From Nymphaea colorata (taxonomy: Eukaryota > Streptophyta > Magnoliopsida > Nymphaeales > Nymphaeaceae): a DNA stretch of 64,000 nt. The position numbers and the translations under genes are program-made. Where the stretch lies: assembly GCF_008831285.2 (NCBI RefSeq), contig NC_045143.1:5093503-5157502 (forward strand), in the 5' to 3' direction. Under the pieces are notes generated by a model, which saw nothing but the letters and a program-made list of their open reading frames with translations, did not search any database and was not told the origin of the DNA. This document shows, one piece after another, positions 1-64,000 of this stretch (its first letter is position 1; the number at the start of each line of letters is the position of its first letter).

Positions 1-109
<109 letters not shown>

Positions 110-522
110 CACCTGCATCTTTGCACATGTTTGACATAGTGCATTATCCACAAACAACAAAATTAACAATTAACAAGTATATTTTCAGCAAAACTTTGAG
201 TTTGTTGCGTAGCCTGGTGATTAATAGTGCATTAATCTCCAGGTCTAATTTTGAGTTGTACTAAGGCATTTATTTCAAAATGTAGCATAGGTTCTCTTTC
301 ATGCTTCCAAAAAATATTTTCAGTTTTTCTAATGTTCTACTGGTAGTGAAACTATGAAATGCTAAAAATGCTACATCTTGCCAACAAGTTGCTCTATGAG
401 GATTTGTTTCGTAGAAGGCATAGGCCATTAACACTTTGAAACTCAACACAAGGCATCTGCCAGCTAACCGGGAACTCAAAATTAGAGGAGCAGAAAAATG
501 TATAAACAGCTGGAAAACTTAC

Positions 523-1176
523 CATGATGATCAAGACTAAGAAGAATTTCCAGGCACGCTTCAACCATTCTAATAAAATCATCAGCCGATATGGATAACC
601 CGATCTGTAAAATCTCTTCTTTAGGCAAGCATGACTTTTCGTAAGAACATCGTACTCCAGCACTCGGTTTGGATATACCCACATTATTCTGCAAATCCTG
701 AAGTTCAATAGTGGGTTCCCTACTGTTCAAGCTATAATGTGGCCGTAGAGATAAAGACTTGCAGGAAATTGATGATCTCAGAACGGCAACAAGGGTGTCC
801 ACCAAGAATTTACTTGTTGAGGAGTACACCTGGAGCATCTATATAATCAACAACACTGAGCAGCTGAAAAACAAGTGCATGAGGAATGAGAAACACTTAC
901 ATCAGATGCTTGGTAGCACAAAATAGAAAGTGCAGCATCCAACAGTTCAGATCTTCCAGTGAAATTCAAAGACCTGTTTAACGAGGAAGTACACTGAAGA
1001 GAAAATTCATCGGTTGTTGAGGCATCTAAACTTCCAGACCTGTAACTTTCGTAGCTTTCCCTTTCTTTAAGTTGAGAAGCTAAAAGTTTGAGAAGGCTTG
1101 TTATTTCTGAAACAATGCTCATATAGGACCCCTGGGAACATGGATTGATAGGAAATGGTTCATCACCAGACGAAAG
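523..1176 (-). CDS. Two exons of an unrecognised plant gene, 3' end off the left edge
   Basis: Two consecutive minus-strand exons are supported by splice sites and frame. The first is about 901-1176 (92 codons; start at an AG acceptor is tentative) and ends at a strong GTAAGT donor. The second is 523-838 (316 nt), starts after an AG acceptor and ends at a GTAAGT donor; the intron between them is 62 nt. The encoded stretch is rich in Leu and Ser, with helical segments such as SEITSLLKLLASQLKERE, RSELLDAALSILCYQ, FLVDTLVAVLRSS and ADDFIRMVEACLEILLSL. This resembles an alpha-helical repeat protein, but I could not assign a family. Upstream and downstream exons were not resolved; the gene should continue to the left. 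The protein hypothesis is moderately firm and the function is unknown. Confidence 0.45.
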
Positions 1177-4085
1177 CTCGCCAAGTTTTCAACATAACGC
1201 ATCAAACTAGATATGCGGAGGCCCAAGCCGCAGACACACTGATGGATTGAAACATTGATCGATACGCCATTTATTACAAGCAGGAATGGTCCAAAGCACA
1301 TGTGGAGATCCAATTAGAGGCTAAGACATAACCGTTTCTCTTAGTTCCTTCACCATTATGTCGTACCAAAGGAATCTACCACTGTTTGTCGAATCCTTTT
1401 GTTCAAGCAACCAAGTAGACTCTGTAACAATTATCTTCGGCATTATTCTTTTCCACTGTTATACATCATACAAACAACGGAACAGGATAAGCATTAAAGA
1501 GTTTATGGAAAGCAACCAAACAAAAAATAAGACCAGCTTTTCTCTGAAAGCGAAGTAGAAAAATCATGGGTACAACCACCCAATGCAGAAAACTTGATAT
1601 GGATAGGCGTCAATGTCCAGATTGCCATGGACGCATAATCTCAAATGCTCGCATATGAGACTGACCCAATATGTAAGAGGCAAAGAAACACAGAACAAGA
1701 CTGTTACCAGAGAGGCGATTCTGGACAACCACTCACCTGCCAACCTTCTCAACGAAACAAAGAAACCATTTCATATTATCGGCCTTTCCACGACTAGTAT
1801 CGAACAAAGGGAGTTCCTGCAATCCTGCCCGCCATGAACCACATCATCCGCCCTCATCCCCGTGTTCGAAGGTTCAAGAAAGGAAGTTCCCGCCTTGGTG
1901 CGACAACGCAAAGCGAGTCTGGACTCTGGCTTCCTTCCTCCTCGAGACCTACCTTTATGCCGCATCACTCTGACTCGACGCGAGTGGGTGCACAACCTGT
2001 CGCTCGAGCCAAGAATTAAACTCTTCTAATTGTACGAGCGAAGCTAGATGACCGCGGATTATTTGGGCTCCAGCGTGCTTGTTTAAAACATATAAGGACA
2101 ATATCGTTGATGTACTAATTGTCCCATTTGCTGTGCTAAACAGAGTTATTCATTTCAAATCGCCCGTTGATTTCAAAACAAAAGAATATTCCAATTTGTG
2201 GCTATGTAGAGTTTAACTGAGTCGAGCTTAAACTTGAGCCGAGCCTAGCCTAGCCTACCCGAGCTCAAGCAAATTAAGTTGATTCAATTTCAAATTGTGG
2301 AACTTGAACTTGACTTGAGTTGGAGTCAAGCTAGAGCCAAGTCTTTGGAAGACTTGATCAAGCACGAACTCAGTTTGCTTCCCTCGTTTGGATGGGGTTC
2401 AATATGGTTCTCCAAAAAAGCATGACTTCGAAGAAATGGTGTATCCTGACGTATTCCTTTCTCTCATGAGCCCTCAAGGATTTGACTGATAAAAACCGTT
2501 CGAGACCTGACAAATCCTTCATGTACCAAATCTTGATCTCCCTTAACCAAACCTAGATTATGATTCAGTCTCCAAGTTAAAGTTTTGAAATAAAATCTGA
2601 ATTGGATGGGCATAGGGTCTAATTTACAAGTGAATCAGATTTTGTTAGTTTTAGGACTCAGGTTCAGCTTCGGTCAGTTAAGTGCTCACCGAATACGAAT
2701 GAGCTACCATTTGGCTTCTGTTTGTTTGCTGGAAATCGGTTGCTTCCATTGCATGGATGGAATCACTTCAGAGATCCCCCTGAGGACGATCACAACATCT
2801 TATCTAACTGGCTGAATTTTTTTTTCTTCTGTTTCCGAGAAGGAGTTCAAACTGCTGAAATATATTGAGTTGGGAGAAAAAAAATGGAAATCAGCTGGAC
2901 ATATAAAATTTCATGAAGATTTTAACATTAAATACTGATAAAAAATATATTATGGAATCATGAAATCTAATATATGGATTGAATTTCGGCACTTTTTTAA
3001 ACTCATAGTTTTGGATTCTTCGAATTCACCCATGAAGTCAAAACTTAAAGAATGGCTAGAACTAAGCAACAACCAACTGAACATCCATGAATGGCAGTTG
3101 ATTCCTCACTAAGGTTTTTACTAACATTGACCAAGGTTGGATAATTTATAAATCAATATTCTTATAATTCAAAAAAACTCCAAAACTGAATAGAAGGTTT
3201 ATGAATATGTGAAACTGACTGCACATCATAAGTTTGAAATACACAAGCCAAGTCTATAGCATTGGGTGCAATAACATTGAAGCTAGGTTATACCCCTTCT
3301 TTGTTAAAGTTACCTCAAGAATTTATCGATGAGGAACTCAAACCTCTAAATTTGTTCTTAAGGCCGCCTTCATAAGTTAAAGAAAAACTATGCCAGTACA
3401 AGTGGTGGGCAGATGGTACGAAGGGAATGTGAAGGATGTCAAGTTGAAGACCTTCTACCAAGTTTCAAGTCAACTATTTCGTTTAGCGATGCCCAAAAAC
3501 TTGCTGGTGATGTCCAAAAACTTGCTGTTGAAGGCCCACCCTCAATTTAAAAGAAAAAAGAAAAAAACTTGAGAGAGGTTATATTACCACAACCAGCAAG
3601 TATACATGCACCAGGCAGAGTATCTGACTGAACCACATAGAACAGTACGCAGATGACATTGCACTTCACCTGGCCAATCCAAGGGCATGAGCAAATTACA
3701 ATTTACATGCCAAACGCATATACAAGAGATACAGAATGCACCGTGCAGCAACAGAATCTCTTATCCCTGTAGAACTCAACCAAATCAAAACATATTAGAC
3801 TGTAATTTCTTTCGCAATACTTCATGATAAGGCATAGTCTAGGATTGGAATTCTTCAAATTGCCAGACTACTCACTGGAGAAACAAATTGCAGGCATACT
3901 AAAGATATACACAAAGAGGACGTAGAACATAGCACAGCTAGAGAGTTTCTCGTCTCTGTAGAGATCCCTAAGAGAATGTACATTAGACCATAACTTAATT
4001 TAACACTTAAGGATAAATCATAATCCGGAATATTGTGAAGTGCTTTCCCTGTAGCTTCAGTGGTAAACTCTGGAGCTTATAAGTT
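1177..4085. other. Intergenic, no gene recognised
   Basis: Short frames occur on both strands but none shows a family motif. At 2215-2360 there is a run rich in GAGC/GCTC words (repeated 'gagcc', 'ttgag'), a degenerate low-complexity repeat that recurs near 35.43-35.56 and 61.15-61.45 kb. The 5' end of the left-edge gene probably lies in 1.2-2.0 kb. The 3' untranslated region of the histone deacetylase probably occupies the stretch just below 4086. Confidence 0.6.
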
Positions 4086-6710
4086 CTAAAGATTTGACAT
4101 GTCCAAGTCAATCAAACGTTTCATGCTTAGATTTTTTATTGAATCTGCAATCACCCGAGCGCTTGACTTCATATAACCACCTACAACAAAAAACAGTTTT
4201 AGATGTTTTTCAGTCTACAGGACCATATAAACTTGAGGAGAAAATCTAGATAACCTGAAGTAAGCATAAGAAGAGGTATGTTTCTCTGTCTTGCAAATTG
4301 AAACACCTTCTCATCTCTGGCAATAACCCCTTGAGGAGAGACCTGCACATGGAAATCATGAAAGATTCAGCCAATTGGTATGAATCTACGTACTTACCTG
4401 CTATAAATGTTAAACGAAAGGCAACTTCGTTATAAGGTTCACAAGACAAAGTGTCTCACAAGCATGCACAAATGCAGCAGTTCGCTCCACGTAATGTGTA
4501 AGGAATTTGGTTGAGTATATCATCCTAGGTGGCTGTTTTTTCAGAACAGAGGAAGAAAAAAATGAGCTACTCTCCATCTGTCATTGAGTACGAAAATGGG
4601 GTCATATTTTACAATTCTCTGTTCCGATTAGTATGCTTCTTTATATGACTTTCCAGATCTGTTGATACCACCTATGTTCCACACAACAGGAGATACCAAT
4701 AACACTAAGGTTTGCATAATCTTGAATACTGTTTAAGAATGATATAGAAGCTAGGAACTCCAATTGGAACAGGAGTAGTAGAAATTATAAGAAACAGGGC
4801 ACAAATACATATCACCGTACAACATAGTGAAAAACTATAAAAATGGAAATACCTTCAATCTACCCAAAGGATCCCCATCGAGGATATCTGTTCCAGCATT
4901 ATAAACAACCAATTCAGGATCAAATGCTCTTTTGGCGACCTACAAAAGTTTATCAACTTTTAGAAACACGCAAACACACATGAATACAAGTATAAAAGTA
5001 CAGGAGTTCAGTTTCAAAATATAAATAATGCAATGGCCGATATTGTGTCTCTATAAAAGCAGAGACTTGAGTTTCAAAATGTAAATTATGTAATGGTTGT
5101 TTGTGTATTATGTACATAAAGGCTCACCATTGTTCATTTCAAAAGCAGAAAGTTTTACTGAAGCGGGTAAAATATATCGATTCCTCATCCTACTGTGTGT
5201 TGCTTAAGTCACTTCAAGTCTTGACCTCTAGTGTTTGCAAGTGATGGTCAGTCAGTCGGCAGTGGTTGCCTTCACATGGGAAGCTGCTTGCTGGATGGCC
5301 GGTGAGGACAAGGGACATTGATAGATGCTTAGAGAGCAGTGTGTATCCAAAGGAGATCTGACATCTTCACTGTGGTGTTTTCCTAAAGAAATCACTATTC
5401 ACCAACATGAATGATGACATCCTGGAGGGTATGGATCATGCCATCTCAACCACGACTGAAAAGACATGTATAGAAAGTAGAATCTTGTGTTACATATTGT
5501 TAACAAAAATTCCTTGAATGAAATGGAAATCAGTGGAAGAAGTCAAAAACCAACATTGCCCACAACTCCAAATCATGGAAAGCTCAATTCTGGTGAGAGG
5601 CAGATCTTCAATCCCATTGATACGATAATCTAATTTCTAGTCATTGAAGTCCTACTCATGATTGGAAATCTTTGCTGAGTTGTTCCCTCAAGAGTCCTGA
5701 TTTCCTTCCATGAGAATCCTGGGTTGCATGTTAGTAATTCCCTCAGGAATCATGATTTCCTAAGGGACTTCAATATCAATGGTAAGAAAATTTCACTTCA
5801 TTTCCTCCTTTGTTTTCTGTAACTCTGTTCTTACTGGATTCCAGTGTACAGAAAACTTGCTGGGTTAATCTAGTAGCTGGTGCTGGTGCATGCTTTAAGC
5901 ACATGCAGTTGGAGAGGAATAACAGTCAACTTCACAATACCACTATAACTAGTTCACACTTGCATGTCAAAGCTTAAAGAAAACTATCCTTTGTGTGCTA
6001 CTCAACTTGCAAAGACCGGGATTTGACATGGATAGACCATTAAAGAGTTACCATTTTCAACATCGAAAACCTACCTTCACACACATCCATATGCCTATTT
6101 CTATACAGAATATTCATGGTAAATGGTGACATCACATCATTGTGCTCTCCATCTGCCACAAAAGTTTCCCTTTCAAGAAAAGGAAGCACAAGCAAACCCT
6201 ATCTTTGCATCAATCAGCGGTCCCAGTAATCCATTCATTTAATAATATGAACTTTAAAGGGTCATTCTAACCAGCAAAATAAATCTTGGATCAGCTAGAT
6301 TATTTCCATAATGCATCAAGCATGGAACAAATTATGAACATTCACAGTTCAGTACACAATAAATAACTCAAATTACTCGTCTATGATTTGGTCCATCATC
6401 ATAATTCATTGTGGTTCAAGATGCACTAACAACAAAACTGACAAAAGGTAATTTGCAACATGCCACCTGTACATCACCAAGAAGACAGAAGCAAACAACA
6501 ACAAAGATGGAAATATGCCATGGGGAAAAGTAAAGCATGCTCAATTGATTGCCTGAGAGAAACAACAAATGGAGGAAAAGAATCAGACTACCTGAAGTGC
6601 ATCCTCCAAATACTTCAAATAAACCTCCGTGGAAGTTCCACTCTGAATATTTTGGATCCAGTGTCACATTAGTAAAACACACAAAGTACTGGTATCAGAG
6701 TTAAAGTACA

Positions 6711-6758
<48 letters not shown>

Positions 6759-9700
6759 CATCCTCTAGCATACAGATCCACATTTTTCTCTTGATCTACT
6801 TTCTCTTGTTTATGCCAATATCCTAGAGTTTCTCACAGCTAAAACTCCATAAGGCCCTGAAAACATATGTCCTTGACTTTAATATGTTATCTATCAAGGA
6901 AGCAGGACTTACCACCAATTCAACCTTCTGGGTTATATGTGCCCTTGCCTCAAAATCCTGAAGCATACAACCAAAAACATTTAGTCGAATGATGCTAAAG
7001 CTTAAGACATATCTACGAAAATTTCTTAGTACAAGTTAGCTTACTTGAGGGTATATGCTTCTATTGTACATATCAAGGATATAAACCCTTCCTATTTAAA
7101 AAGAAAAAGAAATGATTATCCCAGGCTAATAATAAGATAATTTGTTAATGCTAGAGAGAAACATCATAAAGAACAAGAAATTACCATCATTAGCAAAGTC
7201 TATCTCATGACCATTCCCTTGATGAGCATCAAGGTCTATAATCATCACCCTTGATAAGAAGTAAGAACAGACAATTCCAAAGTTGAAATAATGACATTAA
7301 TATTGCAAAACAATTGGCAAAATACACAGTGTGAAACATATTCCACATCAATATACAACTGCAGAAATAAAGGTACCTTCTAACATTAAGACATTCAAAT
7401 GCATAATGTATGCATAGTGAAATGTCTGCATATGCACAAAATCCACCTCCTTTTCTTGAGGAACAGTGGTGAAATCCACCACCAACGTTGATGGACCATC
7501 CTCGTTCTTTTGCAAGCTTCCCTCCCAAGACAGACCCTCCTACCTGTGTTGACTCAGGTTTAATACTTCCACCTAGTCAAGTGAACAAAGCACAGATGTG
7601 AAAGTGTTTAACCTGCTTGCGGAATGGGAAAAGAACCTTTTTCTGAATAAGACAGTTTGGAAGAAGAGCAACAGGTGGAACCTGATACATCAAATAAAAA
7701 AATTAATTCACATCAGTCAATGCGATGTCCCCTAAAAAGATGTCATCAGACAACAAAAATACAAAAACCCCATAATTCAATAAACTTAACAAACGATTTA
7801 GCTAGCATTGAAAGAACTAATGATCTATAGTAGAATTTGAATGATCAGCCATAGAGAAGAAACCTCACATGCTTAAGGGCTAAAAGGAGATACTGGTCTG
7901 AAATGTCACATGTGTATCCAAAGGGAAGTAAGATTACCTCAATTATAATGGCCACAGTCAAACTGCTCTTGAGGCTTGCAAGGTATTCTTCTGTGTGCAC
8001 CTAATCAAGTTGTTACATCATAAATTATAAAGGTATGTACAACTAAAAAATGTCGCTGCAATTACAAGCTGTGGTCACTTTTCATGTCATCCAATTCAAA
8101 CCAAAATGGATCAGATACATTAACCTCATACATAAATGCTTCAAGCTAGGAATGACACAATGGTTTCCTGACAACAAGAAATACATTATTCAACTCTCAC
8201 TATCCAGTCTCGCTTGAGTTCGATTTTGGCCCTTTTCATCAGTCGCAATGTTTGGTGGCCCAAATTGTCTAAGCCTGACTTGTTAGCAATAGCGAAATAA
8301 GTAACTAGTTGTTTAAATTTTGATATTCATGAAAGCTCCGCAGGCAGCATTTCTCAAGGTTGTGAAGATGAAGCATGTAAGCAAGAGAATGTTGAACAAC
8401 TATACCTTCTTCAGGCCCAGCTCAGAAAAGTATGGAATACCAAGTAAATCTTACCACCAGAAGATCATCTTTTGAAGCCTCTACTGGCTCCACTATTTGA
8501 TTTTTGTTCAGTATTCCTTCTGAAATAAGGAATTCACATATGCGACCCCACTTTGAAGAATCGAACGGGTGCCTTGATAAAATAAAAAATAAAATGAGTT
8601 AATATAAAAAAACATGAGAAATTTCAAACAATCAGTCTCAGTTCAATACCAGAAGTTCAGGCAAAAGGATACAACTAACAGAAGATCCTAACAAAAACAT
8701 ATAATAGAAAATAGGAACTTTCTTCCACCAACAAGTGCTACAGAGGTCCCTTGAATGATGGAAGTTGCTAGAAACAACAGAAATAAGATTCCAGAAAAGG
8801 TTGGTCATGGAAGAATTCTTTTAAGTCTAAGCTACACAAACTACAGTACGGACTACACTATGGATTTGTGAAATTAGCCACAAAAGTGAGTCTGCCAAAA
8901 GCAAACAGTGTTTGAATTGGCGATTATAACCTGAAGGTAGCATGTTATGCCACATGGGTGCATGTGCAGAAACAAACAAGGAGCAATTTCAAAAAGCTGA
9001 GGCATAGGGACACTGAGCAGGAGTACATTGGCTACTCTGTACCACCAAATGTTTCGCTCTAGTGTTATGACACATGTATTACATTCATATAACATATTAA
9101 AAATTCTTGTGTATTTTCGCATTTTTTACAGTAAGCATCTATTACAAAGTAATGAACACAAAAACTTGCAAATTCAATTATTCAATGTAATGGCTATAGC
9201 AGACCACTAATTCTGGAAAATTCTTATGGACCTTTCCCAGAAATAATTAACAAGAAAGAAACGAATATGTACTCAATAACACTAATTTACGAAAACTTCA
9301 TATGTACAAGCACGCCAAAGCACAAGACCTTAGACACGAAGTCAGGCATGCAGTGCTAAAACTGAAAGAGTTTCCGTCTAATGCAACTGTAAATCGCTTG
9401 CATGGAGAAGATAAATTGACTTACATCACCCAGAGTAGTAATCATCAAAGATTATAGAAAGCAGTACAGGTGAAGAAAAAGAAAACAGAGTAAAGCTGCA
9501 GCTCACAGTTTCTCGATGCCTAGGAAGGATATATCATAGGACTTCGAATAGATGAGGGGAACCTACATTCAAAATGTGCAGCAAAATTAGTACCAAGTTG
9601 TGTGATATAAGACACTGAAGCAAACATTTGCTCAAAAACACTTAGAGCAAGGAAACAAAAAACAAGTCGACCACAAATTTCAACACCCCAAAAAAATGTT

Positions 9701-10112
9701 ACGCACGCAAAAAAAAATCCACAACACTGAAATTGAAGCCTACCCACATGGCGGATTGTCCATATATCTAACACCCGAGCCACTGAAGACTAACATAACA
9801 TCTACACCAGGTTCACAATTCAAACGTTACATCCGTAAGTTTCTTAAGAGGCTATTTTAGAAAATTTTTCAAAACAAGAATTTTCTAAATAGCCTCTTAA
9901 GAAACTTACGGGTGCAACACCAAATGACCTCCAAACTCGATTTGGAATTCTAAAAGCCAACTGGAGACGTTTCCTGCACTAACGCCTACCTTGGCAGACG
10001 GGATATCAAAGTACAGTTTAGATGATCGGATGCGCTTGCTGCGAACAGCAACATCTGAGTCGGCGGGAGACCAAGGGGAGGGGGAAGACGAGGTAGTGGG
10101 AGACTTAGCCAT
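4086..10112 (-). CDS. HDA2: Class IV histone deacetylase, HDA2 type (HDAC11-like), complete
   Basis: This zinc-dependent lysine deacylase is the single class IV member usually found in plants. I read 13 exons: 9990-10112, 9507-9562, 8455-8572, 7938-8000, 7613-7681, 7377-7543, 7185-7249, 7045-7091, 6913-6957, 6592-6642, 4853-4939, 4255-4342 and 4086-4180. All have GT-AG borders and join in frame to 357 aa, close to the family length. Visible active-site residues are the tandem His in GGGFHH (H168-H169), Zn ligands D206 and H208 in DLDAHQGNG, Zn ligand D286 in NAGTDILDGDPLG, and the catalytic Tyr in LTSGGY (Y329). The ATG at 10112 was chosen because the upstream extension of the frame has only a TTG. 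Intron 10 (4940-6591) is the longest and contains nothing recognisable. No organelle targeting signal is obvious. The active site is complete, so the gene is probably functional. Confidence 0.93.
6713..6756. repeat. (TA)n microsatellite inside the HDA2 gene
   Basis: A TA tract of about 44 bases lies in the 270-nt intron between HDA2 exons 9 and 10. It is a likely length-polymorphic marker. Confidence 0.95.
9834..9910. repeat. Near-perfect 77-bp hairpin in HDA2 intron 1
   Basis: The left arm, 9834-9866, begins CGTAAGTTTCTTAAGAGGC. The right arm, 9879-9910, is its reverse complement with about one mismatch or indel. The loop is 12 nt. It sits about 80 nt inside the first intron of HDA2. It looks like a small foldback (MITE-like) insertion. 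A miRNA-like precursor is possible but unproven. Confidence 0.9.
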
Positions 10113-10169
10113 CCCACTCACCACAACGTGGGTGGAAGAAGCAGCAAAGAAGATGGTCCTTGAGAAGAA

Positions 10170-10316
10170 CGGATATACGAGCGGGCTCTTCACCGTGTTT
10201 ACCGGGCTCCGTTGCAAAAGTTACACTCTCGTTCATCTTTCATCTATATCCGAGCGAGCTATTCACCGTGTTTACCGGGATCGGTTGATCCAAGTTACAC
10301 TCTCTTTCATCTTTCA
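10170..10316. repeat. Tandem duplication (period 73 bp) just upstream of the HDA2 start
   Basis: Two diverged copies share CACCGTGTTTACCGGG and CTTTCATC words; the core starts at 10192 and again at 10265. They lie 60-200 bp upstream of the HDA2 ATG, so in its 5' untranslated region or proximal promoter. At about 10429-10469 there is a further short duplication, CTCTGTTTTTTTGCAAAAA twice. Confidence 0.85.
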
Positions 10317-12487
10317 TGACTGGCCTGCATCGAGTCACAGGTAGTTTAAATCTCGACTGGCCAAGTGCGTGCACTGCACGCGCCCCGCTGGTTCCCTTCC
10401 CCGGGCCACGCCCTGTTCTCTTCCCCTCTGTTTTTTTGCAAAAACTCTGTTTTTTTGCAAAAACAGCCCCTGCTTTGCCTACCATATTACAAAAGAAGAC
10501 TCGGGAGATCTTCGATTAATGTGCCGAAAAAAAAAGGCGTTTCATAACAAGGGTGGGCAACTGGGCATTGAGCAATGAGCAATGAGCATGGTTGGGTATT
10601 TGGCCTACGATGGGTCGAGTTTGAGCTTATTATTGGACATCTGAAGCAGCTTAGTAGAAGAAATTTGTTGGGCCATGTTGGTATATATATATATATATAT
10701 ATAAAAGCAGTTAGTTTCCTTAAAAATTTTTGGTGTGTAACCTAAAAAACTCTTGGTACTTCATCGAGTAGCTTTCTTGAGAACTCTTCATGTTTCATCA
10801 GATGTTTATAAGTTATTATGAAAGAAAATATTAAGAATTTTAAATAAGAGTAGGCATCAAATCGGGTATCCGACAAACATGAAGATCATGATTAGTCTCA
10901 ACTCAATCTTCTAACTAATCAGCCCAAGCTTGAGCTACCAACAAATTCTTCGAGCATGCCCAATGCTCAGCCCTATTCACGAATAGTGTTATCTTGATAA
11001 ATGTTATCTTGTTACATCAGCTATGTACATACTACGTAATGTAGAAGTATGAGGGATAATGTATATCTTTTTTCCCTTTTAAAAGATAATTTTTTTAAAA
11101 CATCTTACCAAATAATAAGAAAAAAAAAGCACTCAGGCATTTGGCATAAAGTGGGGGCACATGTGCATGCCCTTATGTGTGAGGCACTGAAAGATGGAGT
11201 CTCATTGTATTTTCCTTAACCAGACTCGTCATGGTCGGGGCTTGGCCGGGGTCTAAGTGGTTAACCCCTGCATACAATGCTTCTAACTTGGACTGAAATT
11301 TACTCGTCCACTATGTTAAAATGAAAACGAATAACATGGCCTGATAATTTTTTTTGTCTATTGTTTTTCATCGATCTCCTTAATTATAATCAATGCTAAC
11401 CTGTATTTAAGATACTTCAATTATTGTTGATATGTTCTTTTAATTATATCTAGAATTGCTAGACGTATCTACTTAACTATTTTAAAAACTTAATGCGTTA
11501 CTTGATGGTCCACCACAAATTAAAGGTTCCCAAGATATTTTATAAATGTTCGGAAATAAGAAAAATGCCAGAAAGCAGAGTGATGTTTCAGATTATTAAG
11601 GTATTTGACACAGAAACTAACACTGTTTTCTTTTGTTCAGCACGAAGGATTGAGGGGCAACATCTGCTGTAAGATTGAATGGCACTCTAAGATGACTTCA
11701 ATTGCTATGGAGGTTGTTAGTATCAGGAATTGGGTGTTCCGAAAAATGCAGCATTCCCCCTAGTATTTTCAAAAAACAGTGTTCATGTTATCAAATGCCT
11801 TTGTAATTTAAAGAACATAGTGTTCTTATTACCAATTGCCTTTGTAAGGACACAGCTCTCCAAAAGTAACTTTTCTTTTTAATTTCAAGAAGCATGTTAG
11901 CTCTCCCTTCTACAGAAACCTCAACCGATCGGTTCGAGTGGTACTCTGAGCAAGCAAAACCAGAATAGAGCACAAGCTAAAACTATTAATTTCCTTTTGA
12001 CGTCAAAAGGTTAAAAATATATACCGCCAAAATGCAAAAGAGGGTAAGACGCTCGTCTTGTATATCTGGCGAAAATCAAGCGGCCATCAGGTCAGAGATT
12101 TGCAACAAGAAGCAATGCAGCATGTAGCCGAATCGAGACCAACACCTAACGATAATTAGTCTAATAGATCAACAAAGCAGCTGCCGGATTGGAAAATGGG
12201 AACAAGGCATAATGACAGACTAGAAGAGAGCTTAGCTTCCAAAATTTTTTCTCTAAACAACTTGAACCTGTTTGTTTCTGTGTTTTTATATTATTTACCA
12301 AGTGGGAGATACTGCTTACTCAAAGCTGAAGGCACCAGATTGGCTCCATGAAGGTGGAGAGAGACATTGACTCACATACATATCAGTAATTGAACGAGGA
12401 ACATGGTCCCCAGTAGAGGGGCATTACAAAATTTTTATCCATATCAGCAGGGGCCAATTCAACAAGTTACAATGATAAAACAAGAGT
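10317..12487. other. Intergenic between HDA2 and THP1/EER5
   Basis: No gene was recognised. A short TA tract lies at about 10682-10701. The region just above 10112 should carry the HDA2 promoter, and that below 12488 the THP1 3' untranslated region. The rest is AT-rich with no coding signal. Confidence 0.6.
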
Positions 12488-15400
12488 TTACGAATTTACT
12501 GGTCTGCCATTCAGTTTTGGGAAGGGATCTTGCTTGCTAAGAACTACCACTTTGCTCTTGTGTGCGAAATATCCTTTCATAAGATTCTTGTGAATGAGTA
12601 TCGCCATTATACATTCAACCTGCAAAATCTGAATCAGTGACAATTTGAAAATGCAAGAGACAATATTTTGCTTCCCCCGATTACCTCATCAATGTCCATA
12701 TCCATCTCAAGCCATTTAAAAGCTTTTACTATGATTTCCAATTTTACTTGGTGCGCCTTGCTTGCATCCTTCTGCTTTTGGATGATGTATCTGCAAGGAA
12801 AGCATTAACGCTCAACTATACACAAAAGTATAAGATGAGGCAAAAGAAGTCTATACAGGTAGACACTAATTCTCACATCTTCTTCGTCAATCGTTGATAA
12901 ACTTGGAGCTCTAACTTCTCAAGAACAAGATAAACACCAGATCTTAAGAACCTGGAAAAAGCAAGTAATTTCAACAACATTCAAGCATCAGAACTGGATC
13001 TAAGAGGTGGAACAGAATTTGGAACCAATTTGAACAATTCAGGAGTACCTATCCTCATGCTTTTGAAGGGCATTCCTAAGAAGTCGAAGATCACCAGTAC
13101 GTAATGCTTGAATCACATCAGCATACTGAAACATTTAAACGAGTACTATTTCTGAAAAAGTACAGAATAGAAAAATAAACTGCAACAACCATATACAATT
13201 CATGCTCCATTTGGTGCTATGTTATCTCTCATGTTGGGAAATGTATTCAAAGCAGACCATTTTTTTCTCAGGAACATTCGTTGCATTAAGTGTGATAAAT
13301 AGGTGGCAACGTGTCAGACTTCCATAAGAACTAGATGTGGGTGCAGACCCAAGTCCAGTTTGCTATTCAGATCCATATGAAACCTTAACGTGCAGGTAAT
13401 GAGTGCAGATGCAGGTCAACCGGGATGCCAACCTGGATTTTGTTAGTAATTAAGTACTTTGTAACTGAAACCAGTCCATGCCAGCAAAACAATGCTTTCT
13501 TTTCATTATTTTTTTTTCTGCTTTGGAAAATTATAGATCCTAATCAGAACTCCAATTAGACCCTGGTCTGGAAATGAAACTCCACAAACTAATGCTGGCC
13601 ATACACTAATTGCACTCTATGGATTCAATATCCTCCTTTATTGCTGGTTAAAGAAAGGCCTAGGTCAATTGGCCTATTGAAACCCCTGGTGATAAATACT
13701 AAGGTCACTGTTACAGTCATATGGGTAAATACCCAATGACAGCCCATACGAGAAAGGGTACAGTGTTCACGTAAAGTCTTGCATATTTATATCTGCTAAT
13801 AAATTTCCCAGGCTAGATTATTTAAAGCATGTCTCTGGCTCCATGAAATCAATATCAGCAAACATGGAAACCTCAAGGTTGAAGAAAGCAAACCTACCCT
13901 TGTCAAATGCCTAAAGAAGAGCATCAAAGAAATATTCATCAACATACAATAGAATCAAACTAGATAGCTCCTATAAAGAAAATCACTTACTACTCACCTC
14001 AAGCAAATTATACTTCTCCAAAAGCCATTTCTTGGGTAGTATACCAAGTGAGAGCTTCACAGGTATCAGGTACTTTAGTATCAGCCTGTTCTCACAATTG
14101 AGAAGACATAAAATGATTTTATGTCTAAACATAAGAGACAAAATTCTTTCACATTGGACCATCATCGTAACTATCATGCACATATCCACTTACTACGTGA
14201 AATGTACGGTAATGGATAGCAATGGAATGGAGTAACCAACCAATACCTTATATTTGCTTGCTTTTGAGGATGACAGCGTTTTAAGGCATACATGAGCTTT
14301 TCTTCAGCCTGAGAAGAGAAACCAAATTTTATGATTCACCACCCTAACATAAAAAACATATTGTGGGGTTTTCTAGAACAAGAATCACCTCGACGTGCTA
14401 TATAATCACCAAGCAACTTGGAGATCCAAGTGCTCAACTTCCGTAGTGTTTTTTTCTTTTTTTCTTAATTCATTAATCCCTATGGCCCAGGAAATAGTCC
14501 AGCCAAATATGTCCAAATTTTGCTAACACATAGCAAGGAACAATCAATATCTTCGTTGATATTGCTGCTCACTTTCCTTTGTCCTCCTAGCTTGGTCGAT
14601 GTTTATTATGGAAGAGATATTTCACATGAAGAATCCAAATATTGGCAACTCCAGACTTTTAAGCAACCATAGTCATACAAGGTATTCCATCCAGTTAGTT
14701 GACAAATATTTCTGTCATTACCACATATTTCCAATTTCCTATAAACCATGTAAACCATACCCTTAAACAGATAAACTATTTAACAAGTAATACGAGTCAA
14801 GACAAATTTATAAATTATAATATACAAAAGATTAGCATTTTTACAAGTAATACCAAATTTATATCATTTCGTCTACTTTGTTGCTTATAATTTATATTTC
14901 TTTTCTTCTAAGACATGGCAAAAAACCATTCAAAAGAATCAGTTTCATTACATACAATAGATAAGTAGATATTTACTTTGAAAGCTCATCTAAATAGATT
15001 AAACTGCTTTTCCTTTTTTCTGTTTCATCCTTTCACTTTTTCCTTTATTCAAGACCAATAGAGAATTACTACTTCTCCCAACTGTTTGGAAAGAAGGTGT
15101 CAGGTATTGTCGCAACAGCATTGGCATATATAGAGTAAAGAAAATATTATGGTTCCAATTTCTACCTTCTAAGTCACAATTCAACAAGTCTAAAACTTTT
15201 GTAGATCTTATGATATTGCTGTTACTTACAGCGATGAAATTCTCATTAAAAACTTCTAAACGACCAGTATAGTACATGTATGTAACCTGCAATATTCAAC
15301 CATAGAAATAGGTCGGACTTCATGAATAATAGATAAAGAAAATAAAAATAAAATTTCTAATCTAAGAAAGGGGAAAGTAAAAACTAAATATTGATAATAC

Positions 15401-17740
15401 CTTGTCTCTTGTAGGAAACTCTTCAAAATCAAAAATACGTGCAGTCTCAATACTTCTTATCACACTCCTACAGAGGTGAACAGTGCCAAGCTGCACTAGA
15501 AGCACAATGCAAGCTCAACTTTTTTTTACTTCATAATGCTCATGATATTCTCCAAAAGTTCAAGAATCAAAGTTGACTCAAAAGAGAAGACAGGAAAAAG
15601 TAACAGTACCAACCTTGAAATATATTTTGAATAATTGGCATGTGACATACAGTGCTCCAACACGTTTTGGATTTTTACCCTTCAATAAGAAGGCAAATGG
15701 GAGTTAGGTGTCCCAATCGTTGACTCATTTCTTCAAGATAAAAAAAGCCCATACAGGCATTTCTAAGGAAAATAATAGACTATAGATTTCAAGTAATTCA
15801 AGTGAAACTGCATAAGATCAAATGATGTGGCACTTAACACATCAAACATATAAATTTTCCTTCGTCATTCAAAAAAATTCTGGTACTTCAAGAAAATTAA
15901 TGGCAAGAATATGGAAGGAAAACAAAAAAAGATTGAGAAAGAAGAAACAAGCTGTTAAGCAAAAAAGATCGGTCAACAAGGAGCTAGGTTGGTCAGGAGC
16001 TTCAACAAGGGAAATCATGTCAATTGGATTTCTGACCATAAAGTGAAGCAACGTTTGCTTATTTAGAATTTGGGCTTCCAAAAAGGGTTGAATTCCAAAA
16101 TTTTCGTGTCATGTTTGAGAGAGGGTTTTGGCCTCCTGTGCTATGGTTAGGATGCAAAACAAGTATATTAGTTCCACAATGAACTCCCTGATACAAATTG
16201 TTCAGCTGCTCCTTCCAGGTTACCTCCTCTTATGCCAATACCTGTCAAACAATCGGCATATGTAGACAATCCTGACTTCCTTTAAAATTCTAAATGAACA
16301 ACAATTATTTGTAACCACACCGGATTCTCGATTCATATGTCTGAATCAAAGAAAGGAAGGAGGATACAGATACTAATAAAAGATCAACCAAAGATCCTGT
16401 CTTTCTGTTCTCGGGGTAGAATAAATAATCTTTTTTTTTTCTCTGTCTTTCAAGAAGATCAAGTCATCACAGATACTTAGCTTAGAACTTAATTCATTTT
16501 CCAGTTCACTTCTACTGTTTGTATCCATGATGGATAGAACACTGGTCGAACCTCTTTCGTATGATATAATTCTATAAAGAATATTCATATAATAAGGACA
16601 GCTGGAAGGAACGAAATAGTAGAAAAATATGAGAAACTCAAATGCATCAAGGGTGACAAATTGAGCCAATTACCCATTCCCCCCCACAAATTCCATCTAC
16701 GATTCCTAGCATCATCTATTATACCAGGAAACTACTAGACTGGTAAGTAAGTCAGACGGTAAGCATTGTTATGCAAGTGTGAGATGCTCCCAAAATTTTT
16801 TAAGAACATTAAAGGAAGAACTTGAACAGATCAAGATAACAGAGTAACAATATGCATTTCTGTAGTTGATTGTCGTCCATCACCAGAAAACAATTCATCC
16901 ATAAACATTTAACTGGTTCAAAGAGCGCTGAGATTTTTCTTTTTAACAAAAGCAAGATAGGTGCATTTGTGAGTTCAGTATATTATATTCTAAGCCCAAG
17001 AAAAATTAGTCCACCACATTCAAGTAAAGGTCAGAAGAAACATCAAATAAGTATAGGAGATATACAGCAAGTGCGCCAAACACTTTCATTAGAAAGGAAC
17101 CAGCTGCCTTCAATTTATCAGGATTCTTCCCAACGGCAACCAACTCTCTATCAGCCTGCACGCAGATTAAACCAGAGTCAAAAACCATAATTCTTGAAAC
17201 CAATTACCGTTAAGTAATGACTCAACTTAACAATGAACTGTTCATAAATCATGGTCATTCAGCTTCCACCTTTTCACGGCCTACACTCCTAGAACATAAG
17301 AAAACAAACAAACAAACCGAAAATTAACCTAATATCACCTGTTCGGCAAGCCCCCGAATATCGAACACTATCACATACAGAGCTTCCAGGGCCCACGCAG
17401 ATTCCCAATTTCGAAATTCCTGCAGAAAAGCACTGAAAATTCCAAGTTAATTAAAACTAACCAAAAGAAAAATAACAAAAACTGGGAAGGTTGCGTCTCC
17501 CCGTACTTTGCCGACTTCTCAAACGCATTATACGCATCAACGAAGTGATCGTTCCGGAAGCTTTGCAAGCATCTAAGATGGTTCACCAGAATCTCGGCGA
17601 ACTGCACGTACTTGTCGTTCTGCCTGACCAATCTGTTGGCGTCCTTGTGCCAAAAACTTAACAGTTCAGATAATGAAGACAGAAAAGAAATTATGGGTGA
17701 CCCACCAGCAGAAATTGGTGCTAAGGAACTTCATCTTATT

Positions 17741-17775
<35 letters not shown>

Positions 17776-17931
17776 GAAGACGTTGAGGGCGTCGGCCAGG
17801 GAGAGGAAGTTGGAGGAGAGGGAGAGAAGGGATCGGAGGGAGGGGCCGTCCTGGTTGGTAATGGCATCACAGAAGCGGTTGAGATATTGGGTTATCCTTC
17901 TATGAGCCTCCCCCATGCTCAAGTACGCCAT
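12488..17931 (-). CDS. THP1: THP1/EER5-type PCI-domain protein of the TREX-2 complex, complete
   Basis: Plant THP1 (EER5 in Arabidopsis, PCID2 in animals) is the PCI scaffold of the TREX-2 complex, which couples transcription to mRNA export at the nuclear pore. Thirteen exons join in frame to 410 aa, near the known plant length: 17773-17931, 17507-17643, 17339-17432, 17066-17155, 15614-15679, 15401-15490, 15230-15286, 14247-14308, 13998-14085, 13049-13125, 12877-12951, 12685-12790 and 12488-12619. Family signatures are the N-terminus MAYLSMGEAHRRIT, EFRNWESAWALEALYV, KRVGALYVTCQLFKIYFK, VTYMYYTGRLEVFNENF, LKYLIPVKLSLGILPK in the PCI region, and a C-terminus ending QDPFPKLNGRPVNS. The ATG at 17931 matches the family start. 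The 5' leader and intron 1 are CT-rich. No defect is visible, so the gene is probably functional. Confidence 0.94.
17742..17771. repeat. (GA)n microsatellite abutting the THP1 intron 1 donor
   Basis: On the gene's strand, exon 1 ends CCAG and the intron begins GT followed directly by a (CT) tract of about 28 bases. The microsatellite therefore makes up most of the 5' splice site's intronic side. Confidence 0.93.
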
Positions 17932-20302
17932 TCTCTCTCTCCCCTTCTCAATCTCTCTCTGCCACCCACTTGCTGCCCTGTGTTTCTCGAGTCCCAACTC
18001 CCTTCGGCAGTGACGGTGGTGGTCGGTGTTTCTCCGGTCTTCTCAGTCTCCCCAAATCTCTCTCTGGTTTCGGTTCATGGGTTGATTTTCCAACTTACAA
18101 TCCGACCTTCTTATTGGGTCGCTCGTGTGGTCAATATGGTATTGAAAATGAATCGTTCTAGGACATGATACAGACGATCGGATCCCTTCCAGTTTAATCT
18201 TCTTTTTTTCACATTTAATGTAACTTAAAATTATTTTAAAATTTTTTAAAATAAGGAAAATGCCAAAAAGGTATATGTCCAATTTCACTTTATAATTTTA
18301 ATAGCGTATGAAGAGTTTGTAAAAGATTTAGTCAGGAAAGCTTGAAGAATATGGTCGGTAGATGCTTGACTTTATCAATATGTCAATATCTAATATATTC
18401 ACAACGGCTATTCGATAGTAGAGAATCTGTTTTTGAGATAGGAGTCCTAGATCATGCCCTCACCAACGCAAGCTAATTTGAAAGTGATTTGACTTGTAAT
18501 AAAAAACATTGGCATCCAATTTATATTGTACATAATTTATGTTTGGAATTCAAAAATTACCACATTCTTTTTAATCAGTAAGTTACACACACGAGCCAGC
18601 TTCAGACGATGTAGTGCAGCCGGAAAAGTAAAGCTGCTCACACACTAAAGGGATCCAAGGTCTGAATCTCTTGTTATTCCTATGAGTTGCAAACAGTGTC
18701 AAGGGCAACACTTTAATCAGTGTACCATAAGTCTACTCAAGTTCCGAAATAAGTCAAAATCTTATAACCATAAAGTCTCAAAATTAAGTCAAAATCTTAA
18801 AACCATAAGAGTCTAAATTTATGGGTGTTATGCCGAAAGCCCTGTTCCCTAAATAAACATTAAAAAACAGTGAAAAAAGAACATATAAGAGCCAGCTCTT
18901 TTGACATAAAAGCACCAATTACGAAGAATTGAACATCCATAGTAAGTTTTTTGACGTACTGTGGTAGGAGAAGAAGAGGAGGCATCCTTAGCTACTTCAC
19001 AACTCTCAACAAGTACATTATTCTTGACTACCAAGTAAAGAGACTACCATGCCCACAATTAATTGAACTTACACTGGAAAAGTTGACCTAACCCGCAACC
19101 AAAACCAAATGCAAGCACAAAATTTTGGCCCCAAACATAATTTGGATCAAATCCAAACTGACCAGAGAAAATGTGGATTGAGGATTACGATTTTTTACTT
19201 CCTTTTTTGTATTCCACCCCACCAGCTGCCAGGTATTTCATACATAATCCTTAGCACAAATTGAAACATTCATTTTCTTGTGGTGAAGTAATCTAGGAAG
19301 GCATAGTAACTTAAATTAATGTTTATAATTAACGAGCAATGAAGCGAATCTTGGTCTGACAAACCCTTGGATGTCAACTCCAAAGTGATGAAGACAGAAA
19401 TAAAATTATTTGCGTTGCAAGGATTGTAGCTCCTAGGATGCACTTTCTAACTAATTTCAACAGTCTTCTTAGCATTGAAGCTAATCAATAAAACTCACTC
19501 TCATGCCCCAGAAAAATCAAGGTTATTATTCATCCCACGGTTACCAGGAAACCTGATCCCTCACTTAATGATTTGTTTAATTCTCTTTCTCATACTACCT
19601 CCCTAAATCACTTTCATTCACCTACTCTAAAGTAATAACATAATATCTTAGCAGCTGGTTTGATTCACGTCTCTCTTCCCGTGCCTGTTACAAATATTAG
19701 AGACCGTGAATTCCTACTACCATCTCGCTTGAACGGACAAGGAAAGGAAAAGAAAGGAGAAGAAGTTGAATAATAATATTAACAGTTTCATAGAGCTCCT
19801 AAATGCGCAATTGATGAGTGGCACTTGATGAGATTTTGATGCTTTGCTAGTTAAATGAATCTCGCTCTCCACTTATAAATTGTAATTGATTTTTGAATTA
19901 CCAGACAAAATACTACAGTAAACAGTTGCAGTTACTGCCCTGAAAGACGAGGCAAGTTAGCAAATGAAACCAAACAGATGTTACATATAATCAAAACTTA
20001 CAGAACTTTTTGGAATGGAATAGGTTGTGCCTCTGGACTAGTCAAAGTTTCATGTTTCCGATAAGAATTCGGAAAGAAAGGTTCCTATTTTTAAAAAATT
20101 GAGAGAATTGAAATAGTTCTCCAATAGCTGCAAGGCATTCAGGAACCTCATAATTGGAAGCCGATTTCAGAAAACTCCCAAAAGATATATTTCCTTATTT
20201 TCACAGACATCTTGCAGTATGAAAGGTAAAAATGTTTTACCTGATTGAATACGCCATATTCAACCACACCGACCCCTAACCCCACCCACTTTGCAACTTC
20301 TA
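17932..20302. other. Intergenic, THP1 5' flank and unremarkable AT-rich DNA
   Basis: 17932-18000 is CT-rich and is the probable THP1 leader and promoter. Short frames in 17.9-18.2 kb are low-complexity Ser/Pro runs in that leader and are not supported as genes. Nothing recognisable was seen from 18.2 to 20.3 kb. Confidence 0.6.
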
Positions 20303-21050
20303 TGTATTAGATAGCTCTTGTGCTTCTAACCTTAATACTTCAAATACTAGTATCTTTATTTCATTGTTCTTTGTTACATCCATGGTTCTTTATCTTCTAA
20401 CTTGAAGCTGACAATGCACTTTCAGCCCATCAGTAACCATTTCTAATGGGAGTCAATATACTACATGGTTTCTCAGGTCTGGTTCGGATATTGACGCAGA
20501 TAGGAAATGGTTCCTTATAGAATGAAAGGACACTGTCAGCTTCCGGTGAGGAGACAAAGATCAATGGGTGCAACAATGAACAATGAAATTTGAAATAAAG
20601 ATATTAAAACAATATGGAAATTATTCAGGTCAGAAGCCTAAGAGCTATCTGTTCATTTATTGCTTGCAGGAAATCACATACTGGTGGTTTTGCCTCTAGA
20701 ATTACATTAATGAAAAAAATGAAAGTGAACTATGCAAAATGGAGACAAACGGAGCTAATCTATATTAGATTGCTCTGGCGATAATAATTGCTATATGGTT
20801 TTTGGCATCTTTATTTCATCTTCCATTGTTCTTTTTCTATTAACTTAAAACTTACAATGCTCTTTCAATCCATCAAAAACCATTTTCAATGGGCATTCAT
20901 TTCCGAACCAAAGCTGGGAAACCATCTACAGGTGGAGCAGAGAAAACCAACGGAGCCCATCGACCTCTCCAACTAGAGAGGAAGTAACCAATGGAGCCTC
21001 CTTCCTTGGCGATTCAATGAAGGATGCAGGGCTCCATTGGCTCATTAAGA
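20303..21050. repeat. Foldback repeat family, two units with a reversed spacer
   Basis: The arms start with a word like AGCTCCTAGGCTTCTGACC (here diverged, near 20309). They run through 'tatctttatttcatctttcattgttctttgtt' in pieces and meet their reverse complement, which ends near 20650 as GAAGCCTAAGAGCTATCT. A spacer of about 115 bp follows and then the next left arm, to about 21050. Compared with the copies at 26.1, 28.0, 28.7, 29.7 and 42.8 kb, the spacer at 20650-20765 is in the opposite orientation. No coding capacity was seen, so this is a non-autonomous foldback or satellite-like family. Confidence 0.75.
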
Positions 21051-21731
21051 CAATTTCCATGGTAATTGGCAATTGGTAACTCAATATTGTGAATCAGAGA
21101 AAAATGTTTCAAAAGTATTTTTCTACAAAAATAATTAAAATAATAAAAATTGGTATTTTTTAAAGATAATTAAAAGCTGACAGGCAGCACCATAGTCGGC
21201 CATCGAATCGAAATATTTATTTTAAAAGATAATTAAAGAAAAGTTTGTAGAACCATAATTTTCAATGTTTATATGCTATAAGCCCCAAGAGGTCTGGGCC
21301 AGGAGCTGATAGGCAGCTAGTTGCTGCTCAAATCCAGGAAGGCACCTCCCCTTATACAAGCCAATGCATGTCAAGATGATCATTAGGGCTGAAGAATGGC
21401 ATTGGCTCTCAAAGGGCAATAAAGTCTCTCAAGTATGGATGGTTTCATCCAAATAGTAATAATTTAGATGCCATAAACCTATCTAATGGACAAGCCTAGG
21501 GATGAACTAAGTAAAACTTGAGATATGATAGCAGTTTGTTTAAGCTGTTAGGTTATTCAAAAGTATTCAATTGATGAGGTCAAAGGTGCTGTCATGTAAA
21601 TGAAAGCGCACCGGCAGCCAAATGAATAACTTTTAAAATAGTTGAGTTACATCTAAGGAGCTGATGCGCAAGGTGTGAATGTCTTGCATCAAAATTAGGA
21701 TAGATTCATAAAACACTTGAACAAATGTCCC

Positions 21732-21908
21732 ATTAATCCATATCAGTTTTGAGATAGATTTTTCAAGCACTTACATGTTGTTCCTAATGCATTAATCCAT
21801 ATCAGTCTTGAGATAGATTTTTCAAGCACTTACATGTTGTTCCTAATGCATTAATCCATATCAGTCTTGAGATAGATTTTTCAAGCACTTACATTTTGTT
21901 CCTAATAC
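21732..21908. repeat. Three tandem copies of a 59-bp unit
   Basis: The unit starts ATTAATCCATATCAGT at 21732, 21791 and 21850, with few differences. It is followed at about 21900-22015 by further short duplications of 'taagggtctcaacg.aaaggga'. It lies 1.3-1.5 kb upstream of the phosphodiesterase gene. Confidence 0.9.
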
Positions 21909-22744
21909 CAAACGGCTCGTTAAGGGTCTCAACGAAAAGGGAATTACATGTTGTTCCTAATGCTAAACCGCCCTTAAGGGTCTCAACGGAAAGGGAAGGT
22001 CTCAACTGAAAGGGAAGGCTTTACTGTTAACCCCCTCTCCAAAAGCCAGATTATAAGGAAAAACATGATTCTTCATCGGCCTCCCCTTTCCCAAGCTTCT
22101 TCAAGATTTTCATGGAAAGAACTTGATTTCTGAAAACCTGAATCTGTGTCGTTTGAACAACTAAAAAACTGTTAAGGACAAAAGGAGACTTGATTGACGG
22201 CGACATTTGATTGAGCCTTCTTCAAAGTTTTCGTGCGTAGGTCTAAGTTCACCTTTTCTTTGGCGACAGATGCGCAAGATGGGTCAACCAGGGCAGCAAT
22301 TCTGACTGGATGTTGTAAAAGTGAAGGCGATTCCTATGGGCGAATAGGAATAGGTCATCATCGTGCATTCAATTATGAAATAATTTGCGTTCTAATATGC
22401 CAATCAGCCATTCCAAAAAATTTTAAATTGCGAGCTCGTTCTTCTCCTGCAAAATTGAAAGACCAGCAATGTCAAAGTCTTTCACCGTAATTTGTTTTTT
22501 CCACTGTATATAGTTCCTGTTTGAGAGATGCACCGTGTACAATTCTTGTATTGGCAATCCACAGGTTTTAAGGTTTCTGTTTCCTCTTCTTGGTAGAAAT
22601 CTGTATTTGAGAACTTGGAGAGATAATAGAGACGCGTTTGTTACCTTGATTACAAATTCAAGATCTGTCAACAGCCACTTAAAATTCACAGCCTGCTCCC
22701 TGAGTTTGACATCTCAGAGTTTCGATTTCTGTCTTATTTGAAGA

Positions 22745-22920
22745 GGGATTCGCAATACAATTGGAACAAAATGAAAATGTTCATTAACCAATGGCTTGAA
22801 GTTTTTTGTCGGAACCCATCTGAAACCAAGTGGTCCAAATGACGATCGTTTTCCACCGTTTATCTTGGCCCATAAACGGCGACGCTGACGTGATCCCAAC
22901 TCAACCACTCCGAGCATATG
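22745..22920. repeat. Inverted partner of 26800-26965
   Basis: The reverse complement of this stretch shares blocks with 26800-26965: GAGTGGTTGAGTTGGGAT, AAGATAAACGGTGGAAAA, and diverged sequence between and after them. Reading frames across the pair conserve a peptide resembling KINGGKRSSFG, but both copies are broken or short. It may be an old dispersed repeat or a captured exon; I do not recognise the source. Confidence 0.6.
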
Positions 22921-23243
22921 CAGCGAGATTTTTGATTCCTGTAAATCCTCCTACCCATTTCATTGACTCAGCAAACTAGATTACTTTTGCTGTTTATCCA
23001 CCGAAACCAGAGTAGGAACACGTTACACCCATCGAAAGACACTCGAATACTCCAAGATCTTTCTGCTTTGATCAGAGAACGGAACACCCACAAGTGACTC
23101 GAATACTCCGAGATCTCTTTCTTGAGGCTAGGAAACCTCTATCACCGTTCTCCTCTTCTCAATCACCTTCTTTACTGCCCGCATACCTTCTTCTCCCCTT
23201 CTAAAATTTCTGAAACCCATTCCGTCACTGATTCTTAGACAAG

Positions 23244-24722
23244 ATGGGGCCGCCTTCCCTCTCCATCCTACCTCCTGACTCTTCCGAGCTTTCCCCAACT
23301 TCTGCCCTTCTCCAAGACGACGCCTCTGTAAGCCTCAACCTCCCGATCCACCACCACTCCTCATCCCCAGGCCCCAAGAGGCCGGCTGGAGCCTTCTTCA
23401 TCTTCATGGTAATCACGACTTGCATCTCTGTGTCAACTGCCATCGCCTTCGGGTTCCTCTTCTTCGTCTCCCCCACCAACACCAACCACCATCCTGTCCA
23501 GCAGCCTCTAGAGAACTCCAGACCCCTACAGAAGCTTCAGAAGCCGGCTGTGATTCTTATTTCCTCAGATGGGTTCCGATTTGGGTATCAATTCAAGACC
23601 CCAACTCCAAACATCCACAGGCTTATCTCTAATGGCACTGAAGCAGTAACAGGTTTGATATCGGTCTTCCCCACTTTGACATTTCCCAATCATTATTCCA
23701 TTGCTACTGGACTCTACCCTGCATGGCATGGCATAATCAACAACCATTTTAAGGATCCTGTTACAAACGATAGTTTTAACATGCAAAGCCATGAGCCCAA
23801 GTGGTGGTTGGGTGAACCGATTTGGGAGACTGTGGTGAACAATGGTTTGAAGGCAGCTACCTATTTTTGGCCTGGATCAGAAGTCCATAAGGGGAAGTGG
23901 GACTGCCCACCAAAGTACTGTAAGAATTATGATGGCTCTGTGCCTTTTGAAGAGAGGGTTGATACCGTTTTGAGCTACTTTGATCTCCCTGATGAGGAGA
24001 GGCCTGTATTCATGACTCTATACTTTGAGGACCCAGATCACCAGGGCCACCAAGTTGGGCCCGATGATCCCTTGATCACGGAAGCAGTCGCTAGGATTGA
24101 TCGGATGATCGGGAGATTGATTGCAGGGCTGGAGAAGAGAGGAGTGTTTGAGGATGTGACGACTATCATGGTTGGGGATCACGGTATGGTGGGTACATGT
24201 GACGGGAAGCTGATCTTTTTAGACGACCTGGCCCCTTGGATTGAAGTTCAGCACGATTGGGTTCAATCTTATAGCCCCCTGCTTGCGATAAGGCCTCCTC
24301 CTGGATCCTCGCCGGCCGACGTCGTTGCGAAGATGAATGAAGGACTGAGCTCTGGAAAGGTTAAGAATGGGGAGTACTTAAAGATTTTCCTTAAGGAGAA
24401 TTTGCCCAGTAGGCTGCATTATGTAGACAGCTACCGAATTCCTCCGATTATTGGATTAGTTGCAGAAGGGTACAAAGTGGAGCAAAAGCGTTCCAACCGC
24501 CAGGAGTGTGGTGGTGCTCATGGATATGATAATGAATTCTTTTCTATGAGAACGATCTTTATTGGTCATGGACCTCAATTTGCAAGGGGCCGCAAGGTGC
24601 CATCGTTCGAAAACATTGAGATCTATAACTTGATTGCTTCTATTCTTAATTTAAAGGTGGCACCGAACAATGGGACGGCTTCTTTTGCCAACTCGATTCT
24701 TCTTCCTGCTGCATCAAGTTGA
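23244..24722 (+). CDS. Nucleotide pyrophosphatase/phosphodiesterase (ENPP family), intronless
   Basis: This is an alkaline-phosphatase-superfamily enzyme hydrolysing nucleotide phosphodiester or pyrophosphate bonds. The 492-aa single-exon frame begins at an in-context ATG. It has a cytosolic N-tail, one hydrophobic segment at about residues 50-75 (type II anchor or signal anchor), a linker, then the catalytic domain. All expected metal and catalytic residues are visible: D109 in SSDGF, the nucleophile T146 in TFPNH, N166 in IINN, D265 and H269 in EDPDHQGH, D312 and H313 in VGDHGM, and H426 in GGAHGYDNEF. Potential N-glycosylation sites occur (for example NGT at 130-132 and 476-478), which fits a secretory route. 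Plant members are reported in plastids and the secretory pathway and can act on nucleotide sugars such as ADP-glucose; the substrate here is not deducible. A CT-rich leader precedes it. It appears intact. Confidence 0.95.
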   Translation: MGPPSLSILPPDSSELSPTSALLQDDASVSLNLPIHHHSSSPGPKRPAGAFFIFMVITTCISVSTAIAFGFLFFVSPTNTNHHPVQQPLENSRPLQKLQKPAVILISSDGFRFGYQFKTPTPNIHRLISNGTEAVTGLISVFPTLTFPNHYSIATGLYPAWHGIINNHFKDPVTNDSFNMQSHEPKWWLGEPIWETVVNNGLKAATYFWPGSEVHKGKWDCPPKYCKNYDGSVPFEERVDTVLSYFDLPDEERPVFMTLYFEDPDHQGHQVGPDDPLITEAVARIDRMIGRLIAGLEKRGVFEDVTTIMVGDHGMVGTCDGKLIFLDDLAPWIEVQHDWVQSYSPLLAIRPPPGSSPADVVAKMNEGLSSGKVKNGEYLKIFLKENLPSRLHYVDSYRIPPIIGLVAEGYKVEQKRSNRQECGGAHGYDNEFFSMRTIFIGHGPQFARGRKVPSFENIEIYNLIASILNLKVAPNNGTASFANSILLPAASS

Positions 24723-27700
24723 AGATGTCATTCATGGGGAAGTTTGTGATTTCACAATGGTGAATGGTTCCAGTGTCTACAAGTTTGTAATTTCATAATG
24801 CTGAATGGTTCTACTGTCCATTGCGCTCTGCATGTCGAATTGCAGTAGACTTCTCTTGAATATGTAAAAGGTAGCTCAACATAAAATGGAAGGCAGTTTT
24901 CTGTTCTTTATGTTCTGCCACCTGGGTAGGCGCTAGAAAACTCTCATGTCAATCTGATTAATGACAGACATGTTCATTTTAATCCCAGCGCGGCTGTGGT
25001 TGAATATATTCATGGTAAAGAAATAATCTTCACTTTCTTAAGTTGTTCCTTCTTTCTTCCATTGTTGATGTTTCCTCTTTCTATCATAGCATGCTATCAA
25101 AGGCATAAGCTCATTTATGGATATTCCGACCATCCAGCCATCTTTTTCCTTTGCACACATGTAAGGAGCAAACATTATCTTGAAAGAGGTCGAAATAAAT
25201 AGACTCCGTGCTCCAAATTTGTTCCCACATTTATTTGCTGTACTTTCATATTCTTCATCCCTTTGACGAACCATTAAAAAGTTCATAGCTGACTCTGACT
25301 GTAGTTTGTTCCACATTGTACATTCGCTGGTGAAATCATAATCACCATTATTCCTGTTTGAACTTATAACTTCTTGCATGCTAAATTTGCAATACTTTGT
25401 CAGTGTTGATTGCTATCGTGACCTTGCTACATCTGTAGTTATTCGTCCTGAAACCTGGGTACTTTGACGTTTAAGTAGTTCTGTATGGTTTTTTATTTTC
25501 TTTAGTGCCTCTAGGATCTTTTCTTAGGATTGTTATTTTCTGAAGTAAAGGAGTATTTCCTGTTCTAATTCTGTCCCGAACTTTTTCATCTGAAACAGGA
25601 AGTGTAAGTAGCACTCCTGCACATAGCTAAGTAGACTCCCTTAAATGTGAAATAGTAGAAGAATAAGCTTCTAACTTTTAGTGTTATCATAAATTGACTT
25701 AAAAGTGGATGAAATTATCCTCCTTTTTTAGTTCATGATGGAGAGCGACCGACCAAATGTGCTTTTTCAAAACCACAGAGTTCGCCTTCTCTTGCTTAGA
25801 GGTATGCTAGTCAATGCAGGTTTCTTCGAAATGCTTTTGTGGTACACTGGAAAAGCTCAGTTCTTCTCCTTTTTTTATTGGATAAGGAAGTTGGAAGGAC
25901 AAGTGGATCATCATAGCTGCAATATGAAATTGGATAGTGGTTTGTTCCATTCCTATGTTTAACGATGGAATGTTAAGTGCTTTCCCTTAGTCATCAGGCT
26001 TGTAAAACTTTGCTGTTCAAACTTCAGACATGCCTTGCAAAAGTGATACCTTTTGATTTTGGATTTAGAAGGAGACTGGATTTATATCATCTGATCCAAA
26101 TGACATTCTCTTGAATAAACCTATAAAACAGGTGAGTTCCTTTGTGTAGTTCATTCTTTCATTCTTTTTCATTAATGCAATTCCAAAGGCGAAATCTCCA
26201 GCAGGTGAGTTCCTGCAAGCAATATACGCAAAGGTATCTCTTATGTTTATCCAAGGGTCATTTTAAGAAGTGAGGATTGATCAGACCAGAAATCTCAAGG
26301 AAGCCAACCCCTTCTTTACCTGCAAATACTTTTTCAGCTTCTCATGGCAAATAATGATTTTCTTCTTATAACCAATAAGAGCCAAGATATCAGAAAATAT
26401 GAACAAGACAAAAGAAGATTCAAATTCAAAACATGAAATGGAACCCAGTTATGAAGATAAACACAAGAACACATTCATTTTATGTAGGCAACATAGCAAA
26501 AAGGAAGGAAATAATAAGGAAACAACTCTTTGCGGGATGAAACTAAAAATGCATAGTGCACCAGAATTTTTTTCGCATATATGTGAAACCTTATGCTTGC
26601 ATTTGTGACATTCTACAATCTACAATTATGCAGTATTTACTTGTAATTTCTTTAATCTGTGGGTGTTCTTTAATCTAAAGAGGTTGACCTTGGATCTCTT
26701 AGGGTGTCTACTTCTCCGATCTGGGTGGCTATAATCTAGCTTTTTGTGTCAATGGAATGAATAGAATTTGTAGGAATCAAGAGTCTCGTTGCAAACATTA
26801 GGAGTGGTTGAGTTGGGATGATCTCTTGGGGAACACCAAGGATGCTGTTATTGCCGTTTATCGACCAAGATAAACGGTGGAAAAAGATCGCCATTTGGAC
26901 TGTTCGGTTTCGGATGGGCTTCGAGAAGAACTTCAGAACCATTGACATCGAACATTTTGTCCCAACAGCATTATGAATTAGCATTCAAATAATAAAGAAA
27001 TCAGAACTCTGAGGGGTCAAACTCAGAGAGCAAGGCCATGAATTTATGTGGGCAATTGACAGATTTTGAATTTAGTATCAAGTTAACAAACGCCCCTTTA
27101 TTATCACTCAAAGTACTCCTCGTCTGCATAGATTCCTAGCAAGAAGAGGAAAAAGGAAGAATTGAAAATACAAGAATTGCAAATGGGTGCATCTCTTCAA
27201 TTAAAATCAAATAATGGAAACCCCAAAACCAAATATTTCATGTCACCTCGACTCTGCTCAAGCAATGAATTGGTTCCCCTCCTCTCCCTCCCTCCCTTTA
27301 GGTGAGTACCTTACATTTGATGGTTTTACAACTTAATGTCTGTCCCTCCCTTCGTTCAGACCTTTAGGTTGACGTTTTTAACTATTTAATGTTGGTCTAA
27401 AATACACAAGTCTACTCTTCGTCTAGATATAGAGTTCCATAAAGTGTGTTAGTTTCAACTTTCAAGGCAGCCCCAGATCTGGTATCTAAGACTAACAAAC
27501 ATAGAATCCAAGATTACTGAGGATTTTAGATCCGAAATAGTGAAATATGGTGTTTGCTTACCTGTAGGCCCCACATGAAAGGCACCTCAAATGAGCTTAT
27601 TAGAATATGAGATCCGAGGCTAACGCAACGAGCCAACTTTACCTCTATGCTTAAGCTCTAAATGTAGTGGTGGAACCACATGTGGGCTGGTATGGGCATT

Positions 27701-27896
27701 CGCCCACATCAGTTTCTCGAAATTTCTTACAATTTGTTCATTTGTATATGTTGGGGCCCCCTAAAATCTAAATTTCTTACCCCCTCAACAAAAGATCCCT
27801 GCCTCCGCCAGTGCTTAAATGATAATGAAATGGAATGGGTAGAATGAGCTTTCCCACACAGTGGCTAAAGATTCTGCTAAGGTTTAACCTCAAAGA
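24723..27896. other. Intergenic downstream of the phosphodiesterase gene
   Basis: The first few hundred bases should be 3' untranslated region. At about 26120-26225 there is an isolated copy of the foldback-family spacer ('tgcaattccaaaggcgaaat', 'gtgagttcctgcaagcaata'). The segment 26800-26965 pairs in inverse orientation with 22745-22920. No gene was recognised. Confidence 0.6.
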
Positions 27897-29735
27897 AAGA
27901 CAATTGTCAGCTTCAGGTAAGAAGATACAGAACAATAGATGTAACAAAGAATAATGAAGGATGAAATAAACATAGTAAAAGTAATATAAGAATTATTAAG
28001 GTTAGAAGCCTAGGAGCTATTTAATACAGATTAGCTCAGTTTGTTTTCCTTTCTATGTAGCTCAGTTTCATTTTTTAGTTCAAGCAATTCCGAAGGCAAA
28101 GCCTCCGTCAGGTGATTTCGTGCAGGCAATATATGTAATGATAGTTCTTAAGCTTCTGACCTTAATAATTCTTATACTGTTTTTAGTATATATCTTTATT
28201 TCATCTTTCATTGTTCTTTGTTGCATTCAATGATCTTTATCTCCTCACCTGAAGTTGGCAGTGCCCTTCCATTCTTATCAGGAATCATATTTCCTATCTT
28301 CATCAATATCTGAATCAGAACTGAAACCATGTAACGGTGAAGCCGCGAAAGACCATGGGAGACCATCGACCTCTTCAACTAGAGAGGAAGTTGGTGGTTC
28401 CATTGGTTGCTTCCTCTTTAGTTGAAGAGGTCAATGGGCTCCACTAGTTTTCTTCGGCTCAACCCCTACGTGGTTTTCCAGGTTTGCTTCAGATATTGAT
28501 GCCCCTTACAAATTGTTTCCGATGTATTGGAAGAACATTATCAGCTTCAAGTTAATTGAAAAAAAAAAACAATGTATGTAGAACATTATCAGCTTCAAGT
28601 TGATTGATACAAAAACAAAGTATGTAATAAAGAACAATGAAAAATGAATTTATTAAAAACAGTATAATAATTATTAAAGATAGAAGCCCAGGAGCTATCT
28701 AATATAGATTAGATCCATTTATTTTCCTTTTCCTATAGTTCACTTTCATTTTTCATTAATGCAATTACGAAGGCAAAACTTCTAGCAGATGAGTTCCTGC
28801 AAGCAATATATATAAAGTTAGCTCCTGGGATTCTGACCATGGTAGTTTTTATATTGTTTTTAGTACACTTATTTCATTTTTCTTTCTTTGTTTCATTCAT
28901 TTTTCGTTATCTTTTCATGACCGGAAGGTGACAATGCCTTTCATTCCATTAGAAACCATTTACTATCTGCGTCAATATCCGAACCAGACTTGGTAAACCA
29001 CGTAGCAGTGGAGCCGAAGAAAACTAGGAGAGCCTATCAACCTCTCCAACTAGAGAGAAAGCAACCAATGGATCCCAGCATTCTTCATTGAACAATCAAT
29101 GGAGGTGGCTCCAGAGGTTGGTTACTCTCTAGTTGAAGCTCCCCCGGTTTTCTTCAGCTCCATTGCTATGTGGTTTCTCAGGTTTGGTTTGGATATTGAC
29201 GCCCACTGGAAATGTTTCCTGATGAATTGAAAGTTATACAATTTCAACTTAAGGTTAGAAGATGAAACAATGGATATAACAATGAACAATGATAGATGAA
29301 ATTATAAAGATACTAAAAGCAGTACAATAATTAATAAGGTTAGTAGACTTATTTTCCTTTCTGTATATTTCATTCTTCCATTTTCTTCATTAATGCAATT
29401 CTGGAGGCAAAACCTCCAATTGGTAAGTTCCTCCAGGAAATACATATAAAGATAGCTCCTAGGCTTCTGACCTTAATAATTTGTCTATTGTTTTAACATC
29501 ATTATTTAACGCCAATTGGAAATGAAAGAGCATTGTCTACTTCATGTTGGAAGATAAAGTGCAACAGATGTAACAAAGTACATTGAAAGATGAAATAAAG
29601 ATACAAAAAACAATATAAGAATTTTTAAGGTTAGAAGCCTAGGGGACTTCTAATATAGATTAGCTCCATTTGTTTTCCTTTGCGTATGGTTCATTCATTA
29701 ATGCAATTCCGAAGGCAGAATCTCCAGCAAGTGTG
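27897..29735. repeat. Tandem array of foldback repeats, period about 640-680 bp
   Basis: Alternating inverted arms and conserved spacers are visible. A right arm ends near 28020; spacer; left arm from about 28143; an internal palindrome near 28370-28440 around CTCTTCAACTAGAGAGGAAG and its complement; right arm to about 28695; spacer; left arm from about 28820; right arm to about 29345; spacer; then a deleted unit from about 29455 to 29645 and a last spacer. The order left arm, right arm, spacer repeats at about 677 and 635 bp. There is no coding potential. It resembles a foldback element amplified in tandem. Confidence 0.8.
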
Positions 29736-30436
29736 TTGCTAAAGGAATAAAGAACCATATGACATTTTGAGTAATGTTGTCTTTCTCACTCTCCCTTTCC
29801 ATACACAAGAATAATTATTCACATGTTTCATTTGGGGAAGGGGACATAGACACCTTGCATTAAGCTGTCTCTATCTATTTGTATGAATGGTAATTGTATA
29901 GATTAGCAAATGAATTCACATTGTCATCCTTGGCATTTGCGCTATATAGTTAATTCCTTGAAATTGATCTCTATGAACCAATGAAAAGTAACAAATGTTA
30001 TATATATAAACTTCATGAAATTTTCCATTTTCAATCCTCTACTTGAGTTCTTTAATAGTTACACCAACCAATATAATTTCACTCGACTGTTTTTGCTTCA
30101 GACTACTAATGGCAAGATGACTGCATTTGTTCATCCATCAAGTTTGCTATCGTTTGGATTAATTCCTTGTGTACCAGTGAGTTGTTGTTTGTTACCAAAA
30201 GGTATGAGGGTTTACACAATACTTCTTTCTAAGGCAACGAAGAAGAAAGTTTGTCTTGCAATCAGTACTTTGAAAAAACAAAAACAACATATTCAAGTGA
30301 ACTTATACCGGCTGGAGAAACTATTAAAGAACCCAAGAGGAAGATTGAAAATGGAAATTTCATGAGGTTGCACAACATGTTCATGATCAACAGAGCACAA
30401 ATGAGAAGAAGGAAAAGAGAGCAGATGGTCCTTATG

Positions 30437-30610
30437 TTAGGGCTGCAATATTCAAATCTGTAACCTTTGCTCGAGACGATCATCAAACATGTATCCTTTG
30501 CTCGTGACGACCATCATCCTGAGCTGTATGTCGCGCAGTATGGCCATGAGCTTGTGTGCCTTCCTTCTTCATGAGGCCTCTTTTTTTGCAGAAGGTAACA
30601 TTGGGGTTTG
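30437..30610 (-). pseudogene. MADS-box exon 1 fragment, broken
   Basis: On the minus strand the sequence aligns with exon 1 of the MADS gene at 48889-49076. It keeps the equivalents of VTFCK, RGLMKK and FEYCSP separated by indels and stops. There is no complete MADS domain and no start codon. It continues into a non-coding stretch (30640-30770) whose inverted copy lies at 43390-43500, so it belongs to the rearranged relatives of the MADS locus. Confidence 0.8.
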
Positions 30611-30639
30611 ATGAAAAACATAAAAAAAAAACAACTTAA

Positions 30640-30770
30640 GGGATTGAATTTAGTTGTTCACCACTGAAGGCATCTATCAACCTTAATCCATCGAGTGGTA
30701 GTGAGATTCATTAAATAGTTGTATTGCAATAAATGCCTCTTCTTATTTTAAGGACTGTTATTGTTTCCTT
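30640..30770. repeat. Segment shared in inverse orientation with 43390-43500
   Basis: The reverse complement contains GGCATTTATTGCAA, ATGGATTAAGGT and flanking similarity over about 110 bp to 43390-43500. It lies directly beside the MADS exon 1 fragment. Confidence 0.75.
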
Positions 30771-31428
30771 GCGGCTTACTGGCGAGAGTTTGCCACGCCG
30801 CACGGTCCGAAGGAGTCGGCCCGTGACAGTTATAATACCTCCATTTAAGTCAGAAGATTTTACAGCACTATTTGCCAGTTTTTGTTTTTCTTGATGATAG
30901 CTATACCTTTTCCACTGGAGATTCTCTGGTTGCTTTTAACATGGTCTTCCACGACATGCTATATTTGATTCGCCATGGTGTTCATGATAATTATCATTCC
31001 ATAGTTATCTCCTTGGCCAGCACACTTACCATTTATATGTGACTAAGTTGAAAAAAAAATTGGAAAGAAAGGTGAGGTAGTGCTATGTTATTCATTGATG
31101 AACAAATATTTGTACAAGTTCTAAAATGAAGAATTACAATACAACACATTTACAGAAATTTAAAGCATCTGTTATGCGTGACATTAGTTCCATTTGAGCC
31201 TTAGACAATTATAACAAGTACATCTTCAGATAAGTGGCAACCAATTCTTCACGGAACGCTACCAATATTTCACGCAGCTAGCAACAATTTATTTCCTTAT
31301 CTGAATGTAGTCCCCCTCAATTTAGAGTTTGTAGAGAATGAGAGGATGAGAAGCCAAAGACTCTGTCTGCCCTTCGGCCAACTACTCTTGGGACTTAGGG
31401 TTGCATCAGGGTCTGGAGTGTGAATAGT

Positions 31429-31850
31429 CACTACAAAAAACAAAGGATTCACCGACCGCTGATGGAGATGAGTTGGTAAAAGTTTTAGCGACCTTTGAAG
31501 CGGTTGTCAGTGAAAACTATCATTGACATCTCAGCGCACAGATCTGTGTAGATATCTACACTTGACACATCATACACATCCAAAGACATCAGTAATAATA
31601 CTTTTACCAACATGTGATGGGCGTCGGTAAAACTTTTTATTGACATGCTGACGGATGTTGGTAATATATTTATGGATGCAAGTTCATGTGTCCGTGAAGA
31701 TTTCTTAATTTTTTTTTCTTAATCCACGAAAGACATAATTAGTTCCAAAAATCGGTGGAGATCTATAGTAATGTTATTTGTTGACGTGAAGAAACACTAA
31801 TTACAAACAAGAAAAATGATTTTGCTCGATCTATTGAAATAAAAACTGAT
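31429..31850. mobile_element. CACTA-like transposon end, decayed
   Basis: It begins CACTACAAAAAAC, like CACTA (En/Spm) termini. It is followed by subterminal motifs in both orientations (ACCGACCGC, GTTGGTAAAAGTTTTAGCG, GCGTCGGTAAAACTTTTT, GACGGATGTTGGTAAT). The part 31690-31850 recurs inverted at 43790-43945. No matching second terminus and no transposase were identified. Confidence 0.6.
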
Positions 31851-32039
31851 ACATGAAGAGAGAAAGAACCTTTCAAAATGAGAAGGCACTCAATTTTGCT
31901 AGACTAACTAAATAATAGAATTGCTTAGATGTTAGATCCAGTAGACAACCAAGAATGACATAGATGAAGATATTATATGCATAACCAGACAAAATGTGTT
32001 TTTACAAGCATATAAAATCAAAAGTATTTCAAGAAAATT

Positions 32040-32235
32040 GTAACACCTCAGAACTTTAGTCCCGTATCAAAGATTGTGAGGGATCTTCAATGGCTTATAA
32101 AGGGAGGCTTTAATGAGATGATTGTCCTGGTTCTTAGCCTTTCTGAGGTTGGAGCCGAAACTGCTAGGGGGCGGGTTGGGATCCGTCAAACCAGGGGCCC
32201 GAGCCCAAGAGTGGGTCGGGTTGTTATAAAAATAG
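32040..32235 (+). repeat. Dispersed repeat, copy 1 of 3 (LTR-like)
   Basis: The stretch starting TAACACCTCAGAACTTTAG and ending GGGTCGGGTTGTTATA is the reverse complement of two copies at 54937-55184 and 55262-55453. All share the 'gttccta..tt/aaggttaagaacc' and 'gattgtgagg' blocks. The full length of about 190 bp repeats cleanly, so it is a real element, possibly a solo LTR fragment or TRIM-like unit. Confidence 0.75.
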
Positions 32236-32934
32236 TTACAGAAGTATCACAAACCCGACCAATATTATATGCATCTAGGTAAGGAAGAAGAAGATTCCCT
32301 ATTCCCAGCAACAATAGTTATTGTTGAAATTAAGATGCATAAAATGAATTAGGGAAGCGAAATGGATTGTGTGAAGCACTATGATTGAAACTTTTGACTA
32401 TAAAATTATCACTCTTCTTATCTTTCCACAAGAAAGAGCATCTGCCTGCGCAAAGAAGTTCGGCATGAGCTCGTCATGGTTCCCCTGTAATGCAATGGAA
32501 CAAACATCAATTAACGCAAAAAGAAAGAAAGACCATCCTAAATTAGCCCAACCTAAAAAATCATATTGTGGCAAAAACAATTACCATTATTGAGAGCATT
32601 ATAGTTGGCAAACCCAGGGATCCGACTGGAGAATCACCCGAGTCGGATCAGGATTGTTCGCTTACTAGCTTACGGGTTAGGACCTAAGCGATCCACACCA
32701 AGAATCAGCCAAGACTTGATTCGGCCGAGTAAGGTCCAACTGGAGTTTTAGCGATATAAAACTATATATATATATATACACCATTTGTTGGGGTTTTTTC
32801 GCCCCCAAAACCAAAAGTTCCAAACCAGCCTTGTCCTTGATCTTTTTCTTTCCCCCTGTTTCTTTCTTTTTGATGCCCCGAAGGTGGTCTGTCGGGCCCC
32901 TGGAGCCCTCTCAACACTGGAGAGAAGTACCCAA

Positions 32935-33800
32935 GAAAACTCCATGTGAAATGGAGCCTTGCCAACGTCAAAAATGGATCGGGTCCCAGCAGTTCACAGA
33001 GATCCACGCTCCAGCTCCAGAAAACATAAAACAGTCGCCCACCCAAATTCACCCGAAGGCCGAAATAGAAACTAAGAAGGGCAAGCCGGTAAGGGCGCAG
33101 GCCCTCAGGCGCAAGGGTCAAGCCTCCAAGACTCCTAGTCCAAGGGCGGCAGCAGCCGGCAGGGCAGCGCCAGGTGCTTCTTTCTAGCGTAGGAGCCAAC
33201 CAGTCAAATTTTCCTCCTCGCTGAGCACATGGGTGAGATCAAGAACAACCGAACAAGAGACTTGTTGTCTGACGTTACTAATACTTGTTGAAAGGAAATA
33301 ACTCTCGTTACTAATAATCCTCCTTGCTGAGCACATGGGTATCAAAACAGGATTACTTGCAAAGGCCACTCGCAAAATTTCTGAGACGAGAGTTATTTCC
33401 TTTCAAGAATTATTATTAGTAACGTCAGACAACAGGTCTCTTGTTCAGTTGTTCTTGATCCCACCCATGTGCTCAGCTAGGAGGAAAATTTGACTGGTTG
33501 GCTCCTACGCTCTCAATCTTGTGGCATGTGATGCACAATGACAAACGAAAAAAAGGGAAACCCAACACCATTATTCAATCATTCAAGAAGAAGAAGCACC
33601 TGGCGCCGCCCTTGGACTTGAAGTCTTGAAGAAGCACCTGCGCCCTGCGGCCTTGCCGGCTTGCCCTTCGCCTTTCTTAGTTTCTACTTTTGGCCTTGGG
33701 GTGAATTTGGGCGGGCAACTGATTTATGTTTTCTGGAGCTGGAGCGTGAATCTCTGTGGACTGTTGGGACTCGATCCCATCAAATGGAGCTTTCTTGGGC
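32935..33800. repeat. Long foldback 1: arms of about 375-410 bp
   Basis: The left arm, about 32935-33310, is the reverse complement of the right arm, about 33390-33800, with several indels. Shared blocks include the stretch around GCGTAGGAGCCAACCAGTC, TGACGTTACTAAT, GCTCCAGCTCCAGAAAACAT and AAGGGCAAGCCGG. The loop is about 80 nt and holds a third partial copy of GCTGAGCACATGGGT. Both arms carry overlapping open frames rich in Pro, Ala and Lys, but these mirror each other and match no family I know. The right arm has an insertion of about 100 bp at 33512-33590. Confidence 0.85.
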
Positions 33801-34260
33801 TGCCATGGGCAGGCGCCCACGCCGGCTCCGCTACTAGTTTGAAGCCTCTTATCTTGCAGCAAGATGTTATCATGCATGCATTTTAAGGGTCAGATTTTAA
33901 AACCTTGGATCTGAATCCGAGAATCTGAAATCAACCTGGATCTAAGATCCAACCAATGTTACAACGTTGACAAACTAGTAATCTTTCAATTTTAATTATG
34001 TTAAAGAACAAGCTGAATAAAAAAAAAATTAAGTGCAGTAAACATTCTAGGAGTCATCTCCATTCACTGCTCAAATGGTGAACCTTTTATAAATGAAAGA
34101 AATCGAATTTTGAGTGTGGTTTACCAATAAATAAATTGGAGTGGAAGAGGTAATTACCAACACTCTCAAGAAGGTTGAGGCCTCCTGTATTTGGAATATG
34201 TATTTTAATTAAAAGAAAAGCAATTTCAGGTGGGAGAGAAGTGCTCACGCGTCCACCTCA

Positions 34261-34613
34261 TCATTCCGTCAAAGATCCCCGCGCGTCGGTCGGACTCCGA
34301 CGCCGGGAAAAGGCGGAGCCGGTGGGGGGAGTGGAGTCCAGCTGTTTTGGCAGGACGGAAGAGAATGGAGGGAGGGGAAACCACAAAATGACTAAAATGG
34401 TTTTGCTTCTTCTTCTTTTAACTGCCCAACGACGTGTAAAGCAGCTCCACTCTCGAGGAAGAAGCAATGAAGTTTCATATGAACTTTCAAGAGATAAATT
34501 TAGACGAGCAAGAAGCCTCTTCATTAATTAGTTTTCTGGAACTTTCAGATGAGCAAGAGATAAATCTAGACGAGTTCAGATGAGCAAGAGATAAATTTAG
34601 ACGAGCAAGAAGC
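34261..34613. other. Left flank of foldback 2 with a local duplication
   Basis: GC-rich short frames occupy 34.2-34.5 kb with no recognised product. The words GAGCAAGAGATAAATTTAGACGAGC and TCTTCATTAATTAGTTTTCTGG (in pieces) are duplicated at about 34486-34541 and 34570-34637. The second copy leads into the foldback arm. Confidence 0.6.
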
Positions 34614-35417
34614 TTCTTCATTAATTAGTTTTCTGGACTAATTAATCATTTGCAAAGACGTAAACAAGATTTTCAAGCAGAAGCAGCGAGGAGACAAGAA
34701 AGGAAAAGAAAGAACAGGTAGCGGCATCATGGAGAAACCAAACCTTGGAAACGTGGCTAGTTTCTTCCTCGATCTGCTTGTCTTCTTCTCTGTAACGTTC
34801 AAGATCTCAACAGTTCTGGCGCTCCGACAGAAGGAGGAGGAGAAGATGAAGAAATAAGAAGCAGCAGGAAAGAAGGAAGGGACGGTGCGCCAGAGGAGCT
34901 CGTGTGGCAGAGGCTCTAGCATCGACCGTGGCATCCAGAAAACGACCTTGCGCTTCGGAGAATTATCGAAAACGCCATTCCACGGAAGATGCTCCGCCCG
35001 TGGAGGCGTTTTGGACCCCCAAAAGGAAAGGGGGTCTTCGATAATTCTCCGAAGCACAAGGGCGTTTTCTGGATGCCACGGTCGATGCTGAGTCGCTATA
35101 GAGCCCCCCGCCACGAACCTCCTCTGGCGCACCGTTCCTTCCTTCCTTCCTGCTGCTTCTTATTTCTTCTTCTCCTCCTCCTGCTGTGACTCTGTCGGAG
35201 CGCCAGAACTGTTGAGATCTCGAACATTACGGAGAAGAAGACCAGCAGATCGAAGTAGAGGAAGAAAATAGCCACGTTTCCAAGGTTTGCTTTCTCCACG
35301 ATGCCGCATTACCTATTCTTTTTTTCCTTTCTTGTCTCCTCTCTGCGTCAGCTTGAAAATCTTGTTTACGTCTTTGCAATTGATTAATTAGTCCAAAAAA
35401 CTAATTAATGAAGAAGC
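34614..35417. repeat. Long foldback 2: near-palindrome with arms of about 350-375 bp
   Basis: The left arm, about 34614-34965, and the right arm, about 35040-35417, are reverse complements at high identity by eye, with small indels. Shared blocks include TTCTTCATTAATTAGTTTT, GCAAAGACGTAAACAAGATT, CTTGGAAACGTGGCTA, TCAACAGTTCTGGCGCTCC, GGTGCGCCAGAGGAG, GCATCGACCGTGGCATCC and TTCGGAGAATTATCGAA. The apex (about 34966-35039) contains its own small hairpin. Each arm can be read as a short peptide with a hydrophobic stretch (NLGNVASFFLDLLVFFSV on the plus-strand left arm), perhaps a captured first exon. Confidence 0.9.
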
Positions 35418-36799
35418 ATGTGATTCTAGCTCAAGCCGGGACTCAGTTTATTGAGTCAAGCTCATGCTGATCTTGTACAGCTTGACTCGCTCGACTGAAC
35501 AAGATATGAGTCGAGTTGAGTTGGTGAGTCGAGCTAACCAAGCTCAACTTGGTTCATGTACAGCCCTACTCCTTATTAAAGGTTCACCAATCCTTGATCG
35601 AGCTGCACCCAGTCGAGTTACAAGTCTAAACTAATGTAAGCAAAATTTCATAGTTAAACAATCCACATTGACGGCACAATAACTAGAAAGAAGATGATGA
35701 TTATGATGATCAAGGGCTTTTGGCCTTCTAGCTAGAATCCAGGTGAAATTGATCAAATGGGCGCTGATTTGTTTTCAGTGAATCATGATGCAATCTTTTA
35801 TAGTCCAATATGAATGTTTCATAGAAAGAAAGAACTCCCACAGTTAGCTCATGTTATTGCTAATTAAGAAATTGCAGCACTTGTCTTTAGGAGCCATCTG
35901 AAATTGGCCAGTGGCCAGCTTTTTGTTGGTTGATATAGTTAGTAAAAATTGACTCACATTGGCAAATATTGTTTAGCATAAATTTGAATTTAAGGATTTC
36001 TGGATTCCTTAACTTTTAGGTCAAGGGATTGCAATTTTTCCATTAGCTGTAGAAAGGAAAAATATTCCAAGATATAAAGAATCCACGTCCTGTCCATTAT
36101 ATTTTAATCAAGACTGAAAATATGCTTTCCTCTATTAGCCACTTACGAGATTAGCTTCTTCATTTGGGATGGTGAAGCAAGATCGGAAACGAAGATGATG
36201 GGTTTAAAAAATTAAGCTGAAAGGACTAAATCTAGAATAGGTAACGAGGCAGAGATTATCATGGAAAAAAAAAACTCATAATATATAAATGATAGTATTA
36301 TCAGATGCTTTCGTTAAGAGTAAAATGGGTTCGGCACATTTTGAGGACTATTCTCATGATTAAATCAGCTAAGCAAATAATCTTATATGGGCGGAGAGCA
36401 TCGGCCACAGTACAACCAGTGATGAAAACATCTGCTTTGTCAACCTTTATATATATATATATATATATAACAGGGGCTGACAGGGGCATTCGCTCCGTCC
36501 TCACCGGTCCTCCCCCCGGGACCCTAAAAAAAAATTAAAATTTACATGTAAATATTAAAAAGTTTTATTTATCATATATAAGAATTCAGTTCCTCTCATG
36601 AAAAAATTATGTCTTTACCATATATATATATAAAACATGCAATGCAAGTTGCTTAAACAAGAAACAACACTGTATGTCTTGTCCTATTGAAAAGGCATGG
36701 AGGTGAAGAAAACTTCTTGAACCTTATGTAGATTTTTATGGGCCCTATGAATACTTTTTCTTTAAACAATAGTAGATATTTTTATTTTGTTATTTATTG

Positions 36800-37020
36800 C
36801 ACTACAAGATAGACGACATTCAGTGACATCAAAAGGTGCCACTGAAGGTCATTTGTGGGGCATTAGTCTTTTGTGGCTATATATATATATGTATACCTTC
36901 TGTGGCATTTTTTTGGTGCCACTGAAGAGTTTTTGATGACTGCCATGGGTATTAGCCTACTATGGCCAATGACGCCACTAAAGGTTCTTTAGTGACATTG
37001 CAAATTGCTACTAAGCATGT
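36800..37020. mobile_element. CACTA-like terminal region, second copy type
   Basis: It starts CACTACAAGATAG and carries repeated subterminal words in both orientations (GGTGCCACTGAAGG, TTGTGGC, GGTGCCACTGAAGAG, GCCACTAAAGGTTC, TAGTGACATT). This is the architecture of CACTA or related elements ending in CACTACAAG. No transposase or opposite end was seen. Confidence 0.6.
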
Positions 37021-38247
37021 TTAATAGCACATATATGTATGACATTATTGACATTTTATGACTATTTGCAAACATCACTAAAGGCCTACTAAAGACATAA
37101 TTAAAGATCTTTAGTTCATATTGCATAAAAAGTGAAAATAAATACACTAAAAGAAAAACATTTTCCTGGCAAAATAAAAATTAATGTCAATAAAATAAGA
37201 TTTTGGTACGCACGAATGTGTAAATACAATAATAACAAAGATATAGTGCATATAGTTTTTTTTTTCTTTTTTTTTGGATATCCAAAGGCATATACATATG
37301 TACACATTTACAAGATTATACCCAATCCCCTTTAGTGGCGTGTCATTCTCTGATAACTTTAGCCTTACTAGATGATTTTGAAGGCTGCTCCTCCACCTGT
37401 TGAGCGTATTCTAGAAATTGGACTGTAAAAACCTGCTTTGGAGGATATACACTTTCCAAGTATCACCCCAATCTCCTGTTATTTGTTTGCTAATCTTCCC
37501 TGTCCGACTGTTGCAGCTTCCTGAACATTTGATGACATGCAGACACCTGCAGATGATGGTTTCCTGCATATTATTGCAGCATGTAGTCTCCCACACTACC
37601 ACTCCAGATACGTAACAACCTTCAGAAGGGGTTGTCCGCCATGCCAACATGCCCCAGCCGAAGAAGAAGAACCAGGAGAACGAGTAGCGTGTGCAGGCTA
37701 TTCTCTCCATGATCCCAACCATACAGAGAAGCAGTCCTTTCGACAATTGGGAAGCAGAGAGGGGGAGGAAAGGGAGAAAACTGTTGATATCAAAGATGGA
37801 GAAAAGAGACCCGAAACCGGCACAATGCGCAGGCAGCTGCTTAAGACTACGAAACTGATGACAAGAAACGTCCACCAAGGCTCACGATTTTGTTTACCTA
37901 CTTTGGAAAAATAATAGTACATCATAAGTTCTATTCATAAAGTTATTTGCAAGAAAACAACGTATAATGCATCATTAAGGCAAAGCATGACCACTACAAC
38001 TTAATTGCATAATTCTATACCCAAATATACCTGATGGTCCTGTTTTAAATTTGACTAGCTGACGTCTTATCAACTTAAAAAGCTTGTAGAAATTTAGACA
38101 GCCACTTCTTGTTTCTCATAAAATGCTATCTGCAGATGCAACTAAGACGATGAAAGAGTACATTTCCAGGTTTACTCTTTGGAGATCACTTCATTATGAA
38201 TAGAAATTTAATTAACTTATGAAACGTTGATTTCTAAAGCATAAAAG

Positions 38248-38310
<63 letters not shown>

Positions 38311-40103
38311 TCACAGATATATAGGCCCTAAAAAGTTGAAATAAATTATATATATCGATCATATGCATCTGCATGTATAGGCCTTGAAAATTTAACTTAA
38401 AATTTTATATTAATTTTTTATTAATATATTAACCAAACATCCAATATGAGCTGATTTGACCCCCATATCTCATCGGCAATCTCATGGTCATATGATGCTG
38501 GTCAGCAAAATGAACCAACATCAGCAACAGTGGATATGACCAATTGAGACGGTGTAGCTAGGGATGTCCATAAATTCGATTCATTTATGTCTGATATCTG
38601 AAATCAGTCAGGTATTAAAAGAATTTTAACATTTGATTCGGAAATTGATTTGGATTTGAATTTAAAAAACGACGTGCAATAGAATTTGAATAAGTTTCTG
38701 TTGACAGATTTGGGTCAGACTTAGTGATTAAATATCTTATATATAACGTCCATACATTTTGAAAAGTATCAATTCAGACAGATTTGCATCAGATTTAGAT
38801 TAAATAAATCTCTCATATATATAATGTCCGTACATTTTGAAAATCAGCTCCTAATATATTGTAATGAGGTTCATAATTAGGTTAAAAATTGGAACATTTG
38901 TTTCAGATATTTCCTCTTCTTGTCATTAAATTTAATCTCGCTATACTATTTGATGTTTTGTTATGTTTGTCAAATTCTGAAGAAATGAAAAGTTCTATTA
39001 TTGGTGCTGATTGCTTCGGGTTTTCTACAAGCTATTGATGGAATTGTTTGCATCTATCTTATGATTATTACACATGATTATTATGTGTAAGGATGTTAAC
39101 TGATCAGATATCTGTCCGAACTACTTTTAAAAAATTGGATATGGTAAGCAATTTAACATCTGAATAAGAAAATCAAATCGGATTCGGTTTTAAGAAATAA
39201 CATCTGATCGAATTCGGTTTTAAGTAAATATCCGATCAGATACTTAACCATCTTATCTGATCGGATAGGGATCTAGATTCGGTTTTAAGTAAATATCCAA
39301 TGAGATATATAACCATCTTAACAAGCATATCTGAAGCTTGAGTTGACATCCAAATCTAAATTACAGCTTGATATTCAAATCCGAACTATGTGAATCCGAA
39401 ATACAACATGATATCTGAATCCGGCGTTAATTTCTAAAGTTGGTGTCTCCTGAAGTTGAGACCTATGAACGGTTGAGCCAAACGCACCAAATTAAAATTA
39501 TGACATATAAGAACAATATAAATTGTATATTAAGGTAATGTCTTATTAAGAGGTAATGACTTTTATGAAGTTGTATATAAAAATAGTTAAATAGTTATCA
39601 TATATACCATTTAACTTAAAGTATTTAAAACTATATCACATAAAACTAATTAATTAATAATTCATATTGTATTTAATTAAACATTTTTGTGTAAACAGGC
39701 AAAGTATTATAGTTAAGGCATCAACTCAACACGATATCTTAAATAATATATTTATTTAATTAAAAATAATAAAAAAATCTTGTATCAAGAAATTTCAATA
39801 AAATGAGTATTTTTAAAAATATAAAAATTAATTGCAAATAAATATATTTAATATAAAACAACTATTGAACTAATAAAAAAGTTTTATTTATCAAATTATC
39901 AATTATTTATTTAATCAATCAAGTAAATTATTTTGTATAATCATATAATACGTCCAAAAGTCTTAGGTATTTGATATATAACACATAGTTCACAAATTTA
40001 AAACCAAAAACCTTTAACTAGTAGGAGAACAACAAATTGTTTGATTTAATAAGTTATATGATTTAATTAAATAATGAAAATTTATGTAAAAAAAACACTT
40101 ATT
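37021..40103. other. AT-rich intergenic DNA
   Basis: It contains a (TA)n tract at about 38258-38308, unassigned frames on both strands at 37.4-37.9 kb, and at 38.56-39.43 kb a degenerate repeat with many 'ccgatcagata', 'aaatccga' and 'gattcggttttaag' words, similar in style to 51.36-51.74 kb. No gene could be supported. Confidence 0.55.
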
Positions 40104-40290
40104 GCAATAAAACTAAAACGACTAACCCAAAGAGTTAGTAAGGATGTGGAAGAATGAAAGTTTGACATCATTGAACACTCTTTTTACGGATAACCATTGA
40201 ACATTCTTTTTACGGATAACCATTGCAATAAAGATAAAAGGACCAACTCAAAGAGTTAGTAAGGATGTGGAAGAATGAATGTTTGACATA
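40104..40290. repeat. Local direct duplication before the copia fragment
   Basis: The block CAAAGAGTTAGTAAGGATG-TGGAAGAATGAA occurs at about 40128-40159 and again at about 40248-40279. Between them 'ttgaacattctttttacggataacca' is itself doubled. Confidence 0.85.
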
Positions 40291-40309
40291 TATTTGAGCT
40301 TCTCAAAAG

Positions 40310-41466
40310 AACAAATATGTTTGAATCTACGGGTGTTCCAACCCCCATAGCATGCTCCTCTGCTTTGTCTGCTCAAACTGTATCAAAATTTTATGATCTA
40401 ACTCTTTGTCACAGCATTGTTGAAACTCTTCAATACTCTACTACGACTTGCCCAGACATATTTTATGTTGTCAACAAGGTTTGTCAATGCATGCATCATC
40501 CTACTGATGCCTATTAGGATGCCGTAATCCTAAGATATTTGAAACATACTATTAATTATGGTCTTGTTATTAAACCTACCTCAGTTCTTAAAATTAATGG
40601 TTACAGTGATGCAAATTGGGCATGATGTCTTGATGATAGACGGTCTACAGGTAGATATGCAGTGTTTATTAGACTCAATTTAGTTTCATGGAGTGTTAAA
40701 AAGCAGTCAATTGTCTCTCATTCTAGCATTGAGGATGAGTATTGACCTATTGCCAATACTATTGCTGAAATCATGTGGTTACAATTTTCATTAAAAGAAT
40801 TTTGTGTTGCTCAATCACAACCTTCCATATATTGGTGCGACAATATCGGCGCTACCTATCTTGCAGCTCATTCTGTGTATCATAGTCGTAGCAAACACAT
40901 AGAAAATGACCTTCATTTTGTTTGAAAAAAAACTGGCTAAAGGAGATTTGAAAATTCAATACATCTCTTCCAAAAATCAAGTTGTTGATATATTAACTAA
41001 GTCACTTAGTAAGCAGCACCATCATCAAATAATTAACAAGTTCAATCTCATTATTAGAGCATTGAGCTTGTGGAGGGATGTTAACAGAAAATATCAAGAA
41101 AACTCTCAAAGTGAATTACTTGGAAGATGAAAAGTCATGTTTATTGAGGAATGAAAAGTCATGTTTATTGAGAGATAAAAAGTCATGTATTTTATGAGAT
41201 GAAAAATCATGTCTCATGAGATATGAGATATGAAGAGCCATGTCTCTTGGAAATTAGAAACCTTTTATATATCTCCTCTCCATATAAAAGAACCTCTCTA
41301 TCAAAGGAATGCAAGTGAGAAATAATAGAGCAGTGAGTCAGAAATGATAGAGTAGTGGATGTAAGCTTATTGGCTAAACCATTTTAAAAACTCATGGCCT
41401 TTTAAGAGTAGAAGGCCTAATTAGACAAACCATAAATTCGTAGGCTGGTGCTTTTTGTATCAAAAC
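40310..41466 (+). mobile_element. Ty1/copia retrotransposon 3' fragment: RNase H end plus LTR
   Basis: The plus strand reads a copia RNase H region with internal stops. Recognisable are YSDANWA followed by [42 protein letters not shown] and QVVDILTKSL. It ends with a purine-rich tract (GTGGAGGGA) and then the presumed LTR start TGTTAACAG near 41079. The LTR body at about 41126-41245 holds short tandem 'gatgaaaagtcatgt' repeats; its end near 41466 is an estimate. Integrase and most of the reverse transcriptase are absent. It is non-functional. Confidence 0.85.
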
Positions 41467-41715
41467 ACACGTGAAATAGCGCGTTCTTCTCATTCTAAAC
41501 CAGGCAATTCAACCATAAGCAAGTCGCTTACGCCCAAATCTTTAACAAGAACTCACCACGATCTACCAGGAGAGAAACCTCATAAAGAAGAACAAGGAAC
41601 CCAAAAAACTCCGCCTTTCTCACTTAAGTTTCCGCTTTTATGCCTTTGATGCTTAAAATATGATCAAACGAACGAAGAAATCCATTAAAAACAAGACCAA
41701 ATGTAACGGCATACC

Positions 41716-42175
41716 ACTTTCCGCTAATGATCTTCACAGACAGGAGAAGAGAGAAGAAGTGCTTGAGAACAAAACAAGATGGCAATGACAGCAGCTGCGA
41801 CTGCAATTCCGGCGATCACGGGACTGACACAGATCCGAAGGAAGAAGACGGAGGAGGAGGGGATTTGGTAGTTTGTGTAGGAGTAGAAGTCGTGGACGGA
41901 GTAGTCAGTGTAGGAGTAGTAGAGGACGGAGGGGGAGGCGGAGATGGGGTAGAAGGAGGGCTACCAGGCGGGGGAGTTAGGGACGGAGACGACGGAGGAG
42001 GCGAGGACGGCATTGCCAGAGACGATGGAGGAGGGGAAGAGGAAGGCGGCGGGGACGTGGAGTTGGGAGGAGGAGGAGAGGAAGCAGGGGCTGAGGGAGG
42101 AGAAGAGGAAGCGGGGGCTGGAGGAGGTGGAGGCGGGCTCGATGCAGGAGAAAGCACAAGTGGAGGGGTGGCCAT
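41716..42175 (-). pseudogene. PERK-like proline-rich N-terminus and membrane segment, frameshifted
   Basis: From an ATG at 42175 the minus strand encodes about 119 residues rich in Pro and Ser (MATPPLVLSPASSPPPPPP and repeats of SSPPPP) and stops after FGSVSVP. In a neighbouring frame, starting right at that point, a membrane-spanning segment SPVIAGIAVAAAVIAILFC follows. A Pro/Ser-rich ectodomain without signal peptide followed by a membrane helix is the layout of proline-rich extensin-like receptor kinases. No kinase domain follows: the copia LTR comes next. A truncated, frameshifted PERK exon 1 is the best reading; an unspliced proline-rich protein is the alternative. Confidence 0.55.
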
Positions 42176-42464
42176 CCCTAACGATGATGCTCATCTGTGC
42201 TATGCTCGCCGGTGACTCTTCGGCGCCGCTTTCCTTTAGTCGCTGAAAAAGGCAAGCACGGGTTGGCAAAAAAAAAAAAAGCTTTTGAAAAGTTGGTAAT
42301 TAAGAAAAACCACAACTACATTTTGCACTACTAATAAAATTGGCAGTCGGTTATTACTAAATGAGCTAAGTTAATGTGACAAAAAGATTAAAGGCACTTT
42401 AATTATTTTGCATTGGCAACCTAAACTACTTTCAATATATTAATACATAATACATTAAATATAT

Positions 42465-43150
42465 GAGGAACCATTTCTTATCTGCGTCAATACTCTAACG
42501 AGACCTTGAAAACCATGTAGTGGTGGAGCTGAAGAAACCTGGAGAGCCCATCAACCTCTCCAACAAAAGAAGAAGCGACCAATGCAGCCATTTCCTTTGG
42601 TGGTTTAATGAAGGATGCAAGGTTCCAAAGGTTGCTTCCTCTCTAGTTGTAGAAGTCGATGGGTTCCACTGGTTTTCTTTGGCTCCGCTGCAATGTCGTG
42701 TCCCAAGTTTGGTGCAGATATTGACGCCCATTGAAAATGGCTCCTGAACGAGCAGTAAAGATATCAGAAGCAATATAAGAATGATTCAGGTTAGAAGCAG
42801 AGGAGCTATCTAACATTGATCAGCTCCCTTTGTCTTACTTTATGTACAGTTCATTCTTTCAATTTTTCATTGATTCAATTCCGCAGGCAAACCTCCAGCA
42901 GGTTATTTCCTACAGGCAATACACATAAAAGACAGCTCCCAGGCTTCTGACCTTAATAATTCTTATATTGTTTTAAGTATCTTTATTTCATCTTTCATCT
43001 GTTGCATCCATTGATTTTTATCTAATCACCTGAAGTAGTGACTAGTGAGTGCCCTTTCATTCCATCTGGAAGCTTTTCCTATATGCTTCAATATCCAAAC
43101 CAGATCTAGAAAACCACATAGCGGTGAAGCTGAAGAAAACCACCGGTTTC
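42465..43150. repeat. Foldback family copy (right arm, spacer, left arm)
   Basis: It has the same building blocks as 27.9-29.7 kb: an inner palindrome around 42555-42670, a right arm ending GGAGCTATCT near 42810, a spacer in the common orientation (42825-42930), then a left arm beginning AGCTCCCAGGCTTCTGACC near 42935. Confidence 0.8.
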
Positions 43151-43389
43151 ATTCTTCTTGGGTTATTTTCCAAGTTCAACTTTTCAGGTGTAAATGGTAA
43201 GTGTGCTGGCCAAGGCGACAACTATGGAATGGTAATTACCATGAACATCATGGCATATCAAATATAGCAAGTGGTGGAAGACCATGCAAAAATCAAAGAG
43301 AGAATCTCAAGGGGAAAATGTCTAACTATCGTCATGGAAATTAAAAATGAGCAAGCATTATGGTAAAATCTTGTGACTTAAATGATGGT

Positions 43390-43960
43390 GTTATAATAGT
43401 CCTTAAAAATAAGAGGAAGCATTTATTGCAAGACAACTATATAATGGATTTCAGTACCACGCATTGGATTAAGGTCGACGGATGCATTTAGTTTAGTGGT
43501 ATAGAACCACAGTAATTCTGTTATCGTTTTTTTTTTTAATGTTTTGCATCAAACCGCAATGTCCACAGGAATTTTGACTGTAAAGATCATATAATCAGAG
43601 CACCATCTCAAATATCAAGGAAAAATTCATATTAGGATTGTTATCGGTACAACTTGAGAAGGAGACCTAAATATTGTATTAATAGAGTTAACGTTTTTTA
43701 AGGTTATTTTGAAAAGTAAAATGGTAATCTTTCTTGTTAATCGAATGATCATAACGATGGCAATCATAATATGAATTTTTCATGTAATACGATCAGTTTT
43801 TATTCAATAGATTGGGCACAATAATTTTTCTTGTTTGTAATTAATGTTTATTCACGTCAACAAATAACATCACTATAGGTCTCTACCGATTTTCGAAACT
43901 AATTATGCCATTCGTGGATTAAGAAAAAAAATATATAACAAATCTTCTTGGACGCATGAA
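43390..43960. repeat. Shuffled segments shared with 30.6-31.9 kb and with the MADS 3' flank
   Basis: 43390-43500 is the inverse of 30640-30770. About 43580-43670 matches the segment at about 44945-45045 (same orientation) and about 47340-47440 (inverse). 43790-43945 is the inverse of 31690-31850. The three pieces abut the inverted MADS copy. Confidence 0.7.
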
Positions 43961-44001
43961 ATTGCGTCGATAAATATGCTACCGATGTCGATAAATATAT
44001 T

Positions 44002-44434
44002 ACTTGAGCAACAGATTGAAGCATCAATGCATCGAGTCGGATCATGGAAAGCAGTCTCTGCATTTCTCTCTTTGGAACAAAGCTCAGACTCCTTTTACTG
44101 TAAGATTTCACAGATGTCGAACATAATAACCTGAAGATTTATCTAGTGTTATAAACCATATATTACAAACCATATGTGTTCAGTTCCTATATGAACTACT
44201 CCTGGTTTTCCTTTTTCTTTCATGGAACAATAGCCTGCAGCAGCAATCGACTATAACAGTTTGGAGCCCCAAATGCAGCGGGACCTCCTTTCTGCAGCAC
44301 CAACGTCGGTTAAGAACAGTTTCGAATCCCAAATGCAGTTGGGCCACTTTGCTTATGAACATGATCGCTACAGGGATTTCCCCCGTGAGCAATCACCTTT
44401 CGAATTCCAGAATACACACCACTTTTGGATGTAG
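44002..44434 (+). pseudogene. 3' partial copy of the MADS-box gene (K-box end and last exon)
   Basis: The plus strand carries the K-box tail LEQQIEASMHRV and a complete last exon at 44234-44434 (201 nt, stop TAG). The last exon is still open over its whole length and differs from the 66-residue C-terminus of the neighbouring gene at about 8 positions. The strong GTAAGA donor is followed by the same intron, but in this copy the base before the donor differs (CTGTAAGA rather than CAGTAAGA). There is no MADS domain exon upstream, so it cannot make a DNA-binding protein by itself. Confidence 0.85.
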
Positions 44435-45245
44435 TGTCTCAGTCGAACGGGACGCCTGTTCTATCCACGTTCATGTCAGTTTCTTTTTCATATGTACATA
44501 TTAATAAATGCCAAAGTTCATAGACAAACCAAGTCATTAAATGAATTCTCGTGATTGGGAAGTCTTTTGGTTGGATCTCTGTAAATGCCCGTCACCTTGA
44601 CATTTCATATCATAATATTGTATATGTCTGCAGATGATGAAATTCTGCGAAGCGGAAGAGCGAAAGCTGTTATCCAGATGATGAAATTTTCAATATTATA
44701 TGCGGAACGGACCAAGTGTGATATAATTGGACAATTTTTGTGCAATTACGCTTGAAAGATTAAATTTTAGAGTCCTTTTTGTTGTATTTTTGAAATTCTG
44801 ATTGCACGATTCGATTCTTATGGTCCAAATTATACTTGAAGGATCCTTCTTTTAAACAGTTCATTCAGACGAGGATATATGATTTTTGAAAAGCATTAAT
44901 GATCGATTAACATTCTAAAGCATCTGAATATTTGTCTGTAAACATCTTACAATCGGATCACCATCTCAAATATCAAGCACGTAGTTACATGAAAAATTCA
45001 TATTAGGATTGCTGTCGGTTCAACTTTAGAAGGCTCTGGAATTGCCTACAAATGCAAATGTCTAAAAAGTCAGCTGGCTTTCACGAATTTAGCTTTCGCC
45101 TTTTTTTTTCAAATAATTTCTTTCAATTATGAAGAACAAATGGTGCGAACAAATGGTGCATAGTGCAACCAGTTGGATTGGGTTGGTGTGTAAACCCATG
45201 TTCCATGTCCTCAATTCGATTCTTGGAGTACTATCCTGATGGACT
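44002..45245. repeat. Left arm of a 1.2-kb inverted duplication of the MADS 3' half
   Basis: This stretch is the reverse complement of 47150-48349, with modest divergence and small indels. It starts at ACTTGAGCAACAGATTGAAG (inside the K-box exon), runs through the final MADS exon and about 800 bp of 3' flank, and ends near the 'ctatcctgatgga' block before a (CT)n tract. The copies are head to head on either side of a loop of about 1.9 kb. Confidence 0.92.
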
Positions 45246-45805
45246 CTCTCTCTCTCTCTCTCTCTCTCTTGTCACCAACACCACCCTCAACCAAAAAAAA
45301 AAAGAACTATATTTGAGAAGAAAATTGAGCATATTTCACACTTAATTACCCGTTTTAATTCAGGGTGTGAGATTTGGGAGGGGACAAACCGACATCAAGA
45401 ACATGATAAAATAAACATGCCTATGAAAACTACTTGTAACCATTTTTTGAGAGCTCAAATAACACAAAAGAGATAAAGCCTAAAGTGGCAAAATATATGT
45501 CATGGCTTTTTAAATGGCCAAAATGTCTGCTACCTTCTTTTCTTTTCTTTTTTTAACCATCCATCTCAATGAATGATTTATTCTCTTTTAAGTATTTGAG
45601 CTCTTGTAAACTAGTTACAAGTAGTTTTCATAGACATATTTATTTTATCATATTCACTTTATGATGTCGGTGTATGCCCTCTCTCTCACACACACATTCT
45701 GAATCAAAACAGCCAAGTGTGAAATATACTCATTTATTTTCCATCTCAAAAGCCGAGCGAGAGAGACAGAGAGAGGAAAGGTGTTGGTTGAGAGAGAGAG
45801 AGAGA
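45243..45805. repeat. Foldback nested in the loop of the MADS inverted duplication
   Basis: The inner arms, about 45383-45470 and 45583-45672, are reverse complements (AACCGACATCA, TATGAAAACTACTTGTAAC, GAGCTCAAATA). Similarity continues outward through TATTTCACACTT to the (CT)n tract at 45245-45270 and the (GA)n tract near 45790. The total is about 560 bp with a core loop of about 110 bp, consistent with a MITE or foldback element. Confidence 0.8.
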
Positions 45806-46099
45806 GAGAAAGAGGGAGCTGATAAAATGGGAATCAATACCAAAATTTGGAGACAAGAAGTACCCTAGTTACAATAACAACCGCAAAACATAACAAAAAA
45901 GACGAAATATACAATACAATGTACAGTAAAACAAAATAAGAGGGGTGAAGAGGAAATGAAGAGACAGAGCAACACAATCACCTAGCCGTGGATGAAAGAC
46001 GACGTCGTAGCCGAATGACAAAATGTATATCCCCTTGAACAAGATTAGCCACACCTCCAGAGATGACCCCAGGAAACCGTCAGGTGCAGAGAAAGACAA

Positions 46100-47110
46100 A
46101 AGATAAAAAAAGACGAATGGAGGGTGGATCTGCTACAACGGACAACCCTGACGGATGCCATGACCTAGACAAAAGAAATCGCTTCACAACCCATTGAAGG
46201 AGACCGCTAGCTGGGCCCTAGTGACAAGCGAAATGATCTACTGCCTAAACGATAGGCCAAAAGCAAGAGTGAGGAGGTGAGAAAGAAATTCCAAACTAAC
46301 CGAATCAAAAGCCTTATAGATGTCCAACTTAAGGATGAAGGAAGGAAGATGCAAACAGTATAGAGAATGAACAACCTCATTGGCGAGGACTACAGCGTCC
46401 TGCAAATACCGACCCTTGATGAAAGCAACCTGGAAGAGGTTAATGATAGACGGTAATCTGTAAGGAAAGCAACTTAGCAATAATCTTATAAGGAGTGCTT
46501 AAGATGAAGATGAGGTGAAAGTGAGTGACGTCTGTAGGGTTAGAACGCTTAGACACCAAGACACAAACAACTTGATTAAATTCCTTAAGAAAGATGGAGT
46601 TCGAGGCAAATTCATCACAAAACTCAAACACATCAGCGCTACAAGCCTCCCAAAAGGTGCAAAAAAATTCAATAGGAAAACCATCAATGTTGGGCGCCTT
46701 ACCAGAGCCAAGGGCCCAGACAACATTCTTGATCTCTTGGTGCAGGAAAGGTCACTCAAGAGAGATCACACACGAGACAGAGAGGTGAAAATCCGGCAAC
46801 GGGGCACGGAAGCGAAGGGGCTTAGAATAAAAATCTCGAAAATGCGGTCAAAGCCGAAAAAATATCATCACCAAGAAAAACCCTGTGTCCGATAACTATA
46901 GACTGGAGCAATGTTTGAGGCGCCTTTGAGAGACAGCAAAGTGGAAGAATCTAGAGTTCTGGTCTCCATACGAAAGCCAACCCAACCTAGAACGCTGTTG
47001 TCAATAGATAGATTCCCTAATCCACCACTTCTGAGCAAGACGACAAAAAAATGAGAAGACTGATTTGTAGAAAGATGAGAGAGAGAGAGACAGATAAGAG
47101 GGGGCAAAAA
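46100..47110 (-). mobile_element. LINE (non-LTR retrotransposon) fragment, frameshifted
   Basis: Read on the minus strand across several frames, it shows the spacer before reverse transcriptase (GWLSYGDQNSRFF), then WALGSGKAPNIDGFPIEFF, PTDVTHFHLIF, LSTPYKIIAKLL, QVAFIKGRYLQDAVVLANE, LKLDIYKAFDSVSLEFL and a piece of GHGIRQGCP. Endonuclease and the 3' end of the element are missing and the frame shifts repeatedly. It is a dead plant L1-type LINE in the loop between the MADS arms. Confidence 0.88.
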
Positions 47111-47149
47111 ACCTTGCCGTAGCCATCAGCCAACAACTCTCAATTCAAA

Positions 47150-48349
47150 CCAACACTCCATCAAGATAACATACTCCAAGAATCGAACTGAAGATAGGGA
47201 ACATGGGTTTACACGCCAACCCAGTCCAACATACATCATTTGTTCTTCATAATTGAAAGAAATTATTTGAAAAAAAAAAGGCGAAAGGTAAATCGTGAAA
47301 GCCAGCTGACTTTTTAGACATTTGCATTTGTAGGCAATTCCAGAGCCTTCTCAAGTTGCACCGACAGCAATCCTAATATGAATTTTTCATGTAACTATGT
47401 ACTTGATATTTGAGATGGTGATCCGTTTGTAAGATCTTTACAGACAAATATTCAGATGCTTTAGATTGTTAATATCATTAATGCTTTTCAAAAATCATAT
47501 ATCCTCGTCTGAATGAACTGTTTAAAAGAATTCCTTCAAATATAATTTGGACCATAAGAATCGAATCGTGCAATCAGAATTTCAAAAATACAACAAAAAG
47601 GACTCTAAAATTTAATCTTTCAAGCGTAATTGCACAAAATTGTCCAATTATATCACACTTGGTCCGTTCCCCGTATAATATTGAAAATTTCATCATTTGG
47701 ATAACAGCTTTCGCTCTTCCGCTTCGCAGAATTTCATCATCTGCTGACATATACAATATTATGATATGAAATGTCAAGGTGACGGGCATTTACAGAGATC
47801 CAACCAAAGAGTTGCCAGTCATGAGAATTCATTTCCTGACTTGGTTTGTCTATGACCTTTGGCATTTATTAATATTTACATATGAAAAAGAAACTGACAT
47901 GAACGTGGATAGATCTGGCTTCCCGTTCGACTGAGACACTACATCCAAAAGTGGTATGTATTCTGGAATTCGAAAGGTGATTGCTCACGGGGGAAATCCC
48001 TGTAGCGGTCATGTTCATAAGCAAAGTGGCCCAACTGCATTTGGGATTCGAAACTGCTTTCAACCGACGTTGGTGCTGCAGAACGGAGGTCCGGCTGCAT
48101 TTGGGGCTCCAAACTGTTGTAGCCGACTGCTGCTGTTGGCTATTGTTCCATGAAAGAAAAAGGAAAACCATAAGTAATTCACATAGGAACTGAACACATA
48201 TGGTTTGTAATACATCTTCAGGTTATCATGTTCGACATCTGTGAAATCTTACTGTAAAAGAAGTCTGAGCTTGACCCAAAGAGCGATATGCAGAGACTTC
48301 TTTCCATGATCGGACTCGATGCATTCCTGCTTCAATCTGTTGCTCAAGT
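47150..48349. repeat. Right arm of the inverted MADS duplication
   Basis: It is the reverse-complement partner of 44002-45245. It contains the last exon and most of the K-box exon of the MADS gene (minus strand) plus about 790 bp of 3' flank. The arm ends at 48349 within the K-box coding sequence, so the breakpoint lies inside an exon. Confidence 0.92.
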
Positions 48350-49076
48350 TGGTTTAAATTGTTTATGCTGAGCGTCTCGAGATCCTCTCCCATGAGATGC
48401 CTTATGCTTGCGTGCAGCATTTCCCTCTCATTCTTCAAACTAGCCATCTCTCTTGTCATCTGTTTTACGAAATACCAAATGCATTACTTTTACCATAGAG
48501 ATGAAGTTAAAGGCCAATTAGAAGGCGAGGAGGACAACCTGATCCTCATGCACTCGATACAATTGTTCATCAGCCCATAAATCTCCCGTGTATGTGTCTA
48601 GCAAGGAACGGGAAGATGATGCACCTCCCCCTCGCTGATCAATCGGCAATCCTCCCGTGTATCTGTCAATAATTTGCTTCATGCTACAAGTTGCATGAAA
48701 TTAGTTCAACAACTAAAACCATCATAAAGGATGACTGTAGACTTCATGGATTTACGAAAAGCGGGTGATCTGGTTTACTAGCTTTTACATTTTCTTTTAA
48801 TTAAATTTCATCATCTTCATGGGTTCGCCGGAAAAGGTGTTCGGGGAAAGCATGAACGAGAAAAAAAAGATTAAAAAGAAAGAGAAACCTTGTGCTCGGG
48901 CTGCAATACTCGAACATCTTCCCTCTGCTTGAGAAGACGACAATGCCGAGCTTTACGTCGCAGAGTATGGCGAGCTCCTGTGCCTTCTTCATCAGGCCTC
49001 TTCTTCTCTTGCAGAAGGTCACGTCGCGGTGCTTGGGGTGCTCGATCCTCTTGATGTCAATCTTCCTGCGCCCCAT
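47939..49076 (-). CDS. MIKC-type MADS-box transcription factor, Bsister-like, unusual compact gene
   Basis: This is a DNA-binding MADS protein; Bsister members act in ovule and seed-coat development. Exons: 48889-49076 (complete MADS domain, [12 protein letters not shown] to FEYCSPST), 48539-48683, 48298-48459 (or to 48253), and 47939-48139. All join in phase to 231 or 246 aa. Exon 2 starts SMKQIIDRY, and the K-box reads [20 protein letters not shown]; both fit Bsister genes, though the assignment is tentative. Three oddities: exon 2 is 145 nt against the usual 79 or so and holds a repeated D-[RT]-Y-T-G module 23 residues apart; canonical exons 3 and 4 (62+100 nt) are fused as 162 nt; and the usual exons 5 and 6 completing the K-box are absent. 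Two in-phase 5' splice sites exist. It may be active, or a decaying gene. Confidence 0.78.
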
Positions 49077-50944
49077 ATTAATTTGCTCTCTTTCTTCTCT
49101 GCTACTGCTGCCTCCAGCTTGCTTCTTCGTCTGGCACGACCGAAGGATACGGACGTACCAAGAGCAAGGTTCTACTCTCTATATATATATGCATCTCTCC
49201 TCTTCTTGCTACTCGACCGCCCACGGGATTTCTCGAAATCCTAACTTCGCCATTAAGTTTACTCGCAGGGCCGGTATTTGTTATGAACATTAATAGCCAG
49301 AGAGGGAGAAGGCGCATGAGAAGATGCGTCTGTTGCATGTGATGGGGTTATTCACCATATTCGTGTCTTTAAATTGATTTTTTTTCATTTTGTCTTGCAA
49401 AACGTGCTCTGTTTCATATCTTTTTAAAGGGGTTTCGCCATTTCATTCCCGGCACACCGACATTGTGGGCTCCAAGAAACTACCTGACTGATCATAAGCC
49501 ATGATAAGCCGACATCGTATATGGCGAATATAACCAGCTTCGGGCATTCATACCAATCTTGTGTGTTCGTTTTAAACTGTCAAATTCCTTCTTTCTGTTT
49601 CTCTGTATTGGCTGAAGGGCTATTTGTTTCTCTGCATTGACCGAAGAGCTTAACATGGCTGGTTGAGTTGATTGTGTTAATGTGCTGTCGTCAGTTCAAT
49701 TCTTAGTTCAATTCTTATATTAAGCCTATGAAGCCAAGTTGGTGCTTTCTCTTCCCTCTCAGAATTAAAACACCTTATATACACTTATTTTGCATGGCAA
49801 AATTCATACAAGAGGGAGAGAGAGCTAATTGGGGCCGCCGATGTTGAGGATAGGGAATGTTCTGAAGGCATTCATTCATGCAAAGGGGAGTGAGCCCATG
49901 CGGAAACCAGAGAAAGAAAGGTGTCAGTAGTCCAGTACTAGCTTTTGGGGGGTTGAAGAAGAGCTGTGGAAGAAGCTTCTTGTTATTGCCAGAGAAGGAA
50001 ATGTGAGTCCGTCGTCGGTTAGTGAATGAAGCCCGGCGGCCGGTGCACGTCCCTTTCGCACACCACATGCGTTGCCATCTTCTTCCACTTCCTCTTTCCT
50101 TCCCTGTGAAGAAACTTTGAGAGCACAGTGGCATGAGGCTTTAAGCTCGCTAGAAATGGTATGAAAACGTAACCAAGCTTTTCCACAATTAATCAAACGC
50201 CTGAATAAGTAAGTTCTTCATTTAATAAAACCTTATCATTTTTCAAGTTTTGCACCTCATTGCGAGTCATGTCATGCAAACTGAATCTGAAAAACAAAAC
50301 AACATACATTTTAAAAAAATCTCCACAAAATTGTGCAACATTTGGTCAATTCGCAGTCCTGAATGAACCAAAAACATTTCAAAATTATTATTTTTTTAAA
50401 TAACTAAGAACGTAAAATCTTAAACTATTTAAAAAAAATAATTGAAAGCTGACACATGGCACCACCAATAAAGCATTGAATCAGACCGGTTTGTCACTGA
50501 TTCGGTTCGAATCAGCTGATTCTGACAACATTGTATGGTGTTACACCTGATTTGAATTCAAATCAAAAGAAATCTTAAAATTGAGGGACATAAGGGTTCA
50601 TTCTTTTTGCATCTACATAATTATTTTATCGGTCAATTAAAGAAGGCCAAGAGGCCGTCCAAGTATAATATTATAAATATAAAAGGCCTGCTAGAGATGA
50701 AAACATTGATGGCAAGTGGATGAGATATATGGGGTTGATGTGGGCCACTGCCCACACCAACCCATCAAGATTTTTATTATAAAAATTCAAAATTACATTC
50801 TAATGACCTAAAAATGATGTAATGCGCCCACATTTAACCTTGGGCTGGTAGATTGAGTGTTCCTCAGCCAAAAATTTCAAGTTCCCTCAATCAGGTCGTG
50901 TATAAGCCAATATTTTATTTGAGTAGTTAGAGGGACCACTAATT

Positions 50945-50994
<50 letters not shown>

Positions 50995-52525
50995 GACTGG
51001 TGTGGACAACTCAGCCGCTGGCTAGATTGATATTCAGATTGTTGTTCCAGTACAGGTCAAAGAAGAGGTGCTGAAAGTCTGGATCCGTTAACATATTTTA
51101 AGGTCAATTGTTTCTGATTAAATGAAGAAGGTGCATGTGGTCACGTCGGCCGCGGGCTGCGGCCAACTGGGCCCGACAATAATTGTTGGATTTTATATAA
51201 TCTTATATCAATGTTCGGATCCTTTTAAGACTTCATTTTTTTCTAGTTAGTTTTGGAATCATGGTGAGGAAGTCGCTTAGGTGTGACAGGTTGGTTTACG
51301 ATGACTTCTCATTTTCTTTCTAGCGTTTCAGCTATATAATATGGGGAGGTTAATATATTTGATTTGGATGTTATATTCGATTGAACTGTATAAAAAAGTT
51401 GGATATAAAAAAAAAAGATTTCGAATTAAGAATTTAGTTTGGAAATAAGAAATGACATTTGATCAGACCCAGAATTAAATTCTAGCTTAAGTAAATATCG
51501 ATTGAATTTGGAATCATATTCAGATAAAATATAGTTGTAAATAAATATAATATACTCAATGTGGTAGGTTTAGATTCAATTTAAAAATTGGCTTCAGATT
51601 AGGTTGTTCAGATTACGAATTTGGATTTTGGATTCAGATGTGATGTATATTTTTTTCATCAAAATTTAAATCCAAATATATAGATATCCTAAAAATTAGA
51701 TATGATAAAACATATATTCGTCTAAAATCAGATTCATTGACATTATTAAGAATGTAAAGAAAACGACGAGCGTAAGTCCCTCTTTTCCCTTTGCCCCAAG
51801 AGTCGAATAATCTCAGTTACCAGAAAATTTTATTACCGAAAGCTTGTTTTTCTGAACCATTCAAAGCGTCGTGGTAGGCAAAGGTGGACTGCAGGAACGC
51901 AGAATTTGAAAAAATAGGGTCAAAGGCGGCCGGCACGAAAGCAGCCATTGTGTGCGTTGTCTGATGTCTGAACGTGGAGCGAACTTTCTTCCTGTCTGGA
52001 TTTCACTTTTCAAATTCTTCTGTGCCTCTTGGTTGTGCCAGAAGTGTGGTATGAATGCCGCTTTCTATGGTAAAAGTGCTTGTTTCAGTGAAAGGATCCA
52101 AAGGAAGGATCCTGTAAATTGTGGAGCACGGAACCACCAGCCAGATAGAGTTATTTCCTCGGGTGGTTGTTTTTTGCGTAGGTTTTTCCCTTGGTGGTGC
52201 CATCTCCGGCAGGTGTCCGCTATCTTTGAGTTAAAAGTCCTGCCCTTCAGTGAAAGCTGGTCCCTTGCGAAGCTCAGAGTTCATTTCATGGAGTTACGGC
52301 CAGGATGGCTATAATGCTATAATTGGTTTCTAATATGATTCTTGAGTTTGTGTAGATAGATCAAGGTGGACATCTTGTGCACTGAGAACTGCTCGTCTTC
52401 TAAGTTGGATCTTGTGGGTTCTGTCATGTCTGCCTGTTCACTCTAAAGAGATGCGCATTTGGGCTGTCCATTTGTTGGGTGTTCTGTGAGTTTCTGAGGG
52501 AGACGTATTGTTGGTGGAAGGGGAA
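49077..52525. other. Intergenic between MADS gene and GINT1
   Basis: MADS promoter side: a short TA run near 49177. Frames at 49.8-50.2 kb (minus) have no recognised product. A (TA)n tract lies at 50950-50988. 51.36-51.74 kb is the 'gattcagat/aaatatcgatt' degenerate repeat. 51.95-52.5 kb is the probable GINT1 leader: it has an open frame of 120 codons (51952-52314) but no family motif, and it is more likely untranslated. Confidence 0.55.
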
Positions 52526-55500
52526 ATGGGGGAGAAGGGCGTGAAGAGCTCGAATTCAATGGGTTTAGGGTGTTGTGGGTGGAGGTGGGCGTGCTCGAGT
52601 GGGAGTTCCTTCTCCTCCTCGAATTCTGTAATTCTTCTGGGATTCCTTCTGGTGCTTGCCACCTTCGGTTCTCTGTTTGCTTGGTTGACAATCTCCCCCT
52701 TTGGGAGGCCTGGTACAGGGTTAGTCGGTTGTCGTGAAGACGGCGAAGGATCATGGTCGATTGGAGTTTTTTACGGGAAGTCCCCATTCTCTCTTCGGCC
52801 GATTGAAATGGTATATACAAATCCTCTTCTTTCTTGTGAGGGCATCTGGTTGGTCCTTAGTCCGTTTCTTTTGATGGCGGTGCAGGAAACTCTAGAGGCC
52901 AATATGAGCTCCGCATGGCCGGTTGCGAATCCGGTGTTTACTTGTGCTTCTGTGGCAGACTATAGATACCCGAGCAACTTTGTAGCAGACCCTTTCCTTT
53001 TTATTGAGGTTAGTTTTCCTGATCATGATTGTTAATTTGCAGATAATGAATTGTTTCTTGTATTAGTTGATGGATTTTTGTAAGCAATTTGATGTTAACA
53101 TTAGAAAATGATAATTTGCTAGTAATAGCAACTCTGCAAAGACAATAGCTTTCTGCTCTTCCTTGTAGCAGAATTTCATGATTTCGAAATTATTACATGG
53201 ATCGTTAAGGTGACAATCAGTTGCAGAGGGCCATGCGAAGAGTTTCTAGTCATCAGAATCCATTTAATGACATGGTAAACCATGATGTGGGGGTCCCATT
53301 ACAATTGGGTTTGTCCAGATTGTCAACTTTGGCATATATAATCATTTATATATGGAAGAGAAACAGGACAGTGGCGTGTGATCTTGCTGGATAGATGGGT
53401 CGTGTTCGACTCAGACATTACTACATCCAATGAAAGTTTCGTTCTGCAAAGATGCAGGTAATTAAAAATCAGATTGTTCATCATTAAATTGGGTAAGGGT
53501 GCCATCAGGTTAGTGGTCACATGTAGGATCAGAGTGGTTATAGATTTTCCTTTTCATTTGGAGAAGAGATTTAAGGTTCATGGCTGAAGATTACTACAGG
53601 TTTAATACCTGTATTTTGTACCTTTACCATAAATCTGACGTCATGAAAAAAGCTTACCTACTGAATAAAAGAGAGCTCCAAAGGAGTTTTACATCATAGG
53701 CACCAAAGCAGGGCCATGGCCAGCATAGGACTCTTCATTCTGTATTTGCAACGTCCAAATGGATGGTGGCTTCTTATTCAAGTAATTTAAAAATAACTAT
53801 GGTTTGAAGGGAACTTACCCATTTCTGCTTGACCACAACCAACAGTGGAGTCATGCTCAGAGCAGTGTGTTTTACATTTTCCCCATAGTACTTGATCAAA
53901 ATTTTGGTAATTTTGTATCTGAGTAAGTCCGTAAATTTTATAATGATACCTGCACATGTTTAATTGAAAGAGAAAAACAAACTGCATCTCACATTTTCAA
54001 CTTGTGGTAATCTAGGCGTTGTACTATGGAGTATTTCATTCTAATGTTTAAAGACATGGATATGCAATTGGATCCATGTTATTGCACCCATCAGCGAAGT
54101 AGCTTTGTAGGATGAGAAGTGCTTTAATTAGAACTTCTCGAAGACATGGTTCCCATGTAAAGCTCGTAAATTTACTTCTAGTAGGACAGATAGGTAAAAG
54201 AATTTGTTATGAAATTGCCCACGGAAAGAGTATATATGCTTGACATGTTCCTGTTTTGATGAATGACTGTTGCATTTGATCCTTGACAGGTCCTTTTTCT
54301 TGCCACAGTTCTCTATTATGTAAAAGCTGATTCTTTTTGTTAAATGTATTTTCTCTGTGCAGCACTCTCCTACTCAAAGAGGATATAAACTTTATATGTT
54401 TTTTGAAACAAAGAATTCTCTTACGATGCAAGGAGATATTGGCGTTGCCCTTAGTGTTGACAAAGGTGCAACATGGAAGTATTTGGGAATTGCCTTAGAT
54501 GAAGAATGGCACCTTTCTTATCCATATGTATTCGATTATCAGGGCCAAGTAAGTTGTCAGCCATTTACTAAACCAAATTTTTCTTGTTGGTAAGATTTTT
54601 TGGTGCCTACTATGTGTTCAGGAAACGCTTGTATATGAAACTAAAATGACCAGTCATGGTCAAAGATATACGTACTCTTTTAACAATTATCAACTATATT
54701 AAAGATACTACTTATTTTCTTTTTCAACAGTTTAAGTACTTTTTTCTTTCTTAATCTTTATTCAGCAAAAAAAAATTGTTACGTACGTACTTGCCTTTCC
54801 TATTTCTCCAAATTTTTATATTTCTAATTTTTTACCAAAACCATATATGATCGAGATCTTGTCCTTATGAGATGTTGGCAGCAAGACACTTAACATGATA
54901 CGGTCTTCTCACTGTGGTTTGGAGCTGGGAACATCTATAACAACCCGACACACTCCTAAGCTCAGGCCCCTGCGGTTTGGAGCTGGGAACATCTATAACA
55001 ACTTGACCCACTCCTAAGCTCGTGCCCCTCGTTCGGCGGATTCCAATCCACCCCCTAACAGTTTCGGCTCCAGCCTAAAAAAAAGTTAGGAACCAGGACA
55101 ATCATCTCATTAATGAGCCCCATTTATAAGTCATTGAAGATTCCTCACAATCTTCAATACGAGACTAAACTTTTAGGGTGTTACAATCCACCCTCCTTAA
55201 GGAACACGCGTCTGCGCTTGTGGGACCTTAGGTCCGAGTGTTGAAACTGCTCTGATACCACTATAACAACCCAACCCACTCCTGAGCTCGGGTCCCTGGT
55301 TCGGCGGATCTCAACCCGCCCATAACAGTTTCGGCTCCAGCCTCAAAAAGGTTAAGAACCAGGACAATCATCTCCTTAATGTCCTCCCTTTATAAATCAT
55401 TGAAGATTCCTCACAATCTTCAATATGAGACTAAACTTTTGGGGTGTTACAATAACAGCTAAATCTGATTTATCTTTACTGAAAAAGTTCACATCTTGAT

Positions 55501-57196
55501 TTTTTTTTTTGTCATGCAGATATACCTGATGCCTGAAGGTAATAGAAAGGGAGATCTTCGGCTTTATCGTGCATTGGAGTTTCCTCTTCAATGGACTTTG
55601 GAGAAGGTGCTTATAAAGAAACCTCTAATTGATGCCACAATGATCCAGTATGAAGGGTATTACTGGATTTTTGGTTCTGATTTCACACGTCATGGTACAG
55701 AGAAGAATGCAGAGCTTGAAATTTGGTACAGCAGGTCACCACTTGGTCCCTGGAAACAGCATAAGCAAAACCCAGTTCACTCTAGGGACAAAAGTTTGGG
55801 TGCTCGAAATGCTGGAAGACCTTTCATATATGAAGGTTCCTTGTATCGAAGTGGACAGGACTGTGGTGAAACCTATGGCCGAAGAGTTCGTCTGTATAAA
55901 GTGGAAATTCTCAGCACAGAAAATTACAGAGAAGTAGAAGTGCCATTAGGGATTGAGGAGTCAAAAAAAGGCCGTAATGCATGGAATGGTATTAGGTACC
56001 ATCACTTGGATGCTCAACAGCTTCCATCTGGTGACTGGATTGCATTAATGGATGGTGATCGTGTCCCTTCTGGTGATTCAAGCAGGAGGCTGTTCATTGC
56101 CTTTACAGGACTGACTTTTGTTGTTCTTCTCATAATAGCCGTTGGATTTTCGGTGGGATGTGTAATGTGCATGCTTCCAACAAGCTGGGGTTTAGGTTCT
56201 AACAGGAGAAATGATACTATATGTGTTTGGGTTCAGCCACAATTTAGCTTGAAGCTGCGAAAATGTTTTATATTGTTTAACAGAACCAGTTCATCTCTTC
56301 AGGGTCAATTAAGGCTAAACACATGCTTGGGCAAATCCATTCTGTGTGTACTTTCCACTATAGGGGTAGTAGCAGTGTGTGTGGTTGTTTCGTTTCTCTT
56401 TGGAGGAAATGGTGCTGAAGAGGCATACCCCTTTAAAGGGGAGTACTCACAGTTCACAATGCTGACAATGACATATGAAGCTCGTCTGTGGAATCTGAAG
56501 CTCTATGTAAAGCATTATTCACGATGTGCTTCTGTTAGAGAAATTGTAGTAATTTGGAACAAAGGTAATCCTCCAGATGAAAGGGAATTTGACTCTGCAG
56601 TTCCAGTTCGTATTCGTGTGGAGAGACTCAATTCTTTGAACAACCGCTTTAAAGTTGATCCTCTCATAAAAACTAGGGCAGTTCTTGAACTTGATGATGA
56701 TATAATGATGACATGTAATGACTTGGAAAGAGGGTTCAAGGTTTGGCGAGAACACCCTGAGAGACTTGTAGGTTTCTATCCTCGACTTGTTAATGGGAAG
56801 CCCTTGCAGTACAGAAATGAGAGGTATGCTCGAAAGATGAATGGTTACAACATGATATTAACTGGAGCTGCCTTCATGGATGGTGAAATTGCATTTAAGA
56901 GGTATTGGAGTGAAATGGCAAAAGAAGGAAGGGCCATGGTTGATAAGTTCTTCAACTGTGAAGACGTCTTGATGAATTTTATTTATGCTAACTTGAGTAC
57001 TGCAAGAACTGTTGAGTATGTTCATCCTGCTTGGGCAATAGATACTTCAAAGTTTTCAAGTTCTGCCATTAGTCGGGACACAGGAGCACATTACAAGAAA
57101 AGGACCAACTGCTTGCTCAAATTCACTGATCTGTATGGTCCTCTCCCAGCCAAGGAATGGGAATTTGGTATGCGTCTGGATGGTTGGGATGCATAG
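52526..57196 (+). CDS. GINT1: Glucosamine inositolphosphorylceramide transferase, GT64 family, complete
   Basis: GINT1 adds an N-acetylglucosamine-type sugar to glycosyl inositolphosphorylceramides in the Golgi. Four exons, 52526-52810, 52886-53008, 54363-54548 and 55520-57196, join in phase to 756 aa, close to the known plant protein. Layout: cytosolic N-tail; membrane segment about 34-55; an N-terminal beta-propeller-like domain with EGSWSIGVFYGKSPF, NFVADPF, YMFFETKNSLTMQGDIG and GRNAWNGIRYHH; two more hydrophobic segments at about 389-413 and 472-493; then the GT64 domain with DxD motif LELDDD (590-592) and NCED (677-680). It ends LDGWDA. The ATG at 52526 is preferred because the frame upstream offers only TTG. 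Intron 3 has taken up repeats (54916-55453). It appears functional. Confidence 0.95.
54916..55453 (-). repeat. Two copies of the 190-bp dispersed repeat in GINT1 intron 3
   Basis: The copies at about 54937-55184 and 55262-55453 share TATAACAAC, GGCGGAT, CAGTTTCGGCTCCAGCCT, AACCAGGACAATCATCTC, GAAGATTCCTCACAATCTTC and GGGTGTTACAAT. The block GCGGTTTGGAGCTGGGAAC is doubled at 54916 and 54969. They are opposite in orientation to the copy at 32040-32235. The stretch between them ('ggaacacgcgtctgcgct', 'ctctgataccactataac') looks like retrotransposon leader sequence. Confidence 0.85.
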
Positions 57197-59879
57197 TCCA
57201 ACTTGATTCAAACCTGAGTTATTAGAACAATTCACATTAGCAAATGACAATATGTCCCAGGGATGTGGCTGAGTGCTGCGATCTGACATGATATACTGGG
57301 AAGTGATACTAAACTCAGTGTTAAGTGAATGAATCTCATTTCTCATTCTGCATCTATGGGACCAGTTAAATTTTGCATTCTGATATTTGATTTTGTGCTC
57401 GTGACATGGCTTTGAACTTTGAAGAACATTTCCTACAAACCACATGGAACATGTGAAGGTGATGACAGATCCGAGTTCATGATGCATTATTATGCTCTCC
57501 GTTATTGTGACCAGCTAGCTTCTGATGAATGTTGTAATGTCCTTTGATATGGAAGACTTGTTCATAGTGACATAAGCGCCAATGGAGACTTTTAACTCAT
57601 GTTCTAGCTAGATTGCAATTGCAAGAACGCAGGTGAGAGGTGTCCTGTTGGAAATCAAATGATGATGTTTTCATAATTCAACTACCTATTAAAGATGCAT
57701 TAATCACCTTTGATAGACTGTTCACTCTGAGAATGTGTAATCTTCTTGGACATCCAATTTTTCCACCTGTCTTGTCGGTCTGCAGAATATGATTGTACTG
57801 ATGTTTGCTGTATATTTTATTGCTGGTGGATCGTCTGTGCATGGACCATGATCTGCCTGAGTTTCAATTGTCTTGTCTCAAACTCCCTGAATTGGTCAAA
57901 TGACCTTGGACCAATCTTGTGATGATCTGGCGCTTGAATAACACAGAACTTGTATCGCTTATATGCTGGGTATTTCATCGAATGCATAGTTTATTGACCT
58001 TGAATTTGAAGCAGGTATCTGGAATACGATATGGGGCTTATATTGGTATGACGGTATTACATTATGCAAAATGCGATCATCCAATATTCGTAGTTTTTGC
58101 ATTTTATTTCTCGTCTCAGTTAAGAGGAGTCATGAAAGGAGCAGGTTTTAAATCACACTTAATACTTTTCAAGACCAGCTACAGCTGCGTTGCTCTGCAT
58201 GTGCCCTTCTTGTATACGACAAATGACCCACAGAAAGATGGAATCCTATAACAGAATAAGAGGTAGCTAGTGAAACTTTTGTGAAAGAGATAATTGACTG
58301 CATCAACTCGTTGGAGCTTCCGGTTTTTGGATGATGATTTGATTAACTAGTCGACTCGATAGAGTTGGGTTAGAGATTTGGCGTCCAAACCTATTAGGTT
58401 TAGAACGTTTGAGCCTAGGCTGATATGCCAAACACTTCTCTCACTTGGTCTCCAAGCCATATATGCTAGAGGACTCCAGGGTAACCCATCTCATCATATC
58501 TATCTTCTGAGCTTGACAAGATACTCTCTTCCTCTGTTTACAAGGTCAAGAACTAACAAGAAGTTCCTTTTATATAACAATTTACAAATAGAATGATGTA
58601 ATGTTGGATGACATGATATATATGACATGATAAATGCAGTCATAATTGGGCTCAAAATGGGCCTCATATCACTCATGCGGCGTGGTTAAATGTGAGGATC
58701 AGGAGAGAGGCATTGTTTACTGTGCTAACTTCAGGGCTGCCCTTGATGCCATTCATCTAGGGAGGAACTCGTCCTCTGAACAATTGCAGACGGCTTGTTC
58801 TGGAGCCACCATGTGACACCAAACGAGGATGGTATACAGGAGAAAAAGAAAATAACCATCCAAAGAATGGGTTTCCCATTTATGGTGACGTAGACACTCT
58901 TCATTTTCCACAGGGTCCACAGAGAGGGATAGAGAGAAGAGACTAGTCCAGAAGATGCCAAGAGACTTTTATTTCAGGAGGGGAGTTACTGAACGCTACG
59001 TGGGGCACGCCCTTCTAGTTGCACGAAAAATGTCCTCACTCTTCGCCCTCCTCCCTGTGAAGTACAGGCTTCCAAACACATGGGCTATCCCCCACCGTTT
59101 TTTTTCATGCTCTTCTGTATCGCCGTGATCTGCCATCTCTCGGATTGCAAACCAGTTGGCAGGCAGGTCCTCGTGTCCCTATCGGTGGCCGAAGGGCCCC
59201 GCCTACATTTCATACAGAGGGTGGGGTGTCATCCCAGTTACTGTTCTCTAGAGGTACAGTTTTCTGCTGCCTCCGGCCATCTGCCCGCACCCAGAATTAT
59301 AAGCGTTACTTGATAGAAAAAAGTGATCACCTCATTACCGTTCGGTGGATGAAAACATGGAAAGTTAAAATTTTGTGTCAAGGAAAGTGCTAACAAACAA
59401 GAACATGTACCGTTAAGCAATTGTAGGAGCCCCTTATGTTGATTGATCTTCTTTTGAAACAAATACAGCGAGGTAAAAAGAACCTAACCAAAACCGGATA
59501 AACAAAAATATTTGTTCTGTACTGCCACTTGCGGAAACAAATATATACAAAGATGTGGCCAAAAAAGAAGATGCAGCTAATTTAACAAGCCCTGATGACA
59601 TTTTTATCATGAAACTAATAGTGTAGAAATCATCAGACTGGGACTTTTGGGGATCCTTCCTTGGATCATGCACATCTATTTTTATCCAAAGAGAAGTGTG
59701 TCTATATATTGGTAAACGAGATTGAAAAATTTTATCGCATTGCGGTGTCCTTCCTAATCCTATAGCTAATTCCATGAAAAGCAGGACTGCGATATACATC
59801 GGCTTCAAGTAGTGTCCGAGGAAAAATATTAGTTAGCTGGTGTGACATCTTCCGATCTTTTGAGCCTATCCGATTTCTT
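57197..59879. other. Intergenic downstream of GINT1
   Basis: The first few hundred bases are the probable 3' untranslated region. Short frames at 57.9-59.8 kb have no recognised family. Nothing else was seen. Confidence 0.55.
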
Positions 59880-60412
59880 AGTGTAGATCTAGGAAATTCA
59901 CAGACAGAGTGTAAGCAGAGAGTTGAGGCGGTTCAGCTCCTGCGGCAATCTGCCGGACAGTTCGTTGTAGGGAGGTCAAGGCGGTGGAGTCTTCAGAGGC
60001 TGGAGATTCCGGCAGGAAAGTCGCCGGAGAACCGGTTGTAGGAGAGGTAGACGAGCTTCATGTTCCTACATAAGGTGAGGTCCGGGGGACCATGAGTGGG
60101 AAAGTCGAGTCTTGCGACTGACGACTCTGAGTTCATCCAACTTGGTCAGTGGCTGAACGGGACCAGAGAGGCTGACGGCCTGAGGCCCTGTAGAACAAGG
60201 CGGGCGACACTCCGGCTCTTGCAGGTGATCCCCAACCATTTGCCAGAGCAAGGGTCGCCGGCGTCCCATGACGTCAGGGAGTTCGAAGGGTCGATAAAAG
60301 CTCTAAATTCCCGGAGGACAGCGAGATCAGGAGAGGAGCATTTGGTGACTGTGTCCGAGAGAAAGAAAAGAGAGAGAAGAAGAGAGTGGTCGATGAAAGG
60401 CCCCTGCAACAC
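59880..60412 (-). pseudogene. N-terminal fragment of an LRR receptor-like kinase, frameshifted
   Basis: The minus strand begins with a hydrophobic leader (SLLLSLFFLSDTVTKC) and an LRRNT_2 cap (DLAVLREFRAFIDPSNSLTSW, then DPCSGKWLGITC). Further frames encode LRR pieces: LSGPVQPLTKLDELRVVS, MKLVYLSYNRFSGDFPAGIS and RLHRLDL. Several shifts and stops break it. No ATG is in place, and no membrane or kinase part follows. The cap resembles subfamily III LRR kinases with short ectodomains. It is a dead fragment. Confidence 0.8.
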
Positions 60413-63400
60413 CCTGTCTGAGTTATAGAGACGAGACGACCGACGGTTCCCTCCTTCGCCAAAAACGTGATTTCAAGTCGTGATCTTGCAAAACTTCAAA
60501 ACTAAAACCACGCATACGAAATCATTTCTCTTGTCAAGGACAAGAGCATGCAACCAAAACAATGCCCATGCAACCTAACTTTCCTGATAATTGGGTAGAC
60601 ATTTAATAAAAAATATTATTTTGCTTGCCTTTTAGACAAAACTGGAGTATCCCGCTATTTTTCTTGTTAATTATTTTTAGTATTTGAGTTGCTATTCATG
60701 GTCGGAACGTCGATAGGTTTCTGTTTTTTTACTTCTATCTCAGAAATCGCACCATGGTCGAGAAAGTTTGTCCTTCGGCGGCGTAAAACTCCTAAGCCTA
60801 CCATAAAATTTATCATTTCTTAGTTCCTCCGTTGTAGATTCAATGCAGCTTCATGCTTCAGAACAAAAGGTAGTTGTAGAACGTTGCCTTAAGAAGATAC
60901 AAGATAATTCTCATCATCTGCCTGAAAGTGAGTTTTTTTTGTACGCTTTTGAGCTGGCCTTTTGCCAGCTGCTGCAGTACAACACCTAAGAAACTTTCTT
61001 GGATTTTTTTTCCCATGGCCAAACATAGGTTAGGTAGATCCCTACCAAAATCACTCTAGCACGGACACGTGTCTTAAATAGGAAACTTTTGGCTTTCTCT
61101 ATATTGAGCTTAAATCTTAGGGCGTGTTTTTCTTGTGGTAGGGCTGCACACAAGTCGAGCCAAGCTCCACTTGAGCTACTAAACAACTCAAGCTCAAACT
61201 TGAGTCCAGCTCAAAACAACAAGCTTGAGCTCGAACTCAACTCGTTTAACTCGTTTAACTCGTTTATGTTAAACACGTCTCGTTTCTTATAATTTGATTA
61301 GCTCGATTAGGTTATTTATTTAATCGTTTTCACATTATAACTCAATATTCATTGTGTAGTCGAACTGAGTCTAGTGACTTATTTAACAATTCGAGCATGC
61401 ATATGAACGAACTCGTGCTTGACTTGTGTATAAACGAGTGAATTTGAGCAGACTCGAGACTCGAGCTGGCTCAACTGTATATCCATGTTTTGATCGCCCA
61501 ACTAAGTGGACTAAGTGGTTGAGATGCACAAAGTTTCTTTTTTAGACCTACCATGTTCAAGCAAATGGAAGATAATAAACCTTGGTTTTAAGGCAAAATC
61601 TTTCCATTTTTCTGGACTGTTAGTCAGATTTGGCTGGGTCCAGTGGTGGCTCTTGAAAACGTCTGGAAATCAATGCAAACACATCCTTGGTGTGGTGCAG
61701 ACAAAACTCTTATTAACTTCCTATAGCATTTTTCTCTTTTACGTTGCAGGGCAAGTTAGATGGCCTAGAAATACACTGGCGATGCGGAAACAAATTTCAA
61801 AATTTTAAATTGGATCCTTGATTATCTAACAGAAAACCAAAAAATATATGTTTGGTCCACTTATCAGAAAAAATGTTTCTGAAAATTATATCCCACCCTG
61901 GGTTTGCGTTTGAAAACCGGATGAAACATTACAGAGCGCGGTAAACTGTGAAATCAGGTCCTCTGGTTGAAAGTTTACCAAGGTAAAAAAACCCGACCTC
62001 GGAAGTCAGACTTTTTGCCCTGGTAAAATTACCTTGGCATTCAAGGCTTCTCACAAACGACTGTTGTGTTGTGTCGTTCACCTTTGACGCCGCAGTAGCC
62101 ATCTTCCTCCCTGCAGCAACAGTTGTTGTGCTTCATCAATCATCAGCTCTCTATGTTACAAGTTGTCAATGGGTTATGCAGTTAGATTGACGTTAAAGTC
62201 AACTGTTGAAGGTAAAAACGATGACAAAGCCACACTGTTTTACCATCCATCCGTTGAGAAATGTGGCCACGAATGGATGAAACAGAAGCCGCTATTGGTT
62301 GATTCCTCATGTTCCTTGCATGGTCAGTGTTGATCATGTGAGGAGTTGGCCTCCTCCTCTCCCTCTCTCTCACATTCTTCCTTCCCAGCATGTCGCCTTC
62401 CTCTCTTGGTGCCCTTAATTTCTCTCGACTTCCTCTCCTTCGCCACTCATCTACTATGGTTAATCGAAGAGATGCTGCCCTGGATCCCTGCGTTTTGTTT
62501 CCCTCTTCTTTCTCTCTCTGCAAATTTTCGTTCTCTCCCTCTCTCGCCATTCCATTGACTGCCAACTACATCTGTTGCCATTTTTTTCTCCTACCAATAG
62601 AGAAGCAATCTCTTTCTTTCTTGTATTGGGGTTGTTTGGTTCCTACCAATAGCGATTTTAGATTCTGCTGGTCTGTTTATCCTTTTGATTCCTGTGATGG
62701 CTGTTTTCCTCTGTTACTTTTTTTGAATTTTGAAGAGTTGGGTCCTCGCATGATAGCATTACCCTATTCCCTTGAGCTATTTTGTGAATAGTTGGGTGTG
62801 GGGGGCAGATCTGTGGTTGGTCTAACTTATAAAGTATCCTCTTCTTGGTTATCTGAACTCTTGAGTGATTCCCTACTGCTTGCATATAGCATTGACACGA
62901 TGCTACAAGTGGGCATCTGTTATGTTTTATCATATCACATGCTTTTCTATCTGAACTTGTAAAGCAGAGTGTTTAAAGGGGGAGAGAGAGATGGGGGGAA
63001 GAGCCTAAGAGGGAGGGTGAGGGATAATGGCATCTTTAATTTCAAACTCAACATTCTTTTAATACCATTGAGGTAGCATCTTTTAAGACTTGAACAAAAA
63101 AAGTTGACTATAACATGCCATTCAACCCAACTAATTGCACTACTTAAATAGATAATGAGAGAGATGGTCAATGGTGAGAATTCTTTTGTGGCAAGTTCAT
63201 CCTAATGGACAATGCATTGTGAGGACCCGGGAGGCAGAGGGAATAGGGGGTCTTTTTCGGGTGGTGGGATTAATACCCCTTGTTCACCCGGAATGTTCAC
63301 CCGGAATGGACATTGCTCACCCAAAATGAACAATGCATTGCAATTGTTAATTTGTTGAGATGCATAGCATGTGAACAGATTCTTGAAAGGCTTTGTATTT

Positions 63401-64000
63401 TCGCCGTAATTCTTCTTTGGGATTTTCTTCATTTTGTTATGTGAAGTTAGGCATACAATCTTATTTTTCATGTTTTATTTAATTAAAAATAAATAAACAA
63501 AATCGTGTGATTGTCGAAAAACAATTTTAAAATTACACCTGTTTTTCTTTCGTTAAACGCCAAAAAAATTTCTTCACTACCTTTTCTCGTTCATTAAGCA
63601 TGCGGAACACAGTAACACATTACACACACATTTCTGACCTGGTGAAATTTCTCATCTTCCTCCTTTTACTCGGGAATTTTCCCGAATGAAAGTTCCCCGA
63701 AAACAATCAAACGCTACCAGCGCTGGTACGAGAAACAGTGGACCAAAAATAATGGCAGTGAGGGCTGAAGAGAGTGAAACGACCGTCGCTTTCTCCACAA
63801 ACGAACAACGCTTCACTGCAGCTGGAGGGGTTCTGGTCCCCAAGTAGCCGCCTTCATCCACGCTGCCATCTTCTTCTTCTTCGTCGTCGTCTATGATTCA
63901 GGGGTTTGCATCTGCCCATTTCATATAGAGTTCACCTCAGACGATAAATGCTTCACCGCAGCCTCGCTTCAGCCACAGGGTTCCCGGACGTTGACGGCGA
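60413..64000. other. Right-hand intergenic region, no gene supported
   Basis: 61150-61450 is a GAGCTC/CTCGAG-word low-complexity repeat with 'ctcgtttaa' three times. 62.35-62.8 kb is CT-rich and may be a leader, with frames on both strands but no known motif. 63.27-63.31 kb doubles 'ttcacccggaatg'. 63.65-64.0 kb has an unassigned minus-strand frame (about 69 codons), and a gene could continue past the right edge. Confidence 0.5.

Follow-up and report, generated by a model that had tools for sequence, protein, structure and literature searches.

We identified a tail-to-tail (convergent) inverted repeat of MADS-box gene sequence in Nymphaea colorata, in which a gene on the minus strand was faced, across a loop, by a broken copy of its own 3' half. 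With a probability of roughly 65%, the pair arose as an ordinary, incomplete inverted duplicate covering the gene's 3' half, and it lies in a MADS cluster with decayed copies. A local and incomplete inverted duplication of a MIKC-type MADS gene would have set a pseudogene fragment beside its parent in tail-to-tail orientation; the gap between them would have gained a MITE-like palindrome and what is probably an old LINE piece, either by insertion or within the rearrangement. Read-through of the parent beyond its own poly(A) site and across the loop would yield a hairpin RNA, an event that we consider to be occasional at most and not an evolved function. The features below are numbered within the window, the whole stretch of 64,000 nucleotides that was analysed.

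30462..30607, minus strand: older relic of a MADS exon 1 with broken frames (71.7% over 152 columns, E 2.6e-18)
44002..45243, plus strand: left arm, a broken, frameshifted copy of the MADS gene 3' half (matches 48349-47157 at 1127 of 1190 aligned bases)
44002..44099, plus strand: end of the K-box exon in the left arm, 98 nt, one more than the 97 nt of the right-hand gene, from comparison with the gene model
44234..44434, plus strand: last exon in the left arm, a 66-codon frame with the stop retained, from the same comparison
45244..45818, no strand assigned: loop part 1, an imperfect, MITE-like palindrome with CT/AG runs at its borders (self-inverse match 65.6% over 604 columns)
~45819..47149, minus strand: loop part 2, a probable decayed LINE-type reverse-transcriptase remnant with broken frames (RVT_1 match and motifs)
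47157..48349, minus strand: right arm, the MADS gene 3' half plus 3' flank (inverted match to the left arm)
47939..48139, minus strand: last exon of the MADS gene with stop, preceded by a 113-nt GT-AG intron
48253..48459, minus strand: exon 3 of the MADS gene, partial K-box (gene model and Pfam)
48539..48683, minus strand: exon 2 of the MADS gene, I region (GT-AG introns on both sides, 205 and 79 nt)
48889..49076, minus strand: exon 1 of the MADS gene, MADS domain (gene model and Pfam)
53141..53430, minus strand: older relic of a MADS stop codon and 3' UTR (blocks 53141-53276 and 53323-53430, 68-69% identity)

The MADS gene and its broken copy

The two arms, each of ~1.2 kb and ~95% identical, were aligned by BLAST over 1245 columns (44002-45243 on the plus strand against 48349-47157 on the minus strand, E = 0.0) with 55 gap columns, and formed the longest of the 21 inverted matches in the window that spanned 150 columns or more with E no higher than 1e-10. 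A preliminary description of the locus had reported reverse-complement arms, which proved real with boundaries correct to within a few bases, and had suggested counting the substitutions between them, of which there were 63 in the BLAST alignment. It had also arranged the copies head-to-head, and this was wrong: because the gene is read from the minus strand and the left copy has its sense on the plus strand, both 3' ends face the loop and both copies read into it, which rules out the head-to-head geometry.

The parent gene was modelled as four exons (49076-47939, minus strand) separated by three GT-AG introns, with an uninterrupted frame of 246 codons. As the preliminary description had claimed, the gene containing the right arm carried a complete MADS domain, matching PF00319 along the full 48-position profile (E 2.2e-21; 75.5 bits, cut-off 26), and the I region was followed by a K-box (PF01486, E 3.1e-16, 59.7 bits against a cut-off of 30) whose match was partial, covering profile positions 7-67 of 93 with the end missing; no Pfam match was found for the 66 residues of the last exon. 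Judged by its MADS (SRF-TF) domain and K-box matches, the right copy is a predicted MIKC-type MADS-box gene. A PDB search returned 20 sequences, all of MADS proteins (MEF2, SRF, MCM1 and SEP3), and was uninformative on subfamily. When the MADS domain was compared, by identity only, with 15 other MADS domains, OsMADS29 was best (42/60) and the next three reached 36/60, from which we infer that the gene may be B-sister-like.

The left copy consisted of the K-box exon end, intron 3, the last exon and the 3' flank only, so that the three elements named in the preliminary description (K-box tail, last exon and 3' flank) were all present, and exons 1-2 and the greater part of exon 3 were missing. 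Because its exon tail measured 98 nt compared to 97 nt in the right gene, the frame was shifted by 1 base (+1), and no MADS-domain match was found in the left arm. With both homology and disabling changes, the left copy is a duplicated pseudogene, and since intron 3 was retained it was duplicated and not retroprocessed. Lacking a MADS domain and frameshifted, the fragment should therefore make no MADS protein. Its last exon seems intact on its own, which calls for caution in annotation either way.

The loop and neighbouring relics

The loop (~45244-47156) had the 1.9-kb size given in the preliminary description, though it was not plain unique sequence and comprised transposon-like debris instead. 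Following the palindrome, loop part 2 included a segment (46238-46498) that matched RVT_1 in Pfam with an E value of 2.5e-6 and 27.8 bits, under the cut-off of 29.6, and two motif-like stretches, FILKLDIYKAFDSV and GIRQGCPL, shared one frame, separated by a stop. The loop pieces at 46440-46751 and 46868-47125 had no Pfam match. On this evidence loop part 2 is probably an old LINE piece.

Two older MADS relics were found outside the arms, at 30.5 kb and at 53.1-53.4 kb, the latter lying between two GINT1 coding exons of opposite strand; the locus is therefore a small cluster with decaying copies, and identities of 68-72% would fit earlier duplicates that have since decayed. The sequence at 43175-43562 matched 31052-30598, which adjoins the exon-1 relic. 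It was tried as a second MADS unit left of the left arm, but only ~10 bases overlapped MADS homology and the adjacent 43569-43662 and 43792-43983 matched other repeated sequence, so it was not counted as MADS. CACTA-type ends were also tried: a single match with an exact start, CACTACAAAAAA, lay at 31429, and the scan gave 12 matches compared to 9.56 expected, which is no evidence for such ends. Ten further open frames of the window had no Pfam match at E up to 0.01, and a search of 41000-52000 against Rfam returned no family at the gathering threshold.

Sequence evolution and hairpin potential of the arms

A methylation footprint, comprising an excess of transitions and loss of CpG, is expected of silencing loci, though it does not strictly define them. 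The transition/transversion ratio between the arms was 0.97 (31 transitions, 32 transversions), and ten other repeat pairs of the window, some from one repeat family and so not independent, ranged from 0.79 to 5.00 (five at 1.06 or below, a sixth at 1.12 and the rest at 1.42 to 5.00). Observed/expected CpG was 0.77 and 0.74 in the arms, 0.56 in the window, 0.36 and 0.39 in two TE-like blocks, 0.28 and 0.63 in the loop, 0.50 and 0.34 in two gene exons, and 0.82 in the 5' half of the MADS gene. The arms thus exceed the window and the TE-like blocks in CpG, but two gene exons are low as well; the footprint of the arms was not distinguishable from that of other repeats in the window, and methylation decay does not discriminate for or against past silencing.

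The last exons differed at 12 bases, so few that no inference on selection was drawn (dN 0.052 and dS 0.111 by NG86; 0.053 and 0.079 by LWL85; 0.074 and 0.045 by YN00). In the one stretch for which an outgroup was available, 13 differing sites resolved into five changes on the left, six on the right and two that could not be assigned, and neither arm therefore seems to have been specially kept there. Counting against the reading as an ordinary duplicate, the left last exon retained its open 66-codon frame, and a low-mismatch stretch at 44.6-44.9 kb and a run of 130 identical bases were present. The stretch of 300 bases at ~44.6-44.9 kb had only six mismatches (23 of 5000 shuffles were as low), and the run was the longest between the arms (67 of 5000 shuffles had one as long), in an alignment that was locally misplaced at 45087-45100, inflating mismatches elsewhere (73 compared to 63 by BLAST). 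Both could reflect conversion between the copies or a constraint acting on the stem.

In a minimum-energy fold, made for the real sequence only, a transcript of both arms was predicted to pair 1143 of 1193 right-arm bases with the left arm, and the stem contained 21 perfect stretches of at least 21 bases, 839 bp in total, giving 419 perfect 21-mer positions. The preliminary description had proposed a long hairpin RNA on read-through from a head-to-head pair; its foldability was upheld, its orientation was not, and silencing, which that description had itself put forward as an inference, keeps that standing. Each copy had an AATAAA 68 bases past the stop codon, before ~60% of the arm. Silencing by the arm pair might follow, the structure giving the potential only.

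An active hairpin silencing locus is unlikely, if still credible. Here transcription running on from the MADS promoter on the minus strand, or entering on the plus strand from the region left of 44 kb, would produce a long hairpin that Dicer-like enzymes cut into siRNAs against the MADS mRNA, as at rice Lgc1 and soybean GmIRCHS. The pair shares their tail-to-tail geometry, with 1.2-kb arms identical at 1127 of 1190 aligned bases and the predicted pairing and perfect 21-mers above; the GmIRCHS repeat is likewise tail-to-tail and of 1,087 bp (PMC13051633), and in tobacco cells transcripts that run past terminators can trigger silencing through inverted repeats (PMC6196474). Against this, the loop is 1.9 kb compared to 78 bp in GmIRCHS (PMC13051633), AATAAA lies 68 nt beyond the stop in both copies, and the methylation footprint did not discriminate. 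We regard as doubtful a fuller version, a working natural hairpin locus in which the frameshifted 3' copy would be kept alike in its central stem by conversion with the gene. Occasional read-through of the MADS gene, if B-sister-like, would then give siRNAs that restrain both this gene and related ones, so that a reproductive regulator would limit itself by feedback. Very unlikely is an early-stage MIRNA or siRNA gene comparable to young Arabidopsis MIRNA loci, for which inverted duplication of a protein-coding gene is a proposed birth route and heterogeneous siRNAs from a large fold-back the first stage (PMC1790633); the Rfam result at the gathering threshold counts against it weakly, as a new family would be absent from Rfam. 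Finally, long-read libraries and assemblers are known to fail at inverted repeats, but a fold-back chimera or collapsed haplotypes can hardly explain the pair, because a chimera should give near-identical arms, and these differed by 63 substitutions and 55 gap positions, with flanks beyond both ends that could not be aligned.

Comparison with known inverted repeats

Natural tail-to-tail gene repeats silence plant genes (PMC10647759, PMC13051633). In openly licensed literature, searched by titles and abstract beginnings, we found no B-sister gene accompanied by a 3' copy in inverted orientation. If small RNA is made here, the pair would add a MADS gene to these repeats and could represent an intermediate between a simple inverted duplicate and a small-RNA gene. 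A silent pair would serve as a useful counter-example, because inverted gene copies of 1.2 kb and 95% identity would then show that geometry alone is insufficient.

The cited papers describe five systems for comparison. Rice Lgc1 (GluB4/GluB5) is a dominant mutant allele that arose via a 3.5-kb deletion between two glutelin genes, and silencing is attributed to this allele; both loci have tail-to-tail inverted genes that could give read-through dsRNA, whereas one member here is a frameshifted 3' fragment and silencing would be a potential (PMC10647759). Soybean GmIRCHS, with a 78-bp spacer and a portion of a DnaJ-gene promoter, has detected dsRNA, and shares with our pair a tail-to-tail repeat of ~1.1 kb of pseudogene sequence near a related gene but not the 1.9-kb loop (PMC13051633). 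Two hairpin-capable paralogous pseudogene pairs in rice, with mapped small RNAs, are also adjacent and inverted with kb-scale loops, but their stems are short (one has a 185-nt duplex and a 1,283-nt loop) compared to ~1.2 kb here (PMC2708354). The arms of MIR824 resemble the MADS gene AGL16, its target, which rises in dcl1-7 and hen1-1 mutants, and are likewise an inverted duplicate of MADS gene sequence and a possible small-RNA source; MIR824 yields a miRNA, whereas our pair is a candidate source at most (PMC1790633). On the W of Salix herbacea, partial inverted PISTILLATA repeats are proposed, as yet only as a proposal, to silence the full gene. These too are partial MADS-box copies in inverted arrangement, but they form seven pairs of exon-1 copies in the sex-linked region, away from the PI genes, which are on autosomes, whereas in N. 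colorata a single 3'-half copy adjoins its parent (PMC13064059).

Tail-to-tail arrangement of a MADS-box gene and its partial copy

Self-comparison of the window bore out the inverted repeat of the preliminary description: positions 44002-45243 and the reverse-complemented 47157-48349 gave an alignment of 1245 columns, with 1127 identities and 55 gap positions. Excluding gaps, the arms agreed at 1127 of 1190 bases, leaving 63 differences. The head-to-head order that had been proposed was incorrect, as the left copy reads in sense on the plus strand and the gene on the minus strand, so both copies face the intervening loop (about 45244-47156), tail-to-tail. The arm pair was the longest among 21 inverted matches of at least 150 columns in the window; the remaining 20 had 67.9-87.0% identity and six of them were single palindromes, so inverted repeats in general are frequent in it. 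Arms and loop form a real structure of an ordinary type, a partial tail-to-tail inverted duplicate adjoining its parent gene in repeat-rich surroundings.

MADS-related and GINT1 features (window coordinates)
30607-30462, minus strand: relic of MADS exon 1, 71.7% to exon 1 over 152 columns, broken frames
44002-45243, plus strand: left arm, partial copy of the MADS gene
47157-48349, minus strand: right arm, 3' part of the MADS gene
49076-48889, minus strand: MADS gene exon 1, four-exon model
48683-48539, minus strand: exon 2, same model
48459-48253, minus strand: exon 3 (K-box exon), same model
48139-47939, minus strand: exon 4 (last exon), same model
53430-53141, minus strand: relic of MADS stop codon and 3' UTR, two blocks, 68-69%
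52490-53032, strand opposite to that relic: GINT1 exon, GINT1_N E 4.1e-29
55469-57193, strand opposite to that relic: GINT1 exon, GINT1_N E 2.9e-96, glycosyltransferase 64 E 1.2e-63

The gene model, with predicted splice sites set by hand from the sequence, had three GT-AG introns (205, 79 and 113 nt) and an uninterrupted frame of 246 codons. Its Pfam matches were PF00319 (MADS domain, E 2.2e-21) and PF01486 (K-box, E 3.1e-16), the latter spanning profile positions 7-67 of 93. The K-box exon (48253-48459) was not interrupted by an intron and its K-box match was truncated; in other MIKC genes the K region is spread over several exons. This could reflect a reduced gene variant or an exon model in need of transcript evidence. 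Within a comparison set of 15 MADS domains, the closest was rice OsMADS29, a B-sister protein (42/60 identical; next three 36/60); B-sister membership is therefore a lead, short of a result. From the gene, the left copy retained 98 nt at the end of the K-box exon, followed by intron 3, the final exon and 3' flank. It was frameshifted, since the exon tail measured 97 nt in the gene, and its last exon retained a 66-codon frame and stop; no MADS-domain match was found in the left copy.

Loop and neighbouring repeats

Counting the relics at 30.6 and 53 kb together with the gene and left copy, a span of 23 kb holds four MADS pieces at differing stages of decay. The 53-kb relic sits antisense between the two coding exons of the GINT1 gene. 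A block shared by 30598-31052 and 43175-43562 (460 columns, 67% identical, 77 gaps) stopped within about 10 bases of the exon-1 relic, its copy near 43.5 kb lying left of the left arm.

Within the loop, 45244-45818 matched its own reverse complement imperfectly (65.6%, 604 columns), a palindrome flanked by CT/AG runs. The remainder bears, on the minus strand, apparent remnants of a reverse transcriptase: 46238-46498 matched RVT_1 in Pfam (E 2.5e-6; 27.8 bits, under the cut-off of 29.6), and stretches resembling the reverse transcriptase motifs FxLDIxKAFDxV and GxRQGxPL shared a frame with a stop codon in between. These frames were broken, and 46440-46751 and 46868-47125 gave no Pfam match.

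Elsewhere, a second strong palindrome (34612-35417) was 83% self-complementary over 842 columns, its arms differing at 25 of 354 aligned bases; its open frame (34641-35159) had no Pfam match. Members of one repeat family (20309-21040, 27892-29749, 42452-43145) occurred in both orientations, about 67-85% alike, with internal palindromes. A repeat of ~190 bp formed a tandem pair (54993-55187 and 55261-55453) and an inverted single copy (32037-32228); differences between the 32.0- and 55.2-kb copies were transition-rich (20 to 4), unlike those of the MADS arms. A single 496-codon open frame at 23232-24719 matched type I phosphodiesterase / nucleotide pyrophosphatase (PF01663, E 2.8e-108).

Divergence of the arms

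At plant substitution rates between 1.5e-9 and 6.5e-9 per site and year, the 5.3% divergence (63/1190 sites) would very roughly place the arms at ~4 to 18 million years, a figure of scale only. When the 53-kb relic served as outgroup, five of the 13 comparable ungapped sites at which the arms differ had changed on the left and six on the right, with two unclear. One 300-base stretch had only six mismatches (as few in 23 of 5000 shuffles) and the longest identical run was 130 (equally long in 67 of 5000), which hints at uneven divergence. We place little weight on this because the shuffle-test alignment was misplaced at 45087-45100 (73 mismatches vs 63 by BLAST).

Long-term RNA-directed methylation is expected to leave transitions and CpG loss. 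The arms differed by 31 transitions and 32 transversions, and their CpG observed/expected ratios were 0.77 and 0.74, against 0.56 for the window and 0.50 and 0.34 for two gene exons. Transition/transversion ratios of ten other repeat pairs, partly non-independent, were 0.79-5.00, with half at 1.06 or less.

Hairpin potential and precedents

A hairpin from the arms requires one transcript spanning both. In the minimum-energy fold of such a 4348-nt minus-strand RNA (-2536 kcal/mol, without a shuffled control), the left arm paired with 1143 of the 1193 bases of the right arm. Perfectly matched stretches of 21 bases or longer numbered 21 in the stem, amounting to 839 bp and 419 21-mer positions. 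As AATAAA lies 68 nt past the stop in each copy, normal mRNA ends are predicted to fall short of the entire loop and of roughly 60% of the arm. Only transcription through both arms would let the locus work as a silencing hairpin. With T-DNAs in tobacco cells, transcription does run past terminators and can silence via inverted repeats (PMC6196474).

Several precedents have been described. Rice Lgc1, a tail-to-tail glutelin arrangement, is credited with silencing (PMC10647759), and soybean GmIRCHS is a tail-to-tail pseudoCHS repeat of 1,087 bp with a 78-bp spacer and a portion of a DnaJ-gene promoter (PMC13051633). Two inverted pseudogene pairs in rice have mapped small RNAs (PMC2708354), the MADS gene PISTILLATA has partial inverted copies in a willow that are proposed as silencers (PMC13064059), and the arms of Arabidopsis MIR824 are similar to parts of the MADS gene AGL16 (PMC1790633). 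Silencing by inverted gene copies is thus an established idea, MADS genes included, to which the present locus would add another case.
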